Shown piece after piece: positions 1 to 64,000 of a DNA stretch of 64,000 bases. The notes below the pieces were generated by a model. That model searched no databases. It worked only from the letters and a program-made list of their open reading frames with translations, and had not been told where the DNA came from. Source of the DNA: Marinococcus sp. PL1-022 (lineage in GTDB: Bacteria > Bacillota > Bacilli > Bacillales > Marinococcaceae); assembly GCF_033845285.1 (NCBI RefSeq), contig NZ_JAWXCX010000001.1:1317495-1381494 (forward strand), in the 5' to 3' direction. Position 1 is the stretch's first letter. Every line of letters begins with the position of its first letter. The position numbers and the translations under genes were made by a program.

Positions 1-974
1 TGGACCGGGTGGAAGAATTACACGGAGAGCTGATGGCCGGCACGGTGGGGGACCGTATCGTGGAGACCGCTGCCTGCTGGACTATCTTTATGCTGGTCAG
101 CGGGCTGTATCTCTGGTGGCCGTCCCGGCACCAGATGGCTTCCCGGAAAAGCTTTCTGCCATCGACGTCGACCAACGCTCGGGAGAAGCGCAAGCGCTGG
201 CATTCGGTGCCGGCTTTTTGGATTTCGGGCGGTCTCGCTTTCTTTTTATTGACGGGCATGCTTTGGACCGGTTTTTGGGGAAACGGCATCCAGCAGTTGA
301 CCACTAGCCAGGGCATCGGTTACCCGCCGTCGATCTGGGTCGGGGACGCTCCGGTGTCCGACCAGGTTACCGAAGAAACGGGGGACGTCTCGTGGGCTGC
401 CGAGCAGATGCCGGTGCCGGAATCTTATGCTGCCAACAATTATGAACAAATATCCATCGACCGGGTCGTGAACGAGGCGGAACAAACCGGTGTGGCTTCC
501 GGCTACGATGTGTTTTATCCGTCTTCCGACGAAGGCGTTTATACGGTGTCGGCCTTTCCGGACCAGGCCCAGGGGGAAGTGACGATGCATATGAATCAGT
601 ATACCGGCAGTGTCCTGGCCGACTACCGGTGGGAGCAGTACCCGCCGCTCGCCAAGGTCATGGCGATGGGAATTACGATTCATAAAGGCCTGCAGTTTGG
701 TATCTGGAACCAGCTGGCCGGGCTCCTCATCTGCCTGGGACTGATCGGCATGATCGTCAGCGGGATCCGGCTGTGGTGGACCCGCCGGCCGGAAGGAAAG
801 CTTGGAGCACCTAAAAGCATGAGCAGCTGGCGGTTTCGGGGGTTTGTCGGCCTTGTGATTGGTTTTGGCGTCTTTTTCCCGTTATTCGGATTGTCGGTGT
901 TGCTGATATACGCGGTGGACCGGCTGATTATTCGAAACAACCGGCGATTACGGTCGTTATTCCATGCGTCATAG
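1..974 (+). CDS. PepSY-associated TM helix protein, 5' end cut by window
   Basis: The reading frame is open to the first base, so the GTG at base 9 is only the first start-like codon inside the window and the real N-terminus lies upstream. The visible part has a membrane helix ending in LYLWWP, a second helix about 70 residues in, a long extracellular segment, and two C-terminal helices including GIRLWWTRRP. This is the layout of PepSY_TM (DUF/PiuB-like) inner-membrane proteins, often linked to iron or other metal traffic. The next gene, a YtkA-like lipoprotein, starts 15 bases after the stop and is probably in the same operon. The family call is fairly sure; the substrate is unknown. Confidence 0.75.
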   Translation, partial: DRVEELHGELMAGTVGDRIVETAACWTIFMLVSGLYLWWPSRHQMASRKSFLPSTSTNAREKRKRWHSVPAFWISGGLAFFLLTGMLWTGFWGNGIQQLTTSQGIGYPPSIWVGDAPVSDQVTEETGDVSWAAEQMPVPESYAANNYEQISIDRVVNEAEQTGVASGYDVFYPSSDEGVYTVSAFPDQAQGEVTMHMNQYTGSVLADYRWEQYPPLAKVMAMGITIHKGLQFGIWNQLAGLLICLGLIGMIVSGIRLWWTRRPEGKLGAPKSMSSWRFRGFVGLVIGFGVFFPLFGLSVLLIYAVDRLIIRNNRRLRSLFHAS

Positions 975-989
975 GAAGGAGCAGTTATC

Positions 990-1445
990 ATGAAAATCAT
1001 GTTCATAGGCATAGCTGTATTGCTGCTCGTGAGCGGGTGTTCGACGCTCGATGCAAGCAATCATGAGGATTACGGCACCGCATCGCCTCCGGCGATGTAT
1101 ATCCACCCAGATCAGAGCCTGGAACCGCAGGAAGAGGAAGAGGTACAGATTCATGTGCTGCAAAACGAACAGCCATACGCTTTGGAGGACGAGGTCACCT
1201 TAACGGTCTATCATAAAGACCGGGAACAGATGCAGAAAATGACGGCGGAAGCTGTCCGTGAAGGCGTTTATACCGCGACCATTCGTGTGCCGGACGACGG
1301 GGTTTACACCCTGGAAGCTGCAGCGGGCCAGAATGAAGCAGGGCTGCGGACAGCGAAACAGATCGGCATCGGGGAGCTTACGTCAGACGAGCAGAGTATG
1401 TTGGCCGATGAAGAAGCGATGAATCATGACCACAGTCACCATTAA
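990..1445 (+). CDS. YtkA/FixH-like lipoprotein with His-rich tail
   Basis: A 151-residue protein with a lipoprotein signal peptide ending in LLVSGC, so it is probably anchored to the outer face of the membrane. The middle part (about residues 45-130) resembles the YtkA-like immunoglobulin-type fold, with the pattern VTLTVY, then GVYTATIRVPDDGVYTLE. The protein ends in HDHSHH, a possible metal-binding tail. The start is set by AGGAAGGAG upstream of the ATG. It follows the PepSY gene closely and is closed by a good terminator, so the two probably form the end of one operon with a role in metal or redox handling. The exact function is not known. Confidence 0.7.
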   Translation: MKIMFIGIAVLLLVSGCSTLDASNHEDYGTASPPAMYIHPDQSLEPQEEEEVQIHVLQNEQPYALEDEVTLTVYHKDREQMQKMTAEAVREGVYTATIRVPDDGVYTLEAAAGQNEAGLRTAKQIGIGELTSDEQSMLADEEAMNHDHSHH

Positions 1446-1498
1446 CATAGGGGAAATATCTTTTTTTGATGTATATAGACGTGGAAATATGAGTAGAG

Positions 1499-1530
1499 AA
1501 AGCAAAGCCTGGGCATGAGGGCTTTGCTTT
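1499..1530 (+). terminator. Rho-independent terminator after the YtkA-like gene
   Basis: An 11-bp stem AAAGCAAAGCC / GGCTTTGCTTT with a 10-base loop, followed by TTTAT. It closes the PepSY/YtkA-like unit. Confidence 0.8.
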
Positions 1531-1655
1531 TATATGTTTAATGAATCACAATAATAGCCTATTGAGTAAACCAGTAAGACGTCGATTACAGTGCTAATAA
1601 TTTATTTAATCATTCGAAAAAAGTATTAAAGGATATATGAAATTAAAGAAGAACC

Positions 1656-2060
1656 TTAACATTTAGTGCATCGGCCGTAGATCTCAAATTTATATGATGA
1701 TACAGAAAAACATAGATAGGGGACTAATGTTCTTGAAGAATTCATCACCACACTTTTGATCGATCGACATTTCATGCAAATAATATGGCCGTAAAAAGAA
1801 TTTTCCATTCTATTACGATAATAATAGGTTTGTTTTTGAAACTCTGTGTGGTGTATTAAAGAGAGTTGTTTAAATAAATTCAAATTCCTGTAGATAGTGT
1901 CAATGCTAATGGCTGGATAGTGAACTTTCATGAAATCAAATATGATTTTAGCTGAGAAAATATAATCATGATTAAAGAATATTCTAATCATTTCTTTTCG
2001 CTTATTCGTTAGTTTGTATCCGGATTCTTGGATATATTTTAATGCTTCAGAGTAGTCCAC
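1656..2060 (-). CDS. Zur/Fur-family repressor-like protein with eroded sensory metal site
   Basis: The N-terminal half is a clear Fur-family winged helix of the Zur type: GYKLTNKRKEMIRIFF, then FSAKIIFDFMK and SIDTIYRNLNLF. The two CXXC pairs of the structural zinc site are present (CMKC and the terminal CTKC). The poly-His stretch that normally precedes the first CXXC in Zur (HHHHHFIC) is reduced to YGHIIC, and the His before FEIYG is a Tyr. The protein ends right at the last Cys. The GTG start is chosen for the AAAGGAGAG ahead of it. It lies divergent from a zinc uptake locus with a Zur box. It could be a decaying Zur copy, a metal-blind variant, or a regulator of a related operator. Confidence 0.65.
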   Translation of the reverse strand: MDYSEALKYIQESGYKLTNKRKEMIRIFFNHDYIFSAKIIFDFMKVHYPAISIDTIYRNLNLFKQLSLIHHTEFQKQTYYYRNRMENSFYGHIICMKCRSIKSVVMNSSRTLVPYLCFSVSSYKFEIYGRCTKC

Positions 2061-2706
2061 AATATCTCTCCTTTCAATTTGTCAATATGAATGATAACGG
2101 TGCTCAGATGATAAAGGATAACTGTTGAAAGAAATAAGTATGTAGTATCATACACATTTAAATCGAAATGATTTTGATTTATTCCATTGTATAAATCCTT
2201 GAAAAAAAAGTAAATGAGAAAGAAAAAAGTCTTAAAATCATTGACAAGCATCTAATGTTCCTATAGGATGATAAAATGTTGATTAAAACGTAACCATTAC
2301 GATTTATATTATTGAACAATGAAAACAGAATCTCAATGATACTTGTAATGATGACCGAATATTTGAGGTTTGAAGAAATGTTCCAGCTGAACCATCTGCT
2401 GCACAATGTGAGGCAATCTGCTTCAAGCAGCTCAGGGGGTCGTTAGTAAAGGGAGGAGAAGTGCGTTTTATCAACTGCATTGACATTGGTGAAACTGTTC
2501 CAGTACTCTAAACGTTTACATATAAAAGGTCAGGAGTTGGAGAGTTCCCTTAGTGGAAGCTGTTACTTGTACGATACTCATAAGCGATCGAGTTCACTCC
2601 CTAAAACTTCCCCGTAACCCGGGCAGTTGCTGCATGTATTTAAAAGGAAGCACGTGATGCCTATATGCAGTACATGTATTAAGCTATTATATTTTTATTT
2701 ATTAAA
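2061..2706. other. Intergenic region between Zur-like gene and zinc operon
   Basis: No convincing gene was found in about 645 bases; short frames on the minus strand have no family signature. It holds a Zur-box-like dyad (listed separately) and, at 2507-2520, TCTAAACGTTTACA, which is one base away from the CcpA cre consensus. The stretch 2560-2700 is AT-rich before the zinc operon start. Confidence 0.5.
2288..2302. promoter_or_regulatory. Zur-box-like dyad, distal
   Basis: ACGTAACCATTACGA resembles the Bacillus Zur operator TCGTAATNATTACGA with two mismatches in the left arm, and the flanks AA and TTT also fit. It lies between the Zur-like gene and the zinc operon and could control either, or a lost gene. 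Confidence 0.5.
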
Positions 2707-2721
2707 TCGTAATGACTACGA
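2707..2721. promoter_or_regulatory. Zur operator upstream of zinT-znuA
   Basis: TCGTAATGACTACGA matches the Bacillus Zur box TCGTAATNATTACGA at all but one position and is flanked by AAA and TTA as in known sites. It sits about 27 bases before the start of the short ZinT gene, so zinc-bound Zur would be expected to block this promoter. Confidence 0.8.
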
Positions 2722-2747
2722 TTAATTATAAACAAGGAGTGGTATTC

Positions 2748-3038
2748 ATGAGAAAATTTCCCATGAAAGGGTTAAGCGTCCTCGCGATCAGCGCACTGAT
2801 GTACGAAGCCGGCAACCGCGGGGTCCGGTACATCTTTGAACTTGAACAAGGAGATGACGGCATGCCGCAGTACATTCAGTTCAGCGACCACGATATCAAT
2901 CCGACCGATGCCGGGCATTATCATCTCTATTGGGGCGACGACAGCGACGAGCTGCTTGAGGAAGTGGACCACTGGCCGACCTACTATCCGTCAGATATGG
3001 ACGGCGAAGAAATTACCCATGAAATGATCGCGCATTAA
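2748..3038 (+). CDS. zinT: Short ZinT-family zinc-binding protein (internal deletion form)
   Basis: A 96-residue protein. Residues 1-18 (MRKFPMKGLSVLAISALM) look like the start of a signal peptide. From residue 19 the sequence is the C-terminal part of ZinT: GNRGVRY, then YIQFSDH, HYH and WPTYYP. Full ZinT is roughly twice as long, so about 100 residues between signal peptide and this block are missing. The three His expected to bind zinc in ZinT (SDH and HxH) are kept as H48, H57 and H59. The signal sequence now runs straight into the domain with no lipobox Cys, so export and anchoring are uncertain. The ATG follows AAGGAGTGG. ZnuA lies 43 bases downstream. ZinT normally passes zinc to ZnuA. 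Confidence 0.75.
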   Translation: MRKFPMKGLSVLAISALMYEAGNRGVRYIFELEQGDDGMPQYIQFSDHDINPTDAGHYHLYWGDDSDELLEEVDHWPTYYPSDMDGEEITHEMIAH

Positions 3039-3081
3039 GCATTTCTCAAACATCAAGCTACTGACGAAAGGAACGAATACG

Positions 3082-4128
3082 ATGAAAAAACAAACTGCTT
3101 TAGGTGCTTTTATACTTGCCGGCGCTGTCCTGCTCCAGGCCTGCAGTACCAGTGACGATAATCAGCAGAGCGCCTCCGGGGATAATAACGAAGACCAACA
3201 GGCGCAAAACGAAAAGCTGGACGTCTACACGACCCTGTTTGCCTGGGAGGATTTTGCCACACAGATCGGCGGTGATTACGTGAATGCAGAAAACGTCGTC
3301 CCTCCCGGCTCCAATGCCCACTCCTTTGACCCAACCCCTCAGACGCTGACCGATATTGCCGAGGGCGACGTATTTATTATGACCGGCAGTGGTATGGAAG
3401 GCTTCGCGGAAGAAGCAAAAAGAACAGTGGACGGTCAGGACGTTTCCGTACTCGAAGTGACAAATAACATGGAATTGCGTGAAGCCTCTGGCGAGCATTC
3501 GCACGGCCATGATGAAGAAGGCCACAGCCACGAGGAAGAGAGCCACAGCCACGAGGAAGAGAGCCACAGCCACGAGGAAGAGGGTCACTCACACAGCCAC
3601 GGCGGCGTGGACCCGCACGTATGGCTTGATCCAGTCCGTGCCCAGGAGGCGGCTGAAAGCATAAAGAACGAATTAGTGGAACAAATGCCGGAACAGGAAG
3701 AAACATTTGAAAAAAACTACGAAGAGCTAGTATCTGACCTTGAAAGTATTGATCAGGACTTTCAGAACTTAGCAGACAATAGTGATCACCAACAGTTTAT
3801 CGTTTCCCATGCGGGTTATGGCTACTGGGAAGAGCGGTATGGTTTCGAACAAATCCCTGTCAGTGGTATCAATTCACAGAACGAACCTTCTGTCCAGGAA
3901 ATTAACAATATTATCGCTACAGCGGAAGAAAACGATATCAATACCGTGCTGTTAGAGCAAAATATTCCTTCGCAAACAGCGGAAACAGTGAAAGATGAAA
4001 TTGGCGCTGATGTTGCTTACCTGCATAATCTTTCTACCTTAACTGAAGAAGACATTGATAACAATGCCACGTATGTATCTTTAATGGAAGAAAATATTGA
4101 AAGTCTGCAGCAAGCACTGAATGAATAA
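3082..4128 (+). CDS. znuA: Zinc ABC transporter substrate-binding lipoprotein (ZnuA/AdcA type)
   Basis: A 348-residue lipoprotein (lipobox LLQAC) of the cluster 9 metal-binding family. Zinc ligand positions are visible: His in SNAHSFDP, His in GVDPHVWLDP, and His in IVSHAGYGYW, with an acidic residue in LLEQNIPSQ. The flexible loop before the second ligand is very rich in His and carries three exact heptad repeats. Unlike streptococcal AdcA it has no fused C-terminal ZinT domain; that domain is the separate short gene just upstream. The partner permease and ATPase genes (znuB, znuC) do not follow; a terminator does. They must lie elsewhere if the system works. Control by the upstream Zur box is likely. 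Confidence 0.9.
   Translation: MKKQTALGAFILAGAVLLQACSTSDDNQQSASGDNNEDQQAQNEKLDVYTTLFAWEDFATQIGGDYVNAENVVPPGSNAHSFDPTPQTLTDIAEGDVFIMTGSGMEGFAEEAKRTVDGQDVSVLEVTNNMELREASGEHSHGHDEEGHSHEEESHSHEEESHSHEEEGHSHSHGGVDPHVWLDPVRAQEAAESIKNELVEQMPEQEETFEKNYEELVSDLESIDQDFQNLADNSDHQQFIVSHAGYGYWEERYGFEQIPVSGINSQNEPSVQEINNIIATAEENDINTVLLEQNIPSQTAETVKDEIGADVAYLHNLSTLTEEDIDNNATYVSLMEENIESLQQALNE
3520..3582 (+). repeat. Three tandem 21-bp repeats in the ZnuA His loop
   Basis: Three adjacent 21-base units, each encoding (G/S)HSHEEE, differing only in the first codon between copies. They lengthen the His-rich loop and could expand or contract by slippage. Confidence 0.9.
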
Positions 4129-4175
4129 TTCAGCTTTCTCTATTCAATGTAAAGAAATCATCTTAATATGATGGG

Positions 4176-4211
4176 AAAAAGCAAAGCCAAAGTATACAGG
4201 TTTTGCTTTTT
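4176..4211 (+). terminator. Rho-independent terminator after znuA
   Basis: A 13-bp stem AAAAAGCAAAGCC / GGTTTTGCTTTTT with one G-T pair, followed by CTTTT. It shows that the zinc operon ends after znuA. Confidence 0.8.
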
Positions 4212-4304
4212 CTTTTAGTAATAACAAGTAGAATGTTCTATAAAGTATCAACAGACAGCTCCCAGAACCGATATAAGAAGCAGAATGTATAAGGGGGGAA
4301 CTGC

Positions 4305-5358
4305 ATGCCAACATCCTGTGACGTATGCCTGCCGAAGCACCGCGGGTATACCATGTTTTTTGAGAACGGGGAATCACCGGCGGCTCTCGCCACCTATTTT
4401 GCGACGTACGAGGAGGACCAGTGGATGTCGGTAGACGCCACCACCGTCTGGATGGAGGAAGGGGTGGCTTTTTCACTGCTCGACTATCTCGACATTTACT
4501 TCCCTTAGGCGTCATTATTTGTCGTTGCGGCGCAAAAACACGCCCCGCTCCAGGACCGGGACCAGCGGCGGCCGGGCCGCTGCATCATATGCATGCGGAA
4601 AAAGAAGCCAGCTGGGTCGACGATGTCATCGATCAGCGGAAAATTCTTCCGCACTACCAGCCTATTGTCGAGGCGCCAAAGGGAGAGGTGCCGGCCATTG
4701 TGGGCCATGAGATGCTGTCCCGGGGCCGTCAGGATGATGGAAGCCTGATTGCACCTTTTCATCTGCTGGAGGCGGCCCGCAAACGCGACCGGTTGTTCGC
4801 CCTGGACCGGGCCTACCGTATCACCTGCGTGGAACACGCGGGCCGGATTAAGGACCAGCTTATCTATATCAACTTTATTCCTACGGCTATTTATGTGCCG
4901 GAACATTGCCTGGCGACCACCATTCACTACATCAAAAAGCAAAATATTCGCCCGGAAAATGTCGTGTTTGAAGTGGTGGAAAGCGATGAGGTGAAGAACA
5001 TCGAGCACCTGAAATCAATCCTGAATTACTACAAGCAGCACGGCTTCCAGTACGCCCTGGATGATGTCGGGACCGGGGTGAACGGCCTGGAAAAACTGGC
5101 CTACCTGGAACCAAACATCGTCAAACTGGCCAGAGAATACGTAGACGGGGGGCAGAGGACCCGGTTAAGCAGCACATGGCCAGATCTCTCCTGCAGGTGG
5201 CGGGCCAGATTGGCGCCCGGGCACTGGCCGAAGGGGTGGAAGGAAAAGCGGACATGAGCTATTTACAGGAAATGGGGTATACGCTGTTTCAGGGGTATTT
5301 TCTCTCCAGACCGCAGGCCAACCCGGTCACCATGCTCCCAGTCAGTGTGTATGCCTAA
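4305..5358 (+). pseudogene. EAL-domain (c-di-GMP phosphodiesterase-type) gene, broken
   Basis: The first 67 codons (CDVCLPKHRGYTMFF...FSLLDYLDIYFP, good GGGGGGAA site upstream) stop at a TAG at 4506-4508. The same frame then continues plausibly (SLFVVAAQKHAPLQDRDQRRP) until near 4570, where the sensible frame shifts to one reading HMHAEKEASWVDDVID and a full EAL domain. That has EML in place of EAL, INFIP, FEVVESD, LDDVGTG and IVKLAREYV. Near 5147-5152 a run of six G breaks the frame; seven G would restore VDGGAEDPVKQHMARSLLQ and then ALAEGVEGK and FQGYFLSRPQ. So one stop and two shifts separate this from an intact enzyme. Sequencing error could explain the G-run but less easily all three. 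Confidence 0.7.
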
Positions 5359-6376
5359 AGCTCACTGGAACTCTCCGGGCTTTTTGTATGTCTTTCGCTT
5401 CCTGGCTTCGCCCCGGGACCGTGGGATTCTGTATGGTCTCTATGTGGTTTTTGTGGGCGTATTGTTTGTCGACAGCATTGTCGCGGTAGCCTTTTCGTGG
5501 CCCGTGCTGGCGGTTTGGGTGGCGTTTGTCAGCAGCGGCCTGTATTGGATTCATGACGGGCACCGGCGTCAGGTGTCCATCCCGTTGACGCTGTACCTGA
5601 TCAGCTGCATGGGCTGGTGGGGGGCAGCTGTATTGATGACCGGCGGCCTGGAAAGTCCATTAGTGCACTACGGGCAGGTATTATGGGTCCTGAGTGCGTT
5701 ATCCGCATCACTCCGTTTGAATGTGATTGGGGGGCTGGTGCTGGGCCTCACCCTGGCTATTAGCCTCGGCATGACGACTGTCACTGGAAATGAGATGCTG
5801 GAAATGGGAAGTGTTATGGCCATTCACGGATTGACACTCGCTTTTGGAGCTCTGGTAGCGGTGGCTATGCAGCGGCAGCAAGGATGGATTGCCCATTGGC
5901 AGGTACAGGCCCAGACCGACCATTTGACCGGGCTGCCCAACCGATCCGGCTGGCTGGATTGGTGGCAGCGGGTTGCCCCGACCGCCGGCTGGCTTGGAGA
6001 GATGGATGTGAATAATTTTAAAGCGATGAACGACACTTACGGGCACGCGCGGGGAGACCAGGTATTGGTAGAAATGGCGGAAGAACTGCAGCGTTCTCTT
6101 CCGGGGGAAGCTTTGGCGGCCCGCATTGGGGGCGACGAATTTATTGTGTTTCTTCCGGCGAACATGAGCGAAGCTAAAGCCCGCACCACCGTGAGTGAAC
6201 TAACAAAACGGGCCGGAGCGGCAGCGAACATGCCTATAACTGCGGCATTAGGGTTGGTGCCCGTCACGTCCCGGCACTGTGATTTTCAGGACCTTTACCG
6301 GCAGGCGGATCGGAACATGTATTATCAAAAAGAGGCGAAGAGGGCAGGTTCCCTGGAAGCATCTATGGATGATTGA
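5351..6376 (+). CDS. Membrane GGDEF diguanylate cyclase
   Basis: About 341 residues. The first 170 hold around six membrane helices, followed by a GGDEF domain beginning at TDHLTGLPNRSGW. The active motif is intact (RIGGDEF), with the metal-binding Asp in EMDVNNFKAMND. It should make c-di-GMP from GTP at the membrane. The start overlaps the end of the broken EAL gene (last codons TAT GCC TAA), and no strong ribosome site is seen, so translation was probably coupled to it. An in-frame GTG two codons earlier is possible. The loss of the EAL partner may leave this cyclase without its paired phosphodiesterase. Confidence 0.8.
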   Translation: MPKAHWNSPGFLYVFRFLASPRDRGILYGLYVVFVGVLFVDSIVAVAFSWPVLAVWVAFVSSGLYWIHDGHRRQVSIPLTLYLISCMGWWGAAVLMTGGLESPLVHYGQVLWVLSALSASLRLNVIGGLVLGLTLAISLGMTTVTGNEMLEMGSVMAIHGLTLAFGALVAVAMQRQQGWIAHWQVQAQTDHLTGLPNRSGWLDWWQRVAPTAGWLGEMDVNNFKAMNDTYGHARGDQVLVEMAEELQRSLPGEALAARIGGDEFIVFLPANMSEAKARTTVSELTKRAGAAANMPITAALGLVPVTSRHCDFQDLYRQADRNMYYQKEAKRAGSLEASMDD

Positions 6377-6451
6377 GGCGAAAGTGAACTTTCTAAGGGA
6401 GCAGAAGAGGTTAAAAGCTGGGAATGAAATATTAATATTCTCTAAATAAAG

Positions 6452-6484
6452 AAGCTCTTTGACTTATAAAAAGTTAAAGAGCTT
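6452..6484 (+). terminator. Terminator after the GGDEF gene
   Basis: Stem GCTCTTTGACTT / AAGTTAAAGAGC (one G-T pair) extended by AA/TT, followed by TTTT. Confidence 0.8.
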
Positions 6485-6535
6485 TTTTAGCGTAAGACTA
6501 CTGATAAACGCAATATTATTAACTATGTAATGATA

Positions 6536-6573
6536 AAAGAATCCCATCACGTTAAATAGTGATGGGATTCTTT
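6536..6573 (-). terminator. Terminator for the SRPBCC gene
   Basis: A perfect 15-bp stem AAAGAATCCCATCAC / GTGATGGGATTCTTT just after the stop of the minus-strand gene, with a short T-rich tract in that direction (TTTTATCATT). It may work both ways. Confidence 0.8.
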
Positions 6574-6585
6574 ATTGACTAAATA

Positions 6586-7047
6586 TTAAAGCTTTCCCTC
6601 CTGAACAAATGATCGAATGGTAGCTAACGTGGTTTCTACCGCCGACGTGTAACTATCCTCCATGCGCTTTGCATAGGCTTGTTCGCTCATGGTTTCATCC
6701 TCAGCTAGTTCAAACGTAAAAGTGAAACGAATGGCCAGAGCTCCCTGTTCATCTTCCTCAATTTCGTTTTTGATAAGCCCCCGGGTCGGGCCATCGAGAG
6801 GTTCGAAAACAATCATATGCTTCGGAAAAAAAGTCACCCATTCCTGGGATTTATGGCCATGGACCTCGACTTCACGCCGTAAAAACCGATCACCACGTTC
6901 TAATATGCGGCAGGCCGTCATGACCTCCACAAATGGGGTAGCGTCTTCTGCTTTCATGACCAGACCCTCCCATACGTGATCGTGGTTTAAAATGGGTTCA
7001 TGATCAGTGGAATCGTTGACAAACATACTTTTTGATACGGTAAACAT
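6586..7047 (-). CDS. AtaL-like SRPBCC protein (DUF1857 family)
   Basis: A 153-residue cytoplasmic protein starting MFTVSKSMFVND, chosen because AGGAGGAG lies just ahead of this ATG; the longer upstream frame has no such site. The pattern HDHVWEGLVMKAEDATPFVEVMTACRILERGDRF and the later ATIRSF fit the DUF1857 / AtaL-like branch of the SRPBCC fold, which usually binds a small hydrophobic ligand in a deep pocket. No catalytic role can be read from the sequence. It stands alone with its own terminator. Confidence 0.75.
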   Translation of the reverse strand: MFTVSKSMFVNDSTDHEPILNHDHVWEGLVMKAEDATPFVEVMTACRILERGDRFLRREVEVHGHKSQEWVTFFPKHMIVFEPLDGPTRGLIKNEIEEDEQGALAIRFTFTFELAEDETMSEQAYAKRMEDSYTSAVETTLATIRSFVQEGKL

Positions 7048-7505
7048 GTGACTCCTCCTATTTGTTATTTCTATGATTTGGCCGAGTCTCGATGAACATG
7101 CGGATAAGTCTTTATTGTAAATAGCTCGACGGAAAAAAGCTAAGGTTATGCATTTTTCCTCATTCCTTAGACTGTCATTTCCGATGAAACGAAACAGCTT
7201 TTTAAGGGGCAGTAACCCAGTATTAAAGAAAACCTGTCTATAGAGGTACTGCAACTAGCTCTTCAGGGGGCTTTTCAAAAAGTCAAATTGATTTCTCTTT
7301 GAAGTTGGCTTTGAAGCATATGCCCTTTGCTTAGACATGCACAGAAGAAAAGGATCGATTTTCTTAGCTTTTGTTAGAAACATATATCATACAATTTCTT
7401 GAAATAATACGGGAAAGCTTAAGCTCTTGCTTTTTTTCATGTATGATAGATTTATTAGATAAAAGGAATTATTTTACATATTTTCATTGAATAGGAGGGA
7501 TCATC
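7048..7505. other. Intergenic stretch before the disrupted small gene
   Basis: No gene recognised. The right end carries AATAGGAGGGATCATC, a strong ribosome binding site for the ATG at 7506. AT-rich sequence at 7410-7470 (CTTGCTTTTTTTCATGTATGATAG) could hold its promoter. Confidence 0.4.
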
Positions 7506-7516
7506 ATGAAACTATA

Positions 7517-8520
7517 ATGTTGCAGCTTTGGAAACAAATGTTGGTCATGGATTTAAATATTGGAAATCATCGACAATATCATCCAACCGATGGCTTTGCG
7601 GGTCAAGCCACGCGGTAGGTTTTATACACGCTCTCCAGAGTCACGCCCGCTCGGGCGCGCTGGTAAATATCCGTAATCTCCCGTCGCCGGTGGTCCTGGT
7701 GACTGGCATGAAAGGCTTCGCTGATGGTACCCGCAAACGTCCAGGCCAACGGTTTGGAGGAGAAGCAGGTAGCGTCGGATCGCGGAAGCGATCCGCAGCC
7801 GGTACCCGCCCATCGACAGCTTGCCCTTGGCTTCCTGGAAAAAGGTTTCAATTGCCCACCGGTTCTGATACCAGGATAAGACATCCTCCGCAGTCATCGA
7901 GGAATCGGTGGAAAAGAAAAACCGGTACGCTTCGTGAGAAGCAGAAGCTCGGGAACCAACGACGACGCCTGAGAGGCCGCCTTTCAACCGCCCCTGAAAC
8001 CGCACCATTTCATACGTGGTGATCCGGACGGTCACAAGGTCCGGATCTTCCACCTGCCGGGCCCGTTGGGCCCAGTCTCTGGCTGGTAACGGCATGGGGG
8101 CCGTGTCGAGCACCCGGTTGGCGGAGGACGCCTGCCGCTGGAGGTGCTGCAGCACCGAGCGCTGGAGCTTGCGCTCCAGGGCATGGTCATCCACCCGGGA
8201 CGTGCGAAAAAACCGGGTGACCGACGAATGGTGAGCATCATGATTGGCAGCTTCCTGGAGGGCCTTCACGCTCCCGTTGCGGTGCTCCCGGGTCCAGCCT
8301 TCCAGCAACTTCTGCATATGATGAGCGGCTGGGGCAGACATAAAGAACCGGAGGTTTCATTGATCAAAGGCATTGGCGATGCAGGAGGAATATGATACGG
8401 TAGATATGAGGCAGAATCCTTTCTCGATGGTGTTTTCGTCGATGTCATCGTACCGTATCAACGGGGATTCTGTTTCTTTTTTATTGGTAATGGAAATAAT
8501 TGTTAGCAAACCTGCAACAT
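7517..8520 (-). mobile_element. Deleted IS701/IS4-like insertion sequence with terminal inverted repeats
   Basis: The ends are 21-base imperfect inverted repeats: ATGTTGCAGCTTTGGAAACAA at the left and, read inward from the right, ATGTTGCAGGTTTGCTAACAA (18 of 21 match). Between them lies a transposase pseudogene of much higher GC than the flanks. No clear target duplication is visible. At about 1.0 kb it is shorter than a complete element, in line with the loss of the middle of the transposase gene. Confidence 0.7.
7603..8341 (-). pseudogene. IS701/IS4-like transposase, internally deleted and frameshifted
   Basis: The N-terminal part (HMQKLLEGWTREHRNGSVKALQEA...HHSSVTRFFRTS) and the C-terminal DDE region (RFFFSTDSSMTAEDVLSWYQNRWAIETFFQEAKGKLSMGGYRLR) are recognisable. 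They are joined at VLDTAP-MPLPARDW, so the segment that should carry the first two catalytic Asp (VDDT and MDSWY-like) is missing. A one-base shift in the CAAACC after RRYLLLL moves the tail into another frame, which reads PLAWTFAGTISEAFHASHQDHRRREITDIYQRARAGVTLESVY. The product cannot be an active transposase. Confidence 0.8.
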
Positions 8521-8917
8521 AAGGCTTCTTATTATTATGCCTTCGTCGATTACGGATTTATCATTACTGTCGGCGTAACCTTCTTTACCGGCCTGTTAGC
8601 AGCTCTGGCTGCCTTTGCTATTAATAACCGTTTACTAATGAGGCTGGGCATTTTATTAGCGAGCAGTACCATTATTTTTATAGGAATTTTATTTCTTTCA
8701 GACGTATTTTTTTAGAATCTGGGATAAACGCTTTTCTTCTAAACGATTAATTGGGGAGGCGTAGTATGTAGTCATTTAAAACTTGAAGTTCCTCCCGATA
8801 AGCGAAATGATGTAAATGATCATCGGTAACATCGAAATGATGAATATTTCTGGTGAAAGAGAAAACGGGAAGCTGTAAGTGAAAAAGCGAGATCGAGAAA
8901 TAAAACTTAGGGAGAAA

Positions 8918-9214
8918 CTATTCCTTAGAGGGATAAAGAATAGACATTAATACAAAAAAGGTGTAAAAAAGCACACCAGCTTGAGCGAAAAAGATAGCCG
9001 AAAAGCCGAGATCAGGGATGATAAAACCAGCTGAAAAGCAAAAGATGGATAACATTCCTAGTAGAAGTGTTAGAAGGAAATATCTTCGACTCATTTTGGA
9101 AGCATTTTTTATAAAAAAGATAATTCCTGTGGCAATAAAAGCAATGATGATGAGAAACAAAACATAGAAATAGAAGATCTTATCTCCCTCCAGTCCATTA
9201 ATTTGATCAATCAA
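8918..9214 (-). CDS. Small membrane protein, three helices, unknown
   Basis: A 98-residue protein read from a TTG (MIDQINGLEGDKIF) that overlaps the stop of the frameshifted gene before it, so it was probably translated by coupling. It has three hydrophobic segments separated by FFIKNASKMSRRYF and GFIIPDLGF. It is not like the other small proteins of this cluster at sequence level and no family was recognised. It is the last gene of a run of five small minus-strand membrane protein genes. Confidence 0.5.
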   Translation of the reverse strand: MIDQINGLEGDKIFYFYVLFLIIIAFIATGIIFFIKNASKMSRRYFLLTLLLGMLSIFCFSAGFIIPDLGFSAIFFAQAGVLFYTFFVLMSILYPSKE

Positions 9215-9469
9215 ACAGCAAAATGATAGCTAACAGGAGAAAAGGCGAAGCGGATAATAAAAGAGAAAAAAACATCAGGTAATAGCTTCGCAGCGTATAG
9301 GCTAAAACAAAGGCCATTAAACCAGCGATGGGTAATAAACTCATCAGATGAAAGAAATTATAGAAAAGATTCCCGCTCAGAGTTGCAGGAAAAAAACAGG
9401 AGGATAGGATAAAAATCCAACAAGAATGACTGTTAGACATATTACATGCATGATTCTTCGAGCGTTCAT
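9207..9469 (-). pseudogene. Family-I small membrane protein, frameshifted
   Basis: Starts at an ATG after AAGAGGTAACG and reads MNARRIMHVICLTVILVGFLSYPPVFF. In another frame it continues as SLLPIAGLMAFVLAYTLRSYYLMFFSLLLSASPFLLLAIILLFD. The latter half matches the intact neighbour LMFGLFASVLALILQVRHLIILSLMLFVSPFLL. The shift lies in the T-rich stretch near 9400. It is a broken member of the four-helix, 93-100 residue family described in the next entries. Confidence 0.6.
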
Positions 9470-9516
9470 CGTTACCTCTTGAGAGTTTGACATAAAAAAT
9501 GAAATGGCTTGGTAAT

Positions 9517-9798
9517 TTAATAAAACAATAGAAGAGATGCAATGAGGAGAAACGGTGATACAAATAACATCAGCGAAAGAATAATCAGATGCCTGACCTG
9601 TAAAATGAGGGCTAGAACGGAAGCAAAAAGACCAAACATAAGAACGAAAACAAAAATGTAAAAAGCGTACAAGAATCCACTGCTATCTATATAAATATTT
9701 TCACTTATGTTATAGGGAAGAAGAAAAGGTACATAGAAAAGAAATCCAATCACAATAATAATCCAGTTGGTGATATAAGCAATTTTTTGAAGAATCAT
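9517..9798 (-). CDS. Family-I small membrane protein (MILQKIAYITNW type)
   Basis: A 93-residue, very hydrophobic protein with about three to four helices. Signature segments are IAYITNWIIIVIG near the N-terminus, LMFGLFASVLALILQVRHLIILSL in the third quarter, and VSPFLLIASLLLFY at the end. The ATG follows GCAGAGGTCACC; the same spacing precedes the paralogue 7.6 kb away (GAGGTGTCT). Three more copies occur in the window, one intact next door, one distant and one frameshifted. No known family was recognised. A role as an immunity protein or membrane regulator is possible but not shown. Confidence 0.6.
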   Translation of the reverse strand: MILQKIAYITNWIIIVIGFLFYVPFLLPYNISENIYIDSSGFLYAFYIFVFVLMFGLFASVLALILQVRHLIILSLMLFVSPFLLIASLLLFY

Positions 9799-9820
9799 GG
9801 TGACCTCTGCAATTTTGACA

Positions 9821-10108
9821 TTAATAATAAATGGAGCCGGCTATTCCTATACCTATGGGAGCTGCTAACCACGTGAGCCCTATATAAAATGCAGCGTAAT
9901 ATAGTCTTCTATTTTTGAATCAAACTAAGAGATAGAATAAGACGCCTGTAAGCCATATCGGGATACAAATTAAGAACCATGGCGCAGCTACCACCGCACG
10001 ACTTGGCGAGTCCGTCATAGCGCCTCCAGCGAAAAAAAAGGAGAGTAAAACGACCACCAAAGCAGTCGGAAATAAATTAAAAAATAATAATAATTGTTTA
10101 CCAGTCAT
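9821..10108 (-). pseudogene. Small membrane protein with in-frame TGA
   Basis: Starts at ATG after TTGGAGGCGAC and reads MTGKQLLLFFNLFPTALVVVLLSFFF and later IPIWLTGVLFYLLV before a TGA at 9920-9922. The same frame then goes on without break as FKNRRLYYAAFYIGLTWLAAPIGIGIAGSIYY to a TAA. The whole reading would be 95 codons, the usual size of its neighbours, and the second part is again membrane-like. It is most simply a gene cut by one nonsense change; a genuine 62-residue protein is the alternative. Confidence 0.5.
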
Positions 10109-10171
10109 GATTGTCGCCTCCAAACCAACAAACGAGCTCCCCGATGTTGAGAAAACCTTGCTTTTTTGTTA

Positions 10172-10465
10172 TCAGGACAGCACGACGAAGATAACGCGAA
10201 GAACAATTAAAAGAAACGGGCTGAACAGCAAAAGAAGAGATAAAAGAATTAAATAATTGATTTGAATAACTAAGGCTAAAGCGGAAGCGAATAGACCAAA
10301 CATAATAGCAAAAAAGAACGTGACAAGCGGATTGGAAAAGCCCGTTTCATAAACCCAGATATCTTCTCCTTTTTCTATAGGAATCAAAAAAGAAGAAATC
10401 AACAGAACATATCCGATAAGAACGATCAACCAATTTGTGATATAGGCCATTCGTTCAAGCACCAT
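10172..10465 (-). CDS. Family-I small membrane protein (MVLERMAYITNW type)
   Basis: A 97-residue paralogue of the protein encoded 0.4 kb downstream: MAYITNWLIVLIGYVLL, then IMFGLFASALALVIQINYLILLSLLLLFSPFLL. The start is placed at ATG GTG CTT after AAGTGAGGCAGCC because this aligns with the paralogues. An upstream in-frame ATG would add eight residues that overlap the tail of a recombinase remnant. It is the first gene of the five-gene minus-strand run. Function unknown. Confidence 0.6.
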   Translation of the reverse strand: MVLERMAYITNWLIVLIGYVLLISSFLIPIEKGEDIWVYETGFSNPLVTFFFAIMFGLFASALALVIQINYLILLSLLLLFSPFLLIVLRVIFVVLS

Positions 10466-10472
10466 GGCTGCC

Positions 10473-10684
10473 TCACTTGTATTTGGCATAAATCGTCGAA
10501 CGGGGAACGCCCGTCACTTTCACAATATCTTTTACGCTCATGTTATTGGTGGCACGGTGGTTGTTATTCCTGTCACTTTCTTAGTAAAGACCCGAAGGCA
10601 GCCAGCCTTTTCCAACAGTTGTTGCTTGGGACTGAAATTCTGGTGAAAGGTAGTTACGCGTGCCTTACCAATACGTTGGGTCAT
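10473..10684 (-). pseudogene. Serine recombinase (resolvase) stub, N-terminus plus C-terminal HTH
   Basis: From an ATG after GGGAGGGACGCCC the frame reads MTQRIGKARVTTFHQNF, then QQLLEKAGCLRVFTKK, the start of a small resolvase/invertase. The catalytic Ser of the usual RVST is Thr here. After about 38 residues homology stops. In another frame the end reads MSVKDIVKVTGVPRSTIYAKYK, the typical C-terminal helix-turn-helix of the same family. The middle 100 or so residues are gone. It directly precedes the family-I membrane protein gene. Confidence 0.8.
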
Positions 10685-10699
10685 GGGCGTCCCTCCCAA

Positions 10700-10823
10700 T
10701 TGTTTAAAAGTCTGATATATATTGTAAATTTGATTATAGATGAACTTTTAGATGGATAACACCCCGTTTTTGACGATAAAAACGGGGTGTTGATGTCAAT
10801 GCCCAGAAGTTAAGGGTTTTAGA
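10700..10823 (-). repeat. Hairpin-bearing repeat, copy A
   Basis: Left part TTGTTTAAAAGTCTG...GAACTTTTAGAT shares about 40 bases with copy C and has inverted arms (TTAAAAGT / ACTTTTAG) like a recombinase-binding subsite. The middle is a 15-bp hairpin AACACCCCGTTTTT / AAAAACGGGGTGTT, and the right part CAGAAGTTAAGGGTTTTAGA is shared by all three copies. It lies upstream of the resolvase stub, in the place of a res site and promoter. Confidence 0.7.
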
Positions 10824-10958
10824 TGAGCTCATGATTGTACCATTAACATGATTGTCTTTCGTTTTTCTATTTATTGTAAAATAAAAGTCTCAGTAGTACC
10901 ATAATCATGAAACCATTCAGGAAACGATGGTTGATAACACGGAGAAAGGTCGATACAT

Positions 10959-12254
10959 ATGAAGCGAAAACGACGGGTACGAAAAGCGTATTGGTTGATA
11001 GGATTAACTGTGATGCTGGTCGTATTGGCGATGATTTATGTTCAACAGGGACAGGGGACGACGTCGCATTCATCCTCATCAGACGATAACCCTTCCGTGT
11101 CGACTGAACAGCAAAAGGTCCTCGATACCGCTGCTCGAGAGGCAGCGCAATATGATTATGACCAGGCTATCCAGCAACTCGAAAACGCGGAGGGATCGGA
11201 ACAGACCAAGACGCAAGAAGCCATCGATTCCTATCGTCAAAAAAAGGAGAAATTGGTTTCCTGGGATAGCGACCAGCCCATTCCTCACCTATTTTTCCAT
11301 TCCTTGATTGTTGATGAACAACGGGCCTTTGATGGAGACGGGATGAGCCAGGGCTATCGGGATTATATGGTGACGGTCGAAGAGTTTCAAGCGATTCTCG
11401 AGGACCTCTATGAACGGGATTATGTCCTGGTGACCATCGACGATCTTGCGCAGCCGAATGCAGACGGAACGATGACCTATCAAGATCTTCAATTACCACC
11501 GGGCAAAAAGCCCATGGTGCTCTCCCAGGATGACCTCAGCTATTACGAGTACATGGACGGGGACGGATTTGCGAACAAATTGATCTTGGATGAGCAGGGG
11601 GACGTGACGAACACCTATGTCGAGGCGGATGGGGAGACCAAACAAGGATCGTACGACATGGTTCCGCTGATCGATGACTTTGTGCAGGAGCACCCGGACT
11701 TTTCCTATCACGGCCACAAAGGTATAGTGGCTGTCACGGGCTATAATGGGGTGCTGGGCTATCGGACCTCGAAGAGCGCATACGGGCCGGAAAGCAACCA
11801 GCCGAACCCGGATCTGGCAGCGGACCAGGAGCAGGCTCGACAGGTCGCGGACGCCATGAAAGCGGATGGATGGACCTTTGCCTCCCACACCTGGGGCCAC
11901 TTGAACGTCCAGGAAACGTCCCTGGCGGATCTTCAAACCGATACCCAGCGATGGAACGATGAAGTTGCCCCTCTCGTCGGAGACACAAACGCCATGATTT
12001 TTGCGTTTGGCAGCGACTTAAGTGACTGGCATCCGTATCACGGAGCGAAGTATGAGTGGCTGCGGGACCAGGGATATCGCTATTTTGCCAATGTGGATGC
12101 CTCCACCGAGGCATGGAAGCAATTGGAACCGGGATACTTCCGTCAGGCACGCATTAATGTCGATGGCATGCGGATGCGTGAGGCGCTCCAGGGCGAAACC
12201 GATGTATTAGATGTATTTTTTAATGTTGAGGATGTGTACAGTGATCAACGGTAA
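10959..12254 (+). CDS. Polysaccharide deacetylase-like exported protein
   Basis: A 431-residue protein with a basic N-terminus and one helix (residues about 12-30), so probably anchored outside the membrane. A Ser/Asp-rich linker follows and then a domain resembling the NodB/polysaccharide deacetylase fold. Landmarks are PMVLSQDDLSYYEY (place of the first Asp motif), GIVAVTGYNGVLGYR, and FASHTWGHLN, which fits the His-x3-His metal motif. It ends with FAFGSDLSDW and YFANVD. Such enzymes act on cell-wall or capsule sugars. The motif-1 region is unusual, so activity is not certain. It follows repeat copy A and ends at its own terminator. Confidence 0.7.
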   Translation: MKRKRRVRKAYWLIGLTVMLVVLAMIYVQQGQGTTSHSSSSDDNPSVSTEQQKVLDTAAREAAQYDYDQAIQQLENAEGSEQTKTQEAIDSYRQKKEKLVSWDSDQPIPHLFFHSLIVDEQRAFDGDGMSQGYRDYMVTVEEFQAILEDLYERDYVLVTIDDLAQPNADGTMTYQDLQLPPGKKPMVLSQDDLSYYEYMDGDGFANKLILDEQGDVTNTYVEADGETKQGSYDMVPLIDDFVQEHPDFSYHGHKGIVAVTGYNGVLGYRTSKSAYGPESNQPNPDLAADQEQARQVADAMKADGWTFASHTWGHLNVQETSLADLQTDTQRWNDEVAPLVGDTNAMIFAFGSDLSDWHPYHGAKYEWLRDQGYRYFANVDASTEAWKQLEPGYFRQARINVDGMRMREALQGETDVLDVFFNVEDVYSDQR

Positions 12255-12275
12255 AAGGCCATTCGTCTATAAGCC

Positions 12276-12307
12276 AACAAGAAGGGGCAAAGTCGCTCCT
12301 TCTTGTT
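12276..12307 (+). terminator. Terminator after the deacetylase-like gene
   Basis: Stem AACAAGAAGG / CCTTCTTGTT with a 12-base loop, ending in a short T tract. Confidence 0.75.
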
Positions 12308-12424
12308 TGATAACTGCTGATAATCGTCATTAGAGTGAAATGATAAGATTTTCATTTTATTTCCTTATTTTTCTAGTACAATGGAATGTTAGAAAATGGT
12401 TCCATTTAGAAGGAGGGAGAAGCA

Positions 12425-14926
12425 ATGGAGGAGATGAAAGAGCAGTTGCGGCGGCTGCAGGCGGAGCAGGCGAGATTGCTGGAAGAGTTTGAGACCGTAG
12501 TGAAAAAGTATGAATCCAGTGAAGTTCATCAAGATAATGAAACGCTTCGCCGGGAGAACGCCGCTTACCAGGAGACCCTCCAGGAGCTGAGAGAAAAATA
12601 CCGCGAAATCGAAAAAGAGAACGAGAAACTCCGACATTCGCTGCGGGAGCAAATTCTTGATGAAAAAACCAATATTCTGAAGGTTTCAAAGGAAAAACTG
12701 CATACATATTTTGGGAAATCGACAGATTCCAGCCGCAATCAGCTGAAAGCGTTTGAAGAAGAAACCAAAGTAAGCATTGAAAAGTTAAAAAAACGCCGAA
12801 TGCAGTCGATTCATCTGGAAAACGAAGCGGTGGACCAGAAACTGGAGGAATTATCAGAGGAGATCGAAGAAATAGCTCAGAAAGAACGCGAACAGCTGAA
12901 CCGCGAAGAGCAGGAACTGCTTCGTTCGTTTTCTTCGCAGTACGAGGATCTGGCGGAGGAAGAAGTGTCCGAAGAGGCTGTTCAGAAACGGATGAGAGAC
13001 AATCAACTGGAAATGAAGATCGGCTTGAGCTGGATTAACAAGTTAGGGATTCTGCTGATACTTTTTGGGGTGGCCGCGGCATTTCGGTACTCGTATTCGA
13101 CGTGGTTCAATGAGGAACTCAAAGGTATCATGTTTTCTGTGTTTGGTCTTCTCCTGATGGCCGGAGGGGAATGGCTTTACCGGAAAGAGAGACAGACGTT
13201 TGCACTTGGATTGACCGGCGGCGGCATCGCTGTATTATATGGTTCGATTTTTTTCAGTTATTTTTTACTCAATATTATCGGTCTTACGCCCGCTCTTCTG
13301 CTGTCGGTGCTTGTTACCACGGGGGCGGTCGTGCTCTCTCTTCATTATAAATCCAAAACAGTCTGTACGTTCGGCCTCGCAGGTGGCTATCTTCCGTTTT
13401 ATTCTTATTTACTGGCATTTGCCCTGGAAGATGCCGCAGTCTTTGCAGCGATGACTTATTTTCTCATATTGAACGGAGCCATTCTGTGGATTTCGTTTCA
13501 GAAACAGTGGAGCGTCGTCCACCATATCAGCTTTTGGCTCAACGTGCCGGCTTTTTTCATCCTGATTGTACTTTCCCCCTCCAGCGGCATGAGCGTAGCA
13601 TATACGGTGCTAACGTTCCTGCTGTATCTTGGGCTTACGATCGGTTATCCACTGACGTATCGAAAAGCGGTGAAATGGGCGGATGTGGTGCTGCTTGCAT
13701 TCAACACCGCGATCAGCTGCACCGTGATCTATGTTCTATTTGACGACTTGGGCTGGGCGGATTTCAGAGGGCTGCTGGCAGTGGTTTTCGGGCTCGTTTA
13801 TTTTGGCCTTGGAAAATTTGTCGAGCAGCGGATGAATGAGGAAAAACAGGCTTTGGTGTTGTTTTACGGGACATCGCTGACCTTCGCTGTTCTGGTGGTG
13901 CCGTTTCAGTTCGGCGTGGGCTGGGCCACGCTTGGCTGGCTCGTGGAGAGCATCATCATTATGCTGTATGCCAATCGGTATCGGTTGGTCTTGCTTGAAA
14001 AAGCCGGCTGGGCCGTATTTGGTTTGACGCTCGCAGCGTTTGTAAGGGAAGGTGTCCTGTATATGAACGGATGGACGCCGGAATTCTTCCATCTGAAATA
14101 CACGGTAGTTACCGCAGGGCTGCTGCTTGTGATGTTCTACTATGTTGTTGACCAGACGAAGGGGAAAAAAACGAGACTCTTTCCGAGATTCAGCGATTTT
14201 ATCGCTGGCGTGAAGTATGTTACGCTCCTTCACGTTTGGATATACGGTGTCTATGAAAGCCTATACTGGTTCAACTGGCATGTCCCTTCAGCCTTTGACC
14301 ATTACTGGTTTTATCAAGGGCTTTTGCTTTCGTTCCTATTTGTTGGATTGGGATACGGCTTGAAGAAGATGCCGCTGCTGTATGATCGGGTGGTGAAGTA
14401 TTTCTGCCTATTTTTATACGGGGCCGGCGGGTTTCTCGGGCTAGTGGTGACGCTGACGATGCCGGCTTTGGACGGACCGGAAAATACGATCACCGATTAC
14501 ACCGCGCTTATGGTCCTGCTCGGCTTCCACGCGCTGGTTATGGCAACAGGCCGTGACCTGCTGCTCGCCTATATCCGCGGCCAGTACAAAAATGCAGAGT
14601 GGTATCCAGCGCTGGCCGCCATTTACTTTCTCACGGTCCAGGCCGCGTTTCTTCACGTGCAGCTTCAGCTCGGAGACGTCAGCTTTGTTATCAGCGTGAT
14701 CTATCTTGTGACCGCCGTCGGCTATATTTTGTATGGATTTAAACGGAACTTCGTCTATGTCCGCCGGCTCGGCCTTGCCCTGTCCTTGTTTGCTACGGGG
14801 AAGCTGTTTCTCTTCGATCTTGCCTTTCTGGCCGAAAGCAGTGCCATCGCTGCTTATTTCTGCTTTGGCTTTGTGCTGCTCGGGATCTCGTATCTGTATC
14901 AGAGAGTATCGAACCGTCAGAGATGA
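12425..14926 (+). CDS. DUF2339 multi-pass membrane protein with N-terminal coiled coil
   Basis: An 833-residue protein. The first 190 residues are highly charged and predicted coiled coil (EEMKEQLRRLQAEQARLLEEF onward), and face the cytoplasm or span as a stalk. From KIGLSWINKLGILLILFGVAAAFRYS the rest is about 20 hydrophobic helices, the pattern of DUF2339. The typical GGEWLYRK and FALGLTGGGIAVLYGSIFF segments are present. The function of this family is unknown; it has been suspected in envelope processes. The ATG follows AGAAGGAGGGAGAAGCA. It is encoded alone, between a terminator and an IS21 stub. Confidence 0.8.
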   Translation: MEEMKEQLRRLQAEQARLLEEFETVVKKYESSEVHQDNETLRRENAAYQETLQELREKYREIEKENEKLRHSLREQILDEKTNILKVSKEKLHTYFGKSTDSSRNQLKAFEEETKVSIEKLKKRRMQSIHLENEAVDQKLEELSEEIEEIAQKEREQLNREEQELLRSFSSQYEDLAEEEVSEEAVQKRMRDNQLEMKIGLSWINKLGILLILFGVAAAFRYSYSTWFNEELKGIMFSVFGLLLMAGGEWLYRKERQTFALGLTGGGIAVLYGSIFFSYFLLNIIGLTPALLLSVLVTTGAVVLSLHYKSKTVCTFGLAGGYLPFYSYLLAFALEDAAVFAAMTYFLILNGAILWISFQKQWSVVHHISFWLNVPAFFILIVLSPSSGMSVAYTVLTFLLYLGLTIGYPLTYRKAVKWADVVLLAFNTAISCTVIYVLFDDLGWADFRGLLAVVFGLVYFGLGKFVEQRMNEEKQALVLFYGTSLTFAVLVVPFQFGVGWATLGWLVESIIIMLYANRYRLVLLEKAGWAVFGLTLAAFVREGVLYMNGWTPEFFHLKYTVVTAGLLLVMFYYVVDQTKGKKTRLFPRFSDFIAGVKYVTLLHVWIYGVYESLYWFNWHVPSAFDHYWFYQGLLLSFLFVGLGYGLKKMPLLYDRVVKYFCLFLYGAGGFLGLVVTLTMPALDGPENTITDYTALMVLLGFHALVMATGRDLLLAYIRGQYKNAEWYPALAAIYFLTVQAAFLHVQLQLGDVSFVISVIYLVTAVGYILYGFKRNFVYVRRLGLALSLFATGKLFLFDLAFLAESSAIAAYFCFGFVLLGISYLYQRVSNRQR

Positions 14927-14970
14927 AAGATTATGGGAATGGCGTTAAAGGATATAAGGTAGATTAACAG

Positions 14971-15105
14971 GATATGATACCTCTCGCGCAGCTCATTCAC
15001 ATAATTGCGAACCGTATTTTCCGAAGCACCTCGGAAATTCATGCGTTGCTCCAGCCAATCATGGACTTGGGCACCTGTGAAATCCGGATGCTCATGAAGC
15101 CAATG
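14971..15105 (-). pseudogene. IS21-family IstA transposase stub
   Basis: The minus strand reads HWLHEHPDFTGAQVHDWLEQRMNF then VRNYVNELRERYHI, which fits the N-terminal helix-turn-helix region of IstA-type transposases. There is no start, no catalytic domain and no IstB. It abuts repeat copy B exactly at its left end, so one event may have brought both together. Confidence 0.65.
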
Positions 15106-15106
15106 G

Positions 15107-15175
15107 AAAACACCCCATTTTTAGCGCTAAAAATGGGGTGTTTGATATGCCGTTCAGAAGTCAAAAGGTTTTAGA
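15107..15175. repeat. Hairpin-bearing repeat, copy B
   Basis: Contains a perfect 36-base palindrome (15108-15143, left arm AAACACCCCATTTTTAGC), then TGATATGCC and CAGAAGTCAAAAGGTTTTAGAC as in the other copies. The left 40-base part of copies A and C is absent and the IstA stub sits there. Confidence 0.7.
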
Positions 15176-15298
15176 CAATTTTGATCTTAAAATAATCCTT
15201 GGATATTCTGTTAAATGTGAAATTACTTAAAGAATATATTATTTTCATTTTATTGATTGTTATCATGAAATAAGAAAAAACAGAGGGGTAGGAGCCTA

Positions 15299-15706
15299 AT
15301 GAATGAGAACCTATGGTTTATCGTGGGACTGTTCGCGACTTTATTGTTGATAGCGGTAGTCATGTCCTTAATGTTTCGTCTGACGCGGCGATGGTATGTG
15401 AAACGCAATGGGCGTGAGCGCTCCAAACACTATGCGAATAATACTCATCAACAAGTAACGCGGTGGTTTGCCATCATTATTGTTTTTCTTTTACTATCCA
15501 TTACCAACTTTGGAGGAGTTCCGATTCATTTGACCCTTCTTTTCGTTGTTGTTCCTCTTTTCTTATTGTATATGACGTTCGGAACGTATGTATGGAAAAA
15601 AGAAAGCGCCAATAAAGATGATTATTGGTACGACTGGTGGATCGTAGGAGGGACGTTCATAGGTCTAGCATCTGTCGTGATGGCATATCAATGGTGGATG
15701 AGTTAA
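15299..15706 (+). CDS. Membrane protein, four helices, unknown
   Basis: A 135-residue protein with a helix at residues 6-28, a basic loop (RLTRRWYVKRNGRERSKHYANN), two further helices, and a last helix after KKESANKDDYWYDWW. The ATG is preceded by AGAGGGGTAGGAGCCTA. No family was recognised. It follows repeat copy B and is encoded alone on the plus strand. Confidence 0.55.
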   Translation: MNENLWFIVGLFATLLLIAVVMSLMFRLTRRWYVKRNGRERSKHYANNTHQQVTRWFAIIIVFLLLSITNFGGVPIHLTLLFVVVPLFLLYMTFGTYVWKKESANKDDYWYDWWIVGGTFIGLASVVMAYQWWMS

Positions 15707-16118
15707 CAGTCTTTACGAACGACAGAAAAGAAATAAAGAATAGAATATTGCCTCTTTATTTGTAAACAAAAGTAATTGGTACATATGAAATACAATTCTT
15801 ATCTATGATAGTCGGAAGGCGAAATATTGTGGGGCAGACGTTTTAATTCCTAAAAGACCGCTGATAATCGTCATTATGTTGATCTGAAAAGTAACACAGA
15901 CGTAACAAGCTACCCAAATCTTCTTATGGAAAAAGAAAAGACATCTAATATATCGGTTTCTTTTTTTTTATTTATGTCTCAAAACATGAAAAATACTTTT
16001 TATAATGTAACTTTTGTATTGTTTTATAAATACTTATTATTTATACTATACTTACAATATATATTATTGATACTTGAACTATTTGAGAAACTTTTCCGAA
16101 AAGAAAGGGGAAGCTTAC
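15707..16118. other. Intergenic region and promoter area of the AbrB-Doc pair
   Basis: No gene recognised in about 410 bases. The last 130 bases are very AT-rich with several TATAAT-like steps (for example TATAATG at 16002 and TACTATACTTACAATA near 16040), as is common at autoregulated toxin-antitoxin promoters. A 16-base string CTGATAATCGTCATTA at 15861 also occurs at 12317. Confidence 0.4.
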
Positions 16119-16385
16119 ATGGCCCAGATGGAAAAAAGATATACTCGGCGATTAAATCAATCAGGAAATAGTCTTTCCGCTGGAATCCCTAAAGCTATCG
16201 CGGATAAACTGCAGTTGGCTAAAGGTGATGAAATTAATGTACATTATAATGAAGAAACTGGAGAAATTATTATGAAAAAAGCAAATCATTCTTTACCGGA
16301 AGGGGTTCGCCCAGATGTATTGCAGGCAATGAATCGAGCCGTAGACAAATACGATGAAGCCCTGCGAAACTTAAAAGACCGGTGA
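16119..16385 (+). CDS. AbrB/MazE-type antitoxin
   Basis: An 88-residue protein starting MAQMEKRYTRRLNQSGNSLSAGIPKAIADKLQLAKGDEI, the swapped-hairpin SpoVT-AbrB DNA-binding fold. The C-terminal half (PEGVRPDVLQAMNRAVDKYDEALRNL) is a helical tail suited to bind and mask a toxin. The start is chosen for AGAAAGGGGAAGC ahead of it; a longer frame has no ribosome site. The toxin gene starts 19 bases after the stop. It probably represses its own promoter. Confidence 0.85.
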   Translation: MAQMEKRYTRRLNQSGNSLSAGIPKAIADKLQLAKGDEINVHYNEETGEIIMKKANHSLPEGVRPDVLQAMNRAVDKYDEALRNLKDR

Positions 16386-16404
16386 TCTTTGGAGGAATTA
16401 GTTA

Positions 16405-16824
16405 ATGAAGGTATTTTACTTTTCCGAAGAGGAAATTCTCTTTATTCATTATACTGTTATGGAAATGTATAATGACAGCGATCAAGCTGGTATTAAACAA
16501 TATCAAAGTTTCCAAACTATGTTACATCGCCCAAAAACGGAACTGTACGGACAAGAAATGTATCCGTCCATTCCCGAAAAAGCATGCTGCTATTATCATT
16601 CTATCGCACGAGGAGGCCACATTTTTCGGAATGGGAATAAACGAACGGCATTAACGGTGTTCGATTCTTTTTTAACACTTAATAACTACAAACTCACTCT
16701 TACCTCCAAGCAAGCGGAAGACTTTACAGTATATTTAGCCTACGATGATAAGTTCAAAGAGAATGATTGCATTCACTATATAATAGAAGAAATTGATGAA
16801 TATATTCAGCCATTAGAAGGATGA
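16405..16824 (+). CDS. doc: Doc-family (Fic-fold) toxin
   Basis: A 139-residue protein with the death-on-curing motif HIFRNGNKRTAL (family pattern HxFx[D/N]GNKR). The preceding helix region PEKACCYYHSIARG is also typical. Doc proteins transfer a phosphate to EF-Tu and stop translation. The Pro of the classic HPF is Ile, as often in Doc, and Asp is Asn; Arg and the Gly-Asn-Lys run are kept, so it could be active. It is preceded by TTTGGAGGAATTAGTTA and paired with an AbrB-type antitoxin instead of Phd. Confidence 0.85.
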   Translation: MKVFYFSEEEILFIHYTVMEMYNDSDQAGIKQYQSFQTMLHRPKTELYGQEMYPSIPEKACCYYHSIARGGHIFRNGNKRTALTVFDSFLTLNNYKLTLTSKQAEDFTVYLAYDDKFKENDCIHYIIEEIDEYIQPLEG

Positions 16825-17084
16825 TTGGCCAACTTATTTTTTTACATGTTGAAACAAAGTTATAAATTTTATCCTTAGCTACAGTTTGGATGATTCCAAC
16901 TTATTTTATCAATTTTTTCGCCGAGAATCGCTCTGTATTCCGTTAAAAATAAAAACACGGGTGGCCCCCTTTAACAAATACAAATCTCACTACTTTAAAT
17001 ATGCCATTCTTTAAGATTCCTAAGAAACTTGTTTTCTTTCTTTTTCTTCATAACGCTTATCATGGTCTTTCATTGGCAGACTCC

Positions 17085-17387
17085 TTAAGCTTTTATTAAA
17101 ATAATAGTGCAAAACCAATCCAGAGGAAAGGGGGAAACGAATAATAACAGAGACAGAATAATTAGATGTCTGATTTGGAGTATAAGTGCCAAGCAGCAAG
17201 CGAGTAATCCTAACATTAATATTAAAATAAAAGGTCCGAAGATAAAGAATCCTGCTTGGTACATATAAAAAATATTGCTGCTTTGAATGATATCTGCATT
17301 TGAAGGTAAAAATGCAGGTAAGAGCAATAAGGTTCCAATGACAATAAAAATCCAATTCGCCACGTAAGCAATTTTTTGGAGGATCAT
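17085..17387 (-). CDS. Family-I small membrane protein, distant copy
   Basis: A 100-residue paralogue of the proteins near 9.5-10.5 kb: MILQKIAYVANWIFIVIG, then LMLGLLACCLALILQIRHLIILSLLLFVSPF. The last residues (PLDWFCTIILIKA) differ from the LLIASLLLFY of the others. The ATG matches the start of the paralogues and follows AGAGGTGTCT. It is the last gene of a second minus-strand run of small exported or membrane proteins. Function unknown. Confidence 0.6.
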   Translation of the reverse strand: MILQKIAYVANWIFIVIGTLLLLPAFLPSNADIIQSSNIFYMYQAGFFIFGPFILILMLGLLACCLALILQIRHLIILSLLLFVSPFPLDWFCTIILIKA

Positions 17388-17473
17388 AGACACCTCTAGT
17401 ATTTGGACTTCGGAGAACGAAGCTGGTTCGATTTCGTCGACAGTACCATGAATATTGGACATTGTATGGGATG

Positions 17474-18037
17474 CTAGTTATTTTGAAGAAATGCTTTAAT
17501 TTCTGCCCGTTCCCTTTTCTCATCATAAACGTTGGAACGATTGAAGGTAAATGAGTACTGGCCTTGAGCGTGATTAAAAACATAAGTACTTAAATTATTA
17601 TTTTCTTGATATCTAAACATCACCGTTGTATCTTCAATCATAATCTCTCGATCAAATTTTGGCGCTCCAAGTGATTGATCTTTGTCATACTTAACAGTGG
17701 CGTCCACTGATTTAGCGCAGCTCCCATACAATAATTTAACTTGATAATCTTTTTCATATTCCGAACGGTTCGATGGGTCCTGAAAATAGGATTGGAGTTC
17801 TTCTCGTTTATTCTCCGTATAATAAAGATCTAAACGTTCGGGTTCTTCTTCATCCGGTTGCTGAATCACTGTACGAGTCAGTTCACCATTTTCCAATGAG
17901 GGGAGCGGAATGGAGGTCCACTCTTCATCAATAATAGAAGGCAGTTCTTGCTCCTGTTCCGTATAATAGTCGGGGGATGAGGCACAAGCAGAAATAATAC
18001 ATGCGGCGGATATGATTGGAATAAAACCCTTAATCAT
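17474..18037 (-). CDS. Lipoprotein, unknown
   Basis: A 187-residue protein starting MIKGFIPIISAACIISACASS; the lipobox IISAC predicts a lipid-anchored surface protein. The mature part is acidic, with LYYTENKREELQSYFQDP in the middle and SYVFNHAQ-like and YSFTFNRSNVYD segments near the end. No known domain was recognised. The start is chosen for AAGGAGGGTCATTCGT. It sits between a tiny membrane gene and a family-I membrane gene on the same strand and is probably co-transcribed with them. Confidence 0.65.
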   Translation of the reverse strand: MIKGFIPIISAACIISACASSPDYYTEQEQELPSIIDEEWTSIPLPSLENGELTRTVIQQPDEEEPERLDLYYTENKREELQSYFQDPSNRSEYEKDYQVKLLYGSCAKSVDATVKYDKDQSLGAPKFDREIMIEDTTVMFRYQENNNLSTYVFNHAQGQYSFTFNRSNVYDEKRERAEIKAFLQNN

Positions 18038-18119
18038 TACGAATGACCCTCCTTTTGCCAAGATGACCAGGGGCAGATGTAACTTGCGTGCTTCTTACCA
18101 ACGGTATTCAGTCTATTAC

Positions 18120-18212
18120 CTATCCGAATAGTGAAATGATGTAATAGACCAAGAAGATCATGAATGCTTGGAGGAATATTTGCCTCCAGGTCTTTTGTTG
18201 TTCCTTCGGCAT
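18120..18212 (-). CDS. Tiny single-helix membrane protein, 30 residues
   Basis: The ATG touches the stop of the gene before it (TAAATG), so it would be translated by coupling. It reads MPKEQQKTWRQIFLQAFMIF then LVYYIISLFG and stops at TAG: a charged head and one helix. Small size makes chance possible, but the exact junction and clean membrane pattern support it. It could be a helper of the preceding membrane protein. Confidence 0.45.
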   Translation of the reverse strand: MPKEQQKTWRQIFLQAFMIFLVYYIISLFG

Positions 18213-18506
18213 TTAAAAAACAAAAGTGTAGAGCACGGTTTCAATGGCCATGGATAAGTATAGTAGAAGAGATAAAATAATGAGGTGAAGTTTCTTCAGC
18301 TTCAGGGACATGATCGTCGCAGCCAACCCTGACAGAACGAGAAGAAACATCACCAGGGCTATCCCGGAAAGGTTCTGGTAGAGAGAAAAAGAGCCCTCTT
18401 GCGTAAAGAAGGTGAGCCACTCAATCGGCAATGTGAGAGAAAGATACACAAGGGTTCCAACCAGGAGAAGATTCCAAACCATGATGGACATTATTGGTGA
18501 AGTCAT
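18213..18506 (-). CDS. Family-II small membrane protein (VWNLLLVGTLVYLSL type)
   Basis: A 97-residue, four-segment membrane protein: MVWNLLLVGTLVYLSLTLPIEWL, then SLYQNLSGIALVMFLLVLSG, then LKKLHLIILSLLLYLSMAIE. A close paralogue is encoded 2.3 kb away. The start MTSPIMSI follows GAAGGATTTGATACTT. It lies downstream of the second resolvase stub, as the family-I gene does after the first. Function unknown. Confidence 0.6.
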   Translation of the reverse strand: MTSPIMSIMVWNLLLVGTLVYLSLTLPIEWLTFFTQEGSFSLYQNLSGIALVMFLLVLSGLAATIMSLKLKKLHLIILSLLLYLSMAIETVLYTFVF

Positions 18507-18550
18507 AAGTATCAAATCCTTCAGAGAGGAACGCAGCACCGAGCTACGCT

Positions 18551-18682
18551 CTATTCGGTAGTTTTTGTTACTGCTGCCTTTTCGGTGAAAATTCGATGGC
18601 GACCGGCTTCTTCTAATTGCTGCTGGAAGCTAAAATCCTTGTGAAAGGTAGATACCCGTGCATATCCAATACGTTCGGTCAA
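18551..18682 (-). pseudogene. Serine recombinase (resolvase) stub, N-terminus only
   Basis: Read from a TTG after GGAGGACTTCACG: TERIGYARVSTFHKDFSFQQ, then QLEEAGRHRIFTEKAA. This is the N-terminal 38 residues of a small serine recombinase with the active Ser kept in RVST. It then ends at TAG; nothing of the rest of the catalytic domain or the HTH follows. It is a sister of the stub at 10.6 kb. Confidence 0.8.
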
Positions 18683-18701
18683 CGTGAAGTCCTCCGTGTG
18701 T

Positions 18702-19223
18702 TTATTTGTGGTCTAAGGTTGCATTCGAGTGAATATGAACTTCCTGGCCGTTAAATTGCTCTACAATTTCTAACTGCATAGGTAAACTTTTAGCTACCTG
18801 GATGGAAGCCTTATTTTGAGGCTGAACGAGCGCAATCATTTGTTCCAGGCGAAGGCCCGTTTTACCAAAATGAAAAAAGGCCTGAGCTGCTTCTTTTGCA
18901 TAACCATTGCCCTGCGCTTCGGTAATGACCCAATAACCAATTTCATAATGGCGCTGACCGTGTAGCATTTGAGGAACAATGCCTGCATGGCCAACCCTCG
19001 TTTGTGTTGGCATATGCTCGATGACTTTTAAACCAAGCCGTTCATCTTCCTCGTAATGGCCAAATATCTATTGCAAAAATTGTTCCGTTTCCTGGAGCGT
19101 TTTCGTCGCCCCCTGGCCGATATATTGCATCATTTCCTGTGAAGCGAGCATCCCCCGAAGAAAATCGAAGTCCTGTTCAGTGTAATTTCGAAACATCAGC
19201 CGTGGACTGGTGAGCGTAAACAT
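18702..19223 (-). pseudogene. GNAT acetyltransferase with in-frame amber stop
   Basis: Starts MFTLTSPRLMFRNYTEQDFDFL after AAAAGGAGAACG, as in the RimJ-type GNAT branch. A TAG at 19068-19070 interrupts after ETEQFLQ. The same frame then runs on as IFGHYEEDERLGLKVIEH to EIGYWVITEAQGNGYAKEAAQAF and ends SIQVAKSLPM...LDHK. The acetyl-CoA loop (here QGNGYA) is preserved. With the stop read through it would be 173 residues, normal for the family. A single nonsense change is the simplest reading. Confidence 0.75.
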
Positions 19224-19280
19224 ACTGGTCGTTCTCCTTTTAAGGAACGGCGTTTTACTTATTTTATGATGCAGTGTGAT

Positions 19281-19396
19281 TTGTTTAAAAGTCTGCAATT
19301 TGCATTGTAAACGAACTTTTAGATAAAAAACACTCTGTTTTTAGAGCCAAAAATGTGATGTTTGGTATGCCTTCTAGAAGTTAAGGTTTTTAGACG
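19281..19396. repeat. Hairpin-bearing repeat, copy C
   Basis: TTGTTTAAAAGTCTGCAATT at the left and GAACTTTTAGAT match copy A; the hairpin (AAACACTCTGTTTTTAG / CCAAAAATGTGATGTTT) is weaker, and CTAGAAGTTAAGGTTTTTAG closes it. It lies upstream of the GNAT pseudogene and resolvase stub. Confidence 0.7.
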
Positions 19397-19624
19397 ACGA
19401 TAGAATGAAAAAACTTTTATGAAAAGGTAATGAGAGAAATCAGCTTGGAATTCGATCCAACTCGAGGGAGTGATCGGAATGTTAGATATGGCCAGACCCC
19501 TTGCAAGAACTGCTAAAATGGAAAGGAAAAGGAAATAACAGCAGCGAAGGAAAGAGATGGACGTAAGTACCCAAAAAGCTTATGTCCTTTTCCTAGTTGA
19601 TACGTCTAAAAGGAGTTTTTTATC

Positions 19625-20134
19625 ATGGAGATTAATGGTGCAGGAAGTATTAAGAGAGAGGTCTTTGCTCAACAACTCATCGCATTTAACAAGCGTACTA
19701 TTATTGCTAACACCATCTCGATGGGGGTGACTTCATTCTTTGCTTTCTTAATTGCAATTGGAGAGAACTGGGTGGGGGCTTTCTTTCTGGGATTAAGCGG
19801 TGCGGCTATGAGCTTTGGCGTGTTGATGATACGTGTGCAGCGTCAAGCGGAAAAGCAGTACGATGGTCTGCAGTTCCTGCAAGAGGAACAACAGGTTCAG
19901 CTTGATAAGCAGAAGCTGCGCAGACAAGCGGTCAATGGAAACCAGTGCTGGAAATGGGAAGAAATCCACCAGGTTATCGAAGCCAAGGAATGCTTCCAGT
20001 TTCATTTAATTGGCGGCCAGTTTATCCCTGTTCCGCAGCATTTCTTTGGCGAGGGGGAGCAGTTGGCGCGTGTCTATGACCTTTTAAATCATCAGTTTAC
20101 GAAACGAAAAGAGGGCCGATGGAAGAATAACTAA
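19625..20134 (+). CDS. YcxB-like membrane protein
   Basis: A 169-residue protein with two helices (about residues 28-65) separated by a short turn, then a soluble C-terminal domain. WKWEEIHQVIEAKECFQFHLIGGQFIPVPQHFF is the hallmark region of YcxB-like proteins (a PH-like fold). The family is widespread in Firmicutes and its function is not settled. The ATG follows AAAAGGAGTTTTTTATC. Two fragments and one more full copy of the family lie within 2.5 kb. Confidence 0.7.
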   Translation: MEINGAGSIKREVFAQQLIAFNKRTIIANTISMGVTSFFAFLIAIGENWVGAFFLGLSGAAMSFGVLMIRVQRQAEKQYDGLQFLQEEQQVQLDKQKLRRQAVNGNQCWKWEEIHQVIEAKECFQFHLIGGQFIPVPQHFFGEGEQLARVYDLLNHQFTKRKEGRWKNN

Positions 20135-20225
20135 TCGGAGACGACGATGATGGCAGCGGTGGAAATAGACTTTCCTGAATCATAAGGATGGTACATAATC
20201 GGATTCCTCCCACCCCCAAACAGAG

Positions 20226-20289
20226 TATTGTTCTACCGAAGCATTTCTTCTCCAGTCAGGAGGACATCAAATAACTGCATCATCTATAA
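20226..20289 (+). pseudogene. YcxB-like C-terminal fragment
   Basis: The plus strand reads IVLPKHFFSSQEDIK, a TAA, then LHHL and a second stop. This resembles the end of YcxB-like proteins (FIPKHYFDSPEQVGHF in the nearby copy). Nothing upstream is in frame. It is short, so homology is suggested and not certain. Confidence 0.4.
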
Positions 20290-20346
20290 GACAATCATTT
20301 CACCAAACCAAATATCAGGTGTGGGGGCATCGGTCAACCAAAAACT

Positions 20347-20389
20347 AACAAGCATCTCGATCCCTGAAAGGGGAGGCGAGATGCTTGTT
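20347..20389. terminator. Bidirectional terminator
   Basis: A perfect 13-bp stem AACAAGCATCTCG / CGAGATGCTTGTT with TTTT on the plus side; it separates the plus-strand YcxB-like gene and fragment from the minus-strand genes that follow. Confidence 0.8.
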
Positions 20390-20491
20390 TTTTAAGATGA
20401 AAGTCTGCTCGTCATCTGTAATTATGCAGAAGCAGAAAAACGATCAATAGCCTAAGTACTTAGACGAAAGCCTCTATTCATCAAATGATCT

Positions 20492-20785
20492 TTAAAGAAA
20501 AATAATGTACAGAAGAGTATGAATCGCCATCGATAAATAAAGCAGGATGGATATAACAATAAGGTGAATTTTTTCCAAGATAAGCGACATAATAGCAGCA
20601 GCAAAGCCCAGCATAATAACGAGAAGCACAACCAAGGCAATACCAGACGTGCTTTGGTGAAGAGAAAAAGAGGGTTTTTCGATAAATGGGGAGACCCATT
20701 CAATCGGCATGATAAGAGAAAGATATAATAGCGTGCCGACGAGAAGAATATTCCATACGCCGATATACATGATTTTTGAATTCAT
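20492..20785 (-). CDS. Family-II small membrane protein, second copy
   Basis: A 97-residue paralogue of the protein at 18.2-18.5 kb: VWNILLVGTLLYLSLIMPIEW, then SLHQSTSGIALVVLLVIM, then LEKIHLIVISILLYLSMAIH. Both are predicted to cross the membrane four times. The start MNSKIMYIG follows AAGGATCAGGCC. No resolvase stub precedes this copy. Function unknown. Confidence 0.6.
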   Translation of the reverse strand: MNSKIMYIGVWNILLVGTLLYLSLIMPIEWVSPFIEKPSFSLHQSTSGIALVVLLVIMLGFAAAIMSLILEKIHLIVISILLYLSMAIHTLLYIIFL

Positions 20786-20901
20786 GGCCTGATCCTTAAA
20801 GATTTTGACGTAGAAAAGGGACGCTTCCATAAAGTTCCTTTTCGGTTAAAGTTGGTGAGTTTTAGACGTCATAGATAATTGTTTGATGTTGTGCTTGTTT
20901 T

Positions 20902-21438
20902 TTAAAACAGATGTTTTTTGGTTGTTGGAGCGTGTTGCTTTAGCAATTGACGAAAGTGTCCGACCTGCTCCGGGGAATCGAAATAATGCTTGGGAATGAA
21001 AAAACCTCTTCGTTTCGTGACATACAGACGAAACATATCCCGATGTTCATGAACAGAAACGAAATTTTCCCAACGGTAGCTGGCCTGAATATTTGATGTC
21101 TTTAGCTTGATTTCCCCGAGGCCAGCTTCATAATGAGTATCCCCGGCAAGGTCTTTGTTTTCGCGGTCGTCTTGAAAGGAACGAAGCCGCGCGTTGGCGT
21201 ACCAGATTAATGCGTAAACGACCGGAAAAAACAACGAAAAGCTGTATGCGAAAACAAATTCCAGAGGCGTATAAGTGAGCCCGAGTCCATAAAACATGAA
21301 TATCACGGAAAGCAGGATCCATACAAGCAGAAAAACCGTGAGCGACAAATAATACATGGTTCGCTGGGTATGATAGCGGTAGTAATGGCGAAAGTCTTTT
21401 CGGATAGATGTCCCGTGAAAGGTGACTTCCTGGTTCAT
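20902..21438 (-). CDS. YcxB-like membrane protein, second copy
   Basis: A 178-residue protein: short soluble head (FHGTSIRKDFRHYYRYHTQR), two helices, a charged linker, and the C-terminal domain with IQASYRWENFVSVHEHRDMFRLYVTKRRGFFIPKHYF. This fits the YcxB-like family better than its plus-strand cousin. The ATG follows AGGAGGTCGATC. It is probably co-transcribed with the gene encoded just upstream on the same strand. Confidence 0.75.
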   Translation of the reverse strand: MNQEVTFHGTSIRKDFRHYYRYHTQRTMYYLSLTVFLLVWILLSVIFMFYGLGLTYTPLEFVFAYSFSLFFPVVYALIWYANARLRSFQDDRENKDLAGDTHYEAGLGEIKLKTSNIQASYRWENFVSVHEHRDMFRLYVTKRRGFFIPKHYFDSPEQVGHFRQLLKQHAPTTKKHLF

Positions 21439-21492
21439 GATCGACCTCCTGGCAGAAAGATTAAGTACATGGGGTTCTGGCCTGGCATTTGG

Positions 21493-21768
21493 CTACACTT
21501 GATAACTTAGAAGCAGAAGGATGTAGAGATGGACAGGCATATACAAGGTCGCGAGCGCCATCATCACCGTTAGCCATTGCTGTTTGAAAAGAAAAACCGA
21601 CAAGCAGCAGAGGACGGATAGCAGGAGAACCTTAAAAACATAAATCCTCGGATGAATATTCATAAAACCAAGACGACCCCCGATCCAAAGAAAGATACCT
21701 AATGAGGCGAGTCCCACCAGGGATAGCGTGACGATCAAAAACCAACGAAAAATAGGGGAATGAACCAT
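21493..21768 (-). CDS. Small membrane protein, three helices, unknown
   Basis: A 91-residue protein starting MVHSPIFRWFLIVTLSLVG after AAAGGAGCATACC. It has three hydrophobic segments with GGRLGFMNIHPRIYVFKVLLLS between the first two and a last helix LATLYMPVHLYILLLL. It lies 54 bases upstream of the YcxB-like gene and probably shares its transcript. No family recognised. Confidence 0.55.
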   Translation of the reverse strand: MVHSPIFRWFLIVTLSLVGLASLGIFLWIGGRLGFMNIHPRIYVFKVLLLSVLCCLSVFLFKQQWLTVMMALATLYMPVHLYILLLLSYQV

Positions 21769-22060
21769 GGTATGCTCCTTTGACATTGGCTGATTCGACG
21801 GCCAATGCTGTTTTTGAACAAGAGAATTTATTCGGCCAATATGATTCTCTTATCTAGGATATAGACAGCTTTAGCAATAAAAAAGGGATAGATGAAAAAT
21901 ATCTTAACAAAAACTGCCTATAATCCCCACAATGTAAAAGATTAAAGGTTTTAGGCGTTTTTTATCATTTTTGGCGATGATTCCGTAAATACCGGTAGCA
22001 TGGTAAAATCTTTAACGTTTCAACGTATGGATGAGATCGTTATCGTTAAAGAGGTTTTTG

Positions 22061-22177
22061 ATGCTAGAAATAACTGGTGAAGGAACGATGAAGAAGCAAG
22101 TGTTTGTTCGACAAATCATGCTCAGTGTGCATGCTATGATTTTTATTCCCTTCATACACTTCCTTCTTCCAGGTTAA
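22061..22177 (+). pseudogene. YcxB-like N-terminal fragment
   Basis: ATG after AAAGAGGTTTTTG reads MLEITGEGTMKKQVFVRQIM then a hydrophobic end and TAA. The intact plus-strand copy starts MEINGAGSIKREVFAQQLI, so the first 20 residues match it clearly. The helices and C-terminal domain are missing. Confidence 0.6.
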
Positions 22178-22249
22178 TATCCCAAACTAACCTACTGTTA
22201 TGTCCATATTTATCATCAAAAAGGCGGTGTAAGTTACATATAGCATAGT

Positions 22250-22277
22250 TTGAAAACGTTTACATTTATTGTATAAA
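22250..22277 (+). promoter_or_regulatory. Promoter with overlapping CcpA cre site, fatty-acid operon
   Basis: TTGAAA and TATAAA spaced by 16 bases form a sigma-A type promoter. TGAAAACGTTTACA (22251-22264) fits the cre consensus TGWNANCGNTNWCA at every position and covers the -35 box. CcpA should repress the operon when preferred sugars are present. No clear FadR-type dyad was seen. Confidence 0.8.
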
Positions 22278-22369
22278 ATGATAAATTTAAAACTGTAGGA
22301 TAAGGATAAAGAAGGGGGGACTTTTATGGTAAAAATTTAGCAGGATAAATACTGTAGGGAGGTTGAGAC

Positions 22370-23968
22370 ATGCAGGTTATTTCATACAATGATTTAAAAA
22401 ACATTATTACCACTGGAGATATTATTTCCGTCGCCGCTTTATCTGTCGGAAATTTACCAGCAGAAATATTAAAACATATAGTTGAAGAGTACGATGAAAC
22501 TGGAAGCCCGGATAACCTTACGTTTATCATAGCAAATGATATAAGTGATTACGGGGGTGGGATTGATCTTGATGCTTTCGTTCAGCGGGGAATGATTAAA
22601 CGGTTAATAACAAGCTTACTCACAGCCTCACCAGCTACTATTGAGGCGATTAAAAATAATGCAGTTGAGACCTATTTTTTCCCTCAGGGAATTCTCGCCG
22701 TACAATATCGGCATCACTCCGTTTCCTCCCCGGGGATGATTACAAAAATAGGTTTAAATACAAGTATCGACCCTAGAAACTCAGGCGGAATGGTTAATGA
22801 TGTCACCACCGAGAGCCTAGTCTCTGTATTAGAAATCAAGGGAGAAGAATATTTACACTATGACTTTCCTGGCATTGATGCAGCCCTTTTACGGGGAACT
22901 TTTGCTGACGAAAAAGGGAATATTTTCATGACTCATGAGTCCCATCTGGGAGAAGGGTACAGTGTAGCGGCCGCCACCCATCAAAATGGCGGTAAGGTGG
23001 TTGTTCAAGTTAAAGAAATTGTTCAAAACGGCAGCTTTCCCCCTCATGAGGTGTTTATTCCCGGGGAACTTGTGGATTATGTAGTTATAAATGAAAACCC
23101 CGAATATCATAAGCAGGTGATGCAGGCTTATTATGATCCTGCGTTATCAGGCCACTACCGGGTGAGTGATATACAGGAGCAGCCTATGAAGCTTAGCTCC
23201 CGTAAAATTATTTTAAGACGGGCTGCCCAGTTTTTACGTGAAGGGGATGTAGTCAGTATTGGATTTGGTATAAATAATGAACTGCCAAATGTATTAAAAG
23301 AGGAACAGGCGGAGGACTTGGTTCAGCTTAATATTGATACCGGCATATTCGGAGGAATTATTGGCAGTAAAGACCGCTTTGGAATGAACTATAATCTCGA
23401 CGCGAGAATGCGACATGAACTGACATGGGATTTTATATATCATGGCGGCCATGACATAGCCTTTCTCAGCTTTGCGGAAATCGACCGGCAGGGAAACGTA
23501 AATGTCTCCTGCTTTGGCAATAAAATGAGTGGAAGTGGCGGGTTTATCGACATAAGTCAAACGGTGAAGACTATCATTTTTTCAGGGACCCTGGTTGCGG
23601 GCAGCCAGTCTTCTTGTGAAAATAATCAGTTGATCATTGAACAGGAAGGTCACTCGCATAAATTCGTAAATAATGTACAAAGTGTAGATTTTAACGCAGC
23701 GTATTCGAGAGAACTGAACCAACAGGTTTTTTATGTGACTGAACGAGCTGTATTCCAATTGGTGGAGGAAGGCTTAAAATTAATTGAAATCGGTCCGGGG
23801 CTGGATTTGCAGAGGGATGTTCTGTCAAAGATGGATTTTGATCCTATTATTTCTGACGAGCTGAAAATTATAGACCAAAATATTTATCAAAATGATTGGG
23901 GGGAATTGAAGCAGTCGATCCAACATCGGACTCATATTGATAAAGGAGAAGATAAATATGAATTATGA
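22370..23968 (+). CDS. Family I acyl-CoA:acetate CoA-transferase (YdiF/PCT-like), Asp at catalytic Glu
   Basis: A 532-residue single-chain CoA-transferase. The N-terminal half has LTSLLTASPATIEAI and LRGTFADEKGNIFMTHES, the C-terminal half IGFGINNELPNVL, then SFAEIDRQGNVNVSCFG and GSGGFIDISQ. In this family the acyl group passes through a Glu thioester in a motif like TVEPGPIGG; here the matching stretch is NIDTGIFGG, with Asp at residue 323. That could slow or change the reaction. The enzyme would move CoA between short acids and acyl-CoAs. It is the first gene of the operon, after GGGAGGTTGAGAC, and its stop overlaps the start of the next gene. Confidence 0.85.
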   Translation: MQVISYNDLKNIITTGDIISVAALSVGNLPAEILKHIVEEYDETGSPDNLTFIIANDISDYGGGIDLDAFVQRGMIKRLITSLLTASPATIEAIKNNAVETYFFPQGILAVQYRHHSVSSPGMITKIGLNTSIDPRNSGGMVNDVTTESLVSVLEIKGEEYLHYDFPGIDAALLRGTFADEKGNIFMTHESHLGEGYSVAAATHQNGGKVVVQVKEIVQNGSFPPHEVFIPGELVDYVVINENPEYHKQVMQAYYDPALSGHYRVSDIQEQPMKLSSRKIILRRAAQFLREGDVVSIGFGINNELPNVLKEEQAEDLVQLNIDTGIFGGIIGSKDRFGMNYNLDARMRHELTWDFIYHGGHDIAFLSFAEIDRQGNVNVSCFGNKMSGSGGFIDISQTVKTIIFSGTLVAGSQSSCENNQLIIEQEGHSHKFVNNVQSVDFNAAYSRELNQQVFYVTERAVFQLVEEGLKLIEIGPGLDLQRDVLSKMDFDPIISDELKIIDQNIYQNDWGELKQSIQHRTHIDKGEDKYEL

Positions 23969-25481
23969 TTGGATTAAAACAAGATCAGATTTTGACAGAG
24001 TGAAAGCAGCGGTTATTGATCCGGGTAAGGGCACAGAATGGTCGTATCAGGATTTAAACATCCGTGCAGAGAATTTAGCGAATTATTTGCAGGATCAGGG
24101 AGTAAAACGCGGGGATGTAATCGGTATATTCGCTCCAAATGATGTTGCGATACTGGATGTGTTGTTTGCCTCTTTTAAACTGGGAGCCGTTTTCCTTCCA
24201 ATTAACTGGCGGCTGAAATCCTTAGAAATTGAAAGCATTATTTCGGATTCTAATGTCAGGCTGATTTTTTACGCCTCCAATCATCTGGAGTCCCTGAGAG
24301 GAATCCCTCAGGAGCTAATTCATATGGATGTCGATTCGTCGGAGTATGATGGCATTGTTAATCCTGAAAACCACCTCCCATTTAAAAGTGTCGATGTAGA
24401 AAGCGACGACCTTGCATCTTTAATATATACGAGCGGGACAACAGGATTACCAAAAGGGGTTATGTTCACTTACGAGTCGTTTGTTAATAACATGATCAAT
24501 ACCGCATTGACGTATAAAACACATGCCGGTTATACAACGATTGTATCAACTCCGATGTTTCATGTGCTTGGATTTAATGATTTGTCGCTGCCGTTATTAA
24601 TGGCTGGCGGAACATTGATTCTGCATCGCTATTTTGACGGAAAGGAATTAAATGATCTGATGGTAAAATACCAGCCCGATTATTTAATGCTCATACCAAC
24701 TATGTACTATGGCATGCTGGCAGCTGGTAATCTTGATATTCAGGGCTTCAAAAATATTGAGTTCTTAATACAGGGTGGATCTGCACCGCTTCCGGCTGTA
24801 CAGAAAAAATTTGAGAGTATGGGTTACACATTAGTCAATGGCTACGGTTTAACTGAAGCTCCACTTGTTATGGTTAATACACCTCATAATGCAATAAAGA
24901 AACCAATGAGCATTGGCAAGCCTGTCATGTATATGAATGTGCGCCTGCTGGATGAAAATTATAACGATGTTGAAACTGGTGAAATTGGGGAATTGGCCAT
25001 CAACGGCAAAAACGTTACTCCAGGCTATTGGAACAAACCGGAAGAAACAGAAAAATCATTTGCAGGCAGGTATTTCTTAACAGGTGATTTAGCCAGGCAG
25101 GATGAAGATGGAGATATCTTTATCATCAACCGGAAAAAGGAGCTCATTATTACCGGAGGTGAAAATGTTCTGCCCTCTGAAGTGGAGGGTGTATTATCAG
25201 AGCACCCGCTTGTGAGGCAAACGGTGGTAGTGGGATATGAAAGTCCTGAATTTGGAGAATCTGTTTCTGCAGTAGTGCAATTGAAAGAGGACGATCCGGA
25301 TTTCGAAGCTAAACTGGACAAGCATGTGAGAGAGCACCTGGCAGGCTACAAAATACCGCGAATGTATTTGAAAGTGAAGGATATACCATTAAACTCAACC
25401 GCGAAGCCTGACAGAATAGAACTGCAAAAAATGGTGAATCAAAAAGCACAGGAAGAAAATCAGAAAAACGAATTGCTTTAA
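23958..25481 (+). CDS. Acyl-CoA synthetase (AMP-binding, FadD-like)
   Basis: A 507-residue ANL-family ligase. Visible motifs are LIYTSGTTGLPKGV (P-loop), YGLTEAP, GYWNKPEETEKSF, TGDLARQDEDGD and the hinge region RKKELIITGGENV. The catalytic Lys of the C-terminal domain is in LNSTAKPDR. It activates a fatty or other organic acid with ATP and CoA. The ATG overlaps the end of the CoA-transferase gene by 11 bases and uses the AAAGGAGAAG inside it, so the two are coupled. The substrate chain length cannot be read from sequence. Confidence 0.9.
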   Translation: MNYDWIKTRSDFDRVKAAVIDPGKGTEWSYQDLNIRAENLANYLQDQGVKRGDVIGIFAPNDVAILDVLFASFKLGAVFLPINWRLKSLEIESIISDSNVRLIFYASNHLESLRGIPQELIHMDVDSSEYDGIVNPENHLPFKSVDVESDDLASLIYTSGTTGLPKGVMFTYESFVNNMINTALTYKTHAGYTTIVSTPMFHVLGFNDLSLPLLMAGGTLILHRYFDGKELNDLMVKYQPDYLMLIPTMYYGMLAAGNLDIQGFKNIEFLIQGGSAPLPAVQKKFESMGYTLVNGYGLTEAPLVMVNTPHNAIKKPMSIGKPVMYMNVRLLDENYNDVETGEIGELAINGKNVTPGYWNKPEETEKSFAGRYFLTGDLARQDEDGDIFIINRKKELIITGGENVLPSEVEGVLSEHPLVRQTVVVGYESPEFGESVSAVVQLKEDDPDFEAKLDKHVREHLAGYKIPRMYLKVKDIPLNSTAKPDRIELQKMVNQKAQEENQKNELL

Positions 25482-25526
25482 GCGACTTTTTTGAAAGCGC
25501 TATCAGAATATACTGGAGGCTATACC

Positions 25527-26732
25527 ATGGCTGAAAAGCAAGCACTGATAAAAGAATTATATCCTGAAGATTTATTAAATATTTCTAAAGAGTTAACTGA
25601 AGGAGAAGTTCAGTTTTTAAAACAAATCAATGATCTGCTGGAAGAAAAATACCGGGATTCAATTAATGATCACTGGGCTAATGCAACAGTGCCTGAAGAC
25701 TTTTTTAATGATATGGGTAAACTGAATTATTTCAATAACCCATTGCTGTTTGAAGGGCGGGAGGGCGAACGGACTGCGAGTCAGCTGTTTCAGTTTTTCA
25801 TGCTATATACAGTGGCAAGGTTTGATGTTTCCTTAGTTACTTTGATGGGCGTGCATCAGGGTTTAGGACACAATGCGTTCCTGTTTGGCGGAAGTAAAGA
25901 ACAAGTGGCGTATTATGTGCCCAAATTACAATCTCACGAACTGAGGACCTGCTTTGCTTTAACCGAACCTGAACACGGATCGGACGTAGCTGGCGGTTTA
26001 GCAACGACGGCTAAGCGTGAGGGTGATAAATGGGTAATAAACGGTGTAAAAAAATGGATAGGCGGCGCCACTCTTTCGGATGTCATACCAGTTTTTGCTA
26101 CAGATGTGGACACAGGTAAACCAAAGGGATTTATCATTAAGCCTGACCAGGACGGCGTGGATATAGATGTCATTGAAAATAAAATCGCTTTAAGAATTGT
26201 CCCAAATGCTAATATTCACTTAAACAACGTTGTCGTCCAGGAGGAAGAGAGGCTGCAAAATATTAACGGCTTCAAAGACATTGCGAAGGTGCTGTACTCA
26301 ACACGTGCTGGTGTGGCCCATATGGCGACAGGAGCGATAGCCGGGACCCTGCGGGCAACTCTGGACTATGTGACCGAACGTAAACAATTCGGCAAAGAGC
26401 TTAGTAAATACCAGTTGATTCAGGAGAAGCTGGCAATGATACAGGGAAACCTATCCCATGCAATGAGCCTGTCTGCCCAACTCGCCCGGATGCAGGGGAA
26501 CGGGGAGTATGACGAAGTGGCAACCTCAACCGCAAAAATGATGAACGCCTTAAGGTTAAGGGAGTCTGTTGCAATGGGACGGGGCATTACAGGAGGCAAC
26601 GGTATTCTTGCCGAATATGATATTGCGAGATTCTTCTCTGACGCCGAAGCCATTTACACCTATGAGGGAACTCATGAAATTAATGCCTTAGTTATTGGGA
26701 GAGCATTAACAGGGGACTCTGCATTTATCTGA
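25527..26732 (+). CDS. fadE: Acyl-CoA dehydrogenase (FadE type)
   Basis: A 401-residue flavoprotein. It has TCFALTEPEHGSDVAGG and INGVKKWIGGATLSDV (FAD and substrate region), TERKQFGKELSKYQLIQEKLA, and near the end ITGGNGILAEYDIARFFSDAEAIYTYEGTHEIN, where the Glu of YEGT is the likely catalytic base. It makes the trans-2-enoyl-CoA in the first oxidation step. The length is nearer glutaryl/short-chain enzymes than the long Bacillus FadE, so the substrate may be short or odd. The start MAEKQALI follows CTGGAGGCTATACC. Confidence 0.85.
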   Translation: MAEKQALIKELYPEDLLNISKELTEGEVQFLKQINDLLEEKYRDSINDHWANATVPEDFFNDMGKLNYFNNPLLFEGREGERTASQLFQFFMLYTVARFDVSLVTLMGVHQGLGHNAFLFGGSKEQVAYYVPKLQSHELRTCFALTEPEHGSDVAGGLATTAKREGDKWVINGVKKWIGGATLSDVIPVFATDVDTGKPKGFIIKPDQDGVDIDVIENKIALRIVPNANIHLNNVVVQEEERLQNINGFKDIAKVLYSTRAGVAHMATGAIAGTLRATLDYVTERKQFGKELSKYQLIQEKLAMIQGNLSHAMSLSAQLARMQGNGEYDEVATSTAKMMNALRLRESVAMGRGITGGNGILAEYDIARFFSDAEAIYTYEGTHEINALVIGRALTGDSAFI

Positions 26733-26778
26733 CTGCAGGAAGTGGCTGAATAAATTTCAGAAATATGGAGGTTATTTC

Positions 26779-29037
26779 ATGACGATGAGAAAAGCAACCG
26801 TTTTAGGCGCGGGGTTAATGGGCAGCCAAATTGCTGCCCTTCTGGTAAATGCAGGTTTAAAAGTAAAGCTGCTGGACATGGCAGTTGATGAAAATGATCC
26901 AAACAAGATTTCAAAAAAATCCTATGATATGATTACCGATCCGAAACGGCCGCAATTATTTGATTTAAACTTCGCCTCTAATCTGACTTATGGCAATTTT
27001 GCAGAGGATTTATCTGGGCAGGATGACTCGGATATTTTTATTGAAGCTGTAAAGGAAGAAGTGGAAATAAAGCATAGCATTTGGGACCAGGTGAGACGTG
27101 TTGCCAAGGATGATGCCTTATTTGCCACAAATACCTCAGGCATTCCAATAAAGGCAATATCCCAGGTGTTTGATGATACGGAGCAGGAGAGATTTTTCGG
27201 TATGCACTTCTTCAACCCGCCCCGGATCATGAAGCTGGTAGAAGTTATCCCTGGTCCTAATACGTCCCCTGAAGTAACAAATAAAGTCCAGGCTTTTGCT
27301 GCAGATGTGCTGGGTAAAGGTGTCATCATAGCAAATGATGTTCCTGCATTTGTTGCTAACCGGATAGGGACACAGACAATGAATGATGTGATGTATCGTG
27401 CAGAGAAAACAGGCCTGTCCATTGCGGAGGTCGATGCACTCACGGGCCGCGGTATTGGAAGACCAAGCCTCGGGACGTATGGGCTTGTTGATCTGGTAGG
27501 GCTTGATATTGCAACGACCGTGATCAAGGGCCTGCAGCAGGATCCGGAGGAACAGGAATTTTTCCATGAGACACGAATTGCAGGAAAGCTGATGGAACAT
27601 GGTGCGTTGGGGAGGAAAACCAAGCAGGGTTTTTATAAGAAGGACAAGAAATCCCTGCTGGTTTTTGATCCTGAAAGCAATGAATATGTACAGCCGGAGC
27701 AGCCTGATTTTGAGTTGCTGCACAGCTTCAGTAAAGACCTGCAATCAAATATGGATATCATCTACAACGCTGAAGATGAAGCGGGCAGGTTTTTATGGGA
27801 AACCCTTAGAAACAATTTCTACTATGGTGCGTTGAATGTGCCGAAAGCGGCACCGGACTTTAAAGATATAGACCGTGCCATGGTATGGGGATTCAACTGG
27901 AAAAAAGGCCCCTTCCAGCTATGGGACCTGATGGGCTTCGAACGCGTCAAGGAACGCATGCAGCGGGAGCTGGGGCCGTTACCGGAATGGATAGAAAAAC
28001 GCAGTACATCATTTTATGCTGAAGGTGAGTCGATTGAGCGTGTGACTCCTGTATCAGCGTTTACAGATAGTGAACTATGGAACAGGGAAGATTCCAGTCT
28101 TTCTATTGCAAATAGAGACCAACTGTTACTGAAGCTACAAAGTAATAATAATATTATTACCGATGGCTTTGCTGATGATTTAATCGACTCTATTGACCTT
28201 TTAGAAAACGAGGATTACTCAAGCATGGTCATCTATGCAGAAGGAAACAACTTCAGCGTGGGTGCCAACCTGTATCTGATGAAAAAAGCACATGAAGAAA
28301 ACAAAGTGGAAGAGATCGTGGGGCCTGCCATTGAAAAGCTGCACGAGAGCTTCAGCCGCCTTAAATATGCACTTAAGCCCGTGGTGACAGCCGTCCACGG
28401 GAAAGCTTTAGGTGGCGGTTGTGAATTGGTCCTTCATTCACCGGTGGTAGTAGCTGCAAGTGAAACGTACATGGGACTTGTAGAAGCAGGGGTGGGACTG
28501 CTTCCAAGCGGTGGCGGCCTTGCCGAAATGGCGGACCGGATTCTCGGAACGAGCCATAAGCACAACGATAAACAGGAATCAATGACGAAAGTACTAACGA
28601 ATGTAGGGTTCGCGAAAGTATCAACGAACGCTTATGAAGCGCTCAGGTATGGTTATCTAAGAGAAACCGACTCCATTATATTGAATACAGAGAAAAGAGT
28701 AGAAATAGCCTTAAAACGAGCGCAGTTTGAAGTGGAAACAAATTATGTTCCGCAGCCGAAGTTGACCTATTTTGCTTTAGGCAGAGATTATAAAGCACTA
28801 GCTCAAGGCCAGCTGGATGCCCAGCGAGTTGGAAACTTCATTAGCGATCATGATTATACAATCACTTTGAGTGTTGCCGATGTTTTATCCGGAGGAGACC
28901 TTCCGCGTAACACCTATATTAATCAAAAATACCTTCAAAAGCTTGAAAAACAAAAGTTCTTAATGCTGTTACAAAACGAAAAAACGTACGAGCGAATTAC
29001 TCATATGCTGGCTGCAGGCGAGCCTCTGCGAAATTAA
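26779..29037 (+). CDS. fadN: 3-hydroxyacyl-CoA dehydrogenase / enoyl-CoA hydratase (FadN)
   Basis: A 752-residue bifunctional enzyme. Residues 5-20 (ATVLGAGLMGSQIAALL) are the NAD-binding loop. The dehydrogenase part goes on through ATNTSGIPIKAIS, GMHFFNPPRIMKLVEVI and GRGIGRPSLGTYGLVDLVGLD. The C-terminal third carries the hydratase fold: FSVGANLYLMKKA and KPVVTAVHGKALGGGCELVLHS with LVEAGVGLLPSGGGLAEM. This order (dehydrogenase first) is that of Bacillus FadN, which is about 789 residues. It performs the hydration and second oxidation of beta-oxidation. Confidence 0.92.
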   Translation: MTMRKATVLGAGLMGSQIAALLVNAGLKVKLLDMAVDENDPNKISKKSYDMITDPKRPQLFDLNFASNLTYGNFAEDLSGQDDSDIFIEAVKEEVEIKHSIWDQVRRVAKDDALFATNTSGIPIKAISQVFDDTEQERFFGMHFFNPPRIMKLVEVIPGPNTSPEVTNKVQAFAADVLGKGVIIANDVPAFVANRIGTQTMNDVMYRAEKTGLSIAEVDALTGRGIGRPSLGTYGLVDLVGLDIATTVIKGLQQDPEEQEFFHETRIAGKLMEHGALGRKTKQGFYKKDKKSLLVFDPESNEYVQPEQPDFELLHSFSKDLQSNMDIIYNAEDEAGRFLWETLRNNFYYGALNVPKAAPDFKDIDRAMVWGFNWKKGPFQLWDLMGFERVKERMQRELGPLPEWIEKRSTSFYAEGESIERVTPVSAFTDSELWNREDSSLSIANRDQLLLKLQSNNNIITDGFADDLIDSIDLLENEDYSSMVIYAEGNNFSVGANLYLMKKAHEENKVEEIVGPAIEKLHESFSRLKYALKPVVTAVHGKALGGGCELVLHSPVVVAASETYMGLVEAGVGLLPSGGGLAEMADRILGTSHKHNDKQESMTKVLTNVGFAKVSTNAYEALRYGYLRETDSIILNTEKRVEIALKRAQFEVETNYVPQPKLTYFALGRDYKALAQGQLDAQRVGNFISDHDYTITLSVADVLSGGDLPRNTYINQKYLQKLEKQKFLMLLQNEKTYERITHMLAAGEPLRN

Positions 29038-29069
29038 AATTTGTGGTAGCAAGGAAAGGGTGAAGGTCA

Positions 29070-30257
29070 GTGCAAGATGCGTATATAGTAGCTTATGGGC
29101 GTTCTGCTTCAGCTAAAGGAAAATTAAGTGGTGCCATGGCTCACGAAAGACCTGATGAAGTGGCAGCACAGGTACTAAAAGGGGTACTGGACCGGGTAGG
29201 TGGTCAATTCCGTCCAGATATGGTGCAGGACGTTATTGTTGGCAATGCTTTTCCTGAAGGCCTGCAGGGACAAAATATCGCGCGTTCGATTGCGTTGCTT
29301 GCCGGGCTGTCGGAAGACGTTCCGGCCCAGACGGTGAATCGTTATTGTTCTTCAGGGCTTCAAACAATCGCGATGGCGGCTAATCAGATTGTGTCTGGCC
29401 AGGCAGATATTATAGCAGCCGGCGGAGTTGAACTGATGAGTGCCGTTCCGATGGGGGGAAATGAGCCGGTAAACAGTCCAATACTCCAGGAGGAAGAGGC
29501 CGGAGTATCCTACCCAATGGGGCTGACCGCCGAGATGGTAGCTGAAAAATATAACGTCTCACGGGAGGATCAGGACGCTTATGCGGTGCAAAGTCATCAG
29601 CGTGCTAAAAATGCCCAGGATTCAAGAAAGTTTGATGACGAGATTATTCCGATTAATGTAACTAAGGTTACGTACAATAATGACGGCCCAGTAGTAACAA
29701 AAGATATATTCGACACGGACGAACTGGTGCGCCCTGATACCAATATGAAGGATTTAGCGAAGCTGCCCACTGTGTTCAAAGCTGATGGAACAGTAACAGC
29801 CGGTTCATCCGCCCCGCTTACAGATGGCTCAGGCTTTGTGGTTGTAATGTCGGGAGACAAAGTTAAAGAATTAGGCGTCACCCCTATTGCACGATTCGTG
29901 GGCTTCAAGGCAGCGGGTGTTGATCCAAAAATCATGGGGATTGGTCCCGCTTATGCAATTCCGGATGTGTTAAAATTAACTGACCTGACGGTTGATGATA
30001 TGGATTTAATCGAACTGAATGAAGCATTTGCAGCACAAACGGTGGCCTCTATCAGGCAGACAGGGTTAGATATGACTAAAACGAATGTTAATGGAGGCGC
30101 CATCTCATTAGGCCACCCTCTTGGGGCATCAGGAGCAATGCTGACTGCAAAGCTGCTTGCGGAAATGAAAAAAAGACCAGATTCCAAGTATGGCATGGTG
30201 ACTATGTGCATTGGAGGAGGCATGGGGGCTGCAGGAATATTTGAATACATCAGATAG
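29070..30257 (+). CDS. fadA: Acetyl-CoA acyltransferase (thiolase, FadA)
   Basis: A 395-residue thiolase. The nucleophilic Cys is in VNRYCSSGLQTIAMAAN, the His in GGAISLGHPLGASGA, and the second Cys in MVTMCIGGGMGAAGIFE. It cleaves 3-ketoacyl-CoA to acetyl-CoA and a shortened acyl-CoA, working with FadN encoded 32 bases upstream. The start is a GTG after GGAAAGGGTGAAGGTCA. A terminator follows, closing the operon. Confidence 0.93.
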   Translation: MQDAYIVAYGRSASAKGKLSGAMAHERPDEVAAQVLKGVLDRVGGQFRPDMVQDVIVGNAFPEGLQGQNIARSIALLAGLSEDVPAQTVNRYCSSGLQTIAMAANQIVSGQADIIAAGGVELMSAVPMGGNEPVNSPILQEEEAGVSYPMGLTAEMVAEKYNVSREDQDAYAVQSHQRAKNAQDSRKFDDEIIPINVTKVTYNNDGPVVTKDIFDTDELVRPDTNMKDLAKLPTVFKADGTVTAGSSAPLTDGSGFVVVMSGDKVKELGVTPIARFVGFKAAGVDPKIMGIGPAYAIPDVLKLTDLTVDDMDLIELNEAFAAQTVASIRQTGLDMTKTNVNGGAISLGHPLGASGAMLTAKLLAEMKKRPDSKYGMVTMCIGGGMGAAGIFEYIR

Positions 30258-30329
30258 TTGACTCCGACGTTTTAATGTGTCAGTTATCTTTGTTCGCCTA
30301 AACAATTATCAGGTATCCGTAAATATCCA

Positions 30330-30365
30330 GGGGGCTGTCCTATTTTTGGGACATCCCCACTTTTG
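30330..30365 (+). terminator. Terminator of the fatty-acid operon
   Basis: Stem GGGGCTGTCC / GGACATCCCC with one mismatch and a T-rich loop, followed by ACTTTTGTTTT. Confidence 0.75.
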
Positions 30366-30410
30366 TTTTAAACAAAAATTGCTGATAAATGCAGGATTAA
30401 GGAGGAAAAC

Positions 30411-30521
30411 ATGAAGGTATTAAGACTGGCCTATCAATTACTTGGTACTATATCGTTTGCTTTTATTCTCATGGACTTGCGTCATATCATTGATATACCG
30501 GGAGGGTTATTCATATTATGA
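30411..30521 (+). CDS. Tiny membrane protein, 36 residues
   Basis: ATG after the very strong site TTAAGGAGGAAAAC reads MKVLRLAYQLLGTISFAFIL then MDLRHIIDIPGGLFIL and stops. It has one helix and is basic at the N-terminus. No family recognised. The ribosome site is the main support. Confidence 0.45.
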   Translation: MKVLRLAYQLLGTISFAFILMDLRHIIDIPGGLFIL

Positions 30522-30616
30522 TGCCTTGTCCTGGCCAGTTCGATTGGCATTTTCTTTTACTTTCAACGAAGACAGTCAAGTACTTCCACCGATGATGGAA
30601 ATTGAGGTGACTATGA

Positions 30617-30700
30617 ATGGAACTCGTTTATGTATTAGCGGTATTAATAAGTACCGGAGCTTTTTTATTCTATTTAGGTAAAATCAAGCACAATAAATGA
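30617..30700 (+). CDS. Tiny membrane protein, 27 residues
   Basis: ATG after TTGAGGTGACTATGA reads MELVYVLAVLISTGAFLFYL then GKIKHNK and stops. One helix with a basic tail, the pattern of small membrane regulators or KdpF-like subunits, but no Kdp genes are near. A longer overlapping frame in another phase has no such character. Confidence 0.4.
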   Translation: MELVYVLAVLISTGAFLFYLGKIKHNK

Positions 30701-30769
30701 AAAAACGGACCCCGGCAGGCCCGTTCCCTCCACTGTGTTACATCTATTCCCCCTTTATTATAGTGTTTG

Positions 30770-31048
30770 TTATCTATAATAAAAGATCGGGTTAAAGAAG
30801 AAGACGACCGGTAACATCCACCCGGCAATGACTGTGAGCACAAACCATATGGTGGATTTCTTCCAAAGCGTATATAGAGTCATCAAAAAAGCAATCACCC
30901 AGCCAAGAGCTGTTAAATACCCTGAATGATAAGTCCCGCCGCCTTCTGCAAGCCCGTATATTCTTAATCCTGTAGCATAAAAGGTCAATACGGCACTTAA
31001 TGCAAGATTAAGGATTAAAGCAACGGCGAACCATTCCCATTTTTGCAT
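30770..31048 (-). CDS. Small membrane protein, three helices, unknown
   Basis: A 92-residue protein: MQKWEWFAVALILNLALSAVL, then GYLTALGWVIAFLMTLYTLWKKS, then FVLTVIAGWMLPVVFFF. The ATG follows TATAGGGGGCTGAC. It reads toward the tiny plus-strand genes. No family was recognised and no operon partner is visible. Confidence 0.55.
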   Translation of the reverse strand: MQKWEWFAVALILNLALSAVLTFYATGLRIYGLAEGGGTYHSGYLTALGWVIAFLMTLYTLWKKSTIWFVLTVIAGWMLPVVFFFNPIFYYR

Positions 31049-31349
31049 GTCAGCCCCCTATAAAACATTTTTCTCTATTCGCCTCCTCCTCAATTTAACA
31101 TATATTTCCTTCAAATAGTGCCATTTCCCGATCCTCCCATATTGCCAGAACGTCCTGGCCTTTTTGCTTCCGGCTATCAATTTAGTTTCATATTACGCTG
31201 GATATCCGCTTTGTACATGGTTGATTAAATTGGAAAAGCAGAGCAAAGGCACTCTTGGAGAAAGTTGCAAAAGATATGACGATAAGCTGCATTATTTATA
31301 TCAGCATGCAGTAAAATTATCTTTTCAGCCATTTATCACGGAAAATAGA
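31049..31349. other. Intergenic stretch, nothing recognised
   Basis: About 300 bases. An open frame on the plus strand (from 31164) runs into the terminator described next and has no ribosome site, so it is probably not a gene. Confidence 0.4.
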
Positions 31350-31391
31350 AAACAGGCATCCCTGGCTTTAAGAAGTCAGGGATGCCTGTTT
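31350..31391 (-). terminator. Terminator of the GGDEF/HD-GYP pair
   Basis: A perfect 15-bp stem AAACAGGCATCCCTG / CAGGGATGCCTGTTT; in the minus direction it is followed by TCTATTTTCC. Confidence 0.75.
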
Positions 31392-31438
31392 CATTAAAAA
31401 GGAGCTGCTGCCAGCAACGCTATGGACAGGCCGGCTGT

Positions 31439-32263
31439 TTAAGTGGAAACCGAGGTGGAGCGCTCGTGTTTGGCCTGATACATGGTGTCGTCCGCCTGGG
31501 CCAGTACCGTCAGTAAATCAGTTTCCCGGGGGCAGAAATCATATCGGCCGACACTGACCCGCACGGTAAAGGTATCGATGCTAACGGCACAGGTTTGATC
31601 AATACGTTCATGCAATCGTTCCGCCCATTCCTCGTTCGACAGTTCGGGGGAGGGAATCGGTCCAAGGACAATAAATTCATCTCCGCTCAGTCGGTAGGCG
31701 GTATGGTCGGACTCGATCGTATGCTGCAGCGCGTCGGCCACGCAGCGGAGTACACGGTCGCCGGTGAGATGACCATATGTATCGTTGATAATTTTGAACT
31801 GATCGACATCCAGAAAATACAGGGCATAGCGGGAGGTCGGAAGAAATGTGTGCTCGCGGAACACCTGCTGCAGCGCCACCCGGTTCGGAAGGCGGGTCAG
31901 GTCATCCGTGCGCACCTCGTTGCGGGTTTTCTCCAGGTGGGCAATCGTTCGGTTCAAATCTTTGGTCATCCGGCCAATCATCCCGGAAGAACGAAAGGAC
32001 GCACGCGCACTTAAATCACCGGCACGAACCGCCGTTAAGACGGACTGAAAGTGAGTGATACAACGGCGGACGAAGGCAAAAAAGAGACAAAAGTTTAACA
32101 CACCTAAAAGAATGCCCGCACTGATGGAGGCGATGGTAAATAAACGCTGAAGTTCGGCGGAAACTGGGATTACAAGCGGCATGATTAGTGAAAAAGCGAT
32201 GCCCACCACGATGCCAAAACTTAAATACACCAGTGCCATCCCGTGAAGATAATTGTATCGCAT
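31439..32263 (-). CDS. Membrane GGDEF diguanylate cyclase
   Basis: A 274-residue protein with two helices (residues about 8-30 and 42-66), a HAMP-like linker (LTAVRAGDLSARASFRSSGMIGRMTKDL) and a GGDEF domain starting TDDLTRLPNRVAL. The active motif is RLSGDEF; Ser for the first Gly is found in many active cyclases. Metal-binding Asp is in FLDVDQFKIIND. The start MRYNYLHG follows AAAGGAAGGAAAT. It is encoded 34 bases after an HD-GYP gene, so synthesis and breakdown of c-di-GMP are probably paired. Confidence 0.85.
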   Translation of the reverse strand: MRYNYLHGMALVYLSFGIVVGIAFSLIMPLVIPVSAELQRLFTIASISAGILLGVLNFCLFFAFVRRCITHFQSVLTAVRAGDLSARASFRSSGMIGRMTKDLNRTIAHLEKTRNEVRTDDLTRLPNRVALQQVFREHTFLPTSRYALYFLDVDQFKIINDTYGHLTGDRVLRCVADALQHTIESDHTAYRLSGDEFIVLGPIPSPELSNEEWAERLHERIDQTCAVSIDTFTVRVSVGRYDFCPRETDLLTVLAQADDTMYQAKHERSTSVST

Positions 32264-32297
32264 ATATTTCCTTCCTTTCTGCTGCTTCTCCTGGATG

Positions 32298-32999
32298 TTA
32301 GGAGAGAGGAGTTTCGGGATCTGGTTCACGGGTGTGTAAAATATCGGGAAGGGCATGAATATAGACAGCATCCAACTCCTCAGTATGCTTACGAAGATGA
32401 CATAACGCCTGGGCCGGCGTCATGGCTTTTCGGTAGGAACGGGGAAGTGTCAGGGCCGAATACACATCCACGACACTAAGCAGTCGAAGCGGGGCGGGTA
32501 ATTCCCCTGCCGGTAGTCCGAAGGGGTAGCCCGTTTGGTTACCACGTTCATGGTGATACAAAGCCATGTGAGCTATTGAATCCTCCAGTCCATGCGCCCG
32601 GAGCAAATGATATCCCTGCATGGGATGCTCCTGAACAGCCTCCCATTCTTCCGGTGTTAAGGCAGCTGATTTTTGAAGAATGGATGAAGATATGTATGTT
32701 TTCCCCACATCATGCAGCAGGAAACCAGCTGCAAGTTCTGCCATCTCCATCTGCAGATAATCCGCCAGCACGTTTCCAAGGAGAAACACATCCAATGAAT
32801 GATGGTACGTTTCGGGGCCCAAAGATTGTAACCTGGCTATCAAAGGATGGATACGGTCGTCCCGGCAAAGCGATAGAAACAACGACTCGTATTGCTGAAA
32901 GTCCAACTCCAAATTATGTACAAAACTCGTTTTATCTGGCCAGTGTTTTTGCCACAGCTGATGTAAATACGTTTGGGAAAGAAGAAGATCTACGGTCAT
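32298..32999 (-). CDS. HD-GYP phosphodiesterase
   Basis: A protein of about 233 residues with the HD-GYP pattern: HSLDVFLLG, HDVGK, HPMQGYHLLRAH, ALYHHERGNQTGYP, and SVVDVYSALTLPRSYRKAM. These give the metal ligands and the GYP signature, so it should degrade c-di-GMP. It lacks a sensor domain except for about 70 N-terminal residues. The start is uncertain: the ATG of MTVDLLLS is used, but a TTG three codons earlier lies at better distance from GGCGG. It is first in a two-gene unit with the GGDEF gene. Confidence 0.85.
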   Translation of the reverse strand: MTVDLLLSQTYLHQLWQKHWPDKTSFVHNLELDFQQYESLFLSLCRDDRIHPLIARLQSLGPETYHHSLDVFLLGNVLADYLQMEMAELAAGFLLHDVGKTYISSSILQKSAALTPEEWEAVQEHPMQGYHLLRAHGLEDSIAHMALYHHERGNQTGYPFGLPAGELPAPLRLLSVVDVYSALTLPRSYRKAMTPAQALCHLRKHTEELDAVYIHALPDILHTREPDPETPLS

Positions 33000-33351
33000 G
33001 GGAGTCAATACGAAGCACCGCCTGCCTGTTAAAATGGTACTTTTGTTATAGCACAAAGGAGAGAATAAATAAACCAAATTGCCTGTTAAATTGGTTTTCC
33101 CGTCTTTAATTTAATCTGGGTCAGGTCGATAAGCATGAAAAATTCCCGGGTGCGATAGCGATATAAGCCCACTATTATGCCGGTGTATCCAAAAATGTTT
33201 GTAATGAAGGGAAAGGAATAGAATTGGCTCAGCATGATCATTTAAGAGAAAAAATCACAGCATACTGAATGGAAAATGGATAAAAAAAGAAACCATTGTG
33301 TAAAAATGGCTTCTTACTTTTTGAATCTTTTTAAAGGGAGCTTCATCAAGA
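33000..33351. other. Intergenic region before HD-GYP/GGDEF unit
   Basis: No gene seen. Two similar strings GCCTGTTAAAATGGTA and GCCTGTTAAATTGGTT occur 57 bases apart just upstream of the HD-GYP start and may be operator sites. The right end holds the terminator of the LysR gene. Confidence 0.4.
33290..33312 (-). terminator. Terminator of the LysR gene
   Basis: Stem AAGCCAT / ATGGTTT in the minus direction followed by CTTTTTTTATCC. Confidence 0.6.
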
Positions 33352-34221
33352 CTAAGAACGCAGGGATTCATGCATGATGTCCTGAAAAGCCTGGAAGGAG
33401 CGGTGCTGTTCGCTTGCCGGAGAATAAACAAAGGAAATATCCACCCGGGCGTGGGCTGGTGGCACCGGCGTGCACGCGATGTAGTCATCCTGAAACGAAC
33501 GAACGTATCGTTCCGAGAGCATTGCGATTCCCATCCCGGCCCGGACATGTCCCAATAATGATTCGAGATTCGAAAAGGTGATCACCTGTTTTGGAATGAT
33601 GCCTTCCTGATGAATCATCTGCAGCAGGCGTTCCCGGAACATGCACCCCGGCTCCAGCACAAGAACGGTCTGCTGATGCACGTCCTGGAGACTCTCGAGC
33701 GGAAGCACCAGCGGGTTGGAAACGAGCGTAAGGGTTTCTGTGGAAAATACGTGCTGATGGAGGGCCGGGTGACGCACGGGGCCGGTGACAAAGGCTCCTT
33801 GGCATTCATGCTGCAGCACCTGCTGGACCAATTCCTCCGTAATGCCGTAGCGCAATGTTACATCGATGGATGGAAGGGCCTGATGGAGCGACGACATTAA
33901 CGCAGGCAGATGAGTGGCCGCCATGGAATTGATGGATCCGAGAACCAGGGGCTCATAGGGCAGGGATGAACGGGAAACCGTATCCTGCAAATGCTCCCAC
34001 GAGGAAAGCATGTCCTCCACACAGGCAAGTACATAGGTTCCCTGCGGAGTGAGCGTAAGGCCTCTGGAATGCCGGTGGAAAAGAGGGACACCGAGCTCAT
34101 GCTCCAGTCGCTTCAGGTGGCCGGTCACATTCGACTGTACATAATTCCATTTGCTCGCGACCCTGGAGATATTTTTCTCGTGCGCAAGGGCACGAAACAG
34201 CTGTAGGGTCTGAATATTCAT
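33352..34221 (-). CDS. LysR-family transcription regulator
   Basis: A 289-residue regulator. Residues 1-60 are the winged HTH: MNIQTLQLFRALAHEKNISRVASKWNYVQSNVTGHLKRLEHELG. The rest is the periplasmic-binding-like effector domain, with PLVLGSINSMAATHLP and the hinge LGHVRAGMGIAMLSE. It reads away from two plus-strand membrane protein genes starting 115 bases off, which are its likely targets. Its effector is unknown. The ATG follows GGAGGCGAGAA. Confidence 0.9.
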   Translation of the reverse strand: MNIQTLQLFRALAHEKNISRVASKWNYVQSNVTGHLKRLEHELGVPLFHRHSRGLTLTPQGTYVLACVEDMLSSWEHLQDTVSRSSLPYEPLVLGSINSMAATHLPALMSSLHQALPSIDVTLRYGITEELVQQVLQHECQGAFVTGPVRHPALHQHVFSTETLTLVSNPLVLPLESLQDVHQQTVLVLEPGCMFRERLLQMIHQEGIIPKQVITFSNLESLLGHVRAGMGIAMLSERYVRSFQDDYIACTPVPPAHARVDISFVYSPASEQHRSFQAFQDIMHESLRS

Positions 34222-34335
34222 TTCTCGCCTCCGGGTATCTGTTTTTATGATAGCTTCTATATTATTTTATCATTATTCATGATCGATTGGGTGATGTATC
34301 GTAGAACCTATCATAGGAAGAGGGAGCGAAAAAGC

Positions 34336-34674
34336 ATGCATCACGAGGAACGAACGTGCTGGATTCTTGCCGGATTACTGGGAACGGGGATTGGCATCTG
34401 CTGGCCGTGGCTGTGGCAGGCGACGCAGAAATTTCCAGGCTGGACAGCGGTAGGAATGACAGCAGGTGGTGGAGAAATCGTAATGCCCGTCTGTTCTTTT
34501 ATTCTGGCGGCTCTCGCATTCGGGCGGTGGCCTCTGGCTGCGTACTGGGCCGCAGGGGTTGCGGTTTTGGGTACATTATATTTAACCGTGTTATGGGTTC
34601 TGCCGGGGGCATTGAGCTGGACGGGATATGTGCTGTATCAGCAACGCAGCAGGCTAAAAGGCGAGAAACGATAG
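34336..34674 (+). CDS. Small membrane protein, divergent from LysR
   Basis: A 112-residue protein: MHHEERTCWILAGLLGTGIGICWPWLW, then a glycine-rich stretch, then two further helices with ALAFGRWPLAAYWAAGVAVLG. The start is chosen for AAGAGGGAGCG. It lies in the LysR divergon and 54 bases before a DMT-like transporter gene. No family recognised; a partner in transport is possible. Confidence 0.6.
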   Translation: MHHEERTCWILAGLLGTGIGICWPWLWQATQKFPGWTAVGMTAGGGEIVMPVCSFILAALAFGRWPLAAYWAAGVAVLGTLYLTVLWVLPGALSWTGYVLYQQRSRLKGEKR

Positions 34675-34728
34675 GAAGCTGAACCATACGGGTCCATAGG
34701 TTTTAAAAATTAAAGGGGGAGAAGTAGC

Positions 34729-35157
34729 ATGGCCTGGCTGTTAATAGTATTATGCTTTATCGGAGGGGCGGCGCTCGCGTTTCAGGCCGGTGTAAACGGA
34801 GAAATCGGGGGCGAAATAGGAAGTTTACAGGCGGCCTTTATCGCTTATTTTGTCGGGACCGTTTGCTTATTTGTGAGCGCGCTGGCGCAGGGAGGACTTT
34901 CGTTTTCGTTTTCTTCCTTCTCGTTCTGGAAATGGACGGTGGGAGCGCTGGGTGCTTTTTATATTGTCTGTATCATCCTGGCCGTTCCGAGGATCGGGGC
35001 ATCAGCGGCAATTACCGCCGGGATTGCCGGACAATTGCTGCTTGGAATGCTTCTGGACCATTTTGGTGCCTTTGGAACGCCGGAAATCCCGGTGGATGCC
35101 TCGCGTCTGGCCGCCGTCGGATTGATTGGAGTGGCACTGTATCTGTTTTACCATTAA
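34729..35157 (+). CDS. DMT-superfamily transporter (YdcZ/DUF606 type)
   Basis: A 142-residue protein with five helices: LLIVLCFIGGAALAFQAGVNGEIGGEIGSLQAAFIAYFVGT is the repeated-half pattern of the DUF606 (YdcZ) branch of drug/metabolite transporters, and PRIGASAAITAGIAGQLLLGMLLDHFG is the second hallmark. Members work as homo- or heterodimers of such half-size units. It is preceded by AAGGGGGAGAAGTAGC. The substrate is not known; LysR control is likely. Confidence 0.8.
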   Translation: MAWLLIVLCFIGGAALAFQAGVNGEIGGEIGSLQAAFIAYFVGTVCLFVSALAQGGLSFSFSSFSFWKWTVGALGAFYIVCIILAVPRIGASAAITAGIAGQLLLGMLLDHFGAFGTPEIPVDASRLAAVGLIGVALYLFYH

Positions 35158-35212
35158 AGGAGAAATTTATCCTGGTCTGATTCTTTCAACTACTGCTGTA
35201 CGTAAAAAAAGT

Positions 35213-35236
35213 CCCCGAAGCGTTGGACGCTCGGGG
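35213..35236 (-). terminator. Terminator of the lipid kinase gene
   Basis: Stem CCCCGAAGCGT / ACGCTCGGGG with one bulged A; in the minus direction followed by ACTTTTTTTACG. Confidence 0.7.
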
Positions 35237-35359
35237 TTACCATAAGCTTATGCGTTAGATAGCATAAAGGGGCGTATATACTGGATAAATATATACATAT
35301 TGGACATTCCTTCCATTACATAAAGTCAAACATGGTTTTGCAATTAATTATGAATATTT

Positions 35360-36253
35360 TTATCGATCGTCCGGAGGCACAAACATGCGGAGCTCATGCG
35401 GCAGGACGGCGGCGCTGAAAGGAAGCGGGCGTCCTTCGTCTCCGTCAATATTGACGATGTGCTTCTCATTGGTGTGCGCCTGCAGCGTGGTGGTAGTAAA
35501 GTATTCAATATCCTGATGATGAGAAAGATTTCCCTGAAGGAGCTCCGGGATCATTTTGGCGACATTGGTTATCCCGAGCTGCTTAACAATAAACACGTGG
35601 AAGCATCCATCGTGGATCTCTGCCTGAGGAGCCAGGGACTCGATGCCTCCCACGGAGTTAGTTAAAGCGACCAGGGCAAGATAAACATCTCCCTCCCATA
35701 CCCCCTCATCGTGGGTGAGCGTCAGGGAAAACGGCGTATGGTTTTTGAAGGCTTTGGTGCCTTCCATCACATAGGCGAACGGCCCCCACATGGACTTTTG
35801 CTCAGGGCTTACGTTATAAACTGCTTCTGCAATGGCACCGATGGCCAGAACGTTCATGAAATACGTCTGGTCGATGCGTCCAATATCGACAGGAACGATG
35901 TGCTGGTGCCGAAGCACCTGTACAGCTTCTGCAGGGTCTAAGGGCAGCCCGAGAGCACGGGCAAAATCGTTGACCGTACCGAGCGGAAGAAAGCCAAAGG
36001 CCGGCTGATAGGCCTGGCCGGCGAGGCCGTTGATGCATTCATTAATGGTGCCGTCGCCGCCTAAAGAAACCAGGGCATCAAATTCCTGCTCGCATGCCTG
36101 CTGAGCCAGATCTTTGGCGTCTCCAGCCTGTTTAGTGTAGCGAATCGTAACGCTGGAATACAATTCCTTTAGTACCTTGATGGCAGAAGCTTCATAGGAC
36201 ATTGCTTCTTCTTTGCCGGAGGATGGGTTGATGATGAGCATGGCGTTCGACAT
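35360..36253 (-). CDS. Diacylglycerol/YegS-like lipid kinase
   Basis: A 297-residue kinase. MLIINPSSGKEEA at the N-terminus and LVSLGGDGTINECINGL (the GGDGT nucleotide motif) are diagnostic, as is FLPLGTVNDFARALGLP. Later YLALVALTNSVGGIESLAP and NIDGDEG mark the second domain. It phosphorylates diacylglycerol or a related lipid, recycling lipid for phosphatidic acid in the membrane. The start MSNAMLI is chosen for AAAAAGGAGC; six more upstream residues are possible. Confidence 0.9.
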   Translation of the reverse strand: MSNAMLIINPSSGKEEAMSYEASAIKVLKELYSSVTIRYTKQAGDAKDLAQQACEQEFDALVSLGGDGTINECINGLAGQAYQPAFGFLPLGTVNDFARALGLPLDPAEAVQVLRHQHIVPVDIGRIDQTYFMNVLAIGAIAEAVYNVSPEQKSMWGPFAYVMEGTKAFKNHTPFSLTLTHDEGVWEGDVYLALVALTNSVGGIESLAPQAEIHDGCFHVFIVKQLGITNVAKMIPELLQGNLSHHQDIEYFTTTTLQAHTNEKHIVNIDGDEGRPLPFSAAVLPHELRMFVPPDDR

Positions 36254-36336
36254 TAAAAGCTCCTTTTTCATAAAAATAGGGAATCGGATTCACATTGTTT
36301 ATTCTGGCATGAGTATCATTATACTGGAGCTTCTAA

Positions 36337-36771
36337 TTACGTTGAAATAACTTTTACGTTGCATTCAACTTTTTTTCGGACGCTTTTGGCTGTACTGCCG
36401 AGAAGCGCCCGGTCGATTTTGGAAGCTCCTGAGTCCCCGAGAACAACTAGATCTGTTTCATATCTGGCACAAAGTTTTCCGATGTCCCGTTTTGGCAGAC
36501 CAGGTTCCATCACGGTCTCCACGTGAGGAACGCCCTGTTCGACGGCCCATTCTTTGGAGCGCTGAAGCTGGGAGGAAGCCTTGTCCTGAAGCCGGCGGAA
36601 GCCGTTCGGATCCATGCGTTCGAAGGAGGCGTAGCCTTTGGTATCCATCATAAAGGCAATAAGTAATGTCGCCTGGTGCTCCTGTGCTAATTGAACAGCC
36701 TGTGCAAGCGGGTCATGTGAGGTGGCTTCGAGAGTTTCAACGCCGACTAGTATACGGTGAAATTGTTCCAT
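36337..36771 (-). CDS. Universal stress protein (UspA family)
   Basis: A 144-residue protein: RILVGVETLEATSHDPLAQAVQLAQEH, then LLIAFMMD, and near the end TDLVVLGDSGASKIDRALLGSTAKSVRKKVECNVKVI. The ATP-binding signature GxxGx9GS is nearly complete: GDSGASKIDRALLGSTA, with Asp and Ser at the small positions. It may bind ATP. The ATG follows AAGGAAGACCAGCT. It lies just upstream of the lipid kinase gene on the same strand and may share its transcript. Confidence 0.88.
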   Translation of the reverse strand: MEQFHRILVGVETLEATSHDPLAQAVQLAQEHQATLLIAFMMDTKGYASFERMDPNGFRRLQDKASSQLQRSKEWAVEQGVPHVETVMEPGLPKRDIGKLCARYETDLVVLGDSGASKIDRALLGSTAKSVRKKVECNVKVIST

Positions 36772-36872
36772 AGCTGGTCTTCCTTTCTGTTAAAAACATT
36801 AGTACGTATTATTTTTCCAGGGGGGAAATAAAAAAAGTCAAAATGAAAATGGTTTCATAAAACAATAAAAAA

Positions 36873-36902
36873 CCAGAAAAAGAGAAAGTACTCTTTTTCT
36901 GG
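36873..36902 (-). terminator. Terminator-like hairpin with no clear upstream gene
   Basis: A perfect 12-bp stem CCAGAAAAAGAG / CTCTTTTTCTGG with TTTTTTATTG after it in the minus direction. No minus-strand gene with a ribosome site lies between it and the AraC gene start, so it may end a small RNA, or mark the upstream edge of the stress-protein gene. Confidence 0.6.
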
Positions 36903-37064
36903 CTGATGGCTTAGCTTTAATATCTATCCATTGCTGCCGCATATGAGGGGGAGGACTGGTTCCTCTCTGGAAGAACCATAATCCTTTCTCGAACAGTTTA
37001 CCCGGTAAGTGAAGCGGTAAAACATGGGAGGGCACTAATCGTTGTTAAACTTGTTTCTTAATAA

Positions 37065-37108
37065 GTACTTAAGAGAGGGAACCTAAGGGTGATTTTTCGT
37101 ACTTAAGA
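37065..37108. promoter_or_regulatory. Two direct GTACTTAAGA repeats upstream of the AraC gene
   Basis: GTACTTAAGA occurs at 37065-37074 and again at 37099-37108, 34 bases apart in the same direction, 70-115 bases before the AraC start. Directly repeated half-sites three helix turns apart suit an AraC-type dimer. Confidence 0.45.
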
Positions 37109-37179
37109 TGATATACTGAACAAAACATATGTTCTTTTTTTAAAAGCCACGGTTATGAAGAAAAGAAGGGGGCCGACCG

Positions 37180-37533
37180 ATGCCACAACAGCTATATGAT
37201 TCCCGATGCGACCAGCCCCTGGCTGCCATGTTTATGCAGTATGTCGATGACAATATTCAGCACCGGCTCGCGGTGCCCCAGTTGGCCGAGGCGTTGGAAA
37301 CCAAGCCTTACATATTGTCCCGGGTAGTAAATACTTCGCTGGGCCAAACGATTCCCGGTTACATTCGAAAGCGGCGTATGGAAGTCGCTGCCTGCCTGCT
37401 GACCGAAACTGATTATTCCATTCGTGCAATTGCCAAACGGCTTCGTTTTAACGGCCAGGATTACTTTACGGCCCAATTTCGCATTCACCAGGGCCTGTCT
37501 CCCAGTGCGTACCGATATGCATATCAATCCTGA
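37180..37533 (+). CDS. Short AraC-family regulator (DNA-binding domain only)
   Basis: A 117-residue protein made almost only of the two-HTH AraC domain: RLAVPQLAEALETKPYILSRVVNTSLGQTIPGYIRKRRMEVAACLLTETDYSIRAIAKRLRFNGQDYFTAQFRIHQGLSPSAYRYAY. About 20 residues precede it, so there is no ligand-sensing domain; it would act like MarA/SoxS-type regulators whose level sets the response. The ATG follows AGAAGGGGGCCGACCG. Possible operator repeats lie just upstream. Confidence 0.85.
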   Translation: MPQQLYDSRCDQPLAAMFMQYVDDNIQHRLAVPQLAEALETKPYILSRVVNTSLGQTIPGYIRKRRMEVAACLLTETDYSIRAIAKRLRFNGQDYFTAQFRIHQGLSPSAYRYAYQS

Positions 37534-37717
37534 GAGCTTTTGAGGCCGGAAGAACCATAGTTAAACCTGCAAGCCAGAAGGAAGCTGTGGCACATCCTGG
37601 AATAATTTGAAAAATATTAAAGAAAAAAGGTTTCACCCGTGGACGAGCGGGAACGGATTTACCATGTCTCCATCTTAATAGCGGTCGCAATACGAGGACA
37701 TTAAGCGCCTGTCGTAC

Positions 37718-37767
37718 AAGCCGAAGAGGATCTGTAGGTACCATGCAGACATCTTCGGCTTTTTTTG
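37718..37767 (+). terminator. Terminator between AraC and DUF2294 genes
   Basis: Stem AAGCCGAAGA / TCTTCGGCTT with a 24-base loop and TTTTTT. It lies only about 30 bases before the DUF2294 start, so it could also act as a leader attenuator for that gene. Confidence 0.7.
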
Positions 37768-37796
37768 TGATGGATAAAAAGAAAGGAGTGTGTCCT

Positions 37797-38525
37797 ATGC
37801 TGCCTGGCGATATTCAGCAGCGATCCCGTCAAAATCAGGAAAAGGAACTCGGAAGCTACATGAGCCGGGTGTTACGCGAACACTTTGGCCGTGGCCCGGA
37901 GTCCGTCTACGTCAGCCTGGATCCGCATAGTGTCGTTATTCACATCCGGCGGTTTTTGGCGCCGATGGAGGAAGTGCTTTTGGAGCAGCGGGGTAAGGAA
38001 GCGATCGAAGAGCTGCGGGAAACCATGATGGCCAACATGCTGCCGGAAATGGCGCACGTGATCTATCAATTGACTGGAAAAGAAGACTGGAGCTTTTTTG
38101 TGGATTGGAATATCTCCAACCGTTCCGGCATGGTGACGGCTTTGCATGAGCCCTCGTTCCAGCATCAGCCGTCCCTGGCTGAATCTCCGCATCAAGCCAG
38201 TCTTCGGGAAGGAGTGCGTAATGTCAGTCAGCGCACTGAGAAAGAACCCGGCACGGTCCATGCCCATCAAATTAACGATCGCACTCTAGTTGTGGTCCGC
38301 ACGGACGTACTAATTATGATCGAAAAGGAATTAATACGCATCGGGTACCGAAAGTCACTCAAGACGGTGAAACGCCAGCTGGAAAAGCGACTATTGTACG
38401 AAGAGCAGTTCAGCCAGCGGCTGGGAGTCGGAGTTCGCGACATTTTTGTCGACTGGGATTTTGACAAGGACAACAGCGTAGTCGTGCTACTGACCGACCC
38501 GCTGCCCAGTCCGGAAGAAGAATAA
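37797..38525 (+). CDS. Tandem DUF2294 protein
   Basis: A 242-residue soluble protein. Residues 8-120 (NQEKELGSYMSRVLREHFGRGPESVYVSLDPHSVVIHIRRF...) and 150-238 (INDRTLVVVRTDVLIMIEKELIRIG...FVDWDFDKDNSVVVLLTDPLP) are two copies of DUF2294. The phrase FFVDWNIS / IFVDWDFD recurs in both. The family is common in Bacillales and has no settled role. The start MLPGDIQ is chosen for GAAAGGAGTGTGTCCT. A terminator-like hairpin stands right before it. Confidence 0.8.
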   Translation: MLPGDIQQRSRQNQEKELGSYMSRVLREHFGRGPESVYVSLDPHSVVIHIRRFLAPMEEVLLEQRGKEAIEELRETMMANMLPEMAHVIYQLTGKEDWSFFVDWNISNRSGMVTALHEPSFQHQPSLAESPHQASLREGVRNVSQRTEKEPGTVHAHQINDRTLVVVRTDVLIMIEKELIRIGYRKSLKTVKRQLEKRLLYEEQFSQRLGVGVRDIFVDWDFDKDNSVVVLLTDPLPSPEEE

Positions 38526-38541
38526 CAGGGAAAAACCTCCC

Positions 38542-38572
38542 AATGCCGGAGCCTGAAAAGGTTTTGGCATTT
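38542..38572 (+). terminator. Terminator after DUF2294
   Basis: Hairpin AATGCC...GGCATT with several G-T pairs extending the stem, followed by TTTTAAAA. Confidence 0.6.
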
Positions 38573-38866
38573 TTAAAACCGATCGACCAAAAAGTGCGCG
38601 AGAAAGAGCGTCACTGCTGTATTTGTTTTTCGTTCTTCCAGTGAAGGAAGAGGTTTACCGCCTTGCGTAAAACAGGTAAAGAGGTATCATTAATCACGAT
38701 AAGAAATACACTATCATGAATAAATCACATTTACTCACAGAAAAATTGGATTGCAGGAAGGCTGTAATCAGAATAAGAGGCCCTGCGACGATTTTTACCA
38801 ATTTTATGATAGTACGTGCATTTCTTAGCAGATGATTATCAGAAAAATAAGCAAGGAGTAAATAAT
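38573..38866. other. Intergenic stretch before the SDR gene
   Basis: About 290 bases with no gene recognised; AAGCAAGGAGTAAATAAT at the end is the ribosome site of the SDR gene. Confidence 0.4.
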
Positions 38867-39652
38867 ATGTCCAATGAACGTCCGTTTACCATGATTACCG
38901 GTGGATCCTCAGGATTAGGACTGGAGCTTGCAAAACTGTTCGCCCAGGATGGGTATGATATTGCGATTTCGGGGTCAAGCGAACGTATTTTTGAAGCGGC
39001 GGAGACTATTAAAAGCTACGGGGTGGAGGCATATCCCCACCAGGCAGATGCATCGACGTACGAGGGTGTGGACTCCTTTTGGAAATTTGTGAAAAGTAAG
39101 GACAGAAAGCTGGATGCGGCTGTTTTAAATGTCGGTGTCAGCATCGGCGGTTCCTTTTTAGAAAACGATTTACAGGAAGAGCTGAAGCTGATAGACATTA
39201 ATATTTCGGGAACGGTGCATATGGCGAAACGCATCGTACAGGATATGGTTCCGAATAAAAAGGGAGACCTCCTTATCGTCTCATCTCTATCTGCAACATT
39301 GCCGACCCCTTACGAAACAGTATACGGACCGTCGAAGGCATTTGGTTTTATGTTTGCCGAATCCTTAAGAGAAGAGCTAAGAGACACAGGCGTCAACGTA
39401 ACAGCCATGCTCCCCGGTGCTACAAACACGGATTTTCACCATAATGCCGGCATGGACTCTACTTACTTTGGCGATGAAAGAAACAAAAATGACAAAGAGC
39501 TAGTAGCACAGCAGGGATATGACGCTTTAAAAAATAAATGGGATCACGTAGTTTGTGGCGATGAAGCTACGAAGAAGGCAGCAGAAGAAAATAGAACCAC
39601 GCCTGAAGAGGTTAAAGCAGCTGAGCATGCGAAAAAAGCAAAGCCTCAGTAA
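38867..39652 (+). CDS. Short-chain dehydrogenase/reductase (SDR)
   Basis: A 261-residue classical SDR. ITGGSSGLGLELAKLFA is the NAD(P)-binding loop (TGxxxGxG); AVLNVGVS takes the NNAG place; SSLSATLPTPYETVYGPSKAF gives the catalytic Ser, Tyr and Lys (YxxxK as YGPSK). The tail after residue 215 is long, charged and Lys/Glu-rich. The substrate is not known. The start MSNERPFT follows AAGGAGTAAATAAT; the longer frame has no such site. Confidence 0.88.
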   Translation: MSNERPFTMITGGSSGLGLELAKLFAQDGYDIAISGSSERIFEAAETIKSYGVEAYPHQADASTYEGVDSFWKFVKSKDRKLDAAVLNVGVSIGGSFLENDLQEELKLIDINISGTVHMAKRIVQDMVPNKKGDLLIVSSLSATLPTPYETVYGPSKAFGFMFAESLREELRDTGVNVTAMLPGATNTDFHHNAGMDSTYFGDERNKNDKELVAQQGYDALKNKWDHVVCGDEATKKAAEENRTTPEEVKAAEHAKKAKPQ

Positions 39653-39679
39653 AAATTAAAGCTTGAGTGATTATTTATA

Positions 39680-39707
39680 CCGGTCCCGGAAAAAACTCCG
39701 AGACCGG
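39680..39707 (+). terminator. Terminator after the SDR gene
   Basis: Stem CCGGTCCCGGA / TCCGAGACCGG with one mismatch, then CTTTTTTTATT. Confidence 0.8.
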
Positions 39708-39991
39708 CTTTTTTTATTATTTATCTTCACTGTTTCTCATTCTTAATAACACCTGGCTAAGGCCGAAAACTTCAGGAAGGGGCCAATAATTAGAGCCAGC
39801 GCAAAACATCAGCGAAATAAAATTTTAGAGGTGCTTGAAGGATATGAATATTTCTTTTAAACCATTAATACATATACGAACTTAAAAAATATAACCAAAG
39901 TTAAATATAAAAGAATTGACAATTAAAGCTTAAAATTGCAAACTACAACAAATATTATGATACAAAGTGGTTACAGGCTGGAGGCATAAGA
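39708..39991. other. Intergenic region before the AraC-GH39 gene
   Basis: About 285 AT-rich bases with no gene. TTGACA at 39916 could be a -35 box. GGCTGGAGGCATAAGA just before the GTG start is the ribosome site. Confidence 0.4.
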
Positions 39992-42508
39992 GTGTATACA
40001 TATGAATCAATAAATTATCAGCATGACTTACCAATAAATATATTCACACAGACTATTGAAAGCTATCCCTATCACTGGCACGAGGATCCGGAATTATTGT
40101 TTGTACTGGAAGGTTCCCTGGAGGTGAGATTAAATGAAAAAAACTATAAGTTGCATGCCGGCGATTTGTTTTTTATCAACAGCAACGAACTGCACTTTCT
40201 TCATTCACTTGACCCAGGCAGAAAACCGCACATATTAGTATTGCAGATCAACAGTAATTACCTGAAACAAAAAAACATCAATGCTGATAAAAAACGATTT
40301 TTCCTCGACACACCTTATTCATCTTCGGGTGAATACGCTAAAATTCAACGCTTAAAACAGCTTTTAGCTTTCATTTTAGACCTGCTGATTAATAAAAAAG
40401 ATAATCATGTTTTAAAAATTGAAAGCCTGCTTCTCGAAATACTAATTATACTAAAGGAAAATTTTGAATACTCAAATCAAAAGCTTGATCAGCATTTACT
40501 CGACGATAACCGGCTGCTTGAAATAATGAAGTATATGAATGAACATTACAGCAGAAGTTCTTTGAGTCTTCAGGAAATAGCTAATGTTTTTTCCTTAAAT
40601 TCGCAATATTTATCAAAGTACTTCAAACAGAGAGCGGGAACTTCTTTAAAAACAAAACTGGATACAATTCGAATGGATAAATCCCTATTCGTATTACAGA
40701 CAACAAATAAAGCTGTAACAGAAATAGCGCTGGAGTTTGGATTTCCCGATGCCAAGTCTTACTACCGGGTATTTAGAGAACATATGATGATGACTCCCGG
40801 CCAGTACCGTAAAAGGTATCAGTTTAGTATAGATTATGATATACCAAAAAACTATTTGAGCATTAATAGCCGGGAATCATTAAAAAAACTGTTTTCGTAC
40901 ATGGATATAAAAACGAAGGAAGAGAAGACAGTGAATCCTGAGCCTATAAGCATTGATTTTTCTGAGTCTGCTAAAGCTATACATCATTCGTTTACATCCT
41001 TAGCCACCTTCGGTGATGCCACACAGGCTTTGCGACAGGACTTTGGGGAGCAGCTTCATCAGCTTCAAAAGGATATAGGCTTTCGCCATGTTAGATTTCA
41101 CAACATTTTTTCGGACGAGCTGGAAATATATAATGAAAGGCCTGATGGTTCCTGGTACGCTAATTTCTTTCATATCGAAACACTGATTGATTCATTTCTG
41201 GCAAATAACATAAAACCATTCATAGAAATAGGCTTTATGCCAAAGAAGCTAGCCAATAACTCACGCACTATTTTTGAAGGGAAAGCATCAGTCTCGGCCC
41301 CCAAATCTATGGAACGGTGGCTGGATCTGCTGGAATCTTTTATCAGGCATCTATTTAACCGTTACGGCTCCGAAGAAGTAAAAAGCTGGTATTTTGAATT
41401 CTGGAATGAGCCGGAGGTTGATTATTTCTGGCCTGGTTCAAAGGAAGAGTTTTTTTCTTTTTATGCTCAAAGCTATCAGCGTATTAAAGCAATCGATTCC
41501 GAGCTTTGTGTTGGCGGCTTCGGCACCATAGGCTTTGACAAAAATACTACCTGGTTAAACGATTTTCATGAATATGCAGTTAAGGAAAATGTGGGTATCG
41601 ACTTTTTTTCGTTTCACGTGTACAACCTGATGAATAACAAAAATAGCGATACCGCTGCTCCCTCTAAAAAAAAGGGCAATGGCAGTAAGGTTACAGAATA
41701 TCTGAGTAAGATAACAATGATTGGAGATGAAAATAACTTTACCAGATCAATAGATAATATAATTAACCATACAAAAAACTTAAGCACACTGAATCAGGAA
41801 AAATGGATCACAGAATGGAATGCAAATAGTGACCACGGTGATCCGCTTCATGACACCTGCTACATGGCGGCTTTCATTGTTAAAAATGCCGTACATAATT
41901 TCCAAAAGGTACGAGGCATGGGGTACTGGACCTTCACAGATATTTTCAGGGAATTTAGTAAAGAACCAGCCTTGTATCACGGTGGGTTCGGATTAATGAC
42001 GTATAATGGTATAAAAAAAGCCAGTTATCATGCCCTTGCTTTTTTAAGTAAATTGGGAGAGGAACTTGTGACCATAAAAGAAAACATGATTGTAACAAGG
42101 TCGGCCGACAAGTTTCAGATTCTTCTGTGGAACTACAGTCATCCGAACCGTTTATACAGATCGTTTGACTACTCCCAGCTGACCCCCACCAGCCGTTATA
42201 ACGTTTTTGATAACAGCAGCGCGCAATTCCTTCAGCTGCAATTAAGCGGCCTGCAGGGAAACTACCGAATGAAAAAACATTTCGTTAATCAAACACATGG
42301 CTCTTCCTACGACGCATGGGTGGAACTTGGGGCACCGGAGATTATTGACCAGGAACTAAAAAGGCACCTTCAGTCCAAAGCAGAGCCTGGACTCCGGACA
42401 GATCATTTTAATGCAGATGACTCTCCTGTACTTCAAACCACTCTCGACGCTCATGAAATTCAATTGATTGAGCTTACAAAGGATCACAAAAAATGGAACG
42501 AAAATTGA
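39992..42508 (+). CDS. AraC-family regulator fused to GH39 glycoside hydrolase domain
   Basis: An 838-residue fusion. Residues 1-85 are a cupin sensor (SYPYHWHEDPELLFVLEGSLEVRLN); about 170-280 are two AraC HTH motifs ending MTPGQYRKRYQ. From about 320 to the end is a GH39 beta-xylosidase-like TIM barrel and tail. The acid/base Glu is in EFWNEPE (E473), the nucleophile in ITEWN (E608), so the enzyme site looks intact. No signal peptide is present, so it acts inside the cell. It may sense a sugar with the barrel, hydrolyse it, or both. Two GH3 genes follow and are its probable targets. The GTG start follows GGAGGCATAAGA. Confidence 0.88.
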   Translation: MYTYESINYQHDLPINIFTQTIESYPYHWHEDPELLFVLEGSLEVRLNEKNYKLHAGDLFFINSNELHFLHSLDPGRKPHILVLQINSNYLKQKNINADKKRFFLDTPYSSSGEYAKIQRLKQLLAFILDLLINKKDNHVLKIESLLLEILIILKENFEYSNQKLDQHLLDDNRLLEIMKYMNEHYSRSSLSLQEIANVFSLNSQYLSKYFKQRAGTSLKTKLDTIRMDKSLFVLQTTNKAVTEIALEFGFPDAKSYYRVFREHMMMTPGQYRKRYQFSIDYDIPKNYLSINSRESLKKLFSYMDIKTKEEKTVNPEPISIDFSESAKAIHHSFTSLATFGDATQALRQDFGEQLHQLQKDIGFRHVRFHNIFSDELEIYNERPDGSWYANFFHIETLIDSFLANNIKPFIEIGFMPKKLANNSRTIFEGKASVSAPKSMERWLDLLESFIRHLFNRYGSEEVKSWYFEFWNEPEVDYFWPGSKEEFFSFYAQSYQRIKAIDSELCVGGFGTIGFDKNTTWLNDFHEYAVKENVGIDFFSFHVYNLMNNKNSDTAAPSKKKGNGSKVTEYLSKITMIGDENNFTRSIDNIINHTKNLSTLNQEKWITEWNANSDHGDPLHDTCYMAAFIVKNAVHNFQKVRGMGYWTFTDIFREFSKEPALYHGGFGLMTYNGIKKASYHALAFLSKLGEELVTIKENMIVTRSADKFQILLWNYSHPNRLYRSFDYSQLTPTSRYNVFDNSSAQFLQLQLSGLQGNYRMKKHFVNQTHGSSYDAWVELGAPEIIDQELKRHLQSKAEPGLRTDHFNADDSPVLQTTLDAHEIQLIELTKDHKKWNEN

Positions 42509-42558
42509 ACATGTTTTAATTTTACCAACACTAATTGAATAAAAGGTTAATTTTTGGA

Positions 42559-42590
42559 AAAGCATTCCTCTTTAAATGGGAATGTTTTTT
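42559..42590 (+). terminator. Terminator after the AraC-GH39 gene
   Basis: Stem AAGCATTCC / GGGAATGTT followed by TTTTT. Confidence 0.7.
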
Positions 42591-42636
42591 TAATGCAACC
42601 CTTATATACTGATGGCAGTTAAGACATAGATAAAAA

Positions 42637-42650
42637 TGTCAACGCTTACA
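42637..42650 (+). promoter_or_regulatory. CcpA cre site before the permuted GH3 gene
   Basis: TGTCAACGCTTACA fits the cre consensus TGWNANCGNTNWCA at every position. It lies 18 bases before the start codon and downstream of a TATACT box (42605), a place where CcpA would block transcription as a roadblock. Confidence 0.8.
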
Positions 42651-42667
42651 AGTAGGGGGGAGGGTTC

Positions 42668-45448
42668 ATGGGGATGGACCGGTCAACATTTAAAAAGACA
42701 GTAAAAGAACAAAAACAAGAAGCCAAAAGGAAGGTTAAAGCGTTAAGAGAAGAGAAAAAGAAACGAAAACCGCTTTCCAGAGAAGAAAAGAAAAATCTTC
42801 GAAAAGAAGATAAAACGAAATTAAAGCAATGGAAGCAGGATATTAAGAATACCGATGACAAAAAGGAAAGAAAAGCGAAAAAGAAAGGCTACAAAAAATA
42901 TAAAAAAATCAGGCGGCGCCCTTACATACTAACTTCATTATTGCTGGTTGTTTTATTAATAGGAGGCACTCTTCTTAACTGGTATTTAAGCGCGACTGCT
43001 CCATTAACCGATGAGCAGGCAGGAGCAGCGGAGGAATCAAGGGAGGTCGCAGAGCAGATGATGGAGGAAAGCATTGTCATGCTGAAAAATGATGATATTC
43101 TTCCGCTCGAGGACAAAAAGGTAAACGTATTTGGTACCGGTTCAGCGCGTCCGGTATTCAGCGGAGGCGGCGCCGGGTCTATCGATGACACGAAGGCTGA
43201 CGGCCTGTTCAAAGCGTTGGACGACGAAGGCATAAGCTACAATTCCACACTATATAACGTGTATAACAACTATGAAAAAGAAGAGGAAGCCTCCAAAGAA
43301 GATTTCGAGCCATCGGACCCGTCACTTCTTCAGACGCTTCTTCCAAACGCGGTGGGCTTTTTGCCTTATAACCCGGAAGAAATGCCTGTTTCGGAGCTTC
43401 CTGGCAATACCCTCGAAGAAGCAGTAAATTATTCGGACACAGCCGTCTATACTATTTCGAGAGTAGGTTCTGAAGCGATAGATTTATCGATCGAAGACAC
43501 GCAGCTCAGAAAAGAAGAGGAAGAAACGATTGCAGCATTAAATGAAAACTTTGAACATGTCATCATTTTGGCAAACACATTTAATGCCTTTGAATTTGGG
43601 TTTATAGAAGAATATGAAAACATTGACGCTCTTCTCTGGGTAGGTGGACCAGGGCAGTACGGAACACATGCGATTGCCCGGGTATTAAATGGAGAAGCCT
43701 CTCCGTCGGGAAGGCTGCCGGATACTTACGCCTATAATGTTGAAAGCAACCCTGCCATTGAAAATACGGGAGACTTTGAATATGTAAATGAAAATGGAGA
43801 GGAGACCGGGCGTCATTTTGTTAACAACGAAGAAGGTATTTATGTAGGCTACCGGTACTATGAAACCTTTCTGACAGATGAAGAATATGAAGAAACCATT
43901 CAATTTCCATTTGGCTATGGGCTTTCCTATACAGAGTTTGATTGGAACGTTGAAAATACGAACTTTACAGATAATGAGATTTCTTTTGACGTCAATGTTA
44001 CGAATACAGGTGATGCTGCCGGCAAAGATGTCGTTCAGGTCTATTTTTCTCCTCCATACAGCGAAGGGGGCCTGGAAAAGGCTGATACGGAACTGGGAGG
44101 ATATGCGAAAACCTCCGAATTGGAACCAGGGGAATCAGAAATGGTGACTGTCAGTTTCCCGGTAAAGGATATGGCCACCTATGACCAGGAGAATGAAGAA
44201 GCCTGGGTGTTGGAGGAAGGGGATTATGAGTTGAACGTTTCTTCTCATATCCGGGATATCAAAGAGTCTTCCTCATACACAGTGGAAGAAACCACAGTTT
44301 ACAATGAAGACGGGGCAACCGGCACTCCAATTCAAAATCGGTTTGAAGACGCTGAAGGTGATTTAACGTATTTATCCCGGGCGAATCCGGAAGAAACCTA
44401 TCCTGAACCCCCTTCGGAAGACGACTTATTGATTCCGGACATTGTGGAGGAAACGACCGATTACGAGCATGAAGCGACAACGGAAGAAACTCCTCCGACG
44501 GACGTGGATAATGATATTATGCTGGAGGATCTTCAGGGAGTGGATTATAATGATCCTCTTTGGGAGGATTTCCTGGATCAATTTACCGCTGAAGAGATGA
44601 TTAAATTAGCAGGCGATGGCGGTTATTGGTCTGTGCCCATTGAACGCTTAGGTATTCCGGAAACATCCATGTACGACGGGCCTTCGACGATTAAAAACTT
44701 CTTTGATTCATGGTCTTCGGTGGCTTTTCCGGCAGGGATAAATGTTGGCAGCACGTGGAATAAGTCATTAGTCGAAAATATGGGTGAGTCCATGGGGCAG
44801 GAAGCCAATGCTTATGATGTGGAAGCTGTTTATGCACCGGCGCTTAATATGCACCGCACGCCTCTGGGGGGCAGGAACTTCGAATATTACTCGGAAGATC
44901 CGCATCTTGTCGGTGAAACAGGGGCCGCCTACATCAGAGGCTTGGAGAGCACTGATACGACCGCTGTCATGAAGCATTTTGTTGGAAACGACCAGGAAAC
45001 GAACCGGGCGAATAACGGCCTGTATGTATGGTCGAATGAGCAGGCTTTACGGGAAATTTATCTTCAGCCATTTGAAACCGCGGTGAAGGAAGGTGAGCCT
45101 CACGGAGCGATGTCCTCCTTTACAAGAGTAGGTCCTACATGGTCCGGTGGCAGTGACGAATTGCTGACTGAAGTGCTGCGTGAGGAGTGGGGATTCGAAG
45201 GCTTTGTTATTACCGATGCAGGCATAGGGCCGCAGGGCGAACACTTTGACCCGCTGCAGGCGATCCATGCCGGAAATGATATGATGCTTGCTTTTCCGAT
45301 TAACCTGCCGATGGCAAATAAATTTGAGGAAGAGCTGGCAGAGCACCTGGAAGAAGACGAAACAGAAACAGTGGCAGGGCTTAGAAAAGCAGTGCACAAC
45401 ATCTGCTACTATATTCTTCAAACAAACGAAATGAAAAGCGACGAGTGA
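42668..45448 (+). CDS. Membrane-anchored GH3 beta-glucosidase-like enzyme with permuted domains
   Basis: A 926-residue protein. Residues 1-82 are extremely basic and charged (KKTVKEQKQEAKRKVKALRE...), followed by one helix (about 86-106), so the body is outside the membrane. The GH3 C-terminal sandwich comes first (ESIVMLKNDDILPL, GSGSARP-like, EGIYVGYRYYETF), then a fibronectin-III-like domain, then an acidic linker. The GH3 TIM barrel comes last (GGRNFEYYSEDPHLVGE, MKHFVGNDQE, EGFVITDAG with nucleophile D850). This is the reverse of the usual order. All landmark motifs are present, so activity is plausible. The ATG follows TAGGGGGGAGGG. Confidence 0.88.
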   Translation: MGMDRSTFKKTVKEQKQEAKRKVKALREEKKKRKPLSREEKKNLRKEDKTKLKQWKQDIKNTDDKKERKAKKKGYKKYKKIRRRPYILTSLLLVVLLIGGTLLNWYLSATAPLTDEQAGAAEESREVAEQMMEESIVMLKNDDILPLEDKKVNVFGTGSARPVFSGGGAGSIDDTKADGLFKALDDEGISYNSTLYNVYNNYEKEEEASKEDFEPSDPSLLQTLLPNAVGFLPYNPEEMPVSELPGNTLEEAVNYSDTAVYTISRVGSEAIDLSIEDTQLRKEEEETIAALNENFEHVIILANTFNAFEFGFIEEYENIDALLWVGGPGQYGTHAIARVLNGEASPSGRLPDTYAYNVESNPAIENTGDFEYVNENGEETGRHFVNNEEGIYVGYRYYETFLTDEEYEETIQFPFGYGLSYTEFDWNVENTNFTDNEISFDVNVTNTGDAAGKDVVQVYFSPPYSEGGLEKADTELGGYAKTSELEPGESEMVTVSFPVKDMATYDQENEEAWVLEEGDYELNVSSHIRDIKESSSYTVEETTVYNEDGATGTPIQNRFEDAEGDLTYLSRANPEETYPEPPSEDDLLIPDIVEETTDYEHEATTEETPPTDVDNDIMLEDLQGVDYNDPLWEDFLDQFTAEEMIKLAGDGGYWSVPIERLGIPETSMYDGPSTIKNFFDSWSSVAFPAGINVGSTWNKSLVENMGESMGQEANAYDVEAVYAPALNMHRTPLGGRNFEYYSEDPHLVGETGAAYIRGLESTDTTAVMKHFVGNDQETNRANNGLYVWSNEQALREIYLQPFETAVKEGEPHGAMSSFTRVGPTWSGGSDELLTEVLREEWGFEGFVITDAGIGPQGEHFDPLQAIHAGNDMMLAFPINLPMANKFEEELAEHLEEDETETVAGLRKAVHNICYYILQTNEMKSDE

Positions 45449-45509
45449 ATTACGCGTTTAATTGGATAAAGAAGCTGCATGAGACGAACAATACAAGGTG
45501 GTAAACAAA

Positions 45510-47855
45510 ATGCTGAAAAACCAAACAATCATTGATCAGATGACGCTGGAAGAAAAAGCTTCCATGATGTCCGGGAAAAATTTCTGGAACACCCAGGACA
45601 TCAAGCGGTTAAATATCCCTTCCATCATGCTGACTGACGGTCCTCATGGTTTAAGAAAGCAGGGAGGAAGAGCCGATCATCTGGGGTTAAATAAAAGCAT
45701 ACCCTCCACGTGCTTTCCCACTGCTGCAACACTGGCGAACAGCTGGGACGAAAACCTGCTGCATGACGTTGGGAACTATATCGGCAGCGAAGCCACTGAC
45801 GAAGATGTAAGTGTATTACTTGGGCCTGGTTTAAATATTAAACGAAATCCGCTGGGCGGAAGGAATTTTGAATATTTTTCCGAAGATCCTTTTCTCAGCG
45901 GAAAATTGGCCGCAAGCATGACGAGGGGCATTCAGAGTAATGGTATATCAGCATGCCCGAAGCATTTTGCTGTTAACAGCCAGGAGCATTTGAGAATGAC
46001 CATTGATGAAATCGTCGATGAACGGGCTCTGCATGAAATTTATTTGGAAGGTTTTCGCTTGGCTGTCGAAGAAGGTAAACCGAAAACATTGATGAGTGCC
46101 TACAATAAAGTAAACGGCGAATATGCCAATGAGTATTTGTATCTGATGAAGGAAGTGCTGTATAACCAATGGAATTATGAGGGCGTTGTCGTTACGGATT
46201 GGGGAGGAAACAATGATCGTATCAAGGGGCTGCTGGCGGGAAACCAGCTTGAAATGCCCTCGACCGGCGGTATCACGGATCAAGAAATCGTGCACGCAAT
46301 AAAATCGAATGAACTGGAGGAGAACGTTTTAGATCAAAGCGTGGACCGGCTGCTCACTTTAATCTTTGATACCCGGATTGCTGATACGAAAAAGGCAGTG
46401 GATACGAAGCACCATCACAAAGCAGCCGTGGAAGCGGCGAAGCGGTCAATGGTTCTGCTTAAAAACGAACAAAACATTCTTCCACTGGAAAATGAACAAA
46501 AGATTGCGGTGATCGGTGATTTCGCAGCTGTACCGAGGTATCAGGGCGCAGGAAGCTCCCTGGTTCAGCCAACCAGTCTGTCGAGTCCATGGGAAGCTTT
46601 GCAGAAGACAACGTTAAATCTTTCAGGCTATGCCAAAGGATTTAAAAGGTTTGGTGGAAACAGCGCAAAGCTTAGGCAGGAAGCTGTTACGCTTGCCAAA
46701 GAGTCAGACGTTGTTCTGCTGTTTCTCGGTTTAGATGAAGGAAGTGAAGCGGAGGGCATAGACAGAGACGATATGAAGCTGAGAAACAACCAGTTAAAGC
46801 TGGCCGAGGAGCTGACAAGCATTCATGATAACGTAGTTGTCGTTCTTTCAGGCGGTTCTATTGTTGAAATGCCTTTCGCTTCGAAAGTTCAGGGCATTCT
46901 CCATGCTTATCTTGGCGGTCAGGGTATGGGAGAGGCTTTATGTGAAGTGCTTCAGGGGATATATAATCCAAGTGGCAAGCTGGCGGAAACGTATCCTGTT
47001 CAATACAAGGATGTTCCATCAGCTCCGTACTATCCTGGCTGGGAAGCAACTGCTGAGCATAAAGAAAGCATTTATATCGGTTACCGGTATTTTGAGACCA
47101 AAGAGGTGCCAGTGCTGTTCCCGTTTGGATTTGGGCTGTCCTACACCAGCTTTGAATACAGTAATATGAAGGTTAACAATAAGGATATTTCATTGACGAT
47201 AAAAAATACAGGCTCCCGGGCAGGGGAAGAAATTGCCCAGCTTTACGTTGAAGCATTGGATTCGCAAATCTTTCGGGCCCGAAAAGAATTGAAGGGGTTT
47301 GTAAAAGTGCATCTGCAGCCTGGAGAGGCGAGAGAAGTAACCATTCCGTTTAATAATAAACAGGCCGCCTACTATAACACAGAGCTTCGTGCATGGTCTC
47401 TGGAAGCAGGCAGGTATACATTAAATATTGGGAGCTCCGTGCAGGATATAAGACTGGCCGAAACTATAACGGTTGAAGGAGAGGGTCACACTCTTCCCTA
47501 TAATAAAGAAAAACTGCCCTCCTATTACCGGGCAGATGTGCATCATATAAAAGATGAAGAATTTCATGCTCTTTTGGGCTATACACCGCCCCCACTCAAA
47601 TGGAACAGAAAACAGGGCCTGAGCCATAACGATACACTTGCCCAAATGAAATATAAAAAAGGCCTGGGTCAGCTTGCCTATCTTTTAATTGTGTCGATAA
47701 GAAAAGGGCTGAAGGCAGCTAATAAGCCGTTACAGGCAAATAATGTGATGTTCATCATGAACATGACCTTCAGGCAGATTCCACGATTTACAAGCGGTAA
47801 AATCAGCAAAAAAGCAGTCAGTCGTGTATTGAAAGTAATTAATTTAGGACGATAA
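45510..47855 (+). CDS. GH3 beta-glucosidase-like enzyme, usual domain order, cytoplasmic
   Basis: A 781-residue enzyme with the TIM barrel first: MLTDGPHGLRKQ, GGRNFEYFSEDPFLSGKLA, CPKHFAVNSQE, VVVTDWGGNNDR (nucleophile D230). Then come the C-terminal sandwich (AAKRSMVLLKNEQNILPL, AGSSLVQPTSLSSP, PFGFGLSYTSFEYS) and the fibronectin-III-like end (ELKGFVKVHLQPGEAREVTI). A 100-residue basic tail of unknown role follows. No signal peptide is seen. The start is the ATG after AAGGTGGTAAACAA. It follows the permuted GH3 gene by about 60 bases and is probably co-transcribed, giving one outside and one inside glycosidase. Confidence 0.9.
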   Translation: MLKNQTIIDQMTLEEKASMMSGKNFWNTQDIKRLNIPSIMLTDGPHGLRKQGGRADHLGLNKSIPSTCFPTAATLANSWDENLLHDVGNYIGSEATDEDVSVLLGPGLNIKRNPLGGRNFEYFSEDPFLSGKLAASMTRGIQSNGISACPKHFAVNSQEHLRMTIDEIVDERALHEIYLEGFRLAVEEGKPKTLMSAYNKVNGEYANEYLYLMKEVLYNQWNYEGVVVTDWGGNNDRIKGLLAGNQLEMPSTGGITDQEIVHAIKSNELEENVLDQSVDRLLTLIFDTRIADTKKAVDTKHHHKAAVEAAKRSMVLLKNEQNILPLENEQKIAVIGDFAAVPRYQGAGSSLVQPTSLSSPWEALQKTTLNLSGYAKGFKRFGGNSAKLRQEAVTLAKESDVVLLFLGLDEGSEAEGIDRDDMKLRNNQLKLAEELTSIHDNVVVVLSGGSIVEMPFASKVQGILHAYLGGQGMGEALCEVLQGIYNPSGKLAETYPVQYKDVPSAPYYPGWEATAEHKESIYIGYRYFETKEVPVLFPFGFGLSYTSFEYSNMKVNNKDISLTIKNTGSRAGEEIAQLYVEALDSQIFRARKELKGFVKVHLQPGEAREVTIPFNNKQAAYYNTELRAWSLEAGRYTLNIGSSVQDIRLAETITVEGEGHTLPYNKEKLPSYYRADVHHIKDEEFHALLGYTPPPLKWNRKQGLSHNDTLAQMKYKKGLGQLAYLLIVSIRKGLKAANKPLQANNVMFIMNMTFRQIPRFTSGKISKKAVSRVLKVINLGR

Positions 47856-47986
47856 ATATATTGAGTAATTTTTGTGATTGACGTGTTCAATGCTCAGTTA
47901 CTAGTTATTAAAAATAAGCATCAAGGCTTCTGAAAAGATCAGTATTACTTTCAAAAGATTCTGTGCGATAATGAACCATTTTTTTT

Positions 47987-48007
47987 AAACCAGCTTTCAG
48001 CTGGTTT
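47987..48007. repeat. 21-bp hairpin direct repeat, left of IS1182-like element
   Basis: AAACCAGCTTTCAGCTGGTTT, a 9-bp hairpin, occurs in the same direction on both sides of the element. It looks like a duplicated target that was the terminator of the GH3 unit. Confidence 0.75.
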
Positions 48008-49532
48008 CAGACTGTCGACAATGGCTCTAATTTTAGAGCGTGTCGGCAGTTTTTTTATGCTATGATAAAAAGAAATAGCCTGGAAAGGGGTTATGGCGCA
48101 TGATGAGGCGGGATACGGAAAAAGCTCGTTACCGGGAAGCCACCATTCAGTTGGATCAGTTAGTGCCTGCGGACCACCTGGTCCGCCAGATCGAGGCCGC
48201 GCTGGATTTTTCCTTCATTTACGACGAAGTCGCGTCCCTCTATGCCCCCATCGGCTGGCCGAGTATTGACCCGGTCCGGCTGGTGAAAATGGTGCTGCTC
48301 CAGTATTTGTTCGGCATTCGCTCCATGCGTCAGACCGTTCGGGAGATCGAAACGAATGTGGCCTACCGATGGTTCCTCAGTTTGGACCTCCTGGAGCCCG
48401 TGCCGCATTTCTCCACCTTCGGCAAGAACTACACACGCCGGTTTCGGGACAGCGGGTTGTTCGAAGCGATATTTGAACGGGTGCTGGGAGAAGCCGTGGC
48501 CGCCGGCTTTGTGGATCCATCCGTCTTTTATATCGATGCCACCCATGTGAAAGCGAACGCCAACAAGAAAAAATTTGATCGGGTTCAGTTGGCGGCCGAA
48601 GCCCGGGCCTACCAGGATCAACTGGACGCCGAAATTCACCGGGACCGCGAGGTCCACGGAAAAAAGCCCCTGCCTCCCGCCCGCCGCGAACCGGGCGGAC
48701 GGGAGGTCAAACAAAGCACGACGGATCCTGACAGCGGCTATTACGTCAAAGATGAACGGGAGAAGATGTTTGCCTACAGCTGGCATACCGCCTGCGACCG
48801 GCACGGGTTTGTGCTCGGAGCGATCGTGACCGGAGCTAATGTTCATGACAGCCGGATCTTTCATGAGCTGTTGGCGCAGGTGATGGCCCGGGCGGGCCGT
48901 CCGTACGCCGTTGCGGTGGATGCCGGCTATAAAACCCCGGCCATTGCTCATCTGCTTCGCGAGCAGGCCATTCGCCCGGTCATGCCTTATACCCGGCCCA
49001 AGGGTCTGCCGGGACGCTTGCGGAAACAGGACTTTGTGTATGATGCCTATCTGGATGCGTATCTCTGTCCCGAGCCTCAGGCCTTGCGCTACCGCACCAC
49101 GAATCGGGACGGTTATCAGGAGTATGTCTCGGATCCCGTCATTTGTCAGTCCTGCCCGCTGCTCGAGACCTGTACCCAAAGCCGGGATCACCGGAAAGTG
49201 ATCCTCCGCCACGTCTGGCAGGACGATCTGGATGAAGCCGAACACCTTCGGCATACCCCGTGGAACCGGAGGACCTATGCGGAACGAAAAGAAACCATCG
49301 AACGGATTTTTGCGGATCTCAAACAAAAGCATGGTTTGCGCTGGACGCTCCTCGCCGGAGGGGCACGAAACACCGCGCAGGCGATGCTTGTTTATGCGGT
49401 GATGAACCTCAAAAAACTCGCCACCTGGCGGTGGCGACAGACGTGCGCCGGCCGTTGGATGCTTCTTTTTCTCTCAATGGCACAAACAAAGGCCTCCGAA
49501 ATTCATTTTCGGAGGCCTTTGTCTACAATCTG
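48008..49532 (+). mobile_element. IS1182-family insertion sequence, intact
   Basis: About 1.5 kb with inverted ends CAGACTGTCGACAATGG and (from the right) CAGATTGTAGACAAAGG, 14 of 17 identical. It is flanked by 21-base direct repeats that are themselves a hairpin. Its GC content is much higher than both neighbours. Just inside the left end a hairpin with GACTGTCGACA / TGTCGGCAGT and TTTTTTT can block read-through into the transposase gene. Confidence 0.85.
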
Positions 49533-49533
49533 A
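48100..49533 (+). CDS. IS1182-family transposase
   Basis: A 477-residue DDE transposase. The N-terminal domain (RDTEKARYREATIQLDQLVPADHLVRQIEAALDFSFI) is typical of the family. Catalytic Asp residues are in YIDATHVKANANK and VAVDAGYKTP, the Glu in ERIFADLKQKHGLRWT. A Cys-rich insert (CQSCPLLETC) lies between. It is full length with no break, so it may be active. The stop codon TGA lies in the right inverted end and its last base belongs to the flanking repeat. Confidence 0.92.
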   Translation: MMRRDTEKARYREATIQLDQLVPADHLVRQIEAALDFSFIYDEVASLYAPIGWPSIDPVRLVKMVLLQYLFGIRSMRQTVREIETNVAYRWFLSLDLLEPVPHFSTFGKNYTRRFRDSGLFEAIFERVLGEAVAAGFVDPSVFYIDATHVKANANKKKFDRVQLAAEARAYQDQLDAEIHRDREVHGKKPLPPARREPGGREVKQSTTDPDSGYYVKDEREKMFAYSWHTACDRHGFVLGAIVTGANVHDSRIFHELLAQVMARAGRPYAVAVDAGYKTPAIAHLLREQAIRPVMPYTRPKGLPGRLRKQDFVYDAYLDAYLCPEPQALRYRTTNRDGYQEYVSDPVICQSCPLLETCTQSRDHRKVILRHVWQDDLDEAEHLRHTPWNRRTYAERKETIERIFADLKQKHGLRWTLLAGGARNTAQAMLVYAVMNLKKLATWRWRQTCAGRWMLLFLSMAQTKASEIHFRRPLSTI

Positions 49534-49553
49534 AACCAGCTTTCAGCTGGTTT
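49533..49553. repeat. 21-bp hairpin direct repeat, right of IS1182-like element
   Basis: Same 21 bases as at the left end, here followed by TTTT, so this copy is a ready Rho-independent terminator on the plus strand. Confidence 0.75.
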
Positions 49554-49601
49554 TTTTGTTTGTGATAACGTTGCAGATTTATATTTATTAAACATATTAA
49601 A

Positions 49602-49994
49602 TTACTGCAGTAACTTGTTACAAAGTTCAATTATTTCAGCTGCGTACTTTTCTTTTCTTTTTTTTAAAAGGAAGGTATGGATTGGATACGTTAATACGAT
49701 TAAGATTATCCCTATCATTCCGGTAATAATTAGAACGAGCGACTGGTTAAAAGCAAGATACAAGCTGATACCGCTACCTATTATGAGAAAACCTACTAAA
49801 CGAAGAAAAAGAGCGGCTAAATAAGCAGGCATTTTTACTTTTTTATCCATATATTTTATTTTTTCAAAAGTGCTGTTCGATTCATTTTCATCTAAATACT
49901 GGTATCTAATCTTTTCGACTTCTTTTCGGACGGCTTCTTTTTTTTGACCGCTATAAAAGAAATTGTAACTATTATTATTTTTATTAGAAATCAT
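49602..49994 (-). CDS. Small membrane protein encoded with a two-component system
   Basis: A 130-residue protein: a soluble Asn/Lys/Glu-rich N-terminal half (SGQKKEAVRKEVEKIRYQYLDENESN), two helices (LAALFLRLVGFLIIGSGISLYLAF and LVLIITGMIGIILIVLTYPI) and a basic tail. The ATG follows GGAGGAATAAAAT. It starts 17 bases after the histidine kinase stop, so it is the third gene of that operon. No family recognised; it may be a target or modulator of the kinase. Confidence 0.6.
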   Translation of the reverse strand: MISNKNNNSYNFFYSGQKKEAVRKEVEKIRYQYLDENESNSTFEKIKYMDKKVKMPAYLAALFLRLVGFLIIGSGISLYLAFNQSLVLIITGMIGIILIVLTYPIHTFLLKKRKEKYAAEIIELCNKLLQ

Positions 49995-50011
49995 ATTTTA
50001 TTCCTCCGGCA

Positions 50012-51067
50012 TTATTTCTTAATTTTTACTTTAAAAGTAGTGCCTACGCCCACTTCACTCGTAACATTAATATCTCCCTTTAAAATATCAATGACTTTTT
50101 TAACCATCGCAAGTCCTAAGCCGTTGCCTTGGTGTATGGAATTATGATTGCCCTGATAGAATTTTTCGAAAATATGTTTTCCTGTTTCGTGGTCTATCCC
50201 AGACCCAGTATCCTTTATCAATACTTCGATCGAGTTTCGTTGATCATAAAGGGAAACTGTAATAACTCCGCCATAATTTGTGAATTTGATGGCATTTGAT
50301 ATGAGATTGCTCCATACAATGTCTAATAAATCTTTATCACAGGCTATGAAACTATTTTCTATTTCTGTTTCGACCGTTATATTTTTTTCGGTTAAACTTT
50401 CCTCAAAATAAAGAACGTTGCAACGTAGTTGTTCACTTAAGTTATATTCCTCTGCTGTAGGATATATTTCTTGATTCTCAAGCTTATTCAACTTCAAAAT
50501 ATTCGTTATCATTCGAGATAAACGATTTGTAGCATCCACAATTGTTTGGGCATTACGTATTCGTTCAGCTTCACTAAGGGCAGAGCTTTGTTGCAGGGTG
50601 GCATAATTCTGAATAATAGCAAGAGGTGTTTTTATCTCGTGAGAAACATTGGATATAACATCTGTTCTTAATGTTTCTAATTTAGCTAATTCCTCTGTCA
50701 TTCGATTTATGCCATCGATGATTTCGTCAAATTCATTTACCCGTTTTGTATGAATAGGAGAAATAAATATCTCGAAATTACCTTTTGACATTTTATCCAG
50801 TGCATTCAATATTTTTTTAACAGGTAGTCCAATTGTATACTTTCTTCTCAAACTATCGACTAAAGACATTAATAAACTTATAAAAACTAAATTGCCTAAA
50901 ATTAAAAACTCCACATTGAAAAACGTAGGATTTTCTTGATGCCTAATGAGATTAGTATATAAAGCGAGGTTTACCCCACAAACTGACATAGTTAAAAAAA
51001 AGAACGCGAAAAAATTATAAAGAGAAAATAAACCATATTTTCCTTTTTTATTGCTGTTACCATTCAT
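50012..51067 (-). CDS. Sensor histidine kinase (HAMP, HisKA, HATPase)
   Basis: About 351 residues. Two helices enclose a short outside loop (about residues 20-40 to 55-80), then HAMP, then the H-box NVSHEIKTPLAIIQNYA with the phosphorylated His. The ATPase part has VWSNLISNAIKFTNYGG (N box), KDTGSGID (G1), FEKFYQG and GNGLGLAMVKK (G2). The start MNGNSNKKG is chosen because GATGGAG lies ahead; an ATG 14 codons earlier overlaps the regulator gene and is an alternative. The short extracytoplasmic loop suggests it senses the membrane or a partner protein. Confidence 0.9.
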   Translation of the reverse strand: MNGNSNKKGKYGLFSLYNFFAFFFLTMSVCGVNLALYTNLIRHQENPTFFNVEFLILGNLVFISLLMSLVDSLRRKYTIGLPVKKILNALDKMSKGNFEIFISPIHTKRVNEFDEIIDGINRMTEELAKLETLRTDVISNVSHEIKTPLAIIQNYATLQQSSALSEAERIRNAQTIVDATNRLSRMITNILKLNKLENQEIYPTAEEYNLSEQLRCNVLYFEESLTEKNITVETEIENSFIACDKDLLDIVWSNLISNAIKFTNYGGVITVSLYDQRNSIEVLIKDTGSGIDHETGKHIFEKFYQGNHNSIHQGNGLGLAMVKKVIDILKGDINVTSEVGVGTTFKVKIKK

Positions 51068-51095
51068 GATATTCTCCATCTCTTTTTTGATATTA

Positions 51096-51776
51096 TTACT
51101 TTTCTTCATGTAGAACTGCTTTATAACCAAGTCCATGAACTGTGACAATCTCAAAAGCTCCATTATTTTTAAATTTATTGCGTAGTTTAGTAATATACAC
51201 ATCTACTGATCGGCTTTCCGATTCCGTTTCATATCCCCAAAATTCATCCATTAATTGAAGGCGTGTAAATGTTTTTTTAGGGTAAGATAAAAGTTTAAAT
51301 AAAACATGAAATTCTCTTACAGTTACTGGAATTTCTTGTTTTTCCAAATAAATCGTCATTTCATCTTTATCTAAAACCAGTTTTCCTATAGTGATTTGAT
51401 TGTCATTTGCGATGTTGGCTCGACGAATCAATGCTTGGATACGCAAAATTAGTTCATCCAATTCGATAGGCTTTACCATATAGTCATCAATATCCAGCCG
51501 AAAACCTTTTTTCTTAGAATAAAGATCATCTAATGCTGATATAAAGAGTATCGGCATTGTTTTATTAAGTTTTCTCACCGAACCAGCCAATTCAAATCCA
51601 TCTATTCCCGGCATCATAATATCTGAGACAATAATGTCAATCATTTGTTCAGATAATTCCTCTAACGCCTTGTTTGCATCCGTACAGCTGACAACAGAAT
51701 ATCCATGGGTGCGTAAATGACTGGTAACGATTTTATTTAGCGCATCATCATCTTCTATAACTAATATTTTATTCAT
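51096..51776 (-). CDS. OmpR-family response regulator
   Basis: A 226-residue regulator. The receiver has ILVIEDDDALN, the phosphorylated Asp in DIIVSDIMMPGIDG, and SALDDLYSKKKGFRLDIDDYMVKP with the conserved Lys. The C-terminal winged helix contains VTVREFHVLFKLLSYPKKTFTRLQLMDEFWG and RSVDVYITKLRNKF. The ATG follows GGAGGAAGTAAACTG. It leads the minus-strand operon with the kinase and small membrane gene and faces the MMPL exporter gene, a likely target. Confidence 0.93.
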   Translation of the reverse strand: MNKILVIEDDDALNKIVTSHLRTHGYSVVSCTDANKALEELSEQMIDIIVSDIMMPGIDGFELAGSVRKLNKTMPILFISALDDLYSKKKGFRLDIDDYMVKPIELDELILRIQALIRRANIANDNQITIGKLVLDKDEMTIYLEKQEIPVTVREFHVLFKLLSYPKKTFTRLQLMDEFWGYETESESRSVDVYITKLRNKFKNNGAFEIVTVHGLGYKAVLHEEK

Positions 51777-52237
51777 CAGTTTACTTCCTCCTATTAATTG
51801 ACGTAACAAGGTGGCAAAAGGATTGAAAAACCTACAAATTAAGTATCTTGTTTAGTCGTTTATCCTAAAATTCTTATATTTCTCCCCTGAATCGCACGAA
51901 CTGCAACATTAATGCCCAAAAAACTAAAATTATGTTCGATCATTCATTCTGAGAAATTAGTATAGCTCTCTCCTCTTTCATTATACGAAATAAATATTAG
52001 CCGTCCTATAGCCATGAGAGGATTAAGTATGAAAGGGAATCGGCATAATTTTATTAAAAGTCTCTCTCTAGTTATAATACGCTTTCTGCGATTTTTAAAT
52101 ATTATTTCCTAGAAAAGATTAGATTTAACAATTTAGAAACATTTCTTTTATATTTCGCTAATATGTTTGGTCCATAATACTTTTTGTGAAACAAGCATTT
52201 CGTACTGAAATGGAAGAATTGGGAAGGGGATTTATTA
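51777..52237. other. Intergenic region between response regulator and MMPL exporter
   Basis: About 460 AT-rich bases with no gene seen. It must hold the two divergent promoters. No clear dyad or direct repeat for the response regulator could be picked by eye. AGGGGATTTATTA is the ribosome site of the exporter. Confidence 0.4.
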
Positions 52238-54427
52238 ATGGCTAAATTGTTATTTAAGTTAGGACATTGGGCAGGAGGAAACAGTAAGAAAGTAATTGGA
52301 TCTGTGTTTCTTCTTTTATCTATTTTAGCAGGCATTGCTTTAAGCATGGGAATGGCTTTTGATGACGACATATCTATGCCGGGTACGGAATCCAAAGACG
52401 CTATGGAGGTAATGGAGAAAGAATTTTCTAGTGGGCGAGAAGGCGGGCAGGCATACATTGTCATGAAGGCTGATAATAATGAAAGTTTAAGTTCGGCAAA
52501 ATATACAACAGCTATGGACGAAATGCTTAATGAAATAAAAAAAGACGAGGCAGTCACAGCTGTTGCCACACCTGAAGAACTGGATAACATAAATACGGAG
52601 GAACAGATCGGTTATGCGACCGTTACTTATGATTCGGCTGCTGAGAATGTCACACAAAAGTCCAAAGATAACGTTGAAGATAATTTGAGTATTGTTCGTG
52701 ACGCCGGCCTGGAAGCGGGATTAGGTGGCAGTGTGGAGTTTGAAGCAACCGAAGCTGGTGGGGGCGCTGGGGAAATTATCGGTGTAGCGCTGGCATATGT
52801 AATACTAGCTGTCACTTTTGCTTCTCTTGTGATTGCCGGTATGCCAATAATAACAGCTCTAATTAGTCTGGGAAGCGGCATCCTGTTAATCATCATTGGG
52901 ACAAACTTCTTTGCTATATCATCTGTATCACTTTCTCTAGCAGGGATGCTAGGATTAGCAGTTGGAATTGATTACGCTCTATTCATTTTTTCCAGGTTCA
53001 AACAGCAATTGCGAAAAGGCAGCTCTGTCCAAGAGTCTATTGCTATAGCAAATGGTACGGCAGGCAATGCGGTTGTTTTTGCAGGTGTCACTGTCATTAT
53101 TGCATTATTGGGACTTTCCGTCGTTAACATTCCATTTATTACAGCGATGGGAATAGCTACAGCAGTCGTGGTTTTATTTTCCATCATTGTAGCTATCCTT
53201 GTTGTGCCAGCTATACTGGGGTTGGTAGGCCACAGAATGAAGGCAGAAAAGAACAATCGTTTTATTTTGAAATTGACTCGTGCTAATAAGAAAAATCAGG
53301 CTAATACTAATAAGTGGGGAAAATTTGTCACGAAGCACCCTGTTATGGTGGCAGTAGTAGGCATTGCTACTTTAATTATAATGGCAGTTCCGTTTTTCCA
53401 TTTAAATATAGGGCTTCCCAATGATGGAAATAAACCATATGAATTCGCAGAACGTGAGGGGTACGACCTGTTAACAGAAGGTTACGGAGAGGGATTTCAT
53501 TCAACGCTAGTAGCTATTGCAGACCCTTCCAACAATGCAGAAGCTTCTTCGGAAACAGTGAACTCTCTATCTGAAGAAGTAGGGCAATTAGATGGTGTCA
53601 AAAGTGTAACACCAGCGCAACCAAACGATACAGGAGAATTATATTTAATGAATGTGACACCGGAGAATGGGCCAAATGATCCTAAGACTAAAAAGGTAGT
53701 TGAAGAAATTCGAGAGCTCTCCGGTGAGGATAATGTAGACTTGATGGTGACAGGATCTACAGCGATTAATATTGATGTCACCAAACAAATCATGGATTCT
53801 CTACCAATGTTTGCAGCGCTCATCGTGTTATTTGCATTTCTGTTAATGATGATCGTCTTTCGATCGATACTTGTTCCATTGAAAGCAGTTTTAGGCTTTG
53901 TACTTTCTATCGGAGCCACTCTAGGGTTTACTGTTTTTGTAGTTCAAGATGGAAACCTTATTGACTTGTTTGGATTCCCTGGTTCGAGCGCCATCCTATT
54001 TCTACTTCCAGTGCTTTGCATAGGAATTTTATTCGGCCTATCAATGGATTATGAAGTATTTCTGGTAAGCAGAATGCGAGAAGAATTTGTGAAAACCGGT
54101 GATTCTAAAAAAGCTGTCTTAGCAGGAATGAAGGAAAGTGGGCCGGTAGTAACAGCAGCGGGCTTAATCATGATATCAGTATTTTCTGGCTTCATTTTTA
54201 CCCAAGATCCAATTATCAAGCAAATGGGGTTAACATTAGCATTTGGTGTGTTGTTTGATGCATTTATTGTGAGGATGATGATTGTGCCGGCTGTCATGAC
54301 ATTAATGGGGAACGCATCTTGGTATTTCCCTAAGTGGTTGGATAAACTACTGCCGAATTTCGATGTTGAAGGTGAAACACTCAAGGAAGAGGTGGATAAT
54401 AAATCAAACAATAGAAAAGTAAGCTGA
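52238..54427 (+). CDS. MMPL-family (RND-like) exporter
   Basis: A 729-residue protein with the MMPL layout: helix 1, a large outside domain (DDDISMPGTESKDAMEVMEKEF...), five helices with SLAGMLGLAVGIDYALFIFSRFKQQL (Asp and Tyr of the proton path), and a repeat of the same plan. The second half has ILFLLPVLCIGILFGLSMDYEVFLVSRMREEF. It would export lipids or hydrophobic drugs using the proton gradient; YdfJ is the Bacillus counterpart. The divergent two-component system probably controls it. It has a low-GC, AT-rich codon use like its neighbours. Confidence 0.9.
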   Translation: MAKLLFKLGHWAGGNSKKVIGSVFLLLSILAGIALSMGMAFDDDISMPGTESKDAMEVMEKEFSSGREGGQAYIVMKADNNESLSSAKYTTAMDEMLNEIKKDEAVTAVATPEELDNINTEEQIGYATVTYDSAAENVTQKSKDNVEDNLSIVRDAGLEAGLGGSVEFEATEAGGGAGEIIGVALAYVILAVTFASLVIAGMPIITALISLGSGILLIIIGTNFFAISSVSLSLAGMLGLAVGIDYALFIFSRFKQQLRKGSSVQESIAIANGTAGNAVVFAGVTVIIALLGLSVVNIPFITAMGIATAVVVLFSIIVAILVVPAILGLVGHRMKAEKNNRFILKLTRANKKNQANTNKWGKFVTKHPVMVAVVGIATLIIMAVPFFHLNIGLPNDGNKPYEFAEREGYDLLTEGYGEGFHSTLVAIADPSNNAEASSETVNSLSEEVGQLDGVKSVTPAQPNDTGELYLMNVTPENGPNDPKTKKVVEEIRELSGEDNVDLMVTGSTAINIDVTKQIMDSLPMFAALIVLFAFLLMMIVFRSILVPLKAVLGFVLSIGATLGFTVFVVQDGNLIDLFGFPGSSAILFLLPVLCIGILFGLSMDYEVFLVSRMREEFVKTGDSKKAVLAGMKESGPVVTAAGLIMISVFSGFIFTQDPIIKQMGLTLAFGVLFDAFIVRMMIVPAVMTLMGNASWYFPKWLDKLLPNFDVEGETLKEEVDNKSNNRKVS

Positions 54428-54561
54428 TTGTCTATTATTGATAGAGGAGCATTATACTGCTCCTCCTGGGTAAATTTTTAAAAGTTCTATTTTGCTCATC
54501 TAATTAATCAAGGAAATTATAAATTAATGCGCAAAAGGATTATGAAGATGGGGGCGTACTA

Positions 54562-54681
54562 ATGCTTTCTCTAATAAATTTAGACATGCCGAGATTACTC
54601 CTCATTGTTATTCTTATTTCTACGCATGTATTTGGTTTTTTATTCGCCGTTTATTTCTCTAGCCCGTTTAATAAAGAATGA
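54562..54681 (+). CDS. Tiny membrane protein, 39 residues
   Basis: ATG after GATGGGGGCGTACTA reads MLSLINLDMPRLLLIVILIS then THVFGFLFAVYFSSPFNKE and stops. One or two helices. It lies after the exporter gene and may be an accessory of it. Chance cannot be excluded. Confidence 0.4.
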   Translation: MLSLINLDMPRLLLIVILISTHVFGFLFAVYFSSPFNKE

Positions 54682-54919
54682 TTTCAATGTATATTGTAAG
54701 GTGAGTAATGCACCACTTGCAGGGCATTTGACTTTATTTTATCGTTTCACTAATTAGTAAGGTCAAATGAAAATATTTTGGTTAAAATTTATTTATCTCG
54801 CTTAAGTTTATATTTTAATGAGGCGAGACCAACCAAGCATTAAACAATTTTGCAAGACCGGAAGAGTAAAGAACATGGAATGGCTCAATGTAAATTAGCT
54901 GCTGTTGTTCCAAAAATCA

Positions 54920-54947
54920 AAGCCCTCTTCATTCACGAAGGGGGCTT
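54920..54947. terminator. Terminator, probably bidirectional
   Basis: Stem AAGCCCTCTTC / GAAGGGGGCTT with TTT on the plus side and GATTTTTGG on the minus side. Confidence 0.7.
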
Positions 54948-55055
54948 TTGTACGTCTAAGATTCTTTTAAAGACGGGGTAGTTTTATAAGTACGACACTA
55001 TCAAAAATTTTCTGTCCAGCCTTGGTCACCTATAATCACTGTTCTGTTAATAAAA

Positions 55056-55083
55056 CAGCCAATCTTCACCAGGAAGTTGGCTG
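55056..55083 (-). terminator. Terminator of the P450-Spx-ferredoxin operon
   Basis: Stem CAGCCAA / TTGGCTG plus further pairing CTTC / GGAAG; in the minus direction followed by TTTTATTAAC. Confidence 0.6.
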
Positions 55084-55124
55084 CTTTATCGATACTCTCT
55101 TGTAAGGTCACTTCAGCAGTAATG

Positions 55125-55361
55125 TTACTTTGGTTTGTTAAATGGATGGTCTGCTATTTGAATAGCCTCCGTGGGGCATTCTTCAAAGGCTTCTGCCAAT
55201 TGATCCATTTTCTCCTCGGGCATTGGTTGCGTGCCCTGATTCTCATCCAGCGTCACAAAAGCCAGGCCTTCGTCATCAAGTTCAAAAATGTCGGGGGCTA
55301 TTTCTTCACAATGACCACAACCGATGCATTCATCTCTGTCGACTGTCACATATCTAGCCAT
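55125..55361 (-). CDS. Ferredoxin, single [4Fe-4S] or [3Fe-4S] cluster
   Basis: A 78-residue ferredoxin: CIGCGHCEEIAPDIFELDDEG gives three Cys (CxxCxxC) and the fourth is in EECPTEAI. This is the small single-cluster type that often feeds electrons to bacterial P450s. Its start overlaps the end of the Spx-like gene by eight bases, and the P450 gene is third in line, so it is the likely electron donor for that P450. No ferredoxin reductase is encoded nearby. Confidence 0.9.
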   Translation of the reverse strand: MARYVTVDRDECIGCGHCEEIAPDIFELDDEGLAFVTLDENQGTQPMPEEKMDQLAEAFEECPTEAIQIADHPFNKPK

Positions 55362-55770
55362 TCGGAGCCTCCTTAGCGAGTAAACGAGTTTTTGCTTCTT
55401 GTAGATAGGAAGAGCGAGTGCTCTTCGGAATAAACTGGCGCATGTCTTCGTTGCTGTAACCTACTTGCAAGTGGTTATCATCATAAAGTAAGGGCTTTCG
55501 AACCAAACCGGGGTATTTGCTCATTAATTGAAATAGTTCCTGCATCGTCAACGTGTTCCAATCGATATTTAATGCCTGGAAATCCTTGGAGCGGGTAGCT
55601 ACAATGTCATCGGTGCCTTTTTCTGTTTTCCGAAAAATCTCTTTGACTTCATGAACCGAAAGGGGATGGGCTAAAATATTCCTTTCCTGAAAAGGAATAC
55701 AATGATCTTGTAACCATTTTTTGGCTTTTTGACAAGAAGCACGCCCCGGTGCCGTTAATAGCGTGACCAT
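55354..55770 (-). CDS. Spx/ArsC-family protein lacking the first redox Cys
   Basis: A 138-residue protein that matches Spx along its length: TLLTAPGRASCQKAKKWLQDH, then ERNILAHPLSVHEVKEIFRKTEKGTDDIVATRSKDFQALN, then KYPGLVRKPLLYDDNHLQVGYSNEDMRQFIP. In Spx residues 10 and 13 form a CxxC disulfide switch; here residue 10 is Arg and only C13 is left. The Gly and Arg of the RNA-polymerase alpha contact (GTDD...TRS) are kept, so it may still bind polymerase but without the disulfide switch. It lies between a P450 and a ferredoxin gene, an unusual place. ArsC-like enzyme function is less likely. Confidence 0.85.
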   Translation of the reverse strand: MVTLLTAPGRASCQKAKKWLQDHCIPFQERNILAHPLSVHEVKEIFRKTEKGTDDIVATRSKDFQALNIDWNTLTMQELFQLMSKYPGLVRKPLLYDDNHLQVGYSNEDMRQFIPKSTRSSYLQEAKTRLLAKEAPNG

Positions 55771-55821
55771 GAAAATGTCTCCTTGTTATCCGATGCGCTG
55801 AAGGCGCGTCGGAACGTGAAT

Positions 55822-57087
55822 TTACTGAAAGGAAAAAGTAACGGGCAGGGATTCGAGGCCTTGAGAAGATAGAACGAAACTCCATGTAATCTCCTCACGG
55901 GGATATTTCAGCTGCAGATTGGGCAGTCGTTGAAATAGCGTGGAGAACGCCACATCCCCTTCGATCCGTGCGAGAGGGGCTCCGAGACACATGTGTAGGC
56001 CCTGACCGAAGGCCAGGTGACGATCAATCTCACGCTGAATTTTCAGGTCTTCCGCTTCCGTAAACTTTTTTTCATCCCGGTTCGCTGACTTAACGAGCAC
56101 CAGCACCATGTCACCCTTGGCAATAGGCTGTCCGGCAATCTCGGTATCCTGCGTGGCATAACGTGGTCCAACAGCTGTCGACGGGCCATTGAACCGCAAC
56201 AATTCTTCGACTGCTCCCGGAACGAGACTGCGATCATTTTTTAAGGCCTGAAGTTCTTCCGGATGATCGAACAATTCAAAAGCTCCCGTCGCAATCAGGT
56301 TGGACGTCGTTTCATGACCGGCAAAAATCAACAGGGTGATCATGGAAATCAGCTCCGATTCACTGAGCCGGTCGTCCTCTTCTTCCATGGTTACCAGTTT
56401 GCTGATCAAATCATCTCCAGGAGCCTGTCGCTTGCTTTCCACCAGCTGTTTGGTGTATTTCCCGAATTGCTCCAGGTGTTTGGTGACGGCTGGATCCTGC
56501 CTGCCCCATCCCATTCCCTGGGCAATAGCTGAAGACCACGTCTGAATTTGTGCCCGATCTCCTTCCGGCACGCCGAGCATTTCCGAGATAACGTTAATCG
56601 GCAGTGGATACGCATAATCTTTCACGAGATCCATCTCGCCGTCCGCCTCCACGTTATCCAGCAGTTCGTCGGCAATTTCCTGCACACGCGGCCGGAGGCT
56701 TTCCATGTATTTCAGCGTGAACGCTTTGGACACTAAGGAACGTAGACGGCGGTGATCCAACCCATCCATAAAAAGCATAGATGTTCCTGTAAAAAACGTA
56801 TCCGGTGCCTCCTCATCAACGGAATCGGTTAACTGTTCCCGGACCCCGTCCGCATCAATGTAAGAAGGATCGACCGTAAACCCTTTTTTGTCTTTTAGTA
56901 CCTGCAGGGCTTCGTCCATATGGGGCACCAACCACGCCTGGTTGTCCTCGCTTCCCATCGGGTGCGGAATCGAAAGCACCGGGCCCTCCGCCCGTGCTTC
57001 GGCGAAAACCGAAAAGGGATCCTCTCTACTTTTTCCGCTGAGTATGCCTAACACTCTTGTCTGTACAGAATCGCTGGATTGATCCAA
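55822..57087 (-). CDS. Cytochrome P450 (CYP107-like)
   Basis: A 421-residue soluble P450. The I-helix AGHETTSN carries the oxygen-activating Thr, EELLRF is the ExxR region, and FGQGLHMCLGAPLAR holds the heme-ligand Cys near residue 367. FMDGLDHRRLRSLVSKAFT fits the CYP107-type substrate and proton region. It would hydroxylate a fatty acid, terpenoid or drug-like molecule with electrons from the ferredoxin. A TTG start after AAAGGACGATCACT is used. It leads the operon and lies divergent to a TetR gene. Confidence 0.93.
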   Translation of the reverse strand: MDQSSDSVQTRVLGILSGKSREDPFSVFAEARAEGPVLSIPHPMGSEDNQAWLVPHMDEALQVLKDKKGFTVDPSYIDADGVREQLTDSVDEEAPDTFFTGTSMLFMDGLDHRRLRSLVSKAFTLKYMESLRPRVQEIADELLDNVEADGEMDLVKDYAYPLPINVISEMLGVPEGDRAQIQTWSSAIAQGMGWGRQDPAVTKHLEQFGKYTKQLVESKRQAPGDDLISKLVTMEEEDDRLSESELISMITLLIFAGHETTSNLIATGAFELFDHPEELQALKNDRSLVPGAVEELLRFNGPSTAVGPRYATQDTEIAGQPIAKGDMVLVLVKSANRDEKKFTEAEDLKIQREIDRHLAFGQGLHMCLGAPLARIEGDVAFSTLFQRLPNLQLKYPREEITWSFVLSSQGLESLPVTFSFQ

Positions 57088-57130
57088 AGTGATCGTCCTT
57101 TCGTGATTGAGATAGCATAGGTTGTATAGA

Positions 57131-57148
57131 TTGATCCCTATAGATCAA
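57131..57148. promoter_or_regulatory. Inverted repeat, candidate TetR operator 1
   Basis: TTGATC-CCTATA-GATCAA, perfect 6-bp arms with a 6-base spacer, in the divergent promoter region of the P450 operon and close to its start. Confidence 0.55.
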
Positions 57149-57180
57149 GTATACTAACAGCATGTACGATAATGAACATA

Positions 57181-57212
57181 CTGTTCGGTAGAAATTTTTA
57201 AATAACGAACAG
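57181..57212. promoter_or_regulatory. Inverted repeat, candidate TetR operator 2
   Basis: CTGTTCG ... CGAACAG with an 18-base AT-rich spacer, in the middle of the divergent region. A further GTTCGTTAG follows at 57227. Confidence 0.5.
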
Positions 57213-57265
57213 CTGCAGACATTCGTGTTCGTTAGTCATGAAAATGTCACATTCAGCAGGGAGAA

Positions 57266-57844
57266 ATGATGAAATCTATATCTAAAACCGACCGGAGAGT
57301 AAAGTATACAAAAGCAGCTCTCAAGCATAGCTTGTTTGCATTAATGGAGGAGAAGTCCATTACATCTATTACAGTCACAGAGCTATGTAAGCATGCCGAT
57401 ATTAATCGAAATACCTTTTATGCTCACTATCGGTCGCCCAATGAATTGCTTGCTGATATTGAAAAAGAATTTACTCGAGCCTTTATTCATAAAGTGGAAC
57501 AATCTCTCGACCGCCCCCGATATAACGATCTCATGTACAGGCTGTGTGTCTACCTCGAGCAGAACAAGTCTACCTGCAGGGCGCTTGTGAAACTGCAAAG
57601 CAACCGGGAAGATGTCTTTACGCGTATCCATCATTACTTTCATCCGCGCATCGTTCAAAAATGGGTTCAGGAAAACTCTCTGGATTACTCCAATGTGGAT
57701 GCATTGTACGTATTTATTGCAGGGGGGAGCAGAGCTCTCATTGAAGAGTGGGTGGAAACGGACTTTCAGCAAAGTCCGGAGGAGATTTCGAGCATGATTG
57801 AAAATATTATGATTACCCTGCATAAGCACATGCTTTACAATTAA
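57266..57844 (+). CDS. TetR-family regulator
   Basis: A 192-residue regulator. The N-terminal HTH is complete: KYTKAALKHSLFALMEEKSITSITVTELCKHADINRNTFYAHYRSPNELL. The C-terminal part (CRALVKLQSNREDVFTRI and later FIAGGSRALIEEWVETDFQQSPEEIS) fits the DhaS-like group of TetR proteins. It faces the P450 operon across a region with two inverted repeats and probably represses it and itself. Start ATG ATG after AGCAGGGAGAA. Confidence 0.9.
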   Translation: MMKSISKTDRRVKYTKAALKHSLFALMEEKSITSITVTELCKHADINRNTFYAHYRSPNELLADIEKEFTRAFIHKVEQSLDRPRYNDLMYRLCVYLEQNKSTCRALVKLQSNREDVFTRIHHYFHPRIVQKWVQENSLDYSNVDALYVFIAGGSRALIEEWVETDFQQSPEEISSMIENIMITLHKHMLYN

Positions 57845-57906
57845 TGTTTGTATTTTGACAGCAAGATAACATGGTGAATTGTGCTGTTTTAGAAAGGAGC
57901 ATTCAT

Positions 57907-58380
57907 ATGGAAGTAATATATCTTGCCGGCGGCTGCTTGTGGGGCGTGCAGGCGTTTATTAAAACGCTGCCTGGTGTGGAATTGACAGAGGCGGGCAGAG
58001 CAAATGGAAGCAGTTATACGCTGGAAGATGACTATGATGGCTACGCCGAATGCGTGAAAACGGGATTTGACCCTGCAGTGATATCAATCAGAGAGCTGAT
58101 GGAATATTTATTTGAAATCATCGATCCGTACAGCTTGAATCAGCAGGGGGAGGACACAGGGGAAAAATATAGAACCGGCGTGTACAGCGAAAAGCAGGAG
58201 CATTTAACAGAAGCGGAGGCGTTTCTTAGGGAGAGAGCAGATTACGACCGTATCATGGTAGAGGTGCTGCCTCTGACAAACTATATCAAAAGCGCCGAGG
58301 AGCACCAGGACCGACTGGATAAGCGCCCCGGCGATTACTGTCACATTCCGGAAGGGTTATTGCGTAAATATAGTGGGTGA
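57907..58380 (+). CDS. msrA: Peptide-methionine (S)-S-oxide reductase MsrA
   Basis: A 157-residue MsrA: YLAGGCLWGVQAFIKTLPGVELTEAGRANG gives the active Cys in GGCLWG (usual GGCFWG). DGYAECVKTGFDP, EIIDPYSLNQQGEDTGEKYRTGVY and TNYIKSAEEHQDRLDKRP are further hallmarks, and a Cys near the end (DYCHIPE) may resolve the disulfide. It repairs oxidised Met. It belongs to the short branch found in Firmicutes. The start MEVIYLA is chosen for AAAGGAGCATTCAT. Confidence 0.9.
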   Translation: MEVIYLAGGCLWGVQAFIKTLPGVELTEAGRANGSSYTLEDDYDGYAECVKTGFDPAVISIRELMEYLFEIIDPYSLNQQGEDTGEKYRTGVYSEKQEHLTEAEAFLRERADYDRIMVEVLPLTNYIKSAEEHQDRLDKRPGDYCHIPEGLLRKYSG

Positions 58381-58407
58381 TGTATCCCCCGGGCTGGCGG
58401 GGGGAAG

Positions 58408-58995
58408 CTAGAACGCAGCGTAAAAGCCCGCCAGCAACAAAACTGCGACGACAGCAGCTATTATGGTGAAGCACAGGAACGTGAAAGCGATCGTTAAGGC
58501 TTTTGGCCTGCTTGTATTTGCCGCAACTTGGATTGTGCCGACAGCAACGACAAACATCCATATAAAAGAAATCCATTCGAGCACTCTGTAAACAAACGTG
58601 AATAATGACGGAGTACTCCCCTGGGCAAAAAATAAGACCAATCCAATAAGCGTGATTGGCAGTAAGAAGAGGGAAGGGGTAATAGTTAAAATATTGACCC
58701 AAAAAGCTTTTTGATAGGAAAGGGGACGATCATGAATGCTGCCCGCCCCTTTCAAAATCAAGGGTAATATAAAAAGAGAAATCCCGCCAAATAGGGTCGC
58801 CAGCACTAAAAGCCAGAGATTATTGGAAAGAATTGAAGATTGATTAGTACCAAGGGAAATATAATTTGTAATAAACGTATGTAAAAGACTGAGTCCCAGA
58901 ATAATGGCTGCCACTGTGGGAAGCGGGTAATGGTTTGTTAAAACAGCGAATTGCTTCCGGGGCTGGAAAGGAAGCTGAAGGATGGATGTAAACAT
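58408..58995 (-). CDS. Yip1-domain membrane protein
   Basis: A 195-residue protein with five helices. The opening FTSILQLPFQPRKQFAVLT and the later GGISLFILPLILKGAGSIHDRPLSYQKAFWVNILTITPSLFLLP fit the Yip1/YIPF family of bacterial membrane proteins, whose function is unclear. The start MFTSILQ is chosen for GAGGAGGAACCCGT. It reads toward msrA and stands alone. Confidence 0.7.
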   Translation of the reverse strand: MFTSILQLPFQPRKQFAVLTNHYPLPTVAAIILGLSLLHTFITNYISLGTNQSSILSNNLWLLVLATLFGGISLFILPLILKGAGSIHDRPLSYQKAFWVNILTITPSLFLLPITLIGLVLFFAQGSTPSLFTFVYRVLEWISFIWMFVVAVGTIQVAANTSRPKALTIAFTFLCFTIIAAVVAVLLLAGFYAAF

Positions 58996-59123
58996 ACGGG
59001 TTCCTCCTGCGGTTTTTTGTAATTTAATTACATTATATATAATAATATACATTCATTAAGCTGGAAACCCTGCATCTCATGAATGCAATAAATCATGACA
59101 AATTTAATGGAGTAAAACTAAAC

Positions 59124-59160
59124 AAAGACGCGGAGGTATAAACTATACCTCCGCGTCTTT
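59124..59160. terminator. Strong terminator hairpin
   Basis: A perfect 17-bp stem AAAGACGCGGAGGTATA / TATACCTCCGCGTCTTT with a three-base loop. It follows the DUF4870 gene on the minus strand (tail GTTTAGTTTTAC) and also has TTTCTG on the plus side. Confidence 0.85.
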
Positions 59161-59196
59161 TTCTGTCAGGATGATGTTTTTTACTGGTGAGGGTCT

Positions 59197-59508
59197 TCAT
59201 TCCTGGTGGTCGCTTGCAACCCTTAGGGCCCATAGAACATTTAAAATCATGATAGCAATTTGTACGATAGCCACGAGGGAAAAGAACAGCCAGAAAGAAT
59301 TGGAATACATATAAGCACCATTGGTTAGATATGCCCAGAAGCCTGCTGCGAGAATCATAATTGTCGGAAGCAGATGGGAAAGCAGTGCTCTTAAAGCATG
59401 TGGACGGGAATAATCGTTACCTGCAATTAAAACGATTAATGGCACGAAAACCGGGGCAAAAAATACGCTTATATAGGAAAGAATAGAAGAGATTTGCGAG
59501 CCGGTCAC
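59197..59508 (-). CDS. DUF4870-like membrane protein
   Basis: A 103-residue protein with three helices; ISSILSYISVFFAPVFVPLIVLIAGNDYSRPHALRALLSHLLP is the DUF4870 pattern. The GTG start after GAAAGGAGTTGATTTCG is preferred; the TTG three codons earlier is too close to the ribosome site. Function unknown. Confidence 0.75.
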   Translation of the reverse strand: MTGSQISSILSYISVFFAPVFVPLIVLIAGNDYSRPHALRALLSHLLPTIMILAAGFWAYLTNGAYMYSNSFWLFFSLVAIVQIAIMILNVLWALRVASDHQE

Positions 59509-59737
59509 CGAAATCAACTCCTTTCGTTAAGCTGGAGAAGTTCTTCATCACTCCACGACAAAGCAATCTTCAGCACGTGGCGTATTTTTTAGTAATTGCA
59601 CGTTTTGCAGTACCTTTGGTACGTATGATTCTACGAAGTTATCTGTACCCTTATGATAGCATATATGTCATGAATGGAATGGAATTTTTTGATATTGCAA
59701 CGTGAGAGATGTTGAAAAATGAGTCAAATTTAGTGAG

Positions 59738-61195
59738 TTATAAAATGGGTGATAAGAGATGCGAAACAGCCTCCTTGCTGCGGATCCACAGGGACCGTTT
59801 CTCGTATTCCGCGAGCGTGACTTCGGACGCATGAGTCTCCATGTCATAAAGAAAAGCGTTGGTCAGGTCCCTGGTGGTTTCGGCGTGATAGATAAAAGCA
59901 TTGATTTCAAAATTTAAGCGGAAGCTGCGCACATCAATGTTGGCGGTCCCGACCGAGCTTATTTCACCGTCGACTGTGATTGTTTTAGCATGGATAAAGC
60001 CATTATTATAAATATAAACCCTAGCTCCTGCCCGCAGAATCATGCCGATATGCGAGTATGTTGCCCAATAAACAAAAGGGTGGTCCGGCTTGTCGGGAAT
60101 CATAATTCGGACATCGACGCCGGATAAAGAGGCAATCCGAATGGCATCCATCAAACTTTCATCCGGAATGAAATACGGCGTTTGAATTGTTACGGAATGT
60201 TTGGCTGTATTAATCATTTTAATATAGCCATTTTTAATTTGTTCCCATTCCGAATCTGGTCCGCTTGATACGATTTGCATGCTGCTCGTTCCAAAATTCG
60301 GAGAAGCGGGGAAATAGTGCAACGCGTAATGAATAGGATGGTGGGAGTTTGCCTGATTCCAGTCTAGAAAAAATCGGGTCTGCATAGCTTTTACTGTCTG
60401 GCCTTCGATCCTTAGATGTGTATCACGCCAATAACCAAATGCCTTGTTTAAACCGACATACTCATCACCAATATTAAAGCCGCCAATATAGCCAAGGTGC
60501 CCATCGATAATAACCAGCTTGCGGTGGTTACGGTAATTCAGGCGCAAATTAATCAAAGGCAGACGCTTGGGGAAAAAAGCTGCTGTTTCACCGCCTGCTT
60601 CCACGATGCCGCTAAGATCACTTTTACTCAGGGTTCTTGAGCCCATATCGTCATATAGCACACGAACCAGGACGCCCTCCTCAGCTTTTTTCCGGAGGGC
60701 TTCAATAATTTGTGCTCCAAGCTCATCATTTCGCAGAATATAATATTGCAGATGCACATGGTCCCTGGCACTGGCAATGTCACGAAGCAGGGAGTCGAAC
60801 TTTTTTCGGCCGTCTGTGAATATTTGCACGTCATTTAACTGTGTAAGGAGGGCCCCGTTATTTTTTAAGTGCATATAAATTAAATCCCGGTGCTTGGCTG
60901 CGATTCCATCTGAAAAAGAAAAGCTCCCGTTTTTTACGGCATGCAGCTGTTCCTGGATTAAATCTTCAATACCGATGCTTTTCATTTCACTCGTGTCAAA
61001 TAGACGCTTGCGGGTTAAGTTTTGCCCAAAGATTAAATAAAGCACGAAGCCTATAATAGGAAGAAAAAACAATAGCATTAGCCAGGCCCAGGCTGTGGTC
61101 GGGTTCCGTTTTTCAAGAAAAACAATTACGAATGCCGAAAAGATATTAAAAACCAGTAATACAGCGAAAAAAACAGATACAATAGTGTTTTCCAT
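59738..61195 (-). CDS. cls: Cardiolipin synthase
   Basis: A 485-residue phospholipase D-family enzyme. Two N-terminal helices (residues 5-60, including TTAWAWLMLLFFLPIIGFVLYLIFG) precede the catalytic part. The two HKD motifs are NYRNHRKLVIIDGHLGYIGGFN and GFIHAKTITVDGEISSVGTANID. It joins two phosphatidylglycerol molecules to cardiolipin in the membrane. The length and order are normal. The ATG is followed by MENTIVSVFFA and preceded by AGGAGGAAAATAG. Confidence 0.95.
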   Translation of the reverse strand: MENTIVSVFFAVLLVFNIFSAFVIVFLEKRNPTTAWAWLMLLFFLPIIGFVLYLIFGQNLTRKRLFDTSEMKSIGIEDLIQEQLHAVKNGSFSFSDGIAAKHRDLIYMHLKNNGALLTQLNDVQIFTDGRKKFDSLLRDIASARDHVHLQYYILRNDELGAQIIEALRKKAEEGVLVRVLYDDMGSRTLSKSDLSGIVEAGGETAAFFPKRLPLINLRLNYRNHRKLVIIDGHLGYIGGFNIGDEYVGLNKAFGYWRDTHLRIEGQTVKAMQTRFFLDWNQANSHHPIHYALHYFPASPNFGTSSMQIVSSGPDSEWEQIKNGYIKMINTAKHSVTIQTPYFIPDESLMDAIRIASLSGVDVRIMIPDKPDHPFVYWATYSHIGMILRAGARVYIYNNGFIHAKTITVDGEISSVGTANIDVRSFRLNFEINAFIYHAETTRDLTNAFLYDMETHASEVTLAEYEKRSLWIRSKEAVSHLLSPIL

Positions 61196-61344
61196 CTATT
61201 TTCCTCCTTCTGTTTTTATATCTATGCCAGAGAGTTCGTGCCGTTTTTTGAGCGTTCGTTTATCAAATAATAGCATTAATTAAAAAGAAATACTCAGTAT
61301 TACAATTAAAAATTGAATTAGATGAAAAGCAGCTTTCAAAAATA

Positions 61345-61521
61345 TTAAGTATCTATTTGACTAAAGACGGCATAAGCGGTTGCCATCGCAAGAAAGGAGA
61401 CAACCACATTGCTGGATACCTGGAGTAACGCCGGCAGATCGGGATGCAGAACGTCCAGAAAAAATAAAACAATAATCGTTAAAACGCCTGAGAATATCCC
61501 TATTTTCCAGGCGGAATTCAT
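61345..61521 (-). CDS. Small membrane protein, 58 residues
   Basis: ATG after AAGGAGGAATTAGAC reads MNSAWKIGIFSGVLTIIVLF then FLDVLHPDLPALLQVSSNVV and a second helix, ending SQIDT. Two helices. It is the third of three small membrane genes read in the same direction. No family recognised. Confidence 0.55.
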   Translation of the reverse strand: MNSAWKIGIFSGVLTIIVLFFLDVLHPDLPALLQVSSNVVVSFLAMATAYAVFSQIDT

Positions 61522-61558
61522 GTCTAATTCCTCCTTATTGGCGAATATTCAAATCTTG

Positions 61559-61849
61559 TCAGGCAATATAGCGCTGGAGCATCTGCACATCGTATATTAA
61601 AGCGAATATCAGAAGCGCAAGACATCCAATGCCAATGTAAAAGTTCTGATGATCTTTTTTGGTATGAAATCGGTACAGCAGGTACAGCCAAACGGAAAAT
61701 GGGATCAGAGGAATGGCCGCCATGCCAATGGTAATAACAAATTGATTGGTGCTGCTGAAAAGGCCGAGAGTGAACAGGGATACCAACCCCAGGCCGTACA
61801 CCAAAAACATGCCGGATATCAGCAGCACGGCAAGATTCCATTTTTTCAT
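61559..61849 (-). CDS. Small membrane protein, three helices
   Basis: A 96-residue protein: MKKWNLAVLLISGMFLVYGL, then TNQFVITIGMAAIPLIPFSVWLYLLYRFHTKKDHQN, then IGIGCLALLIFALIYDVQML. The ATG lies in the ATGA overlap with the gene before it and has its own GGAGGTTATTCA. It is the second of three coupled small membrane genes. Confidence 0.6.
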   Translation of the reverse strand: MKKWNLAVLLISGMFLVYGLGLVSLFTLGLFSSTNQFVITIGMAAIPLIPFSVWLYLLYRFHTKKDHQNFYIGIGCLALLIFALIYDVQMLQRYIA

Positions 61850-62118
61850 TGAATAACCTCCAATATTTTTGACCCCGAAGCGAACAGCAGGCTTATCACA
61901 AGGACTGTGCATACCCATAAGGCCAGACGCGGCTCCCAGCGTCCGAGGTGTAGATGCCCTGCATAGCTGAGCGTCCATATGACGCTGAAGGAAAAGAAGA
62001 AGAGAAACGTCGAAGGGTGAAGGTCAGCTGTAAAGCCCGTTCCAAATAAACCAAACCCAATTAATCCGCATACGAAAAAGAGCAGAACAAAATACAGTAT
62101 ATGAACAGCAGTACGCAT
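61846..62118 (-). CDS. Small membrane protein, three helices
   Basis: A 90-residue protein starting MRTAVHILYFVLLFFVCGLIGFGLFG, with two further helices (STFLFFFSFSVIWTLSYAGHL and LALWVCTVLVISLLFASGSK). The start follows CAGGAGGGAAGCT; a longer frame has no ribosome site. It overlaps the next gene by four bases (ATGA). It lies divergent from the PadR gene and may be under its control. Confidence 0.6.
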   Translation of the reverse strand: MRTAVHILYFVLLFFVCGLIGFGLFGTGFTADLHPSTFLFFFSFSVIWTLSYAGHLHLGRWEPRLALWVCTVLVISLLFASGSKILEVIQ

Positions 62119-62280
62119 AGCTTCCCTCCTGAATCCGACGTTAGTAATTATTTCCATTTTTAAACATAAGAATCAAGAATACAAGGCTTTTAATGATTAA
62201 AATTATTATTGTTTTTTGACTGAAGGTGTATTAAGGTAAAACTATATTGTTATACAAGATAGCGGAGAAATACTTAGTTT

Positions 62281-62316
62281 AACCCGTTCTGGCGGTAATA
62301 TGCACGGCGGGTTTTT
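62281..62316 (+). terminator. Terminator-like hairpin in the PadR leader
   Basis: AACCCG / CGGGTT with inner pairing and TTT after it, about 40 bases before the PadR start. No plus-strand gene lies upstream, so it may attenuate the PadR transcript. Confidence 0.5.
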
Positions 62317-62355
62317 AATCAAATAACTAGCATGTATTGCAAGGCAGGTGACCAA

Positions 62356-62682
62356 ATGAATGAGCGAAGCCAGCTGTTGAAGGGCATTTTGGAAGGGTGT
62401 ATTTTAGCTGTTATTTCCCGGGAGACCGTCTATGGCTACGAGCTGGCGGTCAAGCTGCAGCAGCAGGGAATCGACGTTAAGGAAGGGTCCATTTATCCGC
62501 TGCTTTTGCGGCTGCAGAAGGAAAAGCTGATTCACGGGGAAATGAAGGCTTCAGGCAGCGGACCGAACCGGAAATACTATACATTGACCCCGGCGGGAGA
62601 AGCTTCACTCGAGGCGTTTCGTGAGAACTGGAAGGCTCTGAAGCAGCCCGTTGATCAATTACTGGACGAGGAGGAATCGTAG
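62356..62682 (+). CDS. PadR-family regulator
   Basis: A 108-residue regulator: LLKGILEGCILAVISRETVYGYELAVKLQQQGIDVKEGSIYPLLLRLQKEKLI is the PadR winged helix, followed by GPNRKYYTLTPAGEASLEAFRENW. Such short PadR proteins usually control the gene that follows. The stop is directly followed by the GTG of a membrane protein gene. The start MNERSQLL is preferred for CAGGTGACCAA. Confidence 0.9.
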   Translation: MNERSQLLKGILEGCILAVISRETVYGYELAVKLQQQGIDVKEGSIYPLLLRLQKEKLIHGEMKASGSGPNRKYYTLTPAGEASLEAFRENWKALKQPVDQLLDEEES

Positions 62683-63354
62683 GTGAGTACGTTGGTGGAG
62701 GAAAACAACGAAAAGCGAAATCAATTAAATAAAGAAAACAAGAAGATATACGAAGATATGATGGTGTATATCCGCCTTTCATTTAATAAAAGTGACCAGG
62801 AAACCGAAGAGGTGCTGATGGAGCTGTTGGATCATCTTCTCGTTTTGCAGGCAGAGGGGAGAAACAGTTCGGAGCTTTTTGGATCCGACCCCAGGCAGTA
62901 TGCGAAGGATATTGTCGGCGAGCTGCCTCAGACAGTGCCCAGAAAAATGATGGCATTGTTTGTAATGGGTATTTGTTATTTTTTAAGTGTATATATGCTG
63001 TCTACTGGATTGATACAAACAATTCTTTCGTATGGTTTTCAGCAGTTGGAGCCAACGAAATCGTACAGCCTGGGCACGACTGCAATAATTATTATCCTTG
63101 GGAGCATCACAATATCGGTCGTGGGATACAGTGTATTTCGTTATATTAAGTGGTCTTGTTTCCGGGATATTTCGAAAATAAAGGAATTCCTGGTAACAGG
63201 TTTTCTATTCGGTATCGTTCCGGGAACAGTATTTTTTGCAATGTATTACTGGCTGCCTCCGCTGGGACCGACGTTAACCGTTCCGGTATATTGGCTGGGG
63301 ATAGCTGGAGCAGTGTTTCTACTGGTGGCTGAAATATTGCGGAGGAAAAATTAA
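62683..63354 (+). CDS. PadR-associated membrane protein (DUF1129/HAAS-like)
   Basis: A 223-residue protein. The N-terminal 85 residues are soluble and resemble the HAAS/DUF1129 head found beside PadR regulators (LMELLDHLLVLQAEGRNSSELFGSDPRQYAKDIVGELPQ). Four helices follow. The GTG start lies at the PadR stop and uses the GAGGAGGAAT inside it, so the two are coupled. Such pairs respond to membrane or envelope stress in several Firmicutes; here the signal is unknown. Confidence 0.75.
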   Translation: MSTLVEENNEKRNQLNKENKKIYEDMMVYIRLSFNKSDQETEEVLMELLDHLLVLQAEGRNSSELFGSDPRQYAKDIVGELPQTVPRKMMALFVMGICYFLSVYMLSTGLIQTILSYGFQQLEPTKSYSLGTTAIIIILGSITISVVGYSVFRYIKWSCFRDISKIKEFLVTGFLFGIVPGTVFFAMYYWLPPLGPTLTVPVYWLGIAGAVFLLVAEILRRKN

Positions 63355-63356
63355 GG

Positions 63357-63394
63357 AAGAAGGGTCAACCTTGAAGCAAGAGGGGGCCCTTCTT
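63357..63394 (+). terminator. Terminator after the PadR unit
   Basis: Stem AAGAAGGG / CCCTTCTT with a loop that pairs partly, then TTCTTTTG. Confidence 0.65.
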
Positions 63395-63437
63395 TTCTTT
63401 TGAATAAAGTAAAATTTTAGGAAAATAACTTCAAAAA

Positions 63438-63455
63438 TGTAATATATATGTTACA
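63438..63455. promoter_or_regulatory. Dyad upstream of the XRE gene
   Basis: TGTAATATATATGTTACA, an 18-base near-palindrome overlapping the probable promoter, 23 bases before the start of the XRE regulator; a candidate for autoregulation. Confidence 0.5.
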
Positions 63456-63478
63456 ATTTAGCGGTAGGAGGCGGCAAT

Positions 63479-63703
63479 ATGGAGAATCAGGTCAAAACTG
63501 TACGCAGGCAGGCGGGGTGGACGCAGCAACAGCTGTCTGATGCTACAGGGATAACGCGCCAAACGGTTATCCTCATCGAAAAAGGAACATACAACCCCTC
63601 TTTACATTTATGTCTGGAAATATGCTATGCCCTGGACCGGACCCTTGATGATTTATTTTGGATCGAAAAGGAGCGACGTACTGATGAAAAAAATTACAGA
63701 TGA
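63479..63703 (+). CDS. XRE-family small HTH regulator
   Basis: A 74-residue protein that is almost only the HTH: VRRQAGWTQQQLSDATGITRQTVILIEKGTYNPSLHLCLEICYALDRTLDDLF. It belongs to the YozG/YgzD-like group that is usually coupled with a small membrane protein gene. The ATG follows GGTAGGAGGCGGCAAT. Its end overlaps the next gene by 20 bases. Confidence 0.9.
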   Translation: MENQVKTVRRQAGWTQQQLSDATGITRQTVILIEKGTYNPSLHLCLEICYALDRTLDDLFWIEKERRTDEKNYR

Positions 63704-64000
63704 ACGACTTCAGTGGAAAAACCTTCAGCACATTCGTATTGCTTTTATCGTTCAAACCCTTGGTATACTGAGCATTTTGGGGTATGAACTGGTTATATCT
63801 GGTATGAATCAAATGATGGAAAACCCTTTATGGCTTGTGTTTACCGTAACAATTGCGGTAATGGCTTTTTTGCATTTGGGAATCAGCGTGGATCATGAGC
63901 GAGTCAAAGCCTCACCAAAAACGCGGCGTAACGGAGCACTGGGCGTTTTGATCTTTTTCTCCATTCTAATAGCTGTATTTACGTCCCTCCAAAATGGCTC
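63684..64000 (+). CDS. Membrane protein coupled with the XRE gene, 3' end cut by window
   Basis: ATG inside the end of the XRE gene, after AAAAGGAGCGACGTACTG, reads MKKITDERLQWKNLQHIRIAF with at least three helices and a basic loop (VDHERVKASPKTRRNGALG). The frame is open to the last base. Membrane partners of YozG-type regulators often act as anti-regulators or sensors; no family name can be given with confidence. Confidence 0.65.
   Translation, partial: MKKITDERLQWKNLQHIRIAFIVQTLGILSILGYELVISGMNQMMENPLWLVFTVTIAVMAFLHLGISVDHERVKASPKTRRNGALGVLIFFSILIAVFTSLQNG

Follow-up and report, generated by a model that had tools for sequence, protein, structure and literature searches.

The window, a 64,000-nucleotide stretch of the genome of Marinococcus sp. 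PL1-022, carries three genes on the minus strand between positions 55125 and 57087, encoding a cytochrome P450, a protein of the Spx family and a [4Fe-4S] ferredoxin, as given in the preliminary description (Table 1). The closest solved structures to the P450 product were PksS and PikC. For its part, the ferredoxin matched Fer4_15 (5e-18) and the ferredoxin of PDB entry 1IQZ (E value, 8e-23), and it is the probable electron donor of the P450. The three frames had been described as overlapping, which holds for spx and the ferredoxin gene, with a shared segment of 8 nt and a likely translational coupling of the ferredoxin gene to spx, but not for the P450 gene and spx, which lie 51 nt apart. A gene for a TetR-family regulator is transcribed divergently from the P450 gene, and the gap between the two contains a perfect inverted repeat, a candidate TetR operator judging from its sequence, which is nearly conserved in a sister cassette of the same genome (see below) and in the congener G003. 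Neither a sigma-70 promoter nor a terminator stood out from chance in a consensus scan.

Table 1. Features of the P450-Spx-ferredoxin cassette (positions in the window)
Feature	Positions	Strand	Remarks
[4Fe-4S] ferredoxin gene	55125..55361	-	78 aa; CIGCGHC...CP, four Cys
spx stop/ferredoxin start overlap	55354..55361	-	8 nt, ATGGCTAG
Spx-family gene, accessory paralogue	55354..55770	-	138 aa; R10-x-x-C13; Cys at 13 and 24 only
Shine-Dalgarno sequence of ferredoxin gene	55368..55374	-	AAGGAGG; within the spx 3' end that codes for the noncanonical C-terminal tail
spx codon 24, TGT (Cys)	55699..55701	-	Arg (CGT) in sister copy; just beyond helix 1, at the end opposite C13
spx codon 13, TGT (Cys)	55732..55734	-	second Cys of the former CxxC, retained
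spx codon 10, CGT (Arg)	55741..55743	-	replaces first Cys of CxxC; TGC in sister copy
Shine-Dalgarno sequence of spx	55778..55784	-	AAGGAGA
Cytochrome P450 gene	55822..57087	-	TTG start; 421 aa; heme motif FGQGLHMCLG
Perfect inverted repeat	57203..57234		TAACGAACA-N14-TGTTCGTTA; between P450 and TetR genes
TetR-family regulator gene	57266..57844	+	divergent from P450; member of the duplicated cassette

The product of the middle gene scored 161.4 bits against the NCBIfam model NF002459 (cutoff, 123) and 95 bits against TIGR01617, the model of the Spx/MgsR family (cutoff, 75), while the ArsC model TIGR00014 gave 24.7 bits, far below its cutoff of 106. It matched PDB entries 3IHQ and 1Z3E with an E value of about 1e-43, and its AlphaFold model (pLDDT, 83) aligned with the Spx-αCTD structures 3GFK, 1Z3E and 3IHQ (the C10S form) with Z scores of 19.8 to 20.1. 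The residues G52, which contacts the RNA polymerase α C-terminal domain (α-CTD), and R60 and K62, which take part in activation, are present in both P450-linked copies, that is, the window copy and its sister. By contrast, the N-terminal CxxC redox switch is lacking in the window protein, which reads R10-A-S-C13. Profile scores and residues thus bear out the earlier proposal of an Spx-like protein that keeps polymerase-contact residues and has no CxxC pair, and by sequence the protein is a switchless paralogue of the Spx family, not a redox-sensing Spx. Two further departures are common to both P450-linked copies. The RPI motif (R92-P93-I94) is replaced by KPL, with K92 in place of R92, a change that could weaken contacts with polymerase or DNA. 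In addition, the LAN-type end gives way to tails ending in ...LLAKEAPNG (window) and ...LLAKEAFDG (sister), so that the canonical C terminus recognized by ClpXP is gone in both. Compared with Bacillus subtilis Spx (SpxA; 1Z3E, 3GFK and 7F75), the window protein shares the predicted fold, about 50% of the sequence, G52, R60 and K62, and membership in an α-CTD-binding family, but differs in R10, K92, an extended C terminus without the ClpXP tag, and its location in a P450/ferredoxin operon.

The fold is also that of ArsC and the glutaredoxin-like reductases (YffB and Escherichia coli ArsC), and the preliminary description had considered a role in electron transfer or repair. The protein would then have left transcription and become a monothiol, glutaredoxin-like partner of the P450 or the ferredoxin, a role consistent with the thioredoxin/ArsC fold, with the retention of C13, and with a gene placed between those of the P450 and the ferredoxin, the translation of the latter being likely coupled to spx. 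However, the Cys lost at position 10 is the equivalent of the catalytic Cys of ArsC, so that the window protein, unlike those reductases, lacks such a residue; G52, R60 and K62, which are Spx specific and unneeded for such a role, are kept; and orthologues of the P450 exist without Spx. Positive support for an electron-transfer role was not obtained, and we regard this reading as scarcely probable.

With regard to the origin of R10, the preliminary description derived it from TGT by a single T-to-C change. The CGT codon is indeed present and one step is possible, but the sister copy has TGC, two differences away, leaving the single step unproven. Since codon 10 is CGT in one copy and TGC in the other, the number of steps that led to R10 is uncertain. 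Cys and Arg are exchanged between the two copies at positions 10 and 24 (R10/C24 at 55699-55743 in the window; C10/R24 at 8297-8341 of the sister locus, L097), and no structural reason for this swap between the copies was found. C24 was considered as a new partner for C13 and rejected, given that helix 1 spans residues 11 to 22 in the predicted model and places the two Cys at opposite ends.

The consequences of losing C10 can be gauged from laboratory mutants. Activation of trxA and trxB in B. subtilis depends on the C10-C13 disulfide, whereas repression does not, and C10S Spx mimics the reduced form; C10S and C10A proteins retain repression and an identical, unchanged α-CTD interface (PMC2801614). 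In Staphylococcus aureus, an spxC10A strain is viable but sensitive to diamide (PMC12822559), and in Listeria an AXXA version of SpxA1 sustains only poor aerobic growth and fails to bring back resistance to diamide (PMC5400837). By analogy with these mutants, the R10 protein would be expected to bind polymerase and either to interfere or to have a selective action, without activating the thiol response. The same data weigh against the earlier idea that a redox-blind Spx produced with the P450 sets up the thiol-stress response in advance, since the disulfide is needed for trxA/trxB activation and the C10 or CxxC mutants are diamide sensitive (PMC2801614, PMC12822559, PMC5400837). The resemblance of the window protein to C10S and C10A (3IHQ; S. 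aureus spxC10A) lies in a change at residue 10 that removes the switch while C13 is kept; unlike them, it is natural, introduces Arg, and affects an accessory paralogue in a cell whose housekeeping Spx is intact.

A variant of the earlier idea would make the protein constitutively active, with R10, beside K92 and close to the phosphate-binding site of R92, imitating the oxidized, DNA-engaging state, so that stress promoters would be turned on with every induction of the P450. Within the reduced C10S structure, C13 touches R92 and P93, and R92 bound a sulfate thought to mimic a DNA phosphate (PMC2801614), so that an added positive charge at this place is conceivable. Nevertheless, the published C10 and CxxC substitutions considered here lose either activation of the native trxB promoter or diamide resistance, and R92 itself is Lys here, which makes constitutive activity very unlikely in our judgment.

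Three Spx-type genes with good mutual alignments are present in the genome of PL1-022 (3.2 Mb). One is the window copy; another, at C1:1744269-1744682, is 91% identical to it; and the third, an ordinary Spx (CTSC), adjoins a MecA-like gene. The second of these belongs to a sister TetR/P450-Spx-ferredoxin cassette of approximately 85% identity (P450, 88%; ferredoxin, 90%; TetR, 83%), the homology between the loci extending from near the TetR stop as far as the ferredoxin stop, where it ends. The sister Spx retains C10 and has Arg at 24; R10 is therefore a difference between two cassettes within one cell. A relative with Cys10 and an ordinary spx role would speak against the preliminary description, and half of this was found, as Cys10 is present in the closest relative, which is encoded by the strain's own genome. 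In having an extra Spx beside the housekeeping copy, the strain resembles the bearers of SpxA1/SpxA2 pairs (Bacillus anthracis, Listeria and Streptococcus), although none of those was seen in a P450 operon, where the window Spx lies, and the Listeria pair retains CxxC (PMC5400837).

To judge selection, the two P450-linked spx copies were compared with each other and examined at 75 positions with a fixation of 95% or more among 43 ordinary Spx sequences. The dN/dS ratio between the copies was 0.13 (NG86) or 0.22 (YN00). Both copies keep 54 of the 75 fixed positions, and the only changes there unique to the window copy are C10R and L90V; these positions received 2 of the 12 amino acid differences between the copies, fewer than expected by chance (hypergeometric P, 0.007). 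These values point to purifying selection on the pair, within which a two-sequence comparison cannot single out the window copy. The dS values between the cassettes ranged from 0.28 to 0.34 at the spx-ferredoxin end to 0.65 for the P450 gene and 0.92 for the TetR gene, and the lower values of spx and the ferredoxin gene may reflect a later exchange between the copies. Sliding identity over both loci, checked for gene conversion of the spx-ferredoxin end, displayed no sharp breakpoint.

Outside PL1-022, the P450-Spx order foreseen as a point to survey in relatives was not conserved within the genomes searched. In searches of the family (29 genomes) and the order (397 genomes), the highest identity to the window protein outside the strain's own genome was 57%, reached by an ordinary Spx, and none of 399 genomes of the class held a close match to the sister Spx. 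A scan of contigs with the window Spx recovered only distant Spx proteins from phytoplasma (≤37%), a plasmid search gave an ordinary spx at best (52%), and a search of viral contigs returned no Spx. Orthologues of the P450 (57 to 85% identity) were found in 11 other genomes, with no spx within about 1.5 kb in any of them (0/11); in one of them (G120, L109) a ferredoxin gene directly follows the P450 gene. The corresponding locus of the congener G003 reads P450-TetR-MsrA, without spx or the ferredoxin gene. In the second genome of the species (G004), the sequence at about position 39724 of the window is joined to that at about 57906, the whole intervening 18-kb island being missing, and the sister cassette is missing as well. 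As far as sampled, both cassettes are thus strain-specific accessory DNA by sequence comparison.

This distribution bears on the main alternative, which is a serious one: drift in a redundant copy. The window cassette would be redundant to the C10 cassette and the housekeeping Spx, and R10 would be a tolerated, slightly degenerative change, a step toward loss of function with no new role. Such a reading is favored by the presence of R10 in one copy of one genome, by the location of the cassette on a strain-specific island with a transposase-like gene that the second genome of the species lacks, and by P450 orthologues that manage without spx elsewhere. On the other hand, the frame, the Shine-Dalgarno sequence, the overlap and the other invariant residues are intact, the overall dN/dS is low with replacements avoiding fixed positions, and the loss of C10 recurs in the same clade and is conserved across genera. 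On balance we consider drift possible but rather unlikely.

The recurrence was seen in a maximum-likelihood tree, in which the P450-linked Spx proteins fell within an accessory Spx group of Marinococcaceae together with L045 to L049 (UFBoot, 100; SH-aLRT, 98), on a long branch whose exact position is uncertain. Three members of this group have S10 and C13 (L047:3942-4373 in G021, L048:3539-3982 in G022 and L049:3675-4175 in G016); their genes lie near MarR-like genes, and the three genomes represent two genera of this family. By sequence, they are natural analogues of the laboratory C10S mutant. Given R10 in the window and S10 in these three, the accessory group has lost C10 on at least two occasions, a recurrence in favor of the view that a switchless Spx can be retained.

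The likeliest reading, to which we lend about even credence, is that the window encodes an Spx paralogue, redox blind and under TetR control, that serves as an α-CTD competitor or as a promoter-selective factor. A ligand of TetR, probably the P450 substrate, would lift repression, and P450, Spx and ferredoxin would be produced together. The Spx would bind the polymerase α-CTD as ordinary Spx does; without C10, no C10-C13 disulfide could form, and the protein would be locked in a reduced-like state, independent of disulfide stress, in which it would compete with activators for the α-CTD or work at a few promoters. Its amount would be the sole control, dependent on the TetR promoter and, with the C-terminal tag replaced, probably not on YjbH/ClpXP; because an AN-to-DD change at the end of Spx blocks ClpXP (PMC2801614), the replaced tail may stabilize the protein. 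The sister cassette, with its intact CxxC, would be the redox-responsive version. In this reading, co-transcription and TetR control are inferred, as are the binding to polymerase, the redox blindness, an action by repression or promoter selection, and protease resistance; the gene order, the family, the predicted fold, the loss of C10 here and in the clade, the retention of G52, R60 and K62, the loss of the canonical C terminus and the C10 sister are results of the analysis. Several points weigh against it: R10 is much bulkier than the Ala or Ser of the published mutants and R92 is Lys, so that contacts with polymerase or DNA could suffer; the R10 allele comes from a single assembly; and the pairwise dN/dS does not show constraint on the window copy in particular.

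In any case, the protein represents a genuine and unusual form of a known regulator, found so far in one strain and with a plausible but hypothetical role. No description of an Spx in a P450 operon, or of a natural Spx lacking C10, was found in the open-access literature. The question of why Spx functions persist once the redox switch is gone has so far been approached with engineered C10 mutants, and natural switchless proteins (R10 here, S10 in related genera) would allow it to be tested with evolved ones, of which the R10 copy shares its cell with a sister that is 91% identical and bears the switch. Coupling of Spx to a P450, if true, would tie substrate sensing to polymerase control. In its boldest form, which we find distinctly unlikely, a catabolic or detoxifying P450 operon would have captured a global polymerase-binding regulator and released it from control by redox state and proteolysis, the substrate-sensing TetR directly resetting polymerase through an Spx that is permanently off or, owing to R10 near the phosphate site, permanently on, beside a redox-sensing sister operon.

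Both cassettes have further genes around them. Directly downstream of the sister ferredoxin gene lies a second, different P450 gene (L097:9032-10285), 34% identical, with SDR-, TetR- and MFS-like genes after it; the segment that holds them is missing from the congeners. The island of the window (39724-57906; approximately 18 kb) carries glycoside hydrolases, a transposase, a two-component system, an MMPL-type transporter and the P450 cassette, and parts of it are syntenic with the congener G003. An open reading frame resembling an IS1182-type transposase, identified by eye, occupies 48100-49533, near the break of that synteny. At 50012-51809 and 52238-54427, the histidine kinase/response regulator pair lies beside the MMPL-type transporter, to which another locus of the genome encodes a relative with 53% identity.
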